A stretch of 64,000 nt of DNA from Lunularia cruciata (Eukaryota > Streptophyta > Marchantiopsida > Lunulariales > Lunulariaceae). The stretch spans positions 20,600,517 to 20,664,516 of the forward strand of contig OX419755.1 in the NCBI GenBank assembly GCA_948567375.1. Reading direction: 5' to 3'. Made by a program: the position numbers and the translations under genes. Position 1 is the first letter of the stretch, and every line of letters begins with the position of its first letter. Below the pieces are notes generated by a model. It had not been told where the DNA came from. It made no database searches and worked only from the letters and a program-made list of their open reading frames with translations. Shown in pieces: positions 1-64,000 of the stretch.

Positions 1-200
1 GGAAAGTTGTAATATGTATTGCCTCACTCTAATAAGCTTGAGGAGGCCAGATTCAAATACCATAGAGCAGACTGCTTCTATCAAGGTTCTATTCTTGTGC
101 TTTGCAATACCATTTTGCTTAGGTGTATAAGGAGTATTTTAATAGCATATAATACCTTTTTTTTGCAAAAGAGATAAAATTTTTGTAGATTTGTACCTAT
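1..200 (-). pseudogene. Copia integrase fragment
   Basis: Minus-strand translation gives Y-T-P-K-Q-N-G-I-A-K-H-K-N-R-T-L-I-E, matching the copia integrase block around the third catalytic acid (usually N-G-V-A-E-R-K-N-R-T). Here the catalytic Glu position is Lys, so the core is dead. The window edge cuts the element here. The stretch 201-729 is presumably the rest of integrase but is too decayed for me to align. Confidence 0.65.
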
Positions 201-729
201 TGTCTAAAATAGAATATGAGCTTTTTGGTTGGATTGATTTTTAGCATAAGTGATCTATTCTTGAAATTTAAGTAACATAACTAACAATTGAAAACTTCAT
301 GTTTGAATTTGAGAAGAAACAAAAAGTGTATATAGTAAAGTCATCAGAAAATGTCACAAAATGCATGTAACCAATGTAGGTAGCAAAAGAAATAGGCTCA
401 CAAACATCAGAATGAATAAGATCCAAAGGAAATGTAGCTCTAGTTCATCCTTGAGGATATAGAATTCAAGTTTACTTACCTTGTTGGTCAAATTGGAAGT
501 GACATTGAATGAATTTGATCCATACCATCAACCAAGTCTTTATTTTATAGAAAAAATAGATGTTTTTGGCTAAAATATCCCAAGCAACACTTCCATAATG
601 AATTATTATCAATGGAAGTTGAGATAGCACTGCTCTTAATAGAAACTAGAGTAGATGGATTGCTTGTAATCTCTCACATAAGGCAAAAATGGTCAAGTCT
701 TGAATCATCATATAAGATAAATCTAATGT

Positions 730-1365
730 CTAATAAAATATTCCATGAGAATAACTCAATTGGAGAGATAAATACAAATTCTTGCTGAGTAGTGGAACAT
801 AAAGAACATCTGCTAAAATATATTGATCCTTTGAAGAGGCTAGCTTGAGAGAAACCATACCATGACTAATGATATTAGTAGTACAGCTATAAACTAAAAA
901 AATAATTTTAGGTGGTAAATATTCTTCATAAAACAAGAAACAAGTTCTTTGATGTGTCATATATTGAGAAGGTACAATGTCAACATACCATTGCTTGTTT
1001 TTGGTAATGGAGTTTGTACCATCAATATTGTACAATGAATATTGAGTAGTGGTGCTATTAGATTGATAATGATAAGATGCATAATTGGGATCCTTTTTCC
1101 TATCATCAATAATATGTTTACAACAATCATTGATATGATGTTCCTTCTTGAAATAGTAGTGACAAATGATGGGAGGTATGGAATTCACAAATTCACTAGT
1201 TACCAAAGTACCTCTAGAAGATATGGAAAAATTATTTTGAGCAAGAAATCCTTGATATTGGGGTTTCCATTTTTCTTTTCCTTTTCCTTTATTTCTAGGA
1301 AAAGGATTAGTACCTTGAATGATTGCCAAAGCAAATTTTTGCTCTATAAGTCCTTCATGTTTCAA
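730..1365 (-). pseudogene. Copia gag/protease fragment
   Basis: An open stretch of 211 codons. Residues ~65-85 hold a degenerate CCHC knuckle (first Cys and the His-x4-Cys tail visible, second Cys lost). Residues ~127-140 read WYVDIVPSQYMTH, aligning with the copia protease signature W-x-x-D-S-G-A-S-x-H-M-T, but the catalytic D-S-G-A has become D-I-V-P, so it would be inactive. A typical L-x-x-V-L-Y-V-P-x-L-x-x-N-L motif follows near residues 186-198, as in copia polyproteins. Integrase follows downstream toward base 1. Confidence 0.75.
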
Positions 1366-2427
1366 GCTTATCTCCTCTTGAAGAAGGAGAGAAATAAAAT
1401 TAGGGGGTTTTTTAATTCTATTAGCTGCATAAAGATGCTAGAAACATCTAATAACTTGTAGGCATTAACCTCATTAAATATAGCTTTTACTATTGATCAT
1501 TAATTGAATTATTTGCAGTAGATATAAATAATTAAGGAATGCATTCTATAAGTCCTTCATGTTTCTTCAAGCTTATCTCCTCTTGAAGAAGGAGAAAAAT
1601 AACACTAGACAGTTTTAAATTCTATTGGCTGCATAAAGATGATAGAGAAGTCTACTATCTTGTAGGCATTGACCTCATTAAATATAGCTTTTACTATCGA
1701 TCATTAATTGAACTATTTGTAGTAGATAAATAAGTAAGAAATGCTACAAAAAATTTCTATTTTTGTTGCAACATTGTCACTCTTTCTCATCTTCATTTTT
1801 GAGGTGTTTAGTAAATACATGACTAAAACATCATCAATTCCTTTGTACATGGTGGTTAAATTGCTCCATGTTGCACTGGCCAATGTATGTTTGCTTATAA
1901 TACTAACATATTTTGGAGTCTTTGCTAAATAAATAACCTCAAGTGCTATATTTTTTTGATGATCCTAGATAGCTTGATCAGTTGGAGTGTTACGTCTCCA
2001 TTTAGTCTTATAAGCAATAATGAAGATCATCAATGCCTTCATTTTGAGTGAAAGGAAATGCTTTTGAGAATGGAAGTATTATAGATTAAATTTCATAAAT
2101 TTTCTGTCAAATCAAGTGAGAAGAGTGAGTGTATTTGCAACCATGATGTAGAACATTTAAAACAAGATAAATAAGAGATTTTATAGGAATCTTAACAATT
2201 TGATACACAAAAGAATGGAGAATTTCTCCAAAATTCTAGAGAAAAGAATGAATATCTCTTCTAAATAAATAAAGTGTTCACCAATTTGGGTAAATTGAGT
2301 GAGATTTTGCAAATTTGGATGAAGCACATGTGGACAAAGTGGAAAACTTATGCTTAGCCATCCTTCAATAATTTTGGTTAATCAATTGAAAAATTTGATT
2401 GCAGAATTGGAATGTGAATTTTCTAAT

Positions 2428-2439
2428 GCTCTTATACCA
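2428..2439 (-). other. Primer-binding site (initiator Met tRNA type) of the copia relic
   Basis: The minus strand reads TGGTATAAGAGC, one mismatch from TGGTATCAGAGC, the complement of the initiator tRNA-Met 3' end used by most plant copia and many Ty3 elements. It lies two bases inside the LTR end. Confidence 0.7.
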
Positions 2440-2441
2440 TA

Positions 2442-2735
2442 TGAGAAATACAATCATATAGGATACTCAATTTAATATTTGCACAAGAATACATGAATTT
2501 ATATGTTAGATACTTGAGATATATCGAATGACATAGAGTCCATGGCCATACTCTTTGAGAGAGAAGAAGGCCAAAGAGTCATAAAGGGATACCCTTAACA
2601 AGAGATAGTGCTCTTTTCTAGCACGCAAAGGATCAAGCTCATTCTATAGGGCCTTCAATGTGAATAGTAATTTAAAAATCACAAAGTGTTCATTAGTTTA
2701 TACTTATTACTAGTTGTATTCATACTAGTCTAACA
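2442..2735 (-). repeat. 5' LTR of the copia relic
   Basis: On the minus strand the segment starts TGTTAGACTAG and ends in CA, next to a primer-binding site, as an LTR should. The length of about 294 bp is normal for copia. The partner LTR is outside the window, so the outer boundary (2735) rests only on the TG terminus. Confidence 0.6.
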
Positions 2736-4959
2736 AGTATAACTCACATTGGACAGAAGCAAAAGGCATTGGATACCACCATCATTCTAGGAAGCTTCAA
2801 AGATGAATATTGCAACCACTTCTTTGGTTAGATCTAGCAAGCCTTGAGCAAGTGAAGGCTTTGCTCCAAAACTCTATTCCGAATGAAAAGATGGAGCAAG
2901 TGAAGGCTTTGCCCAAAACTCTATTCCAAATGATAGGATGTTAAATTTGGAAGTCAAGGAAAAACCACTCAAGAACCCGAAGTTCTTGTCTTCCATTCTC
3001 CAAAAGTCATATTACTTTCAAGATTGCCATACATAGTGCTCATAGCTCAAGTCTCCATTCCAGAACATGGAATAATTTGAGACAAATTCAATCCTTGAAA
3101 GATGTGCAAAATTTGCAATATAAACTAATTAGACCATGGAGTTCAGATGTAAAATCTGCATAATAATGAAGAGTAAAAGAAGCCACTAGCACAATGGTGT
3201 AACTCAAATATAAAACCAAGACAATGCTTACAACTTGAACAAGCAACAAGTCAAGAGCGCATTAGAACCAAGTGGTTGCACATCTAATACACAACTATGG
3301 GTGCTAATATTATACTTGATAACTCACATAAATACAAATTGCCTAGACTAGCTAAAAATTGGTTTATGACAAATCCTTGTGATAACTCCTTTGCCTCTTT
3401 ATTGGAACATGATTAAAGAGAAGCAAGATTAGCCTCTAGCAATTAGTGAATAAATTATTGCAAATCTTTTTCTTGCCCAAGATTGTTAAATCAAGCAAAT
3501 CCTCTTCTCATTCTTTAGTTATCTAGTTTTTGGGTCAAGGAAACCCATTGATTAATTATACACATATCTACACTTGCTAGCTATCCTACTATTTTTAGTC
3601 TATGAATTAGATCTAATCCTTCATCAAGTAACCATAATCCTTAAATAAGGAATTCATTCATTCATGGAATCAACTTGGGGAACCATAACTTAACCAACCA
3701 TAATTGTCTACCACCACAATTAACCAAGCATAATACAATTATCTACAATCAAGTCTCTACTTGATTCAACATGCATAACTTCTAAGCTGTCCTCTAAGAG
3801 AGTGTGGAATTGGATGTATTGGTCATTTGGTAAGTCTAATCTTCCCTAATTTTGCTATCTTGGCATTTAACAAAATTATCTTTGAGCTCGGTTTTTATAG
3901 TTATTTCCTCCTCTATTGCTCTATATCACTACCATTTGAATCCTCATTGATTAATATACCTCCTCCTTTCCTAGTTACCTCATCATGTACAATTCCATAG
4001 TAGGTACTTTTATGGCCTCTTATAGTTCTTCTTGTTTAAGAATATTCTTTTTTTTGTCTTCTAACTCTAGCTATTCACTTTCTATATATGTGAGTGAGTA
4101 TTTCTTCTAAATGTATAAGACATTTAGAGAGCATGTGCTCAAAGAATACCAATTTGATTACTCAAAAGGAACATTGTCCTATGTAGTCAAAAGAGCACTA
4201 AAATTGCTCATCAAGTTGGATTCTTGTAATCTACCATCAACCATGCATTTGGCTAGTGCTTGTTATAGGAAAATGTAGAGAGTAGTTGTTTGTGAATTAT
4301 CTTGCCAAGGGCCACAAAATAAGAATCAAAATTGTATCCCCTTGAAAGTCCTACATTTGCATCCAAGACTTCTATCCAATGTGCTCCTATCTAACTTCTC
4401 AAGTTTACTCCCAATTTCTTGAAAACTAATCTTTTCATACCCCCAAATCTTTATAGCCATGGGTAGTACATATTCTTAAATCCAAAGAAGAAACAAAAAT
4501 CCATTTTTTCCTGATCTCACGTCCATCTCCCATGGATCAATTGTAGTGGTTCTCAAGTTCAACATGTTGTAGTTGTTCAATTGAATGATCCCTCTAAGCA
4601 TTGTGGCTTGTATGTTCACACTTTGGCAAATTGCTAAGATAGAATTTACACTTAAAAGACTCAGCTGTTCACTCACTCTTACCCCAAGCTATAAGTGGTT
4701 GGCTTACAAAGTATCTTGTAGATTAGTAAACACCTCTTAGCACAAAGTGTCTATATTATACTACTCTTGCCCTTTGCTCCAACAACATTCAATAGTTGAT
4801 CAATTATTGTCCCCATATGAGAGTTCTTTAGTATGTAAAAATGTTTTTCAAAAGGAATTCTTTAGAAATACCAGATCTTGTTTAGAATTTCTTTGCATGT
4901 TTGTCCTTTGTGCAAGAGCCAACCTATTCTTTAGAAGAAATTCTTTGGTGGCGGCCAAT
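2736..4959. other. AT-rich stretch with no recognised gene
   Basis: No supportable coding region. A local duplication sits at 2846-2935, where a unit beginning GAGCAAGTGAAGGCTTTG occurs twice about 47 bp apart. Otherwise this looks like old repeat-derived sequence between the copia LTR and the decayed chromovirus LTR. Confidence 0.5.
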
Positions 4960-5539
4960 TGCAATACCATTAGTTAGATGGATTATCTAGAGGTGGAAAT
5001 TGGCTTGGTAATATCTTTAGAGATGTTTTATAGGATGGTCTAAATAGATCAAATAGAGGTGTCACCAAAAGAGTACACCAATTGATAGTGTAGAGGCCAA
5101 AAACACCCTATAAACTTTAGAGCCAATTTTTCAAGGCTTAAGAAAATAGATTAGGCCTTGAAAATAACCTTATACTTGCCTCTAAGAGAAAATAAATTGC
5201 CTTCTCCTCCCTTTTTTGTCTCATTGAGATCTTTCCAATGGTATCACCCATGCTGTTTTGAGCTTCCTATAGGGAGATTCTCCAAAAATTCTATTTGGTC
5301 AAACTTGTTTGACCAATCAAATAGGACAAAGATTGACATGCATAAATCCATGTAGCTAATCTAAGGGTGGAGCTTGTTGACATATCATCAATCTATGTAT
5401 TTGATAAAAAGGTGTAGCTCCCTTTGAGTGGATCCTCTTTGCTATATAATAAAGACAAGGTGCTCCTTTAGAGCATCAAAGTATTGAGGAATGAAACTTG
5501 TGTTTCTCTTGGAGTTTCTCCCATCCTCAAAACATTATA
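4960..5539 (+). repeat. Decayed 5' LTR, family A
   Basis: Begins TGCAATACCA, against TGTAATACCA in the better-preserved copies, and ends ATTATA against ATTACA. It shares the TATA-box region (CTATATAATAAAGA near 5440-5453) and the 3' part of the LTR. The following TGATTAGATTAG is a decayed primer-binding site. Confidence 0.8.
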
Positions 5540-6379
5540 ATGATTAGATTAGGTGTTTTAATCCAATTGGATGGATCATCCCTTTAGAGGAATATGGACT
5601 ATTGAGATTAAGTCATTTTGAGGGGAGAAAAATTAGTGCAATCAATAGATTGGAGTGTTTGGGAGCGAGATGGAATGGATGCTCATAGAGTGCAATTTCA
5701 TGCACCTCAATTTTTTTTCTTTAATCCATTTCATATCAAGATTATGTACATCTAATGCAAATAAGTGAGATTATATCTTGTTTAACTTTCTTGAGTGTAG
5801 TTCATAGACATAGTAATGAATTTGCCAAACTCTTTGATTTTACCTATGGTGGTAAATAATAGAGAGTAGGAGTTGATGATTTACCTTTTATTATAATGCA
5901 ATGGATTTGAGTATACCAAATTATCTCCCTTCCAACACTCAAGTAGAAATCTGTTATGTAGTTAGACCAAAAGTGATGGTTAAGCATTTCATAGTCCGTA
6001 ATTTTGGTCATGAATATAATCAACAAGTGAGGTCCTAATGGTAGTCCCAATTTCCAATGCTTTCCTCTTTATTGATCATATTAAGCTTCTATTGAAGTAG
6101 AAAGTATTGATTGAGTGTCTATTGTGTTTACAAATCATGAAACCACAAATGTAGGATCTAATGCAAGGAATGCAAGGAATGTTGAATAATTTTGGGAGAT
6201 CAAGATTATAATGGATGTGTTACAAAGTCAAGTATGTATCTTTAGGAACAATAATGTAATGCAAGAAAAAGAATCATCCCAAAATCCAATAACAATGGCC
6301 AAAGTACCTAGAGAGTCACTCATGCTTATGACACTAACCCCAATCAACAATACAACCAAATTATTAATTTGAGTTAAGA

Positions 6380-6752
6380 AGATATGCAACATTGAGCCTT
6401 ATAATGGACACCATTCAATAGGCGTAATGGAAAATTGGATCTCAAGAATGAATCGGTACTTTTGATTATTCACAACTAAATCACCAATCATTCTGCAAGC
6501 ATGTTTGCATGTGGATACTTGATCAATAAAGCCCTCACATGGTATGATTCTTGGGAACAATCAGTGTTGGTGGAAAGAAGAAAGATCACTTGGACACCTT
6601 TGCAAGCAGTGATGTTGAAGAATTTCCAATCTGTGGATTTTGTGCAGATGGTTTGACTATAAAGGTTGAGGCAAAAGAACAACATACAAAAATACATGGA
6701 GACATTTCTTGATCTACATATTGCAATAACCAATATGAGCACAATAGAAGCT
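6380..6752 (+). pseudogene. Family A gag fragment (5' half), heavily mutated
   Basis: Aligns codon by codon with gag of element A at about 20600-20960: the stretches around W-x-L/I-S-R-M-N, F-A-C-G-Y-L and V-D-F-V-Q-M are shared, with stops and frame changes. It is interrupted at 6752/6753 by the nested element and resumes at 10516, where the match to the relative's K-R-G-L-K-E-R block continues. Confidence 0.75.
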
Positions 6753-9700
6753 TGTGGTGCCCACATTTTTTGTTTTTTTTTTCAAAATAGAGAAGAAGAA
6801 GTATATAGAGAAGTTGGATTGCGCCTGTATGGCCAAAGCAGGCAAAGAAAAGAGTCTTCGGGATGAAACCCAAAGTAAAGTGACTTCGAGTAATAAGGCA
6901 AAGTACTCAGAAATGCCCTGTCAGCATACAACCCAAAGTAAGGAGTCTTTGTATTGGGGGGAGCCAACTTGAGGCAAAATCAGTCTAACAACCTTTTGTC
7001 GGGGCAAGAAATTCAAGAAGGGAATGTTCAAAACCGGCGGCCCATACGTGTGAAGTATGATTGACAATGACAGGCGCATGCAAGAGGTGTGATTTCTTGG
7101 TAGAAACTTGAATTGAAGAGAGACAGAAAGTGCAACTCTATAAAAATTGGGCTTGCAATGAAGCAATGTCAAGCAATTTTCCTTTGCCGTTGAGAAGTCG
7201 TCCTGTAGGTGATCGTGGGAAGGGAAATAGAGTTGAAGATGCACTAGTGTGTAAGGGAGAAGTTGAGAAAGTGAAACCGAGAGACAATGAGAAAGCAAAA
7301 GAGATGAGTGGAGGAAAGAAGAACTCTGAATTTGCAGTGAGGAATCATGCAATTCAGAGGTTAGACGTAATCGCAAGAATCAAAGTCTTGAGCCGACTTC
7401 GGATTACGTTCTTGGCATGGAACTAGAATGTTAGTTTTCTAGGTTTCATGACTGAGATCATCAAGAGCAAGTGTCTTGATGGGCCCGAGGAAGAAGTGAA
7501 GAGAGGAAATCCGGCTCGCTGGACAAAGTCAGATTGGAGATTAGTACTCGAGAAAGAGGTAGGTGCAGAGCAAGGTGCCATGTTCTTGGGGAAGGGAAAG
7601 ATAGTCAAGAAACCCAAGAGATAAGGGATGCATTCTCGTCAAAGTGGATGAAGAATGGCTACAAAGTGGAGAGTTATAAAGATCATATCAAGAGGGGAAT
7701 TGTGAGTGCTCTGATGGCAATCTTGAAGCCAAAGAGAACAACGTATGTGATGAAACACCAAGCGGTGTTCTTTCACAAATTGTTTGCAAGAGAACCAATC
7801 AATTGGGTGAGGTGCTTCCATGAAAGGACGCAACAAATGGTGTGGAATTTGTGGGATGAGTTGCCTCCCCATTCCATCGTGCCGTTTGCAATGCACTTTT
7901 ACCTTGGGTTGAATTTGCTCAACTCGGTAGAGTGAACTCAAATGGTGTTGCATTTCCATCCCGACTTAAGAAGAGAAGTTGATGTAGAGGAGCAACAATA
8001 CATCCTTCAAATCCAAAGCATAGACGAGTACTACAAGAAGACGGGGAAGAATGTGGAGATAGAGGCGAGTACTCCACAGTCAAAGAAGCAAAGTTGGCAG
8101 GCCGAAGCCGAAGACAAGGGAAAACCTCAAAAGACTAGGAGAAGAAACCCGTGGCAAGGTATGGTGGTGATTGAGTCAGAAGACAAAGACTCGGAGGGTG
8201 AAGCCGAGTGTAAGTCCAAAGACTCGGAACATGAGGAGGAACCCAAGTTAATGCTACAAAGTGGAGATACAAGTAGCAACAATGATGAAGGTGGAGAAAT
8301 GAAGTCGGTGCTAACTGCTACAGAGGAGGAAGAAGAAGTGCAGGCGGAGATCAAGGCCGAGGACAACAAAAAGTTGGAGGATGAAATACTTGAGCCCAAA
8401 GAGCAAAAGTCTGCGATTTAGAGGGGAGTTTGCTCAAGACGCAAGGCAAAGTGTGAGGCAGGTCCAAGTAAGGTGAAAGAAAATTGAATGAAAGCTCGGG
8501 AAGCAAGGCGTCAATTCCGATATGAAGACTACATAGATGAAGGCAAGTATCGAATAAAGAAGAAGTGAGAAGGGAGATTGCTACGCAAGAAGAGGTAGTT
8601 GCGAGTGATGGAGTGGAGTACCTACAGGAGATCATGTGTCCACTGTTGGTGAAATTGGAGCACAAGAAGAAGGAAATGCAGTCAACTTGTCTAGAAGTGA
8701 AGACTGTTTTGCAGGTCTTATCGAGATAAGAAGAAAAGAACTCCCCGTTGAAGAAAATCATAACCCGAGGTGAGGAGGAAAGTGAAGTACTACGAGCGGA
8801 GGCAGTAATGAAGACTCAGGTAATTGAAGACTTGAAGAGAGAAGTGGTACATTGAGAGGAGCTTGTTAGGAAGAGTGACATAGCGAGGGAGAGACAAGTA
8901 GCAGAGTATGAGATTTGAAGCAACAATTTGCTGATTCAAGAGTAGAACTTATCATGCTATGGCGAGGGTTGTAGCAAAGGAACAAGAGCTCGATAGAGTC
9001 ATGGAGAGTGTAGAAGAGAAGAAGCAACTCTGCCAGAGGGAGTTGGCAGTAAGATATAGGGAAGAAGAGAGGTTACAAGAGTTACTTCGTAATCAGGAGG
9101 AGAAGATTGAACAGAAGGAGAAGGAGAAAGAAACCGTGAAAGCCAAGTTCAAAGCAGAGTTGGTGATGTACAGCGAGGATTGGCGTGCAGATTGGGAGAG
9201 AGAAAGGAAAATGCAATTGGAGCCATTGAAGGAGATTGTCCTCAAGATGAACGCAATGTTAAGTACAAAGGCCAGTGTTTGGATTGAAGAAACGAGGCTG
9301 CACAAGTTGAAATTGTTGGTGCAGGAGACAAGGCAAAGACATGTGAAAGATACAAATTTGAACGTGTTATTGATAAGTCTCAGGACTTGTGTAGATAGGA
9401 AGATATTAGAGGTAGAAGATAATATTGCGATCAGATTAGACTTAGTAAAGTTGGAGATAGATAAGCTTCGGAAGGATGTAAGAGCCAAACCCAAAGTAGA
9501 TGAAGTAGGAATGCAGATGTCTTTGGAGTTACCATTGGAGACATTAGAGAAGAGTGGGTCAGCAGATAAGGAGTTAGATAAGTTACCCACTAGTGGAATT
9601 TCAGACTAGGAAAGAGAATTGCTGGATCTGGTAGAAGAATTAGAAGTTGTGAAACTTGAAGATAGAGTAGTAGGAAGTAAAGTTACTTTGGGTTTGGGTT

Positions 9701-10515
9701 TGAAAGCCGATGACAAAGTAGACATCGGATTGGATTAGTGACAATTTTGAGATATGAAGAGGTAGATATGAAAAGGTGCATTTTGGATCTGCAGGTTAGA
9801 AGAGTTGTTGTAGACCGGTATAGTTGTTAGAACTGTCAATTTGTTCACTACTTAGGAGTGACATTTGTAGAGAATTGTTGTTCAGTGCTCATAATTCTAA
9901 GAAAAGATAAAGCAAAGTCCTATAAAGCAGTGCTCGTCGCTTGAGCTTGATTCCGAGTATCAGCTTTGCAATTGTGTTTGTGAGTGTTTGGAGAAATTCT
10001 AAGTGTAAGTCAGTGTGCTTGTTGGATGTTGGATTCTGCAACCTTGATCTTCATTTTGTGTGTTTGATCTTGAGTGAAGTGCAATCGAAGCAATGCCTTG
10101 ACAGATCTGAGAGGAATTGTAGTGTTGGTAGTATTCTGCATTAGTGAGTGCAGTACGAAGTTGATGTGAAGCAATTTCAATTGAGGAAGTTGTGCCTTCA
10201 GTGGAGGGGTGGAACACAATTCTGATGCAAATTCGTTTTGCAGTGAAGTGCCATTTTTGGGAGAGCCTGAATCATCACAATCAAGATTGTTTGAAGGAGT
10301 TGTGATTAAGAAGTGTTAATTTGTGACAAGATTGCAAATCAATGCTTGTTACTCCCTTATGGGTGTGGTTTCTACCTGAGAGATTAAAGACGCAACCAAG
10401 AAGAACTGAAATTGTTACTTTGACTTTGTATTTGGACATTTTTGACTTGTATCTTTGCGGGAACAAACTTTACTTACCCGATTACCGCAAAAGTGATATT
10501 TGCCGGGTTGTCACA
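6753..10515 (+). mobile_element. Nested 3.76 kb mobile element with TG...CA ends, no LTR pair or pol seen
   Basis: The element starts TGTGGTGCCCAC and ends GGGTTGTCACA, and is flanked on both sides by AAGCT (6748-6752 and 10516-10520). Removing it and one AAGCT restores the gag sequence seen in the related element at about 20955-21020, which proves insertion. TG...CA ends and a 5-bp duplication fit integrase-mediated (LTR-type) insertion. I see no terminal direct repeat and no protease, reverse transcriptase or integrase. Its cargo is a long broken coiled-coil reading frame. It could be a non-autonomous LTR element with unrecognised LTRs, or a cut-and-paste element with TGT...ACA ends. Confidence 0.8.
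7534..9738 (+). pseudogene. Broken long coiled-coil reading frame carried by the nested element
   Basis: Three open stretches (7534-7935, 7942-8421, 8959-9609) share one frame, separated by stops, and the frame continues to about 9738, so they look like remnants of one protein of roughly 700 residues. The first part is globular and rich in aromatics (W-V-R-C-F-H-E-R, then L-P-P-H-S-I-V-P-F). The middle is very acidic, with Glu/Lys runs. The last part is a long Glu/Lys/Arg-rich coiled coil. I recognise no family. It may be the element's own gag-like protein or a captured host gene. Confidence 0.5.
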
Positions 10516-10900
10516 AAGCTCTTTAAAATTTAAAATTGGGTTTAAAAGAGAAAATTTACCAAGAGGTAATGGTACAAAATCCTCACATCATTTTTGAAGC
10601 CATTGCATGTGGTAAGAGAATATAGGAGGAGGCAAAGGGGAGTCACACACAAAAATATTGAGTTGAAACACCATAAATTTGTGTACAAGTTCCTATGGAA
10701 TTAAGAAATACTTTTTTTGAAACCGAGGAGCACGATTGCACCAAGGAGCATAGGGACGAGTTGAAGGAAAGAGAGATGGAGTCACACAAGGAAATAGAAT
10801 CAAGAAAAACAACAACACTATCAAAATTGCGGAAAATTTGTGCACATAGCCTTCAATTGTTGTGCATGCTTCCATAAAGGCCCTTGGCCTCCATAAATGA

Positions 10901-13900
10901 ATGCAATTGATTATCATGAGTACCCAACAGAAGGCCGTGTTAGTTTGGAATAACTATTCTACATGTAATTGTCTATGAACTTTCATTCCCACTACTTAGA
11001 GTTGTGATGAAGTACCATATGTATAACCTTGGTATAAATTGCATCTCCTTTCAAGGAATCCAAAGTGGTGAGCCAAATGTTTACTTGTAATATATCCCAC
11101 AAAGCATGTTCTTAATTGAATTACCTTGTAGTAAATGATCAATTTGCATACCTTTGTATCACCTCCCTCAATTATATGCACAAAAACATGTCTTGGATAT
11201 TGGATCCTAATGAGATGACCTTCACATAGATTTGAGAGTAACACTTCCACCACAAATCATGACAAGACTCAAGATTTTGAACCACACTAAAATTGTTTCA
11301 AAAATACAAATTTTAAATTTCATAAGGAAAAGAGAGTAAATCCTTGCATGATTCCAACCCCTGAAAAATAGCTAGAAAGTAATGATACTGAAACCATTTA
11401 ATATACTTGCACCTATTAGAGACCGATCTACTCAACTTTTGATGCATTCGCTCGTTCTCACTTTGCTCCTATAGTGGGCTGTTTACCAAAGTTTGAATAG
11501 GTTCTATGTATCTTAAGAGGGTGTTAATAAGAGGCATGCACAATCAGTGTGTCGACTCCCCAAACTTCTACTCACCAAATCTTTTGGTAAGGAATACTTA
11601 AAAGAACTAAAGATTACTCTCTCTCTGCATACACCTCACTCCTCGACTTAGTAAATCAAGTCATGTCTCTTTGAGGATGTTCACTTGGTATATAGCTCTT
11701 TAATTGCTGAAGAGAATACATAAAAAGGTATTATCATTAATATAAGAATATCCTAAAACTCCAAATATAGTAAATTGAAATTTTATGAAGTATAATATGA
11801 TTCAAGGTGAGGATATTCATAAATCAACGGAAAATTAGAAGTAAATAGAACATGAAAATATCATCACTATTTACAACTTGTTCTCTCCCTTGTAATAAAA
11901 AAATCCAAATTGATGAAAATAAAAGTTCATACAAAAGGACAATCTATACATATATTTTATTTTCATGAGAAGTTTAAACACTCTCAAGAGGTCAAAATTT
12001 CTTAATAAACACATACCATTTTTATGGGAGAATTTGAATTATAAAACACATGATTTTATGATATATTGAAACATATTGATATACATATTGTTTCAATGTT
12101 GAATGATATACTTTGAGAAGCAACGAAGTATAAAGTAAAATGATAATTCTGATAATAAAATAAATCTACAATAGATTGAAAGATATTATTGTTTCACTAC
12201 TGAAAAATATAATTTCAGAAGCAGCAAATTATAAAGTAAATTAACAATTATGATAATAAAATAAATCTAGAATTTAATTTTGAAAAGGTAGAAAGACCCA
12301 TATTAAGCATTTTCTTACATACCTACACTAATTTCAAATTTTGTACTTTGACTTGTAAACGAGTTGGATTGATTCTAATCTAAAACATACTAAATGTAAT
12401 TTTAGAAAATTAAATGACTCTAATGCACCTCAATTCTAAAGATATATTAAATTGAACTCTAGAAAGAATATAGACTTTATGCACTACATCCTACTTGAAC
12501 AAAAGGTACCAAATTAGATCACGTGAAATGCATGAAGTGGTTCTTTTCCAAAATGAGAGATTCTAAAAACCAAATATTCAAAAGGATAATTATTTTATGA
12601 AAGATTTTCATCATTTTTTATACAAAGAGTGGTGATAACAATAGATAATTCAAAATGTGATTGTTGGGTGAAAGTTGCTTATAACTTTCCAATCATTTTC
12701 CACCAGTGATAAACTGAAATTCATTGTTACAGAATCTCCAGATTATTAGCTACAAACAGGTCCAAGATTCAGCTTTTTAATTTACTCATAAGTCACAACA
12801 CCCATAGAAAACATAAAGAGTGAATGACAAGGGCTCCAAGATCTTACCAAATAGATTTTTGTCAAGAATTGGAATAACCTGTCTGTATTTTCAAAATTGT
12901 AGTTTATCACTGTTTTAAACAGCATCAAATACAACCAGCAGTAATAACATACAATTAAATACTCTGCAATCTAAAAACAATCTGCATACAAGTCTCTCCC
13001 ACTAGATGATGTTCATTCAGAGCTCCTGTTGTTTGTAGAAAGTACAACTTGCATAGCTTGGAAGTAACTCCATGTAAGGATGGAATAAGCCACATGAGTG
13101 TTCTCCAACCAAGGGAGTTGATGAATAGGGATTGCAGCCTAGAATAAGGTGCATGAGATGAATACATTGCAAATATCTTCATGTCCCAAAGGAGAGCTCA
13201 AAACTCTCAAACCATCTAGAGGGAAAAAGAATCCTAGTGGGAAGTCAAAGGGAGTGGGGACCACACGTGGGCTCCAAAACTTGTATTCATGAGTTTGGAA
13301 TTGTAAATCCAAGGCCTCTAAGCTTATTGTGAAAACAAACACCACTTGAACTACATCCTCTAAAGGGCACAAAATATGAGTGTTTTCTTAAAAGGATGGA
13401 AAAAGATAAGATGGGAAAATTTATTGCCACTTATAGTAAAGCCATGTAGTGTGCTATGGCAAAGAGAGGCCCCATAGGGAACCTCTTGCCATGTGCTCTC
13501 TAGAATATCAATTGTGTGAACTCTCTTGTAGCAATATAGTGGCTATATAATAGAGGTGTTTTGATACTAGAAAAAGTATGGACAAACAAGATCAAGAAGT
13601 GTTTTGATCTCCAATTGAGCAAAGAGCACTAAACAACACTAGACAAGAAATGGTGTTGAAGGCATTGGAGTCATCAACTTGGACTACTACCAATGATGCT
13701 TGCAATAACCATCTTGTATCTTCTTGGAGTAGCCACAAAAAATTGATGTAGAGACAACAAGGAAGAAAATGATTATTGTAGTTGTAAGCAAATAGTATTA
13801 GAAACCAAAAACAAAAACACATCTCCAATGGCAATGAGGTGCATACTTGAGGTCTCCTTTGAAAGAACTAGGAGACAAGAAGCAGTAAAAGGATGAGTTG

Positions 13901-14475
13901 CTCTAGGGAGCACATGACGTAAGGCAATATGTTGAAAAAATGTAAGGAGAAAAGGAGCATTGGAAGAAGCAATCTTGTAGGTACTCAAAACCTTAAAAAA
14001 ATGTCCAACTTGCTAAGAAATGCAAGGAGTGAGGTAAAGCTTGAGCAAAGAAGGACTTGGTAAGCTGAAACTCCTCATTTGGTTGTGTAATCATAAGGGA
14101 ATGAAGGAAGGTCCTCCATAGTGGGTGGATGTAAGGTCTATAAGGCAAACCAGATCTCAAAAGAGAAAGATATTGGCCAAGAGGGTAAGAGTGCTTGGGT
14201 TGCCTATTTGTACTCACTTACTTGACCTAGCATCAAGGAGTAATGAAGGTGACAATGCTCTAGAAATAAGGTGTGGAGTTGTGAAGACTCTACAATCCAC
14301 TTGGCTATTGCCTAGGCCCTAATGGTGTAATCCTCTTGGAGGGATGCCTAATCTCCTCTCAAAAACCTATGAATCCTAGAGGTAATCTTGCAATATCCCA
14401 AAACACCTCTGTAGGCAATAAGAAGTAATGTACATTGTGGAAATATGGCCATAGTAGGGATAAAATAACACATAG

Positions 14476-14532
<57 letters not shown>

Positions 14533-14820
14533 TGGAGCCAACAAGAAGATAAAAGCATGGGGATCCTTGTGTACATCCATGGTGGAGGTAAACTTGGTAG
14601 AAATGCTTGGATAGGTCTAAATGGTGTAACCAAGAATATGAGTATGGAGGAGCCTATATAGCTACTACTAGAGTATGGATGTAATTTTGGGGTAGGAATG
14701 TTGGTGACCTGTATGCAAGTATGTAAGCAATTAGATCTCCTTCTATGTTGTGCTAGGCCAATCCAGACAAGATTGTGTAGGACGCTGATGGGATGGGATA
14801 ATGGATGTGTTGAGGGCCCA
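10901..14820. other. Gene-free AT-rich repeat-derived stretch
   Basis: No supportable gene. Short open frames on the minus strand (for example 13592-13990) are hydrophobic low-complexity translations without family resemblance. A GA microsatellite lies at 14479-14532. The stretch probably consists of old, unrecognised transposon remnants into which element B inserted. Confidence 0.5.
14479..14532. repeat. (GA)n microsatellite
   Basis: About 27 dinucleotide units with a single GG interruption near 14520. On the minus strand it yields a Ser-Leu run that inflates false open frames here. Confidence 0.95.
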
Positions 14821-15233
14821 TGTAAAAGACTGAGAATGATGAGAGAAATAGGAGAATAGAAGATCACATTGGGATACTTGAATGAGGGAAACTCTAAATG
14901 TCTAGCATGAGCTTTGGCTTGGTATTTATAGGGAGCATTCAAGGCTCTTGAGAAGCTTTTCAAGAAGTTTCCTTCTAGAAAGTTGTCCACTTGGCATGCA
15001 AGCCAAGCTAGTTGGAAACTTCTAGAAGCTTCCTTCTAGAACCTACCTACTTAGGATGCAAGCTAAACTAGTTGTGAAGCTTCCTCTTATAAGTCACCAC
15101 TTGGCATGCATGTTACTCAATACTTGGAAGGTACTAAGTAGTTTTTTAGATACTTCTAGAATATTTAGGCTAATTTGGTCTATTTACTTAGTTAGCCTTG
15201 ACTAAATTTGTTGCTAAACTCCTTATTTTTACA
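14821..15233 (-). repeat. 3' LTR of element B
   Basis: Shares a long alignment with 26534-27034, including the paired blocks AGGAGAATAGAAGATCACAT and AGGAGAATGGAAAATCATAT and the repeated AAGCTTCCTTCTAGAA motif. It starts TG and ends CA. It is about 90 bp shorter than its partner, which has extra copies of the internal AAGCTTCC unit. Confidence 0.8.
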
Positions 15234-15259
15234 TATTCCCCCACCACTAGTTGGTGATG

Positions 15260-16650
15260 TCTTTGTTGCCATTGAAGCTTCAAACTCTTGTATGACCATT
15301 TGTGCATTATGGAGATAAGAAAGAGGCTCTCAAGTAGCATCATGAAGGAGATACCTTCTCCAAAGAACCTTGTACTCAATATGTTGTTGGCGGCTATGTT
15401 TAATGTGGTGATGTGCAAGGATATGATCAACTTCATATTCCTCATGATTGTTGATAGGGACGGGGAGGAGGAGGAGTATGGACACAAGAGGAAAAGGAAG
15501 ATGGATTAGAAACAAAGGGTTTCAACTTGGAAACATGAGAGATGAGGTGGATTTTTGTATGAGAAGGCAAGGCAAGTCGAGTTGATAAGCAACATGAGAA
15601 ATGATTTTGGCGACATCAAATTGGCATATCCAGTTAAGAGCAAGTTTATGGACTTAGGTATCAAGTGGGAAGTGTAGGTTACTAGAAGAAAACATGACCT
15701 TATCACCAATTTTAAAATTGAGATCATGATAGTGTTGGTTTGCATTTCTTTTGGAAGATTTTGAGCAATAAGAAGATGAGATTGTTATTGCTATTGTAGA
15801 GATTGAGATATGGACGTCAAGAAGGTCGGAGTATGAGGAATATGAGATGGAGGTAGAGCAAGAAGAGAATCTAAAACAAGTGGATCTTGGCCAAAATTAA
15901 CTAAGAAGAGAGAGAATCTGGTGCTTGCTTGTTTGGAATTGTTGTAGGCAAACTCAAAAATTGCAAGACACTTGTCTCAATAGGTATGGTGAACGTTGAC
16001 AAAGGCACAAAGCATATCTTCCAAGGTGCAATTTTCACATTTGGTTTGCCCATCAATCTACAATAGGCTATGGATAAAGCAAGCTTGGTGCCAAGTATCT
16101 AGAAGAGTGCTTGCTAAAACATTCTAGTGAATCAAGGATTGTGATCGGAGATGAGTACACAAGGCATCCCATGATGCTTGAAGTCATTATCAAAGTAGAT
16201 CTGCACCAATGTTGGAGCATATACAATATCAAAGGTTTGTGTAGATTTGCTTACTAAGCTTATCCACAAACACCACTATTGTTGTGTGACCTTGCTTGGT
16301 CTTGGGTAAGGATGTGATGAGATCTAAGCTCACGTGTTCTCACCAAGCAAATTGAATGGGGAGTGGTTGAAGGAGTCCACTTGGCTTTTGGTTGTTGGCC
16401 TTGTTATAATTGGCAGCTCTCACAAGATTGAACAAACTCTTGAACATCTTGCCATGTTGTGCTACCACTATTTGCTTTGGAGGTACCCAAGGTCTTATCC
16501 ACACCCATGTGACCAATGATCATTAAGTCATGGCTTCTTGAAGGCGCACCAATCAAAGATCACCCTTGGCTAGAACATAGATCTAATTCTCACAAAATAG
16601 AAGGTCTTACTTGAAGGAGAAGGTATTGTACTCCTTGTTGCATGCTACAA
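15260..16650 (-). pseudogene. Element B integrase and chromodomain, decayed
   Basis: The minus strand around 16330-16230 gives D-L-I-T-S-L-P-K-T-K-Q-G-H-T-T-I-V-V-F-V, the usual block at the first catalytic Asp of Ty3 integrase. Around 16150-16000 a degenerate L-I-S-D-H-N-P block and a remnant of the H-P-Q-T-D-G-Q-T-E region follow. At 15452-15275 a chromodomain is clear: E-E-Y-E-V-D-H-I-L, then Y-K-V-L-W and H-D-A-T-(stop)-E-P, where the stop replaces the conserved Trp. This places element B among chromoviruses. Confidence 0.75.
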
Positions 16651-18300
16651 CACAACTTGGTACCAATTGAAAGAAGAGATCTTGTTATAAAGCTATCCTA
16701 AACACAATTTGGACTTTGAAATCGATTGACATTGTCATAATTGCCACCGTGATGAGAAGAAGAGACTTCAAATCAAGCCATCATGATAAGGCATTGGGGA
16801 TGACATAGAATTGATTGGGTTTGTACTCAAGTTTGATATCAAACAATTGTAGTTGTTCCTCCCATTGATGATATCAACTCTTCATGTGTTCCAGATGAAA
16901 TGTCTGCAACAAGGGCTTGTGATCAATTTGCATGATCACTTGTTTCCCCAAGAGATAATGCCTCCATACCTTGGTGGCATATACCATTACTAGTTGTTCT
17001 TGATCTTGAGTAGAGTAGTTCCTTTTTGTGATATTTAGTCAGCAAGACACAAAGGCAATGGAATGTAACCCATTCTTGCTACAACACAACTCCAATCACA
17101 CATTTAGAAGCATCAAAATCAACCACACAAGGTAGTTGAGGATCATATAGTTGGAGAATGGGTCTTGAAGACACCATATATTTCAGCTTCTGGAATACTT
17201 CTTTGTGCTTGGTGGTCCATTGAAATCTCAAGTTCTTCCCCCATAGGTCAGTCAATGGTGTGGCCACATGTGCATAATAATGGATGAACTATCAGTAAAA
17301 ACTTGCCAAGCCATTAAATGCTCACACTTTTGTAGCATCCTTTGGAGTAGGCCAATCAGTAATGGCCTTGATTTTCTCCTTTTCCATCTTGATTTATTTT
17401 GATAAAATCTTGTGACCCAAGAAGGTACCTTCCGTTTGCAAAAAGTTACACTTTGATTTCTTGCAATAAAACTTCCATTGATATAGTCATCTTAGGGCTT
17501 CTCACATTTGATTTGTGTGTTCTACTTCCATCTTGCTATAGATTAAAATGTCATCAAGAATACCACCACATACCGATCCAATAGTCCGTCCAACACCTAA
17601 TGCATATGATCTATGAAGATTGTTGGAGCATTAGTGAGCCCAAATGGTAGAACTCTCCATTCAAAATACCCATACCTTGTGAGAAAGGAAATATTTTGCA
17701 ATGGGGATTTGCCAATAGCCACTACAAAGATCCAACTTGGAGAAGTAGCATGCCCCACTCAATTGATGAAGCAAGTTATCAATTTGAGGCAAAGGATATA
17801 CATTCTTCATTGTTTTTTTATTGAGCCCGTGATAATCAATACAAAAATGAAGTCCTCCATACTTCTTTGGAACAAATAATATTGGTGGTCCCCAAGGAGA
17901 TCTAATATATCATATGAAATCCTTCTCCAACAACTTAGTAAGTGTTATTTGCAACTCTTCCAACTCTTTTGATGAGACCTAATAGATTGGTCTACTTATT
18001 GGAGTACTCCTTGGCAATAAATCAATCTTGAAGGGCATACTAATCCCTTTGGCAGATCATCCTAAGACACATCCGCAAACTCTTGAATTGTTTGATCAAC
18101 CATTGTTTAATGAGGCTCCTAACTCTACTTTGATTCTCCTTGTGCAATCAGGTTGATCCACACCACAAAAGTAGACTTATCTTCCTCCAAAGCTTGCTCT
18201 ATGGCTGCTTCATTGAGAAACTTCTCATCTCATGACTTATCTTCCTTTAAAGCTTGCTCTATGGCTACTAACCTGACAAACTTCTCATTTGGGACTAACT
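16651..18300 (-). pseudogene. Element B reverse transcriptase and RNase H, decayed
   Basis: Reading leftward: [11 protein letters not shown] and Y-P-L-P-Q-I-D near 17850, then the active-site block D-D-I-L-I-Y-S near 17545, then at 17267-17079 the connection to RNase H (W-T-T-K-H-K-E-V-F, S-R-P-I-L-Q-L-Y-D and the D-A-S block). Several frame changes separate these blocks, so no polyprotein can be made. Confidence 0.75.
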
Positions 18301-18436
18301 ATTCTTAGGTGTTTTACTCAAAGGTGCCAAACAACCTAATCAGAAATTTTTACCTTGGTGTTGTACTTGAATTTGTTATTAGGTTCAATCAAATTGAACC
18401 TTATGACGTTCAAGCCAAGGCAAACCCAAAATGATA

Positions 18437-18688
18437 TCATAATGTAGAGGTACCACTACAAATCTCATACACTACAAACCTCATATACTCCAAATACTCC
18501 TTCCCAATCCTGAATGTAACAAGATATGACATAAGGAGTGCAAAACCCTTTCTACCATCCACCATCATCAATATGCTTGCAATTACTTGCTTGATAGTAA
18601 TACATAATTCCTTTGCTAATTGTATGGATATGCAATTCTTTGAGCTTCCAAAATCAACCAAAATCCTACAACCACAATCAGATATCAT
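18437..18688 (-). pseudogene. Element B retropepsin fragment
   Basis: An 83-codon open stretch with I-L-V-D-F-G-S-S-K-N-C-I-S, aligning with the Ty3 aspartic protease signature (L-x-D-S-G-A-T-x-N-F-I-S). Asp is kept but S-G-A reads F-G-S. A degenerate CCHC knuckle, missing its first Cys in register, lies just upstream near 18890. Confidence 0.7.
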
Positions 18689-19029
18689 GCCTTACGAGTG
18701 AAGCAAAATTGCATAGGTCAAGCCTTTGATCCCATTGGAGTTAATCAAGTTCACACTAGGTGGCTTGAAATCTCCTATTGGGATTCCTTGTTTCCTTGAT
18801 CGGTTTGCTCCACAAACTCCATCTGGATGACTTGTCAAGGTCGCTTGTTCTTGAGAAGACATTCAACAATATGATGTCCAATTTGGCAATAATTAAAAAA
18901 ACCACAATTTTGTCTCAATTTTTCTCTTTCTGCAATACCAAGTGGTCTCCATTGAATGACATTGATCTCTATTGGTGCCGGCTCCTCCAACCGTATGTAG
19001 TGTATTGGTAGGTTTTGTGGAGGTCAGGG

Positions 19030-19765
19030 TGTAATACCAAGAGCTAGCCATATGATCTAGATGTGAAATTTGGTTTGGTAACATCTAGAATGATGTTATA
19101 CATGATGGTTGAAATAGATCAGATAGAAGTATCACCAAAAGAGTACTTCTACTAATAGGGCAGAAACCGAAATGGACTTGAGAACCTTAGAACCAATAGC
19201 TAGACATATGATTTAAAGGTGAGAATTGGTTTGGTAACATCTGGAAGGATGTTACACATGATGGACTAAACAGATCAGAAAGAGGTATCACCAAAAGGGG
19301 ACTTCTACTAATAGAGTAGGAACCAAAATATGCCTGAAATCTTTGAAGGCAATTTTGGAGGCCTAAACTGATGAATTAGGCCTCAAAAATTTGTAGATGC
19401 CCCCCCCCAATAGAGGAAAGGCTGGCCTTCCCTCCTCCCTGCTTTGTCTCGTCGAGAGCTTTCCAATGGTACCTTACGTGATTCTGAGATTCCTATAGGA
19501 AGATTCCCTAAAAGATTCCCTCCGATCAAAGCTTGTTTGATCAACCAGATAGGACCTAGACCAGACATGTCACCCATCCAAGTAAGTACTCCAAGGGTGG
19601 AGCTTGCTGACATGTCACCTATCTGTGTCTCTAATCCTATGGTGGAGCTTCCTTGGCGGAGATCCTCTTTGTCTATATAATAAAGAGAAGGTGCTCCCTT
19701 GGGGCATCAATTGTTTGAGTATGCAATCTATGTTTTCTCTCTTCTCTTGTTCTCGGAGTATTACA
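19030..19765 (+). repeat. 5' LTR of element A
   Basis: Runs from TGTAATACCAAGAG to GGAGTATTACA, with matching TGTAATAC/GTATTACA inverted termini. A TATA box (TATATAA, 19674-19680) lies about 90 bp before the LTR end, a likely promoter for the element's RNA. A poly-C run near 19399-19408 is a probable slippage site, shorter in the 3' copy. Confidence 0.95.
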
Positions 19766-19766
19766 A

Positions 19767-19778
19767 TGGTATCAGAGC
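19767..19778 (+). other. Primer-binding site of element A
   Basis: TGGTATCAGAGC, the perfect complement of the initiator tRNA-Met 3' end, one base after the LTR. This is the standard minus-strand priming site for plant LTR elements. Confidence 0.9.
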
Positions 19779-20437
19779 AAGTGATTTAGTCCAAGAGAGT
19801 GGATCACCCCTCTTGGAATAACACAAACTACTGAAACTGAGTAATTTGAGGTGGAGAACATAGAGTAGTTGCTAGACTTAGGAAGGACTTCAGAGAGCGG
19901 ATGGGATGGATGCACCGGGAGGCCAATTTCCCGCACCTAGCTTTCCATTCTCAAACCCATTCCACATCAAGGTTATGTATATCCAGCGTGAGCAAATGAG
20001 GGTATCGCTAGTTTATCACTTTGGCGCAAAATTCATGGACAAAGTGATGAACTCACCAAACCCGGTGATTCTATCTGTGGTGATATATGACAGAGAGTGG
20101 GATTTGAAAATCTACATTCTATTATGATAAAATGGATATGAATGTCCCAAATCCTCTCCCTTTCAACACTCAAGTAGAAATCCGTTATGTAGTGAAGCCA
20201 AAATTGATGTTTAAAGATTTTTTGGTTAGGAATTTTGGTGAGGAGTATTATCAACGAGTGATAGCTTCTGAGGTCCCAATGGTAGTTCCGATAGTTTGTG
20301 CGCCTTCCAGAGTGATTATATTGACTCTGTATTGAAGTAGACATTAGCAATTGAGTGTTGCAAGAACCATGGATCCGCAATTGCAAGAGTTGGTGCAAGG
20401 AATGCAAGGGATGTTGAATGAATTTTGAGAGATTAAG

Positions 20438-21444
20438 ATGACCATGGAGACATTACAAAGTCAAGTGCAAATCCTCAAGAATGATCAAGCCATGCAAGAA
20501 GAAGAGCCGTCTCAAAACCCAATACCTGCGATTGAAGTACTTGGAGAGGCATCCGTGCCTACGAACCCTATCAACAATGAAGCCACATTGCTACTCCGGA
20601 TGAAGAAGACCTGCAACATCAAACCTTACAAGGGGCAGCGTTCGATGGGAGTAGTGGAAAATTGGATCTTGAGAATGAATCAATATTTTTGATTGTTCAC
20701 AACAGAGATGGTGCAGGCGTGTTTGCATGTGGGTACTTGACCTATAAAGCCCTCACATGGTATGATGCTTGGGGACGATCCATGCTGGCAGAGAGAAGGG
20801 AGGTCACATGGACAACAATGCAAGAAGGACTGCTGAAGAATTTCCAATTGGTGGATTTTGTGCAGATGGCTCGAACCCAACTATGGGGATTGAGACAGAA
20901 GAATAGCGTACAAGAGTATGTGGAGGCTTTTCTAGATCTACAAGTCGCAATTACCGACATGAGTCCAGAAGAGGCTCTCGACAATTTCAAACGAGGGTTG
21001 AAAGAGCGGATTTGCCAAGAAGTCATGGTGCAAAATCCTCACACGGTATTTGAAGCCATTGCTTGTGCGCAAAGAATAGCAGAAGCATTAGGTGGAGGTG
21101 AAGGAGTAGCTCCACCTCAACATTATCAAGCAGAAATGCCACACATGGGTAGACCAATACCAATGGAATTGGGCAACCTTTGATTCCGGGATCGAGGAGC
21201 ACGACCGCTTCAAGGGGAGCGGGGACGGGTAGAAGAACAAAGAGATGGAGTCCCACAAGGAGAAGGGACTCAAGGAGAACAACATTGTTGTTACAATTGT
21301 AGCCGTATTGGGCACATATCTACCAACTGTTGCACTCATTTCCCTGAAGGCCCTTGGCCTTCATTCAGGCGATCTTTGAACAACATGGAGAGGCATATTG
21401 ACAAGGAGGAGGTAGAAATCACTTCGGAAAACAAAGATCTCTAG
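20438..21444 (+). pseudogene. Element A gag, frameshifted
   Basis: Two overlapping frames: 20438-20692 (Q-x-Q-V-Q-I-L-K... to N-W-I-L-R-M-N-Q-Y-F) and 20662-21183, which continues the gag domain (L-T-Y-K-A-L-T-W, Q-E-Y-V-E-A-F-L-D-L, F-K-R-G-L-K-E-R). One frameshift near 20690 joins them. A CCHC zinc knuckle C-Y-N-C-S-R-I-G-H-I-S-T-N-C is encoded at 21289-21330 in the second frame, after an in-frame TGA at 21181. Gag packages the RNA and forms the particle; the knuckle binds nucleic acid. The frame closes at 21444, one frame off pol, consistent with -1 frameshift expression. Confidence 0.85.
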
Positions 21445-21446
21445 TA

Positions 21447-24400
21447 AATGTACCTTGCAGCCTTACTGGCTCAATAAGGAAGCAGAGAAGCAAGGGAAGG
21501 AAGAAGAATAATGCACAACGATCCCGAAAGGCAACCTCACAATTGATTGTCGTGAATGGAATCCTAGAAGGTAATCAAGTGAGAGTATTAATAGATCCGG
21601 GAGCAACAGAGAATTTCTTGTCTCGCTCCGTTGCAATAAGATTGGGAATGGATCTAGAGAGAGATGGAAGTGAAAAAGTAGAGTTACCAAATGGGCAAAC
21701 AGAGAGGATTGAATCATTACCTAGACGGGTAACCCTCTCTGTAGGAGAATATTAGGAAGCAATTGAGTGGCGAGTGATACAATTAGCTCGTTATGATGCA
21801 ATTTTAGGCATACCATGGATGGAGCAGTACAACCCTATGGTGGATTGGAGGAAGAAAGTAGTGAGAACCCACCAATGGTCAATCATTGGAGTTAAAGAAA
21901 AATCACACAGGCAGAAACTGCCTCTATATGTTGTAGGGATGGCAACTGTTTGTAAGACCGATAGATGTTTTATGGGTCTAATAAGAGAAGTCCAGAGTGC
22001 ACAACTCAATGGACAAATTCTTGAGAAATTGAAGGATGTGGTGGATGAGTTTCAAGATGTCATTCTCGATGATTTACCCTCAGGATTACTACCAAAAAGG
22101 CGAGTAGATCACAAAATTGAGACACTTCTGGGGAAGACGCCTCCTTGTAAGGCCCCATATTGCCTATCACCTCATGAGTTGGAGGAGTGTAAGACTCAAA
22201 TTGAGGAGATGTTGCATAAAGGGTTCATCCAACCTAGCGTATCACCATATGGGGTCCCTGTCCTGTTTGTGAAGAAGAAGGATGGTACAATGCGCATGTG
22301 CATTGACTATCGGGGTCTCAATCAACAAACAATGAAGAACAAATACCCCTTACCTCGCATGGATGACCTGTTTGATCAACTCCATGGAGCGAGATACTTC
22401 ACCAAACTAGACTTGCAAAGTGGTTACAATCAAATCCAAATTGCAAAGGAGGATGTGCACAAAACTGCCTTTTGAACCAAGTATGGCCACTTTGAGTATC
22501 TTGTGATGCCTTTTGGCCTCACCAATGCACCTGCCACTTTCATGAGTATAATGAATGACATATTTTGTCCATACTTGGATAAGTCTGTTATCGTCTTCTT
22601 GGATGATATCTTAGTATACAGTAGCATGATGATAGAACACAAACAACATCTACAAGAGGTCCTCCAGATTCTAAGACAGAATCAATTGTACGCCAAAATC
22701 TTAAAGTGTAAGTTTGGCAAGTCTAAAGTAGACTACTTGGGGCATAGAGTAAGTGCAGAGGGCATTCAAGTACTAATAGATAAAATAGAGGTCATTCAAA
22801 AATGGAGTGCCCCAAAAGATCAAACTCAACTTAAGAGCTTCTTGGGGTTGACGGGATTCTATCGTAGATTTGTCAAGGACTTCTCCAAGGTTGCATAGCC
22901 TTTAATGGCACTACTTGGCAAGGGGAAGAAGTGGACATGGGGAACTGCACAAGAGTTGGCCTTTCAAGAATTGAAGGCCGCCTTGCTACATGCACCAATC
23001 TTGAAGTGGTATGACCCAAAACATCCAATCAAGTTGGCTACAGATGCATCAGGCGTAGCAATAGGAGCAGTCCTACAACAAGAGTGGCATGACAGATGGC
23101 ATCCAATTGCATATTTCTCTCAAAAGTTGTTACCAGTAGAGCGCAACTACCACACCACAGAACAAGAAGAGCTGGCAATCGTTCTAGCAACCAAGCATTG
23201 GAAGCACTACTTGGGCAAGAAGGCATTTGTAGTAGAGACATACCACAAACCTCTAGTCTACCTCGAGACGCAGAAGGATCTATCTTGTTGCCAAATTTGG
23301 TGGGTAGAGTGGCGACAATGCTTCAACATGACAATCACCTACATGGAACCTAAGAAGCAACTTGTAGATGCATTCACCCGCATGCCAATGGCCAACAACT
23401 TGGTGGCAGAGGTTAAGATTAACCCTGAATTCTGGCAAGAGATTCTGGCGGCTACAAAAACTGACCCACAGATTGTAGAAGCACAATCATCCAAAGGTGT
23501 CACCAATACCCAAGGACTCACCTTTTGGGATGGCAGATTATGGATCCCAAATGTCCCAGAATTACACACCACCATTCTAGCGGAATGTCATGATTCGGCC
23601 ATTGTAGCTCATGTCGGAGTGGACAAGACCTTGGATGCAGTCAAGCACCATTACTATTGGCCCAAGATGAGCAACAACGTGATGGACTATGTGCATAGCT
23701 GCCTACTTTGCCAACAGAACAAAGCTTCTAATCAAGCTCCTGTAGTGCTCCTTCAACCTCTCCCCACTCCTACCCAACATTGGGAACAAGTGAGTATGGA
23801 TCTCGTTTGTGAATTACCCAAGACCACCTCAGGGTTTGATTCCATTGTGGTCTTTGTGGACCGGCTCAGCAAAATGATTCATGTACGCCCTACCACCAAA
23901 GAGGTGACCGCTCCATAACTAGCTCAATTATACTTAGATGCAGCCTTTGCTCACCATGGCTTGTCTAGAGTACTCATCACCGATAAAGGCACCCAATTCA
24001 CCAGCTTGTTTTGGCAAACACTCTTTGGGTTCTTCAAAACCAAGTTGGCCATGTCCACAGCTTACCACCCCCAAACAGATGGCCAAACAGAGCGGGCTAA
24101 TTGCACAATTGAAGATATGTTATGCGGCTTCACCTTAGAAGAGCAAGAGAGGTGGGACACCCTACTACCGTTGGTGGAATTCGCTTACAACAATTCAGTG
24201 AACGCATCCACCCAGGTCACTCCATTCTTCCTCATGTATGGTGAGCATCACTTCACACCTTCTAGCTTGATGAAGATCCGTCTAGTGGCTACCAAGGTCA
24301 ATGCGGTCAATACATTTGTTTCTAGAATCCAACAAGGTATGGAGAGCGCAAAGCACAGATTACAAATTGCGCAAAATCGACAAAAGTAGTCTGCTGATGC

Positions 24401-24872
24401 ACACCGTCGGCACATGGAGTTCAATGTTGGGGATCAAGTGTGGCTATCAAAAACCAACCTCACATTAGTTGGACCTTGTAAGCTCAGACCTTGTTTTATT
24501 GGGCCTTTCTCGATTCTTCGTCGCATTGGCGCGGTGGCCTATCACCTTGAGCTACCACCACACATGAAGATCCATCCAATCTTCCATGTCTCCCTACTAT
24601 GCAGATATGCTCCCCAATCAGGCCAAGGTCATTCCACACCAGACATTCGACCTTGTCCGACACTCATTGATGGCACAGAGGAATATGAAGTGGAGCGGAT
24701 TCTCCAAAAATGCATGTGTGGTACTCGCCACCCGCGGGTGGACTATCTAGTAAAATGGAAAGGTTACCCCCTCTATGAAGCCACATGGGAGCCCGCTGCC
24801 AATTTGGCACATGCACCTGTGTTGGTGCAAGCATTTGAGCAACAATTGCACAACGAGGATGTTGTGTCTTAA
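21447..24872 (+). pseudogene. Element A pol: protease, RT, RNase H, integrase, chromodomain
   Basis: One frame throughout, interrupted by stops at 21753, 22473, 22896, 23916 and 24387. Protease: L-I-D-P-G-A-T-E-N-F near 21591. Reverse transcriptase: K-L-D-L-Q-S-G-Y and active site F-L-D-D-I-L-V-Y near 22600. RNase H: A-T-D-A-S-G near 23040. Integrase: H-H-C-C finger near 23590-23725, then M-D-L-V-C, I-T-D-K-G-T-Q-F and H-P-Q-T-D-G-Q-T-E. Chromodomain: Y-E-V-E-R-I-L ... V-D-Y-L-V-K-W-K-G-Y ... A-T-W-E-P near 24685-24795, which in this family targets insertion to marked chromatin. Stops at 22473 and 22896 fall where Arg and Gln are conserved, so CGA and CAG became TGA and TAG. Confidence 0.92.
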
Positions 24873-24880
24873 AAGGAGGG

Positions 24881-24895
24881 AGGTCTGTAATACCA
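24881..24895 (+). other. Polypurine tract of element A
   Basis: A purine-rich run (AGGAGGGAGG core) immediately before the 3' LTR, the position expected for plus-strand priming. Confidence 0.8.
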
Positions 24896-25619
24896 AGAGC
24901 TAGCCATATGATCTAGATGTGAAATTTGGTTTGGTAACATCTAGAATGATGTTATACATGATGGTTGAAATAGATCAGATAGAAGTATCACCAAAAGAGT
25001 ACTTCTACTAATAGGGCAAAAACCAAAATAGACTTGAGAACCTTAGAACCAATAGCTAGACATATGATTTAAAGGTGAGAATTGGTTTGGTAACATCTGG
25101 AAGGATGTTACACATGATGGACTAAACAGATCAGAAAGAGGTATCACCAAAAGGGGACTTCTACTAATAGAGTAGGAACCAAAATATGCCTGAAATCTTT
25201 GAAGGCAATTTTGGAGGCCTAAACTGATGAATTAGGCCTAAAAAATTTGTAGATGCTCCCCCCAACAGAGGAAAGGTTGGCCTTCCCTCCTCCCTGCTTT
25301 GTCTCGTCGAGAGCTTTCCAATGGTACCTTACGTGATTCTGAGATTCCTATAGGAAGATTCCCTAAAAGATTCCCTCCGATCAAAGCTTGTTTGATCAAC
25401 CAGATAGGACCTAGACCAGACATGTCACCCATCCAAGTAAGTACTCCAAGGGTGGAGCTTGCTGACATGTCACTATCTATGTCCCTAATCCTATGGTGGA
25501 GCTTCCTTGGCGGAGATCCTCTTTGTCTATATAATAAAGAGAAGGTGCTCCCTTGGAGCATCAATTGTTTGAGTGTGCAATCTGTGTTTTCTCTCTTCTC
25601 TTGTCCTCGGAGTATTACA
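24896..25619 (+). repeat. 3' LTR of element A
   Basis: Near-identical to 19030-19765. Differences include GCAGAAACCGAAATGG versus GCAAAAACCAAAATAG, a pattern of G-to-A transitions. The TATA box recurs near 25528-25535. Confidence 0.95.
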
Positions 25620-26249
25620 CAAGGTCAAGACCAAGTTGTTGTAACTAAGGAATCAAAGAGTTTGACCAATTGCATGGCTTCTTCCAAGTGTTGTGGCTCT
25701 TGCATAGTCAACTCTAATGTGGTTCATGACTTCAAGCCACTCACACATTGGTCCAGAGCTTCATCTTCCAATATATTTGGAATTTTCATGATGGTGATTC
25801 TGGAATTACGTGATGTAACTTCTTACAAAGCCAATCTATTTCCACTCTACCAACCTATCTTGTGTAGCTTGTGTGGCAATTATAACTTGGAATCAACCAA
25901 TTATTGCACCCTTGAATTCTACCCAAGTCAAGATTGGTGCAACAATTTGCCGTTCAGCTTGCTTTACTCAGAATTGCCATATACCTTTGCTACTCCATCT
26001 AATTGGCTACAAGCCAACATAATTTTTTTTGTTCATCTTGAAGATTGGTAGCTTCAAAATAACATTCACTTCAAACAAAAAATTCTCCATTGCACCCAAG
26101 AGATTCTTGCCTTCAAATACCTTGGGTTCTAGAAATTGGATTTGGTCTTCTCCTTTTGAAATTGGTGCTCTCTCTATGTGCTCTTGTCCTTGATGGTCTT
26201 GCTCATCCAAAAATTGAGTAAAGTTGTTGCATAAAAATGATAACCTCAT
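25620..26249 (-). pseudogene. Element B gag N-terminal part
   Basis: The minus-strand frame from 26249 begins with a Met and contains Q-F-L-E-P-K-V-F-E-G-K-N-L-L-G-A-M-E-N-F-L-F, resembling the start of the Ty3 gag domain (P-x-x-F-x-G-x-x, W/F-L). It is broken by stops near 26007. The rest of gag continues on the other side of element A, beyond 19029. Confidence 0.65.
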
Positions 26250-26533
26250 GCATTGCCGCCATGGCTACTACTCTATCACACTACTCCCAATTTATCTAAT
26301 TTATTAACACATAGATGCAACACGTCCATTGTTCTCGATAAGTTACAATTGGAAGTACCAATGGTTCCTTAGACAAGGTGATCATATTTAGAAATTTTTG
26401 CCCAAAGAGTGAGGTGATGAACTATATAAAAGGATGCTTGGGTAGTACTGGGGCACAAAAGTCTCAATGGTTTGGCGGAAATGGATTTGGTGGTCCATAA
26501 ATTCCATCCATCCTATTCTTACTTTGATACTAA

Positions 26534-27034
26534 TGCAAAAGATTGAGATTGAGGAGAGAAATAGGAGAATGGAAAATCATATTGGGATACTTGAGTGAGG
26601 GAAACTCCAAATGCCTATCATGAGCTTTGGCTTGGTATTTATAAGGAGCATACAAGGCTCTTGAGAAGCTTCTCAAGAAGTTTCCTTAAGTCGCTTTCTT
26701 GGAATGCAAACCAAGTTAATTAGGAAGTTTCTTAAGAAGCTTCCTTCTAGAAGTCATGTACTTGGCATGTAAGCTAAGCTAGTTGGAAACTTTTAGAAGC
26801 TTCCTTCTAGAACCTATCTACTTGGAGTGCAAGCTAAAGCTAGCCGGGAAGCTTGCCAAGAAGCTTCCCAAAAAAGCTTCCTCCTAGAAATCACCACTTG
26901 GCATGCACATTACTCAATACTTGGAAGGTACCAAGTAGTCTCTTAGATACTTCTAGAATATTCTAGGCTAATTTGGTCTATTTACTACTTAGTTAACCTT
27001 GACTAACTTTGCCGCTAAATTCCATATTGTTACA
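26534..27034 (-). repeat. 5' LTR of element B
   Basis: Partner of 14821-15233. On the minus strand it starts TGTAACAATATGG and ends in CA beside the primer-binding site. It contains several tandem copies of a unit with AAGCTTCC that create local hairpins. Confidence 0.8.
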
Positions 27035-29311
27035 ACCCAAGTGTGAAGAATGATCATGTGGGTGGTGGTGGGACGGTAGGAATGGGAGGAGTGTCCAAGG
27101 TGGAGAGAGGGTGTGGAGTGTCCATGAAAAGAGGATGAGGGATAGGAAGTCAAGTGGTGAGGTATCCTCCATAAGGGAATCACCCATGTAGAGTGCACTA
27201 GTGGTATAAGAAATGTATGTGACTTGGATATCAAAGAAATTCCATCTAGAAAAACCTCAAAAATTTTAGTGTATGTTGAAAAAGTCAATGTAAGGACCAA
27301 ACCCTTGCTTGCAAATATGAGGTGTGTGTATCAAATGAGGAGCAATGCATGAGGTAATATGTCTATGGCCCCATGCCAAGAAAAAAAAAGAGGCATGAGG
27401 AGATAGGCTACTAACAGTATATACATCCCAAAGAGGACAAAGAAGATGCTTGGCTAAAAGAGCAAGACATAGTTGATGAATGCTATGTGTCCAAACACAA
27501 AAGAGATAACAAGAAAGGTCATAAAACATAGAAAAGGAAGCAGTTAAGGGAGGTGAGAAAGGCCTATCACAAATGGCAGTGGCATGTTTGGTAAAATTTA
27601 ATATATTAGCATCCATATAAGAAGAAAAAGGCATCAAGATTAAGGTGCATTCCCATGTGTCATCTTTATGTTTTACATCACTTGCATTCCTTCCAATAAG
27701 TACAACCTAAATCACACACACACCTTGTGGAACTGGTAAAAAAAACAAAGTAATAGGATATTAAATTGGAGATGAGTAAACTTGTAAGTGTAGATTACAA
27801 GGCCCTATACCCAACAACAAAGTTAAAAGAACTTGATTTACAAAAATTGATATATAAAGAGTACATGTCATTGTCACACAATAAATCAAAGTAATGAATA
27901 TGCACATTATATGAACTATTTATTTAACTTGTTCGTAATTTAGAGTTAGCTTAGTCTAAAATTCTTAGTGTAAGTTAACCCAATATACAAACCAGGAATT
28001 TAAAAGAGTTTCACCTCCTAGAAATGTTGACTAGTTTTATATCTGGAGTTCCTAAATCTGACTCATAAGTAAGACTATGAATTCAAAAGAAATGGTCTAG
28101 AACTATGATTACAAATATGTAACTCTAGTTGAGGGTATCTAGGTGTGAACTACACTTCTTTGGCACATCTTTGAAACGTCAAGAGAAATAGAAATAGAAA
28201 GCAAGAGTAATTTTTTCAAAATAAAATTGTCTAATAAATAGAAAAGTGACTTATGTCACTTTTTTATCCATTAGCTGTATATCTATTTCTCTATGGATAT
28301 TATTTATCATGCTTGTATCTGTCAAATTTCTTAATATTGATCAAACTACTCATGAGAAAGAGAGAAAGAACAAAATAATGTTTTATAGGTGTAGATCGGT
28401 TTGAATTTATGATTTACCTGTAAACTATATCCTAATGCTATACAAGTGAAATCACAAACCGTCGATATACGACAGTCTGCTTCGAAATTTACTTACAAAA
28501 GGACTTGATTTACACCTTTAAAATTCTATCCTCAACATATGTAGTTGAGCAATGTGTATTGAATTCCTCAAATACCATCATCGATATTTTACTTACTCCG
28601 ATTTCTGAAAGGTACTTCCTGTTGATCATTGTCGACCATAGTGATGAGACATGAACATCAATGTGTGATGTTATTTTAGTGTTTTGTCTCATCATACTCT
28701 TGTCGACTTATCACGAAGAGGATTCGATAATCACCGATTAGTTCTTATTTTCTTCAACTTTACCAAATCTGCATTTCCGTCTGCTGAAGGATAAATTTCG
28801 GCAACGGAGGCAAAGCGAGACTGCAAAATAAATGGATGTGCGATGCCGAGAAACGAGAAATTTAGGTGATGGGAGTGACACTCGTAATGGTTACGTATCC
28901 ATGTTCACTTAACACAACTCGAGAATGGCCTGCTAACGAGTGATAGCTAGATTAGGATAATCCTGGACTTTTCAACCCTTTCTAATTCGAACGTCCGTTT
29001 GTTTATGCCATCCATAATAGAAATTAGCTCATCGCGTTAGCTGCCTAATTTAGATCTCTAACCTACCTAAAACCTATTCTAGTCAATTAGCGAACTAATC
29101 TGAGTTAGTTAAACACCGTTTTAGCCAGATCTCTATCAAAGCCCAGGCTTGCCTTGTCTCTTACAGTTCGACTTCCTCTTCGGAAGTGGAAGTGGAATCA
29201 TTCGATCAGATTCTACTTTCTCAGAACTTGTGACAGCAGATGCTTACAACTGGAATATCCGACGCTCGGTCTACTCGGTGCCTGAATTTCTGGTGGAAGA
29301 ATCTGACGTGA
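27035..29311. other. Gene-free boundary between element B and the gene island
   Basis: No supportable gene. AT-rich repeat-like sequence up to about 28700 gives way to more balanced, CpG-containing sequence near 28740-29311, which is probably the upstream region of NECAP. Confidence 0.5.
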
Positions 29312-29932
29312 CTGCCTACATGGCAGCATATGCTTGGAGAAGCTTCATAAGAAGGAGTCGATGGTGAAACTGCTGGTCCTCTTCTTGACGGATTTCGTTC
29401 CTTGTTCAGTTCCCGGCGAAATTGGCGACACTGCAGCACCACAGTACAGTAGTTGTTTGGGCCAAGATCTGGAGTAAGGAGCAGCGGAGGACCTAGGAAG
29501 AGGAGGAGGATGGATTCTGAAGTGGGACTGTGATGTGAATAATCAGTTGAGGTTTCTGATTAACGTGGAAGAAGAATGGAGATTTGGACCAGAAATTCGA
29601 GTGCAGTGGTAGAAATCTGAGGACATGTTGCAGATGTAAACAGGTGTGAAATTACAGGTTTAAAGAAGCTGAAACAAATGGACAGGGGAGCGGTGGTGGA
29701 GGAGGACAAGTAGAGTGAAGGAAAGAAGGAAGGAAGGAAGGAAGGAGAAGGAGGAGAATTGAAGTACAGGAGAAGAGTCGCTGATCTGCTGATTGGCACG
29801 AGTCTGTTTATCTGTCCGCTTATGAACGCATGAACTGACGTAAAGTTTTGAAGCGATGGGGCTAAATGATGTGAACGAGAGAGAGGTGCCACCTGAGAGT
29901 GCACCCGACGTCGAGGAGAACGCAGAGTTGGT
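29312..29932 (+). repeat. NECAP copy of a shared 5' gene module
   Basis: About 620 bp aligning nearly throughout with 37360-37988: upstream region, leader, start codon and the first 26 codons. Shared blocks include CTACATGGCAGCATATGCTT, CAAGATCTGGA, AAGGAGCAGCGGAGGA and GATGGATTCTGAAGTGGGAC. The similarity ends inside coding exon 1, after the codons for E-N-A-E-L-V. A GGAA/GAAG purine run near 29720-29750 is expanded here relative to the other copy. Confidence 0.92.
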
Positions 29933-32900
29933 GTTGTTTCAAGTCAAAGAGTGCTACGTCTACTTGGTCAGTCCTCTATGCTGGACAGCCTTAGTCTCCA
30001 ATTCTTTCTTGGTCATGTTCAGAGCAAATAATTATTGAATGCATCGAGCTGGGGTAAAATCTACGGATATTAGTTATCTTAGTTGCTGCGCTCGTTTTTC
30101 ACCTTGTTATTTCTTTAACCCCGATGTGTTTATTTTTCGTAAAGTGTCGAATGTGGTGATGTAAGTCTAGCGATGTACATGTACCGACAGCTTCACAACG
30201 CTGAGGTCTGCTTCTACGTGGATGATAGCGCAGATTTTGTAGTATCAACTTGGTAACCTGATGGAGTGCATTCGTTTGCTCCACCCTCCTCCTCTACATG
30301 GGATTTCGTTAAGCTCTGCAAAGCTTGGTTGTTTAACTTTGCTGTTGCAGTGTCTGAAATTTCCTTGCATCACGTACTTTAGAAGAATTCCCTTGTTCTT
30401 AAGAGTTCCTCTTGTTTTGTTTTCACTGTTTCTCAGATACCCCCAAGAAAGAGTGCAGCTTCATACAGGTAACGCTCAACAGACTTGCTTTTAGATTATA
30501 GCCTAATTATCTTCATAAGCAGAGATTCGTGCAGTGGTGAAATATTATAAGAAATACTTTATACTTGATCAGGGGCCATTTTTAAAAACTCATAGTTTTG
30601 TATCTGCAGAGCAGATGAATGGGACATCAACAAGTGGAACTGGGAGGGTGCACTGAGAGTAGTTTCAAAAGGAGAGGAATGCTTTATCAGGCTGGAGGAC
30701 AAGTCAACAGGCATTCATTCTCACCCATAAGATAATCCTGCTCCGTATGCTACCATCAAATCGGTCTACCATCAAATCATGGCTCGTCATTTCTAGAGAA
30801 ACATTCACTCGCGGTCAAGTGGCTGGCGAGTTAAAGTATCTCGTCTGACATAGAATTTTCTTTCATGCTTTAGAACGTTAGAAGTAGCACACTGGACAGC
30901 ATTGTCAGCACAATTTCTCTAGGCTCAACAGTATTACGCCATCTTAACATCTCACTTCCTCTGACTTGTACCGGAGTATCGGTAGTCATCAAGTTGAATG
31001 TTTCTTATAAGAGAAGTTACTCTCAACAGCTTCTCTAGGCTTAACAGTATCACGCCATCTTAACATCTCACTTCCTCTGACTTGTACCGGAGTGCTTATC
31101 GGTAGTCATCAAGTTGAATGTTTCGTATAAGAGAAGTTACTCTCAACAGCTTCCAGACTAGATATAGAACTTCAGTTTCTCGGGACCTACGCAAATGCCT
31201 ACAACCACCTTCATAATCTCGTGAGGCAAAATATCGTAGTTGTCATTGGCATGGTGCCAAATTTTCCTGTTCCTAGTTAGTTGGCCTATTGTGGTATTTG
31301 TCCTATTGTCTTAACCTGTTCCATTGTCCAGGCAGACTCCTTTGGTGGATCAGGGTAATGTTTCTCAGCTTTTTACTTTTTTGACCATCTTTAAGTACGG
31401 GGTTTTCATTTCAGGGTTCATCACAGCAAAACTTACACGTCCTCCTATTTGGATGAGCATCATGGATGAGCATCATGGAGTTGCTTAGAGTTGTAGAAAG
31501 GAACAGCTTAGCTTGGTCACTAAAAGAGTTGACGTCTGATATTTTAGGAGAACTGTACGCTCAAGCGATTGTACGACAAGACGAACCACTTCCATTGGAA
31601 GCCGTGATTGACAGTAGCAGGTGAGTGTGACGTCATGTTTAGTCATTATAGAGTTTTGATTCTGTCATACATACTCAGTAGAGTATAGTAAAGTGTAGTA
31701 CAGCTTATGCTAGTACAACCATTTCCTAGAATTGTACTAAAATCCAGGATGGATTTTTCGCGGTTTCCCTTATGAGCGTTGGAATGACCTGCTGCCTTCA
31801 AAAGAGACTTTATAAGATACTTTTTAGGGATAAACTATTCAGCGGTGAACGGGTGTTTCAACAGGACTCCTAGAGAAGTATATACGCTTTAGAGCTTATA
31901 TACTTCTAAGTAGCGATTCTTGCTGAAGATTTATAAGTATATAAACCTATGGTAGAAAGTAAAGTGTTGTCATTCTGTTCTGTATTCATGTGGATAAGCT
32001 TTCAATGGATGGTTTTGTTTTCCTCATTTGGTTTTTGACCGTGAGTGTTGTTTGCCTCAGATTTTTTGTACTGCGTATAGAAGACACCACCTCGAATAGC
32101 AGTAAGTTGTCATTTTCTATGACGATTGTCTTTCATGTACATGATTGTGGAAATAGTAGTTCTATTCAGTATGTCGGACCACTTGAAAATTATGTTTCTG
32201 TTACAAAGAATTGGTAAATCACTACATGAATGAGTTTCCCTCCACTTTGGGATGATTAGAAGTCAGTGCTTCGATCATTTTTCCAAAGCCGGTATTCAAT
32301 GAATTGGTTAAGTACTGGTGGTTTGAGTCAACGCCGGGCAAGGTGGTGTCTGACGATGACAATTGCTGGACAATCACACAGTTCAGGTCGCGCATGCAAA
32401 TGTCGATTACTTAGTCCAAATAGCTTGCTAGAATTTGTGTATATGTACATTCTGCTTTGGTGCTTTTCACTGACTATATTTCTATTCAAATTATTTTTTC
32501 TGAAATTGAACTTGAATGTGTTAGTGATTTAACATATGGTGCGGGATGCACGTTATCAGCTTCTTGTACCAATCCAATATATCTTGACGCATGATGCCGT
32601 GGTTGCAGAGCAAAAGAGGCATGCAAATATTGGCCTTGGCCTTCGTGAGAGGCCACAAGCATATGACTTTCAGGCTGCAATTTTTGACCATGTGAAGTAT
32701 CCTTTGTAAACATTTCTTGAGATCACGGATTCACGTAGAGTTGCATCATACATCTTTGCCTCCAGCAAATTGATATGATTTGTGAACTCTCGTAGATCCC
32801 ATTTCTTTTGTTAATGCTTTTTCATTTCTGTGATTTAGTTTTTGCTACTCTTAGTATGGACGACTAAAACTGATTTCTGCTGGGCCGTTCTTAGTCTTTT

Positions 32901-33663
32901 TACCTTGACAGTTTATAGATATCTAAATAAAAAGAAAGAAGCGGAAGAGATTGTGCAAGAGTATCAATCGAAACCTTCTGTGGATTACAGTCTTAAAGAG
33001 GGGGAGACTCTACGACTGCAGATAAACACTGTAAGAGTACAGGAATCTTTCCAACAATGTTGTTTCTAACTTTACTCTGCCTTCAATTGCAACGTCTGTA
33101 CACGTCATGCTCGCAATTGGTTAGAATTATGGCTTCCTGTATTAGAGACGAGAGGAAAACGTGCTTCAGCGGGATATGTACCGTCAGTGTGTGCTGTTTA
33201 TCTTAGCGCTGGAAGAGTATATCTTTACTTTCGAGCGCCTCAGCAAATTCAGGTGCACCTAAATTCTTTAGGTGCACAATTACTCTACATGTCTTTGTCC
33301 AACGTAGTCAGTTTGATCGCCTTGAGCTGATTTTCTCACAAACTAAGTATTACCTCATCGTTTACCGGCGTGCAGGCCAACAAGATGTCTTCAGGGAGCT
33401 CTCTGAAGTCTGGCAGGACATTGGATGTTTCTTCGTTGCAAGACACTTTGCCAGAGTCACAATTGATCAGGCAGGTCTCAGGGGGTAGCGGAGTTCCCAT
33501 TTTGGTACCTCCACCACCCCCTCCATCTTCGCCCCTTTCGGGAGTCTCAGCCCCTGCCTTGAAAGTATCCCATTCGTCGCGTACCACTGATGCGCGAAAA
33601 ATTGACACAACAGCAGAGAATGATGGACCAGACGAAGATTTTGGTGAGTTTCAAGCTGCTTGA
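29856..33663 (+). CDS. NECAP-like endocytic adaptor protein (8 coding exons, 281 aa)
   Basis: Exons: 29856-29966, 30437-30468, 30610-30710, 31548-31620, 32061-32101, 32609-32696, 32919-33030, 33376-33663; all phases agree. NECAP proteins bind adaptor AP-2 and clathrin-coated-vesicle machinery through a PH-like fold. Family hallmarks: F-Q-V-x-E-C-Y-V-Y-L-I-P-P-R, R-A-D-E-W, W-E-G-A-L-R-V-V-S-K-G, R-L-E-D-K-S-T-G-E-L-Y-A-Q, D-S-S-R-F-F-V-L-R-I, G-L-G-L-R-E-R and Y-D-F-Q-A-A, then V-D-Y-S-L-K-E-G-E-T. The C-terminus has a poly-Pro stretch and ends D-F-G-E-F-Q-A-A, the usual plant tail. The first ~26 residues are not NECAP-like and match TFIIIA's N-terminus. Intron 3 starts GC; intron 6 is U12-type. 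Confidence 0.92.
30915..31152 (+). repeat. Tandem duplication of ~116 bp inside NECAP intron 3
   Basis: Unit 1 (30915-31030) and unit 2 (31031-31152) are nearly identical. They differ by a few transitions, a TTCTTATAAG/TTCGTATAAG change and a 4-bp insertion in the second. This is a recent local duplication with no coding effect. Confidence 0.9.
32697..32918 (+). other. U12-type (minor spliceosome) intron in NECAP
   Basis: The intron begins GTATCCTTTG, matching the highly conserved U12 donor (RTATCCTTT), and has TACCTTGAC at 32901-32909, close to the U12 branch site TTCCTTRAC, about 10 bases from the AG at 32917-32918. There is no polypyrimidine tract between branch site and acceptor, as expected. 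Phase is conserved with the flanking codons, giving D-H-V-K-Y-L-N. Confidence 0.88.
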
Positions 33664-35544
33664 GCCACCTAATTTGTTATTAGACACTTACACCGCCAAT
33701 GTGGCATCCCTGCTTTGGTTGGTCAAACGAATAAATCCAGCTGGATGGGAGAAGCAAGCTTGCAACTAGGTGAGGAAATAATTTCTCCTCCTTTTGCACC
33801 TCCTAAATGGACTAGGGGAATACACAGAGAGCTCATCAGTAGAGGCTCATTTTCAACTGAAGTACGTTTCGGTGACTCCGTAAGCGCTGTTGAAGAGCTG
33901 TTTCCTGTCTGAATCCTGCGAAGTGCTGCCAATAGCGGCACTCCACGAGTGTAATCTGTTCCAATTATATACCCGATAATTAAACCGATGGTTCTGCTCA
34001 CTGAAGTCGTTCCCGTAGTAGTAGTAGCAGTGACATGATTTGTTTCGAGAGAAAGATCGATATCCATATTGCGTCGTTAGAAGAGTTATTGAGAGGTGAA
34101 GGGCTTCATGAGCATTGGGACACATATATGCAGTTCAGACGTGAGACGATTTCGGGTGTGGATAAAGCTAAATGGAAATGAGTTAAACCTCTCCATACAC
34201 GTCGGTGTACTTGCGCATGTTCCCTAGTTGGTAAACGATCATGCGTCCGTCCTAGAAAACTTTTGCTCTACAGATCGCCAGTTCAAGTTATTGGCCAAGA
34301 CAAATCGTTAAGCTGGTGCTGAAATTTGACAGTGGTGAAAAATTAATGGACAACCCCAGATGTTCACCAAACTGTGTCATACTTTACTGGTTTGGTTTCC
34401 AGCGGTGAGGCATCGGTCCAGCTTTAGGAGCAACATCATAATATTCTGAACAGATTACTAGCAGCACCTCCATGTGGGTCCGTCCAACCCAAGCTTACAA
34501 ACACCCCGCTTCCACTCCAAGGCTTTTGAGAGATAGACGCCAGCTTTTTGGCTTAACCTCCACCCCAGGCAAGAGGCGGACCGTCTCCTTAACTAAGCTA
34601 CTCTTCGTCAAGCTTTATCCATCCACATTTCCGTCGTAGAGCGCCTGCTCAATGTTTCTGTCTCTGCGATGTAACTTGCGAATACTAAGCAAAACGGAGT
34701 ACAATGACTCCATGCTGCGAGTACAGACTCGCAGCATGGAGTCAGGAACTCTCAAGAACACTCAATTGCGACCTCATCCGACCTGTCTTCTTCAGGATTT
34801 GGTACATATTTGGGCACGGTAACCATTGCTCAAAGTGAGATCATGAACAAAAATACAGAAGTTCGATAACCCTTGGTCAGCTGAGGAAGTGAGTTATAGC
34901 TTCAAGAGCTAACAAGTGGGGCAGAGCGAAAGATTTAAAACTTGCCAAAATGCTCAAAACATCATGGGACCGATCAGACTTCTATGCAGGCAGGAACATG
35001 AAAAGCAAATTGACATGTTCATATGCCACAAAACATTGAAGAATCTCCGTTGACCTATTCCTGTCTAGTACAAATCAGCAAGAGCTACCTTAGAGAGAAC
35101 CATTCGCCTTGAAAAAGCGCTTGAAGCTTTGTAACAATCTAGAGTTTTGATGGCGGTTTGTTTTCTGCAACTCGGTAAGAGAACAAAAAACTGGCAGCAT
35201 GCGCAAACTCGTCGTTCAGTGTCATGATAATGCTCCCTTTCCTACACGTACAACTTTATATGGGACCCAGCTCAAACTTGAGACTGGTTCGTTTGATCAA
35301 CTATTCCCAACAAAGGACGCATCTTCAACCAGTCCGGGTTGAGGATACTCCGGAGAAGTAGACTAGGCTCATATTATCGAGGGTGTAAATTGAAACGCCC
35401 AAGACTGATTGACGTTCTGAGCTGTGTCAAAGTTGGTACTACACATGGGGAGAACAATAACGGCAATTCGTTCCAAGGAGGAAAATGTCAAAAGTCTATG
35501 AGTACCCCAACTGTTACGGTTCTTGGAGCTGCGGGGAGTTGGGT
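33664..35544. other. Intergenic region between NECAP and IPMI small subunit
   Basis: Holds the presumed convergent 3' ends of NECAP (+) and the isomerase gene (-). No further gene is visible. It contains a perfect hairpin at 34706-34743 and a stretch at 34430-34620 that weakly resembles a tRNA-derived short element on the minus strand. Confidence 0.6.
34706..34743. repeat. Perfect 17-bp inverted repeat with 4-base loop
   Basis: The left arm GACTCCATGCTGCGAGT (34706-34722) and its exact reverse complement (34727-34743) flank ACAG. Perfect pairing in non-coding sequence suggests a recent origin or function as a hairpin RNA or terminator-like structure; I do not see flanking target duplications. 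Confidence 0.9.
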
Positions 35545-36535
35545 CTATTTAGCAGCAATCATTCCCGTTTCACGAGCATAAGCGAAAATACCTCCGGCGT
35601 CGATTACAGGACCAGCGTCTCCAATTGGTTTCAACGCAAATGTCTTGCCATTGGTATGGTTGATCAAGATGTCGTGCTCCAAGTCCACGGTCACCATGTC
35701 CCCGGTAGCATTCTCTTGAAAAATCCTCTTCTCGCTCTCTACAGGGTATAGCTCTCCTGTGGCTACCGCGTTTCTGAAGAAAATGCGAGCGTAAGACTCT
35801 GCCACGACTGCCCTAACACCAGCGGCTCCCATAGCCACAGGAGCGTGCTCCCGAGATGATCCACAACCAAAATTATCTCCTGCAATCATCACAGCATACT
35901 GAGACTTCGTCTTGCCCTCTTCGATAAATTGGCCTAATTCCGCAGGCAGCCCAATCATGGCGTAGCTCCCAAGCTTCTCGTACTCATCAGGCTTGGACGG
36001 CACTAACGTTAAATACTCAGCAGGAATAATTTGGTCAGTGTCGATGTTATCCCCCACTATGAAGCATTTCCCATGAATGACCCTGCCTTTGGCTTTCTCC
36101 TCTTCGGAACGTCCCTCCGCTTGCGCTGCAGCCCTAATTCCACCTTTAACCTTCTGTCCACATGTGTACGTTGCCACAGAGGCTAACGAAAGCCTTGTGC
36201 CAAATGTACTACAGCATTGCAGGGATGATACATATCTCCCAGCGCTGCGAGCCCGAGAAGTCTCTACATCACACTGCAACGTAGGATCACAGGTTTTCAA
36301 TCCCTGGTTTCCAAGTGAACTGAATCTACAGAGAGTACCAGTGAGCGTTAAATTCCAAACAAATCCGAAGATTGGATCTCGGCCTCGGGAGATAAGGATA
36401 ACAAACGGGAATATTGCTTACCTTGACAGAAAAGGAGGAAGGGATTGAAATGCTCGTTATCGTCGCAGCGAAAGCCATAGCTGCTCCTTGTCTCGTGCTC
36501 TTAGCTCTAGAGTTCTCCGACCAGGAGAAGAACAA
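35545..36535 (-). CDS. 3-isopropylmalate dehydratase (isopropylmalate isomerase) small subunit, plastid-type
   Basis: Exon 1 spans 36535-36422 and exon 2 36303-35545, with a 118-bp intron (GTAAGC...CCAG). The small (swivel-domain) subunit pairs with a large Fe-S subunit to isomerise 2- to 3-isopropylmalate in leucine biosynthesis (or the related methylthioalkylmalate step) in plastids. Signatures: G-D-N-I-D-T-D-Q-I-I-P-A-E-Y-L, then G-D-N-F-G-C-G-S-S-R-E-H-A-P, with the substrate-contacting S-R-E-H, and a C-terminal K-P-I-G-D-A-G-P. The first ~85 residues are Ser/Ala/Arg-rich and look like a transit peptide. Two in-frame starts exist: Met at 36535 (290 aa) or 36478 (271 aa, beginning M-A-F-A-A-T-I-T, the more transit-peptide-like start). 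It is divergent from TFIIIA. Confidence 0.93.
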
Positions 36536-37359
36536 CGATAGATGAAAAGAATGTCAATAAGCACACACAGGAGAAAGGCTCGGCCTTTACTGAATGACTC
36601 TTCTCCCCAACTGAACGAGATCGCTTCTCAACTGTAACTGTGGCTGGCTCCAACGTAGTTTGTCTTCAGACCACGTAGCGTAGTTAACCTGGTGGTGCAG
36701 TTTTTGAAACATACATGACGTAGTATTTACTCCACCTTGAGAACTACGGTTCGACAAAGAACCAGAGTATGGCTAATTAGTCAAATGCAGAAAGGACGAC
36801 AACAACATCTTTAACAAAATAAAAAAATAAAAAATAAAAAATAAAAAAAAATCTTTAATCTTTAACGTCTTTAATCTTAAAATCTTTAACATCTTTAACG
36901 AGGAATTTCGTTTGCAGAATGAAGGGAGATGTATGACATACATGTATTATGACTGGGACTAATTCAAAATTTTGGAGAGCGTGTGAGAAACAAGTTAGTT
37001 ACGAGATCGTTAAGTTTTTCCATTATCACTTAATCGCAGATTAATCATTTAGTTCCACAAATTCATATTTCTACTTATGTCCAATCTTCTGCCATGCTCG
37101 TCACTAAATCTCATCTTCTGTTAATCCATACCTGTTGGGTGCCCTTGCAATGCATTAAATAGTGTGTCTCATGAATCTTGTACACTACTCTCGCACCTTT
37201 TTCGAAATATTCTGTAAATATTTCTTAAATCTTTACTTTAAAGATAATATAATGATTAATTTATAATTAATTTTGTAAATAATGATATATGCTAATTCAA
37301 ATGAAAATTATTAGTGTAGTAAGTCAAATCAGCGACCTAAGTTGGACAAATATGAGTGG
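36536..37359. other. Divergent intergenic region, IPMI small subunit / TFIIIA
   Basis: Presumed promoter region for both divergent genes. It contains A-rich AAAATA repeats at about 36820-36850, followed by several CTTTAA units to ~36900, and AT-rich sequence to 37320. No gene. Confidence 0.6.
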
Positions 37360-37988
37360 CTGCCTACATGGCAGCATATGCTTGGAGTAGCTTCATCATC
37401 AGCAGTAAATGATGAAACCGCTGCATCTTCTTGACCGATTTCGTTCTTCGTGAGTTGCCCACGAAATTGGCGACACTGGAGCAACACAGAACAGTAGTTG
37501 TCTGGGCCACCAAGATCTGGAATAAGGAGCAGCGGAGGACATAGGAGGCGGAGGGGGATGGATTCTGAAGTGGGACTGTGATTTGAATAATCAGTTGTGC
37601 TTTTGGATTGACTTTGAAGAAGAATGGGATTTGGACCAGAAATCTGAGAGATTGTCGCAGCTGTAAACAGGCGTGGAATCACAGGTTTCAGGAAGCTGAA
37701 ACAAATTGACATAGGAGAGTGGAGGAGGACAAGTAGAGTGAAGGAAGGAGGAGCAGGAGGAGGAAAATTGAAGTGATAGTAGAGGAGACGCTTATCTGCT
37801 GTGATCAGCACGAGTCTGTTAATCTGTCTGCTGAGGGGTGGTCAGGGAAGGTGTTTACGATGGAAAAGAGGCAGGAGTAAACGCATGAACTGAAAAATTC
37901 CTATTAAGCGATGGGGCTAGATGAAATTAATGAGAGCGAGGTGCCATCTGAGAATGCAACCGATGTTGAGGAGAATGCAGAGTTGGTT
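37360..37988 (+). repeat. TFIIIA copy of the shared 5' gene module
   Basis: Homologous to 29312-29932 (see that entry). Here the module runs directly into TFIIIA's acidic N-terminal region. Relative to the NECAP copy it has an insertion of ~40 bp near 37825-37875, just before the start codon. Confidence 0.92.
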
Positions 37989-40416
37989 GAACCTGATGAC
38001 GAGGACGACGACGGTGCTTTCATCCCAGATGAAGATGAAGACGAAGAGTCTGTTTCACAAGAATCCGACGTCTCGGAAAAAGATAGTGATGAAGAGATTA
38101 AGAAGAGAAGAAAAGAAAGGCCGTACACCTGTCAAGAGTGTGGATATGCTGCGGCAAAGCCCGCGCTGCTCATACAGCATTTACGGTCTCATTCGGAAAA
38201 GGTGTGATATTTTGGTTTTTAGGAGGGGTTCCCTTCTTGTTTCCTTTCTGTTTCCTTTCTGTTCTTCTTTTATTGTCACCTGTTTGTTGATGGGCACTTT
38301 GTATGCAGAGATGTAGTCTGGTGAATTTGTTAAATCTTTTGTGACTTGACAACTGTTATTGCCCAGGAACTTCCGTGACACACATCAGGATGATACGGTC
38401 TGGTCAGCGCTGGCACACCGGATCTCATCTGAACTCCGAAGTTAAGTGTGCGATCGGGCAACCAGAGTAGTACTAGGGTGGGCGACCACCCGGGAAGTCC
38501 TGGTGCTACATCCAAGCATGTGTCATATAATGCCAATGGCAGTATGCGTTGGGTACTGAAAACTTGAACCTTTCTGTTTACTGTACAACAGAAACCTTTT
38601 GCCTGCCCAGTGAGTGGTTGCTCTTGCACATACAAGCGTCACGATCACCTGAATCGCCATATGAAGGTTCATGAGGGAACCCGGTTCAGTTGTTCGAGAC
38701 CAGGTTGTGGCCAGTCTTTCACCATGATGTCCAATCTTACGCGGCATTTGAAGCGTCATGAAGAAAAATCCAACTTTCCTCGAGTCAAATCATCTGAGGA
38801 AAAGACACATAGTTGTCCAAATGCTGGATGTGATAAGACGTTTCGCTACCCATCCCAGCTGCGGACTCACGAGGAGACCGCGCACGGTAACGTGTCTATT
38901 CCTTTCACAAGTCTGGAGTCCATTCAACTACACGTCTGTTAGAATGCGTTTACTTGCTTAGATCTTCATGTCTTCGGTTTGCATCGCTTCGGTCCTAAGT
39001 GGGTGTGGATCCCCCGTTCTGCGAACCGCTTCTGCTCCGATTTCTTATATACATCTGTTAGAATGGAAGGAGATTAGGTGTTGATGAACTTCTTTTAAAA
39101 GTTCACAACAAGTGAAGAATTCATCAAGTGCAAGCATTGTGCTGTTTCTAAGGTGCAGGGTAGTACCGGAGCCATGATGAATATCGCAACAGCTATATTA
39201 TTCCAGAGACTTCGGCGAGTACTTCAAGAGTCCTGCTGGTAGTTTAGCAGTGGAGAATGTAATTTAGAAGTCTAGTCATGCTACCGAGCATGTAGGTTGG
39301 AATGCAGAAGGCTGTTCCCGAGAATCTCATACAATGTTCTTTCAAGCATGGATGAAAGCCTTGAAAGAAATGACTAAAATGACTTATATAGCTTAAAGCG
39401 TTTTAATTGAACAGGTTTTGTTTATGCCGAGCTCATATGTATCTACCCTGGATGCGGAGAGAAACTGCCCAGCGAGACAGCTCTTGTGAAGCATGCAGTG
39501 CAAGCACATCCTTTTCTGTTATGTGAGGTCTGTGGTGAGACTATTTCTAGAAAGCGCTACAGGAAGCACGTTCGAACTCACGGAGCCAAGAAGCCCGTCA
39601 AAGTCACTTGTCCTTTTGAGGGCTGCACGCACCATTATACACGGGTAAGTGTTCTTATCACACATAATTATTCTCCAGACTTCATATGATATGATGCGAA
39701 TGTCGTTCGAACGAGTTAATGCATGATGCACAATTCTGAAAGTTTTCTATAATGAATTGCGGACATAGTTTTGTTGTCTTCCCTGATGCATCTTCCTTGC
39801 AGGAATCGAATTTGAGATATCATATCAGGTCGGTCCACCTCAAGTTGAAACCATTCGTCTGCACCTACGACGGTTGTGGTAAAAGTTATGCTCACAAGGC
39901 TGCTAGAAAAAGACACGAATTGAGCTCTGCGCACGTACACTCTGGAGTAAGCTCTTTATTTATATCATACTTCGAAGTTATAACATCTGAAAGATGCTAC
40001 AATGCAACCTTTACGTGGCTTGAAACGCCCTAACAAAATGAGATGGATATCAAGTTGCTTTTCAGTAAACCTATGATAATAAACTCGCTTCGGATTGCTA
40101 CTGCCAACGTATTGCTGACGAAGTCAAGAATCAGGCTAATTCTTGCTTATCCCTGGTGCAGATCGATTTCGAAACAGCAGAAGAACATCGTCGATGGAAG
40201 CCTAAGGGTGGCAGGAAGATAGTCTGTTTCGAGAAGGTGGATGACCTTTACGTAAAGGTGAAGCGTAGAAGAGAGACCGCAGATGTAGATATCAAGAATC
40301 AGGCAAACGTTGATCCGGAGCAGCAGACATGTCAAACTAAAAAGGAGAAAGCAGTTGTAGATACAGAGGAGCTGGCTAACGTTGTTCAGGATGAACGGAC
40401 GTTTTATTCTAAATAA
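37911..40416 (+). CDS. TFIIIA: Transcription factor IIIA, C2H2 zinc-finger 5S rRNA gene activator (404 aa)
   Basis: Exons: 37911-38201, 38592-38886, 39415-39644, 39803-39946, 40162-40416 (productive splice, phases consistent). TFIIIA binds the internal promoter of 5S rRNA genes and 5S rRNA itself. Residues 1-70 form a very acidic tail (Asp/Glu runs) shared at its start with NECAP. I count eight C2H2 fingers, beginning at about residues 74, 102, 131, 172 and 204 in exons 1-4 and continuing with C-E-V-C-G-E, C-P-F-E-G-C (spanning the exon 4/5 junction) and C-T-Y-D-G-C. A long linker separates fingers 3 and 4. The last exon encodes a charged tail with R-R-W-K-P-K-G-G-R. A regulatory 5S-like exon lies in intron 1. 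Confidence 0.95.
38367..38541 (+). ncRNA. P5SM: 5S-rRNA-mimic regulatory cassette exon of TFIIIA
   Basis: 38388-38513 is clearly 5S-rRNA-like: ACCGGATCTCATCTGAACTC, GAAGTTAAGTGTGC, AGAGTAGTACTAGGGTGGG and CCCGGGAAGTCCTGGTG all match plant 5S blocks. An outer helix pairs GTGACACA (38375-38382) with TGTGTCAT (38519-38526). An acceptor GCCCAG ends at 38366. In TFIIIA's frame the exon reads E-L-P-stop, so inclusion truncates the protein and should trigger decay. In land plants ribosomal protein L5 binds this mimic and promotes skipping, linking 5S supply to TFIIIA level. The donor is uncertain: GTATGC at 38542 is my best guess. Confidence 0.9.
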
Positions 40417-41957
40417 GGTGCTGAAGCCCTAGATTTACGGCTGATGCAAATGATTTTTCACGTTTTTGTATAGCACATGGAAACAGTACGCGGATAGCCT
40501 TAGCATATTGTTTACTTCTGCTCTGTAGAAACGGATTAACGGGATATTAGGAGATGCAATTGTGTCGCGCTAAACGAGATGGATAATCAGCTCGCTTTAA
40601 TTACCTGAAGGGCAGCAAATTTGGACTAGTGACCCCCATGATCATTCTCCATCTTTCTCCGTTTCTTTTGAGTTTTACTCACGTATACAGCGTTCCAAAG
40701 AGACGATAAATTGATCTAGTTTCCCTGTGAGTTTTGCTTTAAAGTATCAGATGTTTGTTCCACAATCATAGATCACAATGTTCAGAGCGACTCCTGGAAA
40801 GAAGGAGCCTAGGAAAGAAAGAAAGAAAGAGCCTAGGAAGTTATGTATTTTCGTGATAATGAAGGCGCCTACACCAAGTGGTATCCTTCAATTCAACATG
40901 AAATACTCGGCACGCATAACACACTGATACAGTGACGTTATGTTGTGTACGTTGGCTACCACTTCCAACTGTGGTATTGGAGTAATAGGAGCAGAGGTCG
41001 TGAATGGGTGATATGGTGTACGTTGGCTATGACTTCCAACTCTGGTACTGTATAATCTCAGTTGTAAGTGCTAAGCTTCTTATGCGTCGACCATATATCC
41101 ATCTTCGACCTCCCAGCACTTTGACCAGAAAATTCTTTCAAGTTTGTCAATGTCGTATTGGAGCCCTCCCGGTCACGATATTGACAGCGGTAGCATCTGC
41201 CTTTCCATGACAGTAAAAGTCATTTGCTGCCTGGGAAACATCATACCTTACTCGAGGACAAATTTACTTGCAACTGATCCTATCATATCGAGAGTTAGGA
41301 GATCTTGCTCTTTTCACCGCTTCCTTCCTCTAAGCAATCAAATGATGTCGTTTACATCAGTGTTTGACTGTTGAAACCCAATTTCATCACCAGTTATCAG
41401 AATTCTTTGTTCAATCAAGACGATATATAGCTGCACAATTTAGCTTGCATTATTCACTTTTGTAGCTTGCATTAACTGTTGATGTGAAAGCTTAGACAGT
41501 GTTGGGGGATAGAAGAAATCGGGACAGTACACTAAGTGAGGTCGTGTGAAGTTGGTCTCTTGGCAAACCAAGAACTTAGGCCAATTTTATCTTTAGAGCT
41601 ATGGATGTATGTCCGATCTGGTCATTGAGAAGTTTGATATCAATCTAATTACAAGAAATACATCTGGTGATAAGTGCACCCTTAGGTTACCTTCCTCCTC
41701 AGCAATTGAGTCAGATCAATCGGCTTAAGACAAATTTCCCACTGTTTTCTTAATTATCCAGAGATTTCTGCTATTAGCTATAATCCGTTACACCTCTGTA
41801 CAACAAGCCATAGAGGAGAAATGTCTCCGGTGATAAATGGTTCATCTTTGCTTGTCAAACATCGATATGGATGCCATCTACTCTTCGCTAACATCGGCAC
41901 TACTACTTGAACATACCTACAAGCTAGATCTTAACAGAGTACAACCTTGTGATCAGT
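40417..41957. other. Convergent intergenic region, TFIIIA / SCCPDH-like
   Basis: The 3' flanks of both genes. Short local duplications: GAGCCTAGGAAAGAAAG units near 40800-40840, and a ~45-bp repeat containing GTGTACGTTGGCTA at about 40944 and 41018. No gene recognised. Confidence 0.6.
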
Positions 41958-43611
41958 TTATATTTTCTTCTCACTAATCAAATCAAAGGTAATGCCGTTT
42001 TGGTTCAGACGCTCGATAAGATCAGTAGTGCCAAAAGCAGCACCGGGTGTCATCACTCCGCCTCTGGGTAAAGTCCGACGATGATCCAAAACAAGCAGAG
42101 CACATTGCACTAGACAGATAGGGGTGGTAATGTACCCGATCTCTGGACCAGAAATTCTCGTTACAATTTGCTTGTCAGGTTTGGTGGCGTCCGTGATCGG
42201 TTTGCTGGAATCACTGAAGCCTTTGCCTACAAACCACTGCTGAAATGATGTATCTTTCACTTGCTGCTCAGTAGGTCCTTCTTTGAGAAACACTCCGAAG
42301 GAGAAGATGTGTGGATGCTCCAGTAAGAGTTTGCGGCCCAGCTTGAATTGAGCCATGATGAACAACACGATGCCCAGCACAAAGTAGCCTACCACACCAG
42401 TAAATTTCTTGAAGGAATAGTACACCCCAAAGTGGACGGGTTTGATGTCATTCCATTTTTCTTGCTTGCTTTTGAGAAACTCAGGATTTTCGTCCTCTGC
42501 AGTTGGAAGTCCCTCTGGATGTTCCATCTTTGCTGCAAAGGTCCTTCGCACCACGATTGCATCAGCTGAAGGCAGTTTCGCCGCCCATGTTCCTGAGTTC
42601 TCTTCATAATGAACGATGCCTGCTCTTTTCCCGACAGATCCTGGAATCTGCGACAACCAGTATGTGAGACCCAGTTCAACAATTTACAAACATGCCCCAC
42701 TCTCTGGGGTCCGACTGAAATAGTTGGCTGTTCGAAGAGCATGTCATAGACGCTCCGATAGAGAGCTGTCTTGCTTTCTTCTACCATCATTTTCCACTAG
42801 CCTCAATTGCAAAAACATGTTGACAAAGTTGCTACATAAAGTATGGCAGATCATGATCAAATTTATTGGCACTGCTAAGGTTTAATATAATTAAGGTCAA
42901 GGAAGGACAAATTGGTAAACCAAGGTGACGGTTTATAACCTGAGGACGAGGACGTCGGGGACGAGACTTTCTTAAGATCTGAAGCTCGCTTTCATGGGCA
43001 ATACCCAGCACGGCCGATTCCCAAGTACCAATGTTTCCGTGCATCTTGCCACTTGAGGACGTGATGAGATACGAGTCACAGGATTGAGGTAGAGCAGGTG
43101 GGTGAAACTGGCGAGCATTGAAAATTGCACCAAACTCTGCAGGAATGGAGTCATACCCACAAGCGTTAACAATTAAAGAGCCCTTACTCGTGGCCTGATC
43201 GTTATATTTTGCTTCTATTCTCTCCATGAACTCCGGCTCCCCAGTTATATCCAGGTAGTCAATTCCTGCTTCCACACATGCGGCCACCACAGGTTCCCCA
43301 TATTTCCGGAAGGGGCCAACACAGTTGAGAACTAAACGTGTTTTCTTGCACATGTGAGCTATGGAGCCGGGGTCTTCCACATTGGCCTCAATAATGGACA
43401 CCTGAACTGACGGCTGCGTCCCTTCCAGAGCCCATTTTAGGGAAGCGGAGAGCTTAGCCTTACTCCGTCCTGCGATTCCGACTCTTCTCTGTCCTCCGTT
43501 TGGGGAATCGGTAAACTTCAAAAGCTCCCGGATCACGTACTTCCCTGTGTAGCCTGAAGCTCCGAAGATCATCACATCCAGCAGCTCCTCTGCCATCATT
43601 GCTGAATTCAA
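41958..43611 (-). CDS. Saccharopine dehydrogenase-like oxidoreductase (SCCPDH family, 453 aa)
   Basis: Exon 1 spans 43611-42940 and exon 2 42647-41958, joined in phase (...R-P-R-P-Q / I-P-G-S-V...). Start at 43611 (M-N-S-A-M-M-A-E-E); Met5 or Met6 is equally plausible. An N-terminal Rossmann fold is shown by D-V-M-I-F-G-A-S-G-Y-T-G-K-Y-V and A-G-R-S. Family blocks follow: N-C-V-G-P-F-R-K-Y-G, D-Y-L-D-I-T-G-E-P-E-F and N-A-C-G-Y-D-S-I-P-A-E. A hydrophobic segment (G-Y-F-V-L-G-I-V-L-F-I-M) in exon 2 is typical of the plant/animal SCCPDH group, whose substrate is not settled; it is not the lysine-pathway enzyme. The length is normal. The C-terminus retains I-S-G-P-E-I-G-Y-I-T-T-P-I. Confidence 0.92.
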
Positions 43612-46600
43612 CGTATCTCTCTATCTATGAATCTATCACCTGCAAGAACCCTCTGGTGTTGGTAAAGTTTGCCCAACAGTGAGCAATCAAATTCAAATGT
43701 CCGGAGAACTTGCTCTCCGTAATGCTTTTCCTGTCAACGAATTGGACAGGCAATGATTCTTAACATCTGGGGAAGAATCGAATTTCAGCTTCCCCCGGAG
43801 AGTGTAGTAGTGGCCAGCTCATACCTAGAAGCGATTAGAATTAACTCCGGGTCGCCACTTGAGCTCTCGATCTTCGACCACGTAGTGGTTTCCGAGGGTG
43901 CATGAAGCCGTTCAAGGAGCAAGTGACTACTCGGCAATCTGAGAATCTTAGGTGATGGGCTCTACCGGCCGGGTGTAGATTTGTTTGTTTAGCCTTTGTG
44001 GGTAGGAACCCAATAGTAGAAGGAGAGAAGAGGAGAGTTCCGGGATGATTAGTAACAAGTCTAATGGATTGATTGCTGGAGATTTGACTAGCTTGACTTA
44101 CAGCTAGTTTACCCTTTATGTGATATTGAGTGCACACATGCGACTAATGATGAGGTTTGATAGCACCTGGTTTGTGAGCCGGCTTGTCTCTCACTCAAAA
44201 TGAACCTCTTAGGGCTATTGTGATAACGCATCATGGATTAAGAAGGCAAGAAATCTCAACTCTATCATACTCCTCTAAAGCTAACACTCCAAGACTCAAG
44301 ATATTGTTCACTAGAGAATTCAATGAAAAAGAGATAGTTGCAAATGAAATGATGTGGAATATCTCCTCACTCCTTGTTTATATAGTTGTGAAATAATTGC
44401 ATACCAAAGTTACTAATTATTAGAGTAACTCAAGTTACTAGACTAAAAGTAAAGTAAAGTCAAAAAGTATAAAAGAATATCCATTCACATTGGCATATTC
44501 CACTGACATGTGATCCTATCTTGACCCAACCACTAAGTCAAGGATTTCTTCACATGGGTTATCCTTGGATTATAGAAGAATCCAAAACAAAAAGGCTTGC
44601 GGGCCCAAGAGTTCTCAACTCTTTCCTCAAAGCCAAACACCTAGGAATAATACCAAGTCAACACACTAGAATCCAAAATAGTGGTGCTCATATTTTCCAC
44701 CTCCTCTAAAGTAAGGTCCTTTCTATCTTAGCTATGACTAACTCTAGCTAATCATGACTAATGTAGAACTATCCTTTATCTCTATATAAATAATATCTCT
44801 CAAGTACTTATAATACCAAGCTAAATATCACAATACCACACACATGCACAAATGGGTGTTACATGTCTCTTGATCTTTGCACACCATAGGATATACCACA
44901 TACTTGGAGTAGATGGCTATTTGGAGTTAGAAAGACCTAACCGCTAGCTAAAGAGGTAATTGTGGCACTTTAGAGTTCATGTATGACTTATGTGTGAGTT
45001 GTGATTCTATACTATATGATGTTGACAACGATGTATGTTGTGTAGCAATGTATATATGCACGACAACTATCACAACATTTGTAGCGTTGAAGCTAGGTTG
45101 CTCGGATGCTGGAGTGGTAGTGTTGGTAGTTATAGGTATTTTGGTAGTTACTCTTGGACTACTTGTTGGTAGTCTGATTATATATTAGGGCTATTGAGCC
45201 CATAGTGGGACCCACCATCACTTGCATTGTTTGCATTGTTAGATGTGCCATTATCGTTGCTATTAGGGATAAAGACCAAGGTCGAGCAAAGGAGTATGCC
45301 TTTGAAGTGTAGCTCCAAAGAACTCAATTCCTTGTGTTGAGCCTTCAAGTTCTTGGCTATGGTGGACAAAGACCGGCAAGCATCACATGGAGTCTCTAAG
45401 CTAGAGTGAGTGTGGCTCAACTATAATCATAATTGTTGGCATAGTGTTGAGTGAAGGATCTAATACCAATTTGATTTGAGTGTGATTCGTGTGAAAAAAA
45501 AAATTGATTATTGTGACACTTTAGAATTCATGTATGACTTATGTGTGAGTTGTGCTTCTATAGTGTATGATGTTGACACAAATGTATATACGCACTACAA
45601 TCTTTATCCATATTATCTTAAATAGTGAACTTGTGAGTTAAAATGTCTTACTCAGTGAAATATAAATAAACTCTTATCTAGAAAGACTAAAATGAACAAC
45701 AATTTCAACTTATCAACACCTATAGTAAATAACTCCAAAGAAATACAATACAAAGATAAAAAAACCAACAAAAAACTATATAGTTTAAGATTTAATAGGA
45801 TGTTTCCTTATAAATAGGTTCTCTTATATGGAGTTTGAGGTACAAATTCTAATATTTGTTGGTATTTAATATTTATATTCCTTCTTAATGTTGAATCAAT
45901 ACTTTATCTTGTATTTTCTTTCATTTTAGACATATATTTTAGATTATTTAGTGTTTTGAGTTTATTGATAGTAATTTTGAAGAATTTTATGATTATTATG
46001 ATAATGATGATTTAATTTTATAAAAATAATTTAATAATGATTAAATAATCACTAAAATTTATGATTAATGAACTAAAAAAAGTTTGGTTTATATTTTGAA
46101 AGCATGATATTATAATAAAGAAGATAGATACATTAATAAGAAGATATTATTAAATTTTTCTTTGAAGGAATGAAGTCTTTAACAACTTTTAGCACTATAG
46201 AGTTCAAGAAGCTAACTGTTTTATCCATCTCATGTACTATCTAGTACACAAAATCTATCGCGCTTGATCAAAATCAAATTTAGTGAATTAAGTTAAATAC
46301 ATTATCTTTCTCGTATACCACTACCTTTTAATGTAATTTAGTTTTATTTACTAAGTATTTAATTTCTAAAAATAATATTTATTTTCAGTTGGATTTAAAG
46401 AAGTTAGAATTTTAATCTTGGCTAAAAATTTTAAATATTTGATAAATAATTAATAAATAATAATAATAATTAATCTTTACTTTCTACAATTCACTTTCAT
46501 TTTTTGGCCTTTTCTTTCTCTAGAACTAATCTACTCTTTCAAAATGATTAACTACAATATTTTTGAATAAATTAGATGTAAATAAATAAATATATTATTA

Positions 46601-48693
46601 GTAACTAGATGGATCTATTCACTCAAATAAGTAGTTTTTTGAAGATTGATATTATTGAACTTTCAGTGAATTTGTTACATATATGATTAACGTACGTAAG
46701 TTATACTTACTCATCAGTTAGGAATTATAAGTATAAGACTTAACTTGATTGGCAGCTATGACTAAAATCTACAGAATAGTCAATTGGGAAGGAAAAGAAG
46801 TACTATATTGGTTGTAAATTACTAGAGGTCTATCTTGGTACCAAGGTAAGAAAAATAAACCTTTGTTAATTTTATCTATGCATTTATGAACATCTCATCA
46901 AATATATACAGCTTATTAATATATCTATAACTCTTGTTTGGTTTGCTAATGATGATGTTGTTGTACGTTCAATTTTCTTACATATAGCTCTTGGTCAAAA
47001 AATAACTTGTAATCTTTAGACTCTTGTACTATTAATCTATGTTGTACCAAAGGTACTCTTCATAAATCAAGTAAAACATAAGGTTAAGAGATTGACGGGT
47101 ATACCTTTGATCAATATAAAGTTATGAAGAAAGACAATGTACCTCTAATCAAGTACTAATCCAGCTGACTAGATCAATAAACTTGACATCAAATAATTTT
47201 TGCCTTTTTTAGAAAATAGGAGACTAAATCTCTAAATATAGGTTTATAACAAAAAGGTGTTATCCTAAATAATCAAAAATACTTTAATAGATTTTTATAA
47301 AGAGAAAAAACCTCTGTCTTTAATAATGAAGATTTTAGGTAGAAATGCATCCCTAGGAACAAAGTTCTAATGGGGAGTTAATTATTAGACTTGTATCCTC
47401 TTGCTTGGTTGATCTTATTTTCTTAGAGTATTTCTCAATAAGGCCCTTATTACTGGGTTTGGTTCTACCTTCTTGGGTATAGTCATGGGGAGTTAGATAC
47501 GTTAAATCTTTTAGCTTATTCATGTTGAGTATGCAAAAGCTATGATTTGAGAGTTTAGATCCATTTATATGTTTATTTAATTGTTTCTTTTCATTACGGG
47601 GATAAATTACTGATACATATGAATCAGATAACATCTCATTTCAGAAATATGAATACTTCTTATTTTATTGTAAGATCACATTGTGATGTTGAGCTTTATG
47701 AGATCCTTCCATTGATAAAGAATACATTTTTTCGCATATTCATAAATGGTGTTGATGCTTCTTACAATCAATCATCATCTCTAGATGCTCATCTCTAAGG
47801 ACTCATATTTGTTTCCTTAATTGTCTAAGTGATACATGATCAAAGGACTTTATTTCAATAGAATGGATTTGAAGGAAACTACTTTGATCTTCAACAAATC
47901 TACTTCAATTAAAAAAGTCTCAGCATACTAACTAACTAGCAAAGGACAATCAAAATCTTTATTTCCAATGTTCATCTCAACCTCCACTCTCAATAATTGT
48001 CTAGAAACTCTTACTATTTTTCTTCATGCATTGTTTCTAACCAACCTTTCTAAGACTCACACTTTCTTTTTCAGGTATTACTTCTTACTTCCCATAATGG
48101 TGCATTATCTTCATACATGTGGTGAGGTGAACAAAGATGTTTGAGCAAAGCTTGCAAATTAAGAGGTCAATCCGATATCCATATTTTCAATTTCGACTTG
48201 AGATTGTTAGAAAACAAAAACAAAACGTATACTAATAAATAATATGCATGAAATTCTACTTTCAATCAACATGAAAAGTCCTTAAATAAAGACATCCAAG
48301 AGTAATGGAAAACCAAACAAACTGTTAATTTCAAATTCAAATTCCAAGTTCGAGTTTTATAACTATAAACATTGAAACCTTCTTCAAAACGTAATGTATA
48401 GAGAGGTATAGTTGTAAACTTTCCTTCAAATGTAAATATAAAAATTACCGCCGACGACTTACCGACAGACTTGCGAATCCTACGAGACAGGATATGCAAC
48501 TTTACATGAGAATGACTACGGGATTGAGCATTCTGTCTCCCCTCAAGTCACGAACGACCATCTATCTATGGAGGAGCCTACAGACCCATTTCAGTGCTGC
48601 GAGAGCTCTAGATTGCATTAAATCTGAGGCGGAAGTGACCAGGTGCACTGAATAAGAATGTACGAACTGTAGTCTCTCCTTTTCATTCGACAT
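43612..48693. other. AT-rich intergenic region with LTR fragments
   Basis: 43612-44150 is probably the promoter of the SCCPDH-like gene. Beyond it, to ~48500, the sequence is AT-rich and lacks genes. It holds an LTR fragment related to element C (45108-45480), flanked by two copies of a ~115-bp sequence (44955-45070 and 45505-45610, both with TTCATGTATGACTTATGTGT). 45780-48200 shows nothing I can name. Confidence 0.55.
45108..45480 (+). repeat. Solo LTR fragment related to element C
   Basis: Aligns with 56505-56890, for example GTGGGACCCACCATCACTT versus GGGGCCCACCGTCACTT and the shared TTCTTGGCTATGG / TTCCTGGCTATGG block. Here almost every CG of the other copy reads TG or CA, a classic methyl-cytosine decay signature. 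Confidence 0.75.
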
Positions 48694-50983
48694 ATGTTCG
48701 AATTGACGACGAGACGACAGAAACAAGTTATTGGATTCGTTGGAGTTAAAACGAGAAGAATAGATATGTGGGTCCAAACATGTTTTGCAACAGCGTGCCC
48801 TGTTCTGAATCCGGTTTGCAAAGCATATCGATTGTCTTCCCAGAAAGCAGAGCTTGAAGCATGGAGGGTGCATTTTGTAGCTCCATCGACAAATGGTGCT
48901 GCATCCAGGTATGGGAAATGGATGCAGCTTGAATTTGCTGGGTTGTTCCGAAGTCCGAGGAAATGCGCGCCTAGGAAAGTGGGTGCTAGCAGAGCTGCAG
49001 CGATGAGTAATTCCGCCTCAAGGATTTTACGAAGTGTGAATGCAGTCAAGCCTGATGATAGTGAAAGAGGAAAAAGCGTACAGGACGAGTCAGTGAAGAT
49101 TTTGGATATGGAGGGGTACTTCAGTGGGGAGAACGATAAAGTGGCCAAGTTTTGCGAGCAACTTAAAGATCAGTGCCACAAAGTTGGATTCTTCTACGTC
49201 AAGAATCATGGGCTGTCTGAGGAGCTTTGTGATTCAATGCTGGAGATGGCGAGCAGATTTTTCGATCTGTCTGATGAATCGAAGGTTCATGCCAGTCCCT
49301 ACAATTTTCCTGGATATATTCTGAAATCTTATACAGACAGGGAATGCATTGAAATGGGTTTGGGCACTATTTCCTAGCATTATACCTGGAATCGTTGCAA
49401 GGGAAGTAAGATGTGTGACCATGTGTACCAGATGGAACTGGACTATAAAAATTCTGCTCAATTCAGGGGATACATGAAAATTGGTGCAGAAAATACAGCC
49501 GGAGTTACAGATTTTCGTGAACAGATTGAAATTGGACCGGATGAACCAGAGGATATTGACGTCGTAGGTAAGCTCTCGAGTCTCTCCCACTTTGGATCTT
49601 TGGATCTCCTGGTAAACGTTGGTGTAATATGTCAACGACGATCCCTGTTGGTTTTGCAGATGAGAAGGAGATCAAGCTGGTACATCCTTTCTACCGCCGT
49701 TTGCGGGGACCCAACCAATGGCCACCAGAAGATACCCTACCTTCTTTCCGACGACAGACACAGGAGTTTATGCACAAAATGAATGAACTCTCCATGCATC
49801 TCATGCAGGCTTTGGCAGTTTCTCTTGGTTTGGGAAAGGAGTACTTCGACTCCACTTTTCTGCACATGCCTCACTACCAAATGAAGGTAAGAGTGTAGAA
49901 TGAACTCTACGAACTTATGGCTCACCGGTGGTGCAACTAAATTCAGAGGGAGGGGCCATAATTTGGATTGTGTTTAATGTCCTGCCATCACTGAAGTTCT
50001 TATGGAACCATTCAGGTGGTGAGGTATCCTCCAAAGCCAGAGTGTGAAGATGCCGGGGACATTGGTATGCTTGGGGTTGGTGCACACAGCGACAGTGGTT
50101 TCTTGAGTCTTCTCCTCCAGGATCACGTTGGTGGTCTTCAGGCAAGTGCTTGTATGACTTCAGCTTGAGTCATTTACTCTACTCACCTTTCTAAGGGACG
50201 TAACTGTCCATGAGAACATACTCGTATTCACTTGGTTCGCGAAAGATTTTGTATGAAGTATGGTAAAGGAGAGATGGAGAATTATGGTAAGGGGGATGAA
50301 ATGCAAATCGATTTCCGGAAGAAGTTTGAGAGATACACAGTCGAATATATGCAAGCAGGAAAGGTACTGGGGGCAGGTCACTGGAGCTACAAGCAGAGCA
50401 CCTTTTAATTTTATGTGGTTCTCTGAAACAGAAGACAGAGCTGTTGATTATGATCCAGAGAGAAAAGGTGCCAAGAACTGAAAGAAATCTTCTAATTACA
50501 TAATCATAACATAGTGGAACTGCAATGTTCCAGGCGCAAACTACAGATGGGAAGTGGATCGATGTTCTTCCGGAACGGGGAACCTTTGTCGTCAATCTTG
50601 GGGAGATGCTCCAACTTGCTACAGGTGGATACTACTTGGCCACCGTCCATCGTGTGGTGAGCCAGTCTGGAAATAAATCCCGTTACTCTGTACCGTTCTT
50701 CTTCAATCCTCGTTTGGACACTGATATTAGAGCCTTCAACATAGTGAAGAGTGGGGTTGAAATCAGCGGGGATAAATCGCCGCCCGTAAGAGTTTCTCTT
50801 GGAGGGCTGTCAACTCATGGTGGTGGGAACAAGTTGCTGCCAGTCTTTGGGCAAAATGCTTTCAAAAGTTTCGTCAGAAGTCATGTAGATGTTGTGCGGA
50901 AGCATCATGAGGACTTAGTGCAAATAGATGGCAGCATAGCACTTTATAAACTTGAACTGGACTTGACAAGTGAGATACTGTAA
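48694..50983 (+). CDS. 2-oxoglutarate/Fe(II)-dependent dioxygenase (isopenicillin-N-synthase-like)
   Basis: Exons: 48694-49284, 49432-49567, 49660-49886, 50016-50141, 50534-50983; phases agree (509 aa from the first Met). The enzyme family couples 2-oxoglutarate decarboxylation to substrate hydroxylation using Fe(II). An N-terminal DIOX_N region contains G-F-F-Y-V-K-N-H-G-L. The iron triad is H and D in G-A-H-S-D-S-G-F and the distal H in A-T-V-H-R-V; R-Y-S-V-P-F-F is the 2-oxoglutarate-binding block. The first ~100 residues precede the domain and may be a plastid targeting sequence; alternative starts are 48766 (485 aa) and 49003 (406 aa). Intron 4 has a GC donor (CAG/GCAAGT). Substrate unknown. 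Confidence 0.88.
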
Positions 50984-51389
50984 ATATAATAAGGTAATGC
51001 AGCTTTTAGACAGGTATTACCCGGTAGAAGCACAAGGATCTTTCAAGGGCCTTAATTTAGCTGGAAAATACCAGCTGATGATACTCTGTTGGGCTGTTGA
51101 AAATATATAACATTTAGTATACACGGGGTTTGGCAATGCTGTAACAGACTTTTCATGTTGGGCTATGTAAGAAAGTTGAAACATGTTGAATACTGGTCTC
51201 GTGATGGCGTTAAGCGCAAATGTCTCACAGATTTTCCATGGCTTAGTAGGGATCTCGCAGCCCCTAATCTGAACTGAAAATTGTCTCAACTATTTCAATT
51301 TCGTTCTCTATTGGCAGCCACTGAGAATCAGTGCGACTAAATCTGAAATGGATCCAAATGGATCTTCCTACTTCGATGATTCGTATTTT

Positions 51390-52060
51390 CTACTTCGATC
51401 TTCGATGATTCTCCTCTGCGGTCAATTTCAGATGCTATCCTGTCACGGTTCGCCCCAACCCAGCCAAGATACCATCCACTCCTCTCACAGTTCGTTCCAC
51501 CCGAGCCATCTTCCACTAAAGCTCTGTTTTCCTACTCGCTCGATGATTCTCCTCTGCTTTCAATTTCGGATGTTTACTGTCTTTGTTCTAGAAGCTGTCT
51601 TTTTTTCTGTTACATGATAGGTACAATATTCACTGCAGATGATTCCTCTTTGCTTTCAATTACAGATGTTACCTCTGTTTTTGTTCTAGAATACGGTCTG
51701 TTTCTCTTACATGAGACATACTAGTTCACTGCAGACGATTCTCCTTTGCTTTCAATTTCAGATGTTTTCTCTGTTTTTGTTCTAGAAGACTGTATTTTTT
51801 TCTCTTACATAATGCATAACAAGATACCATCCAGTCCTCTCGAACCATTCTCCATTAAAGCTCTGTTTTACTACTCGTTCGATGATACTCCTTTGCTTTC
51901 AATTTCAGTTGTTTAGTTTGCTTTTGATCCAGAAGACTGCTTTTTCTCTTACATGATGCATACAAGTTCACTGTATATGATTCTAAACCTCTGATTTTGT
52001 TCCGGAAGACTTCTTTTTCTCTTACATGATGCATACTAGTTCAGATGCTCCTCATGAAAT
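51390..52060 (+). repeat. Degenerate tandem repeat with higher-order structure
   Basis: A unit of about 90-110 bp containing GATTCTCCTTTGCTTTCAAT, then TTTGTTCTAGAAGACTG and TTTCTCTTACATGATGCAT, recurs at least five times with heavy divergence. A second motif (GATACCATCCA...AAAGCTCTGTTTTCCTACTCG) appears at ~51467 and ~51832, about 365 bp apart, suggesting a higher-order unit of roughly three to four basic units. Confidence 0.75.
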
Positions 52061-54557
52061 GTATCAATTTCTGTTCCTACTTCTTTTCCCCCCTCTTTTC
52101 TTATTACGTGATACACACTAGTTCGCTGCAGATAATCCTATGAAATGCATCAATATACGTTTCTGCTTTCTATCAATCCGCGAATCTTATTTCTCTTCTT
52201 TAAATTACATAATGCATAGTAGGTCACGGCAGATGTTCCGCTACGTATTTTCCTTGCTTAGATTACCTTCCATTCAATCTAAATCAATTGAATTGAAGGT
52301 TGATTCCGTTCATGCTTACATTGCATTACTTCCATATGCATGTTTTCAGTTCGTATCGGTGCTCTACCCCGTTCTTCGAACGACTTCTGGTCCCATGTTC
52401 CAAATATGAAGACTGAAGAACTTCTCCACCTACTGGTTAGTCAGCCGATAATGCATGAAACGCATTTAGAAACAAGAGAAGAGATGTTCAAGGCGTAACA
52501 TTGATTTCTTGAATCCTGCCCCTTATACATTTCAATTCCACTGGCTAGTTCAGGATGTTCGGCCACAGAATTAAGATATGCAATTTCTGCAACTAATTCC
52601 TATGTGTTTCTAAAGTTTTCTTGCTTTAACATCTTCTCGAGGTGACGCCTGCAAATTTTTCCTGGTACCCATGCAATCGAGTCCTTTCTACATTAAACGA
52701 CCATAAGCAAGACGCTTTTCCAGGAATTGATCGTCATTCAAAACTACCATGCCTTCCATTGCTTGACAGAGGACCTGCAGTCGATCTCCGCTCTGATCAA
52801 TATGGGGCCTTCATGGAGTAACGACTGTTCCCAAGAGCTTCCAAGTATTGCAAGTAATGAAGTTGCCTAAAGATAGCTTTCCCTCTCCACTCGTAGCTAT
52901 ACGGTCCGTAGGCCCTTTTGCCAAAGGCAAGCTTTCATTGCAATCAGGAGCTCTAAAAGTTACCATCGCCACACCTTAGGTCACGTACATAAGTTGACAG
53001 AGAACAAACCTGTTGCAAGTGAGCACAAGCGGCAGGCGGCAGAACAACTTGTTGCAGCCTAGATGGTAACTCCGGTTGCGTTTGTGAATACTTGAGACAT
53101 AAGTTGAAACACCGAGTCGCATATATATCCCGCCGCTAGCGCGGTCACAAAAATCCAAGAGCTCATGAACATTACGACAAATGGAAGTATCCCCGGTTTG
53201 GGAGTGGCCAACGTCCACATGATTGGAGACTAACTAGGTTAACATCCTGTTGAGGTCTTTTTCACGAGGAAACAAGGGAATAACTACCCATGAGGGCCCA
53301 CTGAATTCTCACCTTCAATACATGTGCTAAAGATCGTCCATCCACAGAGGTTAGATTTGAGCTGGAGAAAGTACCATGACGTCTAACAGTCCGATATGCA
53401 TATATTGAGGACCCCACGCAAATAACTGGTTTGACAACAATGACCAAACAAGAAAACACACAAATGTCGACAATTACCCACTACTTTAAGATTAAAATAT
53501 TGTCCAATTAGGAACCCAATTGCAGTCACACGGCCAGGATGGCACAAACAAGACAGCAAATAAACAAATCCATGTGGAAGTGCTCGAATTACGGTCCCAC
53601 CCACCTTTGACAAATGGAGGAAGAGACAAACAATGTTTAGGAGACGTAGGACCTGGAAACAGCACAAAGAGAGCCGATGGTGCGCTCTTTCACAGCCAGG
53701 CCGCTTTTCAGGGGACAGTAGAAGGAAGAAGGGGTGGGGAAATGAGCCAGCTTCCTTCCTTACTTTCTAACACGCTTTCGTCGTCGCTATTCACTCCTTT
53801 CTCCTTTGGTTTACTTCCTGCTCATCGTCACTTTCCCTGGACCCAAGGTTTCCCAAGGTTCCTTGCAATGACATTCATTCCTAAAGGTTTTGGGTTGTGA
53901 CTCATCACACTTCCAATTCCACTCTACATTGGACTTGGTTTGCTTGCCGCCATGGTCAATATTCTGGTAAGCTTCCTGCACCGTATGTGTTCGGCGACAA
54001 AAGCGATGCTGTCGCCAGGACATTCGAATTAACCAGAAAATCCTCCCTCGCAGCTTGACAACGTAGGAAGGTATCTATAAAGAAGATGTAGAATCTCCTC
54101 TACGTTACTTATCCAATAAACAGAGTGTTGCTTGGGTGGATTACTACGGGTTCCCGTCACTTTGACAACTATGACTGTACTCTCTTGTAAATTGCTTCCA
54201 TGCTTGTGTGTGCTAAGATTCGTTTTCCCATTCCAGCTTGAGAACAACAGCTTTATTGATATTTTACATTCAACTGTTTAATGAATAGATCAGAGCCCTA
54301 CAAGCCTCTTTTAGAATGAGACCTCTTTATATTCCCTATCGTCTTGTGTAACTCCATGCAAATGGCTCTATCTGTTTGATTGATCATCGCCCAACATGAT
54401 CATGCACACCAGCAAAAGAAAGAGCACCAACGTAGCTTCTACGTAGGGAGAAGTCTTGTCCACTAAGTTCTTTTCGAAGGAAGCTTTACTTATTTCCTCT
54501 TTTTAGCCATCACACGTTGTTTCCCATACAAGACAACTTCATCCTCTTTTCGCTTGG

Positions 54558-54560
<3 letters not shown>

Positions 54561-54607
<47 letters not shown>
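54561..54607. repeat. (AG)n microsatellite
   Basis: An uninterrupted AG run of about 23 units. Confidence 0.97.
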
Positions 54608-54612
<5 letters not shown>

Positions 54613-56504
54613 CCCACCTTGAAAGTCACTGAGAGAAGTGAACTAGTTCGTGACCTCTTCTGGAGACTTGGCCAGCGACACGCTTCCTCAAATCGTGGAA
54701 CAATTCATGCCTTGGTTTTGTGGTGATATCCTATGCAGTAACAGAGAGTTCATGCTGCACAACCCACCCACGAATCAACGCTTGTGTAGACGAATGTGAA
54801 TGAGATTAGTAAGGAGTCCTTGAGTGAACATTTAGACCGCTTTCTCTTTTACGCCGAGGACCTCACAAATCACATATTCAAACAATTACTTAGTTGCTTA
54901 CTTACAACACGACATCTTCTTTACAATCTTGGCTATATGTACACTGGTCAATGTAACTAACATTACTAACCCTTCATTTACTGCTGACTTGTATCACCTC
55001 CACAATCAGATGCCCATGTATTTCCAATCTAAACTTGTACTATAGATTTTCACGATCCCTATCAATTCGTAGCTTAAGAAAAGTTTCCCGCAACCTCCTC
55101 CACTATAACATCCTCCGCCTCCACATTTCCTCCCCGTACTTCTCCTTTACCGATACTAATGGGGCCTAGCCCCATTCTACCTCTTTCGTCTCTCCCTTGT
55201 AAGGCTTGATGGGGTCTTCCCATCCTTCTTGTGTTGTATGTGGGCGCCTTCTCTCTCACTTCTCCTTTCCCGGTATTTCATGTTCATGTGCCTTAATCTT
55301 AAACGGCCAAGAGTAGGTGCAAGCCGATGGCAATTAGACGATGGGGCTTTGGCACCTGAAATACCAGATCCCAAGTGGTTATCCATCCTCCGAGAGGGGA
55401 AATTAACACTCGATCGAAAACCATCGAAACACATCCAATATTCTGGCCCGAAATGAGGTGATGGAATGAGATGGGATAGGCTGGGGAGAATCTAGAGGAA
55501 AATCGGTAGGCAGAAGTGAACTCAATCTCATCCACCGCAACCTAGTCCATGCAACTCAATCCAACTCAATGAAGCTACTGAATTCCTTGCGACCCGCCCC
55601 ATTGATAGTTTGTAATGTGCTCCAGTGAACGTTGAGTGCTGATCGATGAGCTATGCCCAGGGGCTGATGTGCAGGAAAGAACTTCGGAACTCGCCTACGA
55701 GAAGTCTTGGCTCAGTAACCGCGGTCCGTCCCACAACCTCAGAGAAGACTCTACCTGGTCGAGTATATTAACTCCTGGTTCGACAGACGTCTTAACATTT
55801 GCTTCGTTGTCCTATGGGTCAAAGTAGAAAAGACGATTTTCGTTACAACTTTTTGATCAATAAATTAACACATGAATCTCAAAAGTACTTCAAGATTTTT
55901 GATGGTCTTATATGATGTACAATTCATGCATTTCTGGAACAAATTCCAGACAGATACGAAGTCATGATAACTGTCTTCCATTCTTCTTGCCATTTTATTT
56001 TTCCTGCTCAATAAGGACCAATTTCCCTCCACACAAGGCAGGCTCCCCTGTGTTGAGAGAGACTTGTTTCCAACCTTGGGAGTTGTGGTCAAATTCACAC
56101 AACTATGCTTTACTCAATGGCCCGAGACCGTGGTCTTGGGATGAGTCAACCTCACATGAGGATACTCAAGCCGCGGTTGCCACAGGAACAATCACGAGCT
56201 AACTACAGTAGTTCGTGACTGGGATATGGTCAACCACATCCGGGTTCAAGTCCTCCAGTTCACCGAGCGTGTACTGTAGGTACGCCGACCCGGTCAACTT
56301 GAAGTGTGCTATTCCCTTCTTCTTATTGCTCTATACATTGTCTTGTGTGAGATTACTTCAATATTAAGTCGATAGATAGGGTGGATATCCTTGAAACTAA
56401 GGAAAGTGGCCCTAAGTTGAATTGCCTAATATGAACCATGAAATCGTTGCACCATGTTGAAAAAGTAAATGGGGATGTAGGTTGTCATGCCATTTGTAGT
56501 TCCG

Positions 56505-57848
56505 GAGTTCTAGTGATAATAATTAGAGTTATTCTAGTAGTTTTTCAGAGACTACTTTCCGACGGTTAGATTTTGTGTTCGGGGTACTGACTTCACGGTG
56601 GGGCCCACCGTCACTTTGCACCGTTTGCACCGTTGAGTGTGCCGTCAGCGGGACCGTTAGGGTTTCAGTGCTAGCTCGAGTCCAGGGGGTATAGTTTCGA
56701 AGTGAGTTCCAGAGAGCTCACTTCTCTGATGTTAAGCCTTCGAGTTCCTGGCTATGGTGTACAGAGGCCGCCGAGCGTCACCTGGATTCTCTATGCTTGA
56801 GTGGGTGTGGCTTGACTGTAATCAGTGCCTAGTTGTTGGCAGTTTATAAAGTGAGAGATCAAGTACTGATCTGAGTTGAGTTGAGTTGAGTTGAGTTGAG
56901 TTGAGTTGAGTTGAGTTGAGTTGAGAGTGTTAAGCAATCTGATTACATGAGAGAAGTGAAGTCAGGGGGAAATCGGGTGTAGGAACGTTGAGTGTTGATG
57001 GTATCTCCAAGCTCGGTGGATCGTGGTAGCTCGATTCAAGTTCAATGTTTCCCTAGTGTGCAGAAGCTCGTTCAAGTGATGCAGATTTGGCAGTTAGGCG
57101 GATGGTGTGCGGAAGCGCTGGCCAAATTTCGAGCAAAGAAGGAGCAATTTTCGAGCAGTGTTGTGATTTTGAGCTCAAGAGGTGAAGGCAGGACCAATTT
57201 GCTACGAGTTGGGCTCAAAAAGTCAAATTGAAGGTGGAGTTGGGAAGCTCTTCTCATTAAATTGTGATTTGGAAAAACTTGTTTTGTCAATTTGGCTCGA
57301 GTGGAAAGTTAGCGGGGGATTTGGCGGACAGCCATGTTTAGGGTTTACATCAGATTTTGGGCCAGATTTGGAGGAGTTTTCATTGTTTGGCCAGATTTGG
57401 AGGACATTTGCTAGTTTGGAGGACTTTTGCAGATTTGAAGAAGTTTTGCCAATTTTGGAGGAGGTTCGAAGTGGCAACAAAAAAGGCCTCATTTTGGCGT
57501 TTAGAGGCTTCGAGGCATAGGGCTGTGGGCTATGAGAGGCTACGAAGGCCTAAAAGGGCCAGCAAGCCAACTTGCTGGTGTGAGGCTAGCTAGTTTAGAG
57601 TAGATCTTGGTCATTGGTTGGCAAAATCTGCCTTTCCTACTAGATTGTGCGTAACAGGGTTTGACCCCTAGATCTCTTGTTCCTAGACTGGTGCCCTAGC
57701 CAACTTGTCCACCCTCACTTGTTGTCCTAGGGACTATGCCACTGTTATCTATACACATGTAGCTTTGGCTAGGAGAGGCAGTTTGATCCCATTCTTGGTG
57801 ATCCTGGTAGCTTAGGACTTAGATACAAACTGCTCTTATGTCAAATGC
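56505..57848 (+). repeat. Candidate 5' LTR of element C
   Basis: The left part (to ~56890) recurs at 45108-45480. A possible end is ATGCCA near 57848, followed two bases later by TGGTGGCAGAG, which could be a primer-binding site. Internal degenerate GATTTGGAGGA repeats lie at 57360-57480. The 3' LTR is outside the window, so both ends are provisional. Confidence 0.35.
56871..56925. repeat. (TTGAG)n pentanucleotide microsatellite
   Basis: About eleven perfect copies of TTGAG inside the presumed LTR of element C. The homologous site at 45470 has only one or two, so it expanded after the copies diverged. Confidence 0.95.
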
Positions 57849-58207
57849 CAAATGGTGGCAGAGTTAGTCCCGTGTTGTGTTATGAGATGGAGGGTTTTCA
57901 TTTAGATTTCCTGTGATTGGATTCCCTCCATTCTCTACTTTCTGTTTGTGCACCACGTTTGTGTGAGGTGCCCTGACTTTTGAGCATTGGTGCTCTAGTG
58001 TGCTCTCGGTGGTGAGGCTTGAGTGATGAACAGTCAGACTACCTTTGTTTCTCTCTAGTGAGGCAGGAAGTGATGACCTGCAGACCGTGAGAGTGCGTGT
58101 TATGATGGCAGGTTACAGGTTGCCCTTTCCCCTAGTGTAGTTATCTCGGTTAGAGTTACATTAGTGGGTGGTGCTTTGGTGGTGTTGGCACGTGGTGGTG
58201 TTGGCAC

Positions 58208-59713
58208 TTGGTGGGGTACTTGCGGTTGCAGTTGGTGGTTTGGGTTTGTTGTTGTGGTTACTTTGTCACAACGGAGTTCTTTGGAGATTCCAGAGGAGTT
58301 AGCCCTACAGTACACAGTGGGTTTACTCGAAGTGGTGCTTGGTATCAGCCTGTATCTCAAGTCCCAGTGAGGGAGGAGATTGACTCTGAGTTGGAGTTCG
58401 ACACAGGAGCTGATTTAGTTGAGAGTGCACTTGGTGTGTCCGCACCGTTGTTGTGGGACATGGACGAGATTTATGGGGCCTCCAAAGGCCCTAGGCGTTA
58501 CTCAAGTACAGTGGGTACCATTGAGTTGGATGACTTCATCCAAGAGTTCGATAGTTGGTGTGATCTGCAGCAGATGCGGAACCTGACTTTGTTCACACCC
58601 TTCATGGCATGGAAGGGGTTGTTGCAGCACTTGGAGGGTCCGCCAATGGATGACTACCATGAGTTCAGGAGAGATCATTTAGAGGAGATTGAGTTATGGA
58701 GACAGTATTGGTCTCCACACTATGTCTCCATCACTTCAGGCTCGGTGGCCAGGAGTAGATCGGCTGTACCCACGAGTTCTAGCTCAAGTAGTGTTGGTGG
58801 AGCTAGTGGAGGTGCACTAGCTGGAGATAGTGCTACTACAAGTGGAGGTACCGCTGCAGGAGGTGGTGTGGTACCGGGGTTTAACCCCATGGTGGAGTTC
58901 TTTCTATGTTTGAGGCAGAACTACCAGGAAGTGCAGACTAACAAGTTGAGGAGCTTGCAGGAGTTCCAACGGAAGGCTAGAGAGAGCCTACGCAAGGTAT
59001 ACACTCGCATGAGGCAGCTGATCGGTTTCACTCAGGGAGTTACTGAGGCCCAGGCAGTCCAGTTTTGGTATGGGATACTGGACAGGGAGTTGCGACGTAG
59101 AGTTCGTGATGCTACGTTGTTACAGGCTACTTCACCTACTTTGGCAGTGGTCTTTGGTTTGGCTGAGCGTATTGAGCTCAACATGGTGGAGGAGAGAGTG
59201 GTGACATCTGGATTTGGTAGGGAGACCTTATCCACGACTGTGACTTCTTCTAGAGTGCAACAGAGTGCACCACGCCCAGTTGGTTTTTGAGGACAGGGTG
59301 GACAGCCCAGATCCTATGGAGCGAGTGGAGGGCCTAGTGGAGTTAGACCCTTACCCTCATTTTTGAGTCAGCAGCAGTCAGTGAGTGGTGGTGTTGCTTG
59401 TTGGACTTGTGGTGGACCTCACCAAAGGAGAGAGTGTACTCAGGGCAGCGGACCTAATACCTCTGGTGCATCACAGCCAGCACAGAGGCAGTGTGAGCAT
59501 TGCCACAGATTTGGTCACACTAGTGACCGGTGTTTTGACCTACACCCGGAGTTACGGAGTGGTAAGGCTGCTATGGCAGGTAGTAGAGGAGCTCCAGTTC
59601 ATGGAGGACAAGGTGGTAGAGGTGGTGGTAGAGGATCTACACCTAGTAGGGGTGCAATACCTGCCCTTACTTTTGACACAGCTATGGCTACTCGGATTGA
59701 GCAGTTGGAGTAG
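58208..59713 (+). pseudogene. Element C gag with two zinc knuckles
   Basis: One frame with a stop (TGA) at 59288 and another at 59711. Residues ~80-300 of the first stretch resemble Ty3 gag: F-D-S-W, F-M-A-W-K-G-L-L, then Q-E-F-Q-R-K-A-R-E-S-L-R-K-V-Y-T-R-M. A Ser/Gly-rich linker follows. After the stop come two CCHC knuckles, C-W-T-C-G-G-P-H-Q-R-R-E-C (missing one spacer residue) and C-E-H-C-H-R-F-G-H-T-S-D-R-C, near 59398 and 59494, then a Gly/Arg-rich tail. The true start could lie a little upstream or downstream of 58208. Confidence 0.8.
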
Positions 59714-59716
59714 AGA

Positions 59717-61051
59717 TTGGCTAGTATGGCTATTGCTCAAAGGAGATCAGATTCGGGTGTTGAGGATTCCACCTCCTATGCTGGTGATAGAGATGCTTTG
59801 GACTTCATGTGCGGAGCAGCACAGGTGGATGCATCTGCAACAGTGACTAGGAGTGCAGTACGTGCTCCAGAGCCTAGAGGAGCATCAATGGAGTTGGACC
59901 CACAGAGAGGAGAGGTTGGGAGACAAGTCAGACTTCCCCAGTCTTTCACGCTATCTAAGGCATTGCAGACAACATCCATGGTTCCTAGACGTCCCAGTGT
60001 AGGTGTGGTAGGTGGTGATGGAGTACATGATGGACTACATGCTAGTCAGCCACTTGCTACTACACAAACTGAGTCTAGCATGATGTTGGGGGCGGCTCAG
60101 CTGATTATGCGGCATCCTTTGTTTTCAGCTAGTGACATGTTTACATTGGGAGTTGACCCAGCCCCAGTGTTCCGGTTGGCTGCCACGTTGTGTGAGAGTA
60201 GGGATGGTGCAGTTCCTACTACTAGAGCAGAGGTGGTTGGTAGTGGAGCTGACTTGGTTGAGGAGCATGGGATCCGTTCAGCGACCAATGGTTTATGGCA
60301 GGCAGCAGCGGCTAGACTGGAGGAGTTGCCAGCTAGACCGGCCTTTGAGAGAGCGCGGTTTACACCTAGTGTTGTCCTATTGGATAACCAGAGGGGGATT
60401 TTTTGTTTGGTGGGACCTTCAGGGAAGGTCTATACACCACAGAGAGTCTTGTTAGACTCTGGTGCGCAACCCCTTATGTTGGGGAAGGCTGCAGTTGTTG
60501 GTCTGGAGTTACGGAAGACCAATGTGGAGAGGTGTCCATTTCAGATCCAGACATCTCTAGGTGGTGGTTTGACATAGTACATCACACGTGGAGAGCTTGT
60601 TATCCAGGTTCAGCCTGGTCATCTAACTGATAGCTCGGTGGTGAGAGCTCAGGCTATTGCAACGATAGTTGAGTCATATGATGTGCTAGTTGGGGGAGCG
60701 GTGTTATACCCCATGGGTTTCAGCATTGACTATTGGGAGGAGACAACCTCTTATAGACCTGGTTGGCAGTCTGGTGAGGGACGGGCATGTTGCCTACCAA
60801 TACGCTTTAGTAGTGGAAGTCTTGGCTCACTACAGTCCGAGACCATGGCAACATCAATTTTAGCTTTCAATGGTGCAATTACTTGGCCTGGTGACTTGTT
60901 GGAGGGGAACACCCATGCAGAGGATACTCCAGTACCAGAGGAGATCACTCGGCTTTGGAGTACGAGTGGGATTGTTCCATCCACCTTGGATGTTCCATTG
61001 TGGAGTTCAGAGGAGGCATTGCAGCAACATGCAAATCAGTTGGTGCAATAG
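59717..61051 (+). pseudogene. Element C protease region
   Basis: Same frame as gag. A long low-complexity linker (59717-60350) precedes a retropepsin signature, R-V-L-L-D-S-G-A-Q-P-L-M-L-G, with the catalytic Asp codon at 60455-60457. After a stop at 60575 the frame continues through I-T-R-G-E-L and D-V-L-V-G-G-A-V-L-Y-P-M-G-F, typical of the C-terminal half of Ty3 proteases (usual D-x-I-L-G-x). A stop at 61049 separates it from the methyltransferase. Confidence 0.8.
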
Positions 61052-62257
61052 GCTTGGAGTGGAGCCTTTGTACCATCAAGAGATGAGAGTGAGGATGAGC
61101 TTCCAGAGGCGATTGCTTTGACACCTCTAGATACCACACTCATTGCTTGGCAGTATCCAGTAGAGGGGATATGCCTATTGGAGTTGTTTGGTGGGATCAG
61201 CACCGGACTAGTTGCGGTGTTACAGGCGGGTATCCGAGTACAGAGGTACTTGTATGTAGAGAGAGATGAAACTGCTAGGTGAGTCTCTCTACATCATGTG
61301 GCACACTTGGCCTATTGGTATCCGGAGTTATTACCAATGTCAGCAGTCAGAGGTTACCAGAAGGCCTTACCAGGAGACATTTCCTTATTAGGGGCGCATG
61401 ACCTAGAGGAACATGGGCCTATTCACTTGGTGATTTTTGGATGGCCATGTCAGGGACATACACGTGCGGTCCATGGTTTGGGTCTTCAGGATCCTTGTTT
61501 TGGTGTGTTTTGGGAGATGTTACGGATACTACGACATCTCCAGGTTCATCAGTCTGTTTCTCTAGCTTACCTTTTGGAGAACGTTCCTTTGATGGGTGAT
61601 TCTTGCACTAGAGTGGTGGCGAGTACACATTAGGTCCATTCTTGGATGGGACCAGCTGTATTGTTAGATGCAACCAGAGTGGGATCACGGGCTCATCGTC
61701 TTCGTCTTTGGTGGACGAACTTCTTACCCAGAGAGGTTCTACAACGTGCTTATGATGGGATTCAACGACTTGACTATATCCTTGTTGATGATATCTTGGA
61801 TGTTGGGCGTCAGTCTTAGATAGTGGTAGTGGCTGGTAGGTCACCTATGGCAGTGGTAAACCTAGTTGGACAGCCTAGAGCCGCATTTCCCACACTCATG
61901 AGTTTCCCAGGCTCTCATGCTTTTCAAGAGAGGGGACCTGGACTTGTTTGGGACTCACAGTTACAGCAGTTGGTGGAGCCCAACGCTGATGAGAGAGAGC
62001 GGGCGATGGGTTTTTGCACCGGTATTACCGCTGTTCCAGCAGTGTCAGAGGCATCCAGGCGTCAAGTGTTAGGTCAGGCTATGGACCTGAATTGTTTGAC
62101 CTGGATTGTGAGCCTTGGCTTGGCAGAGCAACGTAGGATGCGCTTGATAGGCATCACCACTTGGACACTTGTGAGCCATGTGCCTATCGAGACGATTCAG
62201 GCACATGCTGGGACCGAGTGGACATGGTATTCTTGGGACACATCCAGTAGCTACTAG
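61052..62257 (+). pseudogene. C5 cytosine DNA methyltransferase domain within the retrotransposon polyprotein (broken)
   Basis: In frame with gag/protease. Motif I: L-E-L-F-G-G-I-S-T-G-L (61181-61212), followed by the acidic Y-V-E-R-D (motif II). Motif IV: G-W-P-C-Q-G-H-T, catalytic Cys codon at 61448-61450. Motif VI: L-L-E-N-V-P (61571-61588). Motif VIII: R-A-H-R-L-R-L-W-W-T-N (61688-61720). Motif X region: E-R-A-M-G-F ... R-R-Q-V-L-G-Q-A-M-D-L-N (~61994-62095). The order is canonical, so it is not the permuted DRM type; F-x-G-I-x-T-G and the last block resemble Dnmt3, while P-C-Q-G resembles Dnmt1/CMT. No CXXC, PWWP or chromodomain is seen. Stops at 61279, 61631 and 61819 kill this copy. 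Confidence 0.9.
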
Positions 62258-62388
62258 GGAGAGTGGTCTACTTGGAGTCCATCCAGGTGAGCGTGGGCTA
62301 CTTGGATTACACCCTTGGTCCACATGGGATGTAGCTAGAGGAAGTCTGGAGCTTGCAGCCAGAGTGGAGGGAGTTTTTCACATAGAGG

Positions 62389-64000
62389 TTGGGACCTCTA
62401 GTGGTCTGGAGCATGACACTATTGCTCCCAAGGGCCCAGTGTAGTAGCCAGTCAGTACGTCTTTCACTCCTACTACAGTTACAGAGGATACTTGGGAGCC
62501 AGATCTTTGGACCCAAGCTTATTGGAGAGGAAAGACGGAGGGTTTGGAGGTTCTTGAGGAGTCACACGAGTTGTTTTGCCTTCAGTATGAAGGATTTGGG
62601 TGCTCTGAAGGGACCTGGTATACGGATTGAGCTGACTAGCGACACACCAGTTTTCTGACGTCCTTATCGATATAGTGATATGGAGAAGACATTGATTCAA
62701 AGCCGGAGTAGTGACCTTTTTGAGGCTGGTTTGGTGGAGATTTCACATGGAGAGTATGCATCAGCGACAATGATGCCAGCCAAGAAGGATATGCATGGCA
62801 ACTATACAAATAGGCAGATGTGTGGAGATTACCGTCCTATCAACCGACAGACTAGGGCTGATCGGTATGCCATGCCTACACCGGAGGAGATTTTTGATGC
62901 GATTGGGCATGCAAAGGTCTTCAGTACTTTGGATCTTTGAGCAGGATATCATCAATTGCCGATCAAGGAGGAGGATAAGTCCAAGACAACATTTTGGGCT
63001 ATTGATCCTCACGACAAGGAGGTGTTATATCAGTGGAGGTTCTTACCATTTGGGTTGAAGAACGCTCCTGCTGAGTTCCAGAGGGTCATGGATAGGATCC
63101 TAGCTGGATTGGATTTTTCTCGGTGCTATATTGATGACATTTTGGTTTATAGCACTACTGTGGAGCAGCATGAGAGACAGTTGTTGGAGGTGTTTGAGAG
63201 GTTGAGATCTCATGGACTCAAAATTACATCCTGGGAAGTGTAGGTTCTTCCATGAGCAGGTTGAGTATTTGGGTCACACTATCTACCCCGGAGGACTTGG
63301 TGTTCAGCAGACCAAGGTGGAGGCTATTGCACGTATTCCTTGGCCTACGAATGTGAGCAGAGTGCAAGCATTCCTTGGGTTGGCGAACTTCTATCGCCGC
63401 TATGTTAGAGGATTTAGTGTTATTGCCAAGGCCTTGACAAAGCTGACCAAGCTTACACAGGAGTGGTGTTGGGGAGATGAGCAAGAGAGAGCTTTTGTAG
63501 AGCTCAAGGAGAGGTTGACATCTGCTCCTATTTTGAGGAGACCAATCAGGGGACGACCATTTCAGGTTCACACTAATTGGAGTATGTTGGGGCTTGGAGC
63601 GGTGCTCACCCAGCATGATGATGAGGGGAAGGAGTTTGTGGTGGCCTATGCTAGTCGCTCCAACAATTCAGCGGAGGCGAAGTATAGTTCATATGAGGGA
63701 GAGTGCTTGGCAGCAGTTTGGGCAGTAGCACATTTCCGATGTTACCTATTTGGTAAACCCTTCACTCTCATCACTGATCATCAGCCGCTAAAGTGGTTGA
63801 TGAAGTCCGACAAGCTTTCAGGGAAGCTTGCACGATGGGCTCTGATTTTACAGGAGTATGATTTCACGGTTGTTCACAGACCTGGAATGGTGAATCGTGA
63901 TGCAGATGGGTTGAGTAGAATCCCATGTCCCAGCCAGCAGGATCAGACCGGAGCACGTTGGCATGGTGAGATAGATGAGGAGATGGTGCCAGGTTGGCAT
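62389..64000 (+). pseudogene. Element C reverse transcriptase and RNase H (runs off the window)
   Basis: Pre-RT block R-I-E-L-T-S-D-T-P-V-F, then E-A-G-L-V-E-I-S-H-G-E-Y-A-S. RT: C-G-D-Y-R-P-I-N, L-D-L-(stop)-A-G-Y-H-Q where Arg is usual (TGA at 62938), F-G-L-K-N-A-P-A-E-F-Q, active site C-Y-I-D-D-I-L-V-Y near 63126. A frame change near 63235 precedes Y-L-G-H-T-I, A-F-L-G-L-A-N-F-Y-R-R-Y and RNase H with Y-E-G-E-C-L-A-A-V-W-A and I-T-D-H-Q-P-L-K-W-L. The typical first RNase H Asp block reads V-H-T-N-W-S, so Asp is replaced. The sequence ends in the post-RNase H linker (R-D-A-D-G-L-S-R). Confidence 0.9.

What the first reader, a model, noticed from the sequence alone, without database searches (positions are those of the whole stretch)
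61052..62257. Retrotransposon-encoded C5 DNA methyltransferase between protease and reverse transcriptase
Seen: methyltransferase motifs I, II, IV, VI, VIII and X in canonical order, in the same frame as gag and protease of a Ty3-type element and followed by its RT and RNase H. Known: cytosine methyltransferases captured by LTR retrotransposons have been reported from a few lineages such as a streptophyte alga and dinoflagellates; ordinary land-plant Ty3 elements lack them. Inference: the element may have methylated its own or target DNA, for example to hide as silent chromatin between rounds, to maintain inheritance of methylation, or to counter host restriction. The mix of Dnmt3-like motifs I/X with a P-C-Q-G motif IV suggests a lineage separate from host MET1, CMT and DRM enzymes.
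Basis: partly seen in the sequence, partly recalled or inferred. Interest (0 to 1): 0.96.

Follow-up and report, generated by a model that had tools for sequence, protein, structure and literature searches.

The report
Moss-and-liverwort jumping gene carrying DNA methyltransferase
A high-copy retrotransposon of a bryophyte, probably a liverwort, carries its own DNMT3-like DNA-methylating enzyme, placed between its protease and reverse transcriptase and cut off from the latter by what looks like a leaky stop codon, as part of a family with relatives in liverworts, peat mosses and green algae.

Summary
Window 61112-62164 encodes a DNMT3-type C5 cytosine methyltransferase (MTase) inside a Ty3 retrotransposon. 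The window copy is dead (stops, frame changes), but its family is large: one exact 34-base site recurs 633 times in the genome.

In six better copies gag, protease and MTase form one open frame ending at a UAG followed by CAG-CCA, which fits the CARYYA context of leaky plant-virus stops; RT follows in the same frame, then RNase H, DDE integrase and a PHD finger. TAG stands there in 622 of the 633 sites. A relative with about 50% MTase identity keeps UAG-CAA-UCA. Split repeats (A-coding-B-A-B) carry 4-bp target duplications in 7 of 7 copies.

The MTase is the best conserved part of ORF1 in one distant pair, folds like DNMT3A/B and shows modest signs of purifying selection.

The kind is known (KnitGypsy-Dnmt3, 2018). 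New here: a bryophyte family, the apparent readthrough layout, the PHD finger, and a clade reaching green algae. Function (methylating its own cDNA) is inferred.

The parts
56483..64000 (+). Ty3-type element, window copy, cut by the window end; continues to position 66391 counted on into L040 (native next DNA)
   Evidence: 4-bp duplication AGGT on both sides, TG...CA ends, repeats A1/A2 and B1/B2
56483..56945 (+). Repeat A1 (5' terminal repeat); its partner A2 lies at 65835-66284 in extended coordinates, flanked by B1 (65727-65834) and B2 (66284-66391)
   Evidence: K2P between A1 and A2 is 0.064
58460..60577 (+). gag to protease part of ORF1; first ATG 58460; broken by stops in this copy
   Evidence: same frame open in L041-L046
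59399..59533 (+). two CCHC-like zinc knuckles (CWTCGGPHQRREC, CEHCHRFGHTSDRC), named by eye; no Pfam hit
   Evidence: translation, place; no family
60449..60469 (+). protease active-site motif LLDSGAQ, named by eye
   Evidence: Asp_protease_2 hit in relative L069 at E 7.8e-4, below that family's cut-off
61112..62164 (+). DNMT3-type C5 cytosine methyltransferase domain (stops at 61280, 61631, 61817 in this copy)
61436..61462 (+). motif IV with catalytic Cys (FGWPCQGHT)
   Evidence: Cys kept in 90 of 92 relatives with a residue there
62442..62444 (+). conserved UAG between MTase and RT; in this copy it is out of the gag frame and the next codon CAG has become TAG
62659..63243 (+). reverse transcriptase pieces
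   Evidence: Pfam RVT_1 3.5e-19 on 62941-63240
63206..64000 (+). end of RT and RNase H; integrase and PHD finger follow beyond the window (PHD about 65419-65556 in extended coordinates)
   Evidence: Pfam RT_RNaseH 2.9e-37; integrase and PHD hits in L041

Best explanation
This is one dead copy of a Ty3 retrotransposon family that codes for its own DNMT3-type de novo cytosine methyltransferase. SHOWN: the order gag - zinc knuckles - protease - MTase - UAG - RT - RNase H - DDE integrase - PHD finger; the conserved UAG in CARYYA context with the same frame continuing into RT; split direct repeats with 4-bp target duplications; a DNMT3 fold and conserved catalytic motifs; modest signs of purifying selection on the MTase. 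INFERRED: most ribosomes stop at the UAG and make Gag-PR-MTase, and a minority read through to make the polymerase part, so the MTase is produced at Gag-like amounts and travels inside the particle. There it methylates the element's own new double-stranded cDNA before integration, and the PHD finger on the integrase steers insertion by reading histone H3. New copies would arrive already marked, which avoids treatment as foreign DNA and limits damage to the host.
For: ORF1 and an in-frame start of ORF2 after the UAG in 6 of 6 copies examined, all picked for an open ORF1. TAG in 37 of 37 distinct copies with a match at that place (one further copy, L029, gave no match there) and in 622 of 633 exact-flank sites. 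UAG-CAA-UCA in the divergent relative L069, with an open 1047-codon ORF2 in frame. Type I readthrough = UAG + CARYYA (PMC5382211 passages). Proteins from Sphagnum (P0116), Calypogeia (P0036) and Marchantia (P0122, P0123) end within 0-2 residues of our ORF1 end in the alignment. Structure pLDDT 92.8; the 50 PDB matches shown all carry DNMT3 titles; profile DNMT3A 7e-26, best labelled DRM 7e-10. L041 vs L069: MTase 52% identical vs gag 29%, protease region 35%, tail 27%. Variants shared by three or more copies are less often amino-acid changing than singletons in the MTase, 11:20 vs 87:57, p 0.016. De novo CG methylation by retrotransposon DNMTs is reported (PMC5890265 abstract).
Against: No activity, readthrough or particle data. 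None of the six better copies has a fully open ORF2: after the UAG the frame stays open for 134-641 codons, and in L042 and L043 it later changes frame, so no complete intact copy was seen in this genome. Several Marchantia, Sphagnum and Riccia gene models run past the junction into RT with pieces of varying length left out. The RNA after the UAG folds strongly in L069 (z -3.96) but not in L041 (z +0.82). The selection test is modest (p 0.016; p 0.073 when variants shared by two are added; nothing on the protease side, p 0.58), and the copies were picked mainly by MTase match. The window chromovirus does without an MTase. That cDNA is the target, and what the PHD reads, rest on analogy only.
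Confidence: 0.55

Rival explanations
1. The MTase acts in trans on the host genome or on other invaders (for example methylating competing DNA viruses or elements), not on the element's own cDNA.
For: Gag-like amounts implied by the UAG layout would leave much enzyme; an antiviral role of transposon methylases was proposed (PMC6338049 passages).
Against: Placement inside the Gag-PR-MTase protein argues for particle packaging; no data either way.
Confidence: 0.15
2. The MTase is a dosage or partner decoy: it binds host DNMT3-type enzymes or DNA and interferes with silencing, and catalysis is secondary.
For: DNMT3 enzymes form mixed oligomers (recalled), and matched entries include DNMT3A-DNMT3L complexes.
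Against: Catalytic Cys, ENV and RxR residues are kept in 93-98% of the relatives that have a residue there, which a decoy would not need.
Confidence: 0.1
3. The UAG is an ordinary stop, and RT-RNase H-integrase-PHD is made by another route (re-initiation, splicing or a separate mRNA).
For: No readthrough measured. Some Marchantia, Sphagnum and Riccia gene models bridge the region with variable joins, which could be splicing but looks like gene-caller artefact. The RNA fold after the UAG is not shared.
Against: ORF2 continues in the same frame, in L041 with its first ATG 141 bases on, and the CARYYA context is kept in two lineages that share about 50% MTase identity.
Confidence: 0.2
4. Chance insertion of a host methyltransferase fragment into one retrotransposon copy.
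For: The window copy is broken.
Against: Hundreds of copies and relatives in other plants and algae; separate from the host DNMT3-like and DRM fragments in a tree.
Confidence: 0.01

Closest known systems
KnitGypsy-Dnmt3 of Klebsormidium nitens (PMC5890265; abstract, the charophyte section, the discussion and passages seen)
   Same: Gypsy-type element with a DNMT3-type MTase; DIRS-like repeat arrangement with Gypsy domains; purifying selection reported
   Different: Described as within the Pol polyprotein ORF; 'PHD' occurs 0 times in the main text and no leaky UAG is mentioned in the parts seen. No K. nitens sequence was listed in our searches, so kinship is untested.
SymbioDIRS-Dnmt3 and SymbioLINE-Dnmt of dinoflagellates (same paper)
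   Same: Retrotransposon-borne DNMT; CG de novo activity shown for the DIRS type
   Different: Tyrosine recombinase or LINE machinery; the tested LINE enzyme did not methylate DNA in yeast
Methylase-encoding Ty3/Gypsy and DIRS elements listed in a review (PMC6338049, passages)
   Same: States that Dam- and Dcm-type enzymes occur in such elements of green algae, charophytes and others, so the algal side is not new as such
   Different: Says they are not present in land plants such as tracheophytes; a 2025 survey passage (PMC12344493) names only streptophytes and dinoflagellates, after the 2018 paper
Chromoviruses (e.g. the element at window 20.5-24.9 kb)
   Same: Ty3-type RT, RNase H and integrase with a chromatin-reading domain at the end
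   Different: Chromodomain instead of a PHD finger; no MTase
Tobamovirus type I readthrough (PMC5382211, passages)
   Same: UAG followed by CARYYA upstream of the polymerase
   Different: Here in a retrotransposon, after Gag-PR-MTase
Green-algal polyproteins RT-RH-MTase-INT-PHD (Haematococcus, Scenedesmus, Monoraphidium, Chlamydomonas eustigma, Cymbomonas)
   Same: Related MTase, RT and, in most, PHD
   Different: MTase lies between RNase H and integrase (97 of 289 proteins held show this full order)

Membership tests
DNMT3-type C5 cytosine methyltransferase | C5-MTase motifs I, IV (PC), VI (ENV), VIII (RxR), X in unrearranged order | tested here: met
DNMT3-type C5 cytosine methyltransferase | closest sequence and fold match to DNMT3 rather than DRM, DNMT1/CMT or bacterial Dcm | tested here: met
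   none of the 57 chains at E <= 0.1 is labelled DNMT1 or CMT
DNMT3-type C5 cytosine methyltransferase | catalytic activity on DNA | not testable with these tools
   -
Ty3/gypsy LTR retrotransposon | Ty3-type RT-RNase H followed by DDE integrase | tested here: met
   L041; relative L069: Ty3 RT 2.7e-77
Ty3/gypsy LTR retrotransposon | two matching complete LTRs | tested here: not met
   repeats are A-coding-B-A-B; the 5' end lacks B, in 7 of 7 copies
Ty3/gypsy LTR retrotransposon | TG...CA ends and a short target duplication | tested here: met
   4 bp in 7 of 7 copies
DIRS (tyrosine-recombinase) retrotransposon | split repeats | tested here: met
DIRS (tyrosine-recombinase) retrotransposon | tyrosine recombinase, no target duplication | tested here: not met
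   rve integrase, duplications
Chromovirus | chromodomain at the integrase C-terminus | tested here: not met
   PHD finger there instead, E 5.2e-11
KnitGypsy-Dnmt3 | shared descent of MTase and RT with the K. nitens element | tested here: inconclusive
   no Klebsormidium protein among the listed hits (63 of 183 hits and 7 of 127 were not listed; searches scored only 7999 candidates)
Type I stop-codon readthrough | UAG followed by CARYYA | tested here: met
   35 of 37 distinct copies; L069
Type I stop-codon readthrough | measured readthrough | not testable with these tools
   -

The most novel reading that the evidence does not exclude
A single ancient capture of a DNMT3-type methyltransferase, together with a PHD finger, founded a Ty3 lineage that has lived in the green lineage since before green algae and land plants parted. 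In land plants it evolved a virus-like leaky UAG so that the DNA-methylating enzyme is made at capsid amounts: a mobile element that brings its own epigenetic writer and histone reader and marks each new copy before it lands.
Probability: 0.35. Interest if true: 0.9.

Novelty: new variant of a known kind. Interest (0 to 1): 0.78.

Why it matters
Cytosine methylation is a main weapon of plants against transposons, so an element lineage that keeps the writer enzyme, with signs of selection, asks what it gains. The family has members in Marchantia, a laboratory model, so the question becomes directly testable. The leaky-stop layout gives a concrete prediction (MTase made at Gag-like amounts), and the PHD finger gives another (insertion guided by histone H3). 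[quoted passage not shown] the bryophyte hits listed show that they occur in at least some land plants.

Tried and rejected
Chance capture of a host gene fragment: rejected. A natural frame change between MTase and RT, as the window copy suggests: rejected, the six better copies keep one frame across the UAG. An RNA structure after the UAG shared by L041 and L069: not supported. A kinship test with K. nitens: three protein searches gave no listed Klebsormidium hit. DNA relatives in viral contigs: 16 loci with partial, weak matches (27-53% over short stretches), not followed up. RT outgroups from the same genome (PF00078) and a search for copies by RT alone, to find any without the MTase, did not complete. 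The RT tree therefore rests on two outgroups (Ty3 and the window chromovirus), and whether MTase-less copies thrive is open. Host species: not named by any search; bryophyte, probably liverwort, is inferred from the nearest named relatives and a host DRM. That the named hits are bryophytes or green algae is recalled.

Papers: ten searches in the held library; going by the listings, none of the papers shown is about an MTase-bearing retrotransposon of a bryophyte. Most subscription papers are not held. Seen: PMC5890265 abstract, sections 9 and 11 and passages; PMC12344493, PMC6338049 and PMC5382211 passages only; all others as search listings.

Full report
Observation. The frame 61052-62257 lies in the gag-protease frame of a Ty3-type element and carries C5-methyltransferase motifs in order. 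Pfam DNA_methylase hits the piece 61283-61633 at 7e-5, just above its cut-off. The copy is dead: stops at 61280, 61631 and 61817, more upstream, RT pieces in another frame and RNase H back in the gag frame. Over the stretch compared (L041 3500-7590), its differences from letters held by at least 80% of 34 other copies are mostly C-to-T on either strand (106 of 141), at 26 of 208 CG, 60 of 454 CHG and 20 of 1442 CHH sites. This is what long CG and CHG methylation would leave.

Family. A related MTase (P0001) as query gave 111 scored places in the 566-Mb genome, all at 72-74% identity. The first look offered 13,363 candidates, which is not a copy count. An exact 34-base site at the end of ORF1 (with the codon left free) occurs 633 times, 622 with TAG, against 0 for the reversed control. 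Six copies were fetched, picked for an open ORF1. All six have a 1428-codon open stretch (1330 codons from the first ATG in L041) ending at the same UAG, and RT following in the same frame for 134-641 codons; four keep that frame to the PHD finger with further stops, two (L042, L043) change frame later; in none of the six is ORF2 fully open. Pfam on L041: DNA_methylase, RVT_1, RT_RNaseH, Integrase_H2C2, rve and PHD; gag and protease gave no hit.

Leaky stop. In 41 rows, which are 37 distinct copies, the codon is TAG; one more copy, L029, gave no row. The next six bases fit CARYYA in 35 of 37 (exceptions: L016 and the window copy). Plant viruses use UAG-CARYYA as a type I readthrough signal (PMC5382211 passages). 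A divergent relative, L069, from a contig binned as a cyanobacterium, has TAG CAA TCA and then an open 1047-codon ORF2 in frame; its ORF1 is cut by the contig start. Proteins from Sphagnum (P0116), Calypogeia (P0036) and Marchantia (P0122, P0123) end within 0-2 residues of our ORF1 end; 15 long proteins without a species name, P0134-P0150 without P0137 and P0142, end 79-137 residues after the MTase against 102 here (only protein ends were seen, not their stop codons). Against: other Marchantia, Sphagnum and Riccia models run on into RT with varying pieces left out, no readthrough was measured, and the RNA fold after the UAG differs between L041 and L069.

Ends. The repeats are A (about 449 bp) - coding - B (about 107 bp) - A - B. 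A begins TGTC, B ends GACA, and 4-bp target duplications flank 7 of 7 copies. A1 and A2 differ by K 0.0065-0.018 in the six copies and by 0.064 in the window copy, so the six look fairly young. A DIRS-like repeat arrangement with Gypsy domains is described for KnitGypsy-Dnmt3 (PMC5890265, Fig. 4 legend).

Enzyme. A profile of 24 relatives finds DNMT3A at 7e-26, an entry labelled only 'DNA methyltransferase' (4onj; a DRM by recall) at 4e-13, labelled DRM2 at 7e-10, and DNMT2 and HhaI near 1e-7; no chain labelled DNMT1 or CMT among 57 at E <= 0.1. The model of the L041 domain has pLDDT 92.8 and pTM 0.92; the 50 PDB matches shown of 1302 all carry DNMT3 titles, best E 2.7e-18. Among 95 relatives the catalytic Cys is kept in 90 of 92 and the Glu of ENV in 91 of 95. 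Between L041 and L069 the MTase is 52% identical, against 29% gag, 35% protease region and 27% tail; RT-RNase H (68%) and integrase-PHD (70%), taken from L045, are more conserved. Of 42 loci tried, 35 copies had enough cover (four of the seven dropped are host genes, three are copies with short cover). In these, amino-acid-changing to silent variants shared by three or more copies against singletons: MTase 11:20 vs 87:57, p 0.016; RT 7:15 vs 63:20, p 2e-4; protease side 26:16 vs 96:46, p 0.58; adding variants shared by two, MTase p 0.073.

Relatives. Named hits: Calypogeia, Sphagnum, Marchantia and Riccia, Cymbomonas and Monoraphidium, Haematococcus, Scenedesmus and Chlamydomonas eustigma. Of 289 proteins held, 97 show RT-RH-MTase-INT-PHD, the algal order; in the bryophyte type the MTase stands before RT. 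In an RT tree (51 of 114 usable proteins, plus L045 and L069) all 53 MTase-bearing rows part from Ty3 and the window chromovirus (SH-aLRT 99); this element groups with Marchantia (100), then L069 (92). In an MTase tree (30 of 95 usable relatives) the element enzymes form one side against the host DNMT3-like and DRM fragments and DNMT3A (98/99), with the algal order nested among the others at modest support (80/77 to 94/96). The three outgroup rows fill only 33-49% of the columns, so single capture is favoured, not proven.

Reading. The layout predicts Gag-PR-MTase as the main product and MTase in the particle. The likeliest use is methylation of the element's own cDNA before integration, as proposed for SymbioDIRS-Dnmt3 (PMC5890265 discussion). 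The PHD finger, whose best solved matches for L069 include PHF12, UHRF1 and KDM5 fingers, may read histone H3 at the target. Both are inference.

Noticed in passing
window 20581-24872: A second Ty3 element, a chromovirus with SH3-like and chromodomain at its end, broken by stops.
   Followed up: partly
window 733-1437 (-): Fragment of a Copia-type polyprotein (Pol_BBD domain; Copia by recall).
   Followed up: no
window 35548-36417 (-), 42835-43620 (-), 48673-50980 (+): Host genes: aconitase C-terminal domain (isopropylmalate isomerase small subunit by eye), saccharopine dehydrogenase NADP-binding domain, and a 2OG-Fe(II) oxygenase in exons.
   Followed up: partly
L069 (CADCWO010000201.1); P0028: Retrotransposon sequence filed under bacteria (a Synechococcales bin; an Obscuribacterales MAG): likely misbinned eukaryotic DNA.
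   Followed up: partly
L001, L002, L003, L004: Exons of the host's own DNA methyltransferases: a DNMT3-like one (L001), a DRM (L002), and by eye only a CMT/MET1-like piece (L003) and a second DNMT3-like piece (L004).
   Followed up: partly
L043:1726-1859: A 134-base piece matching 9560-9693, which spans the start of repeat A2, sits in the 5' leader of this copy.
   Followed up: no
L069:3489-3608: Very stable predicted RNA hairpin just after the UAG (z -3.96), absent in L041.
   Followed up: partly
P0158, P0160, P0166: Algal-type relatives carry a further long C-terminal region after the PHD finger that was not identified.
   Followed up: no
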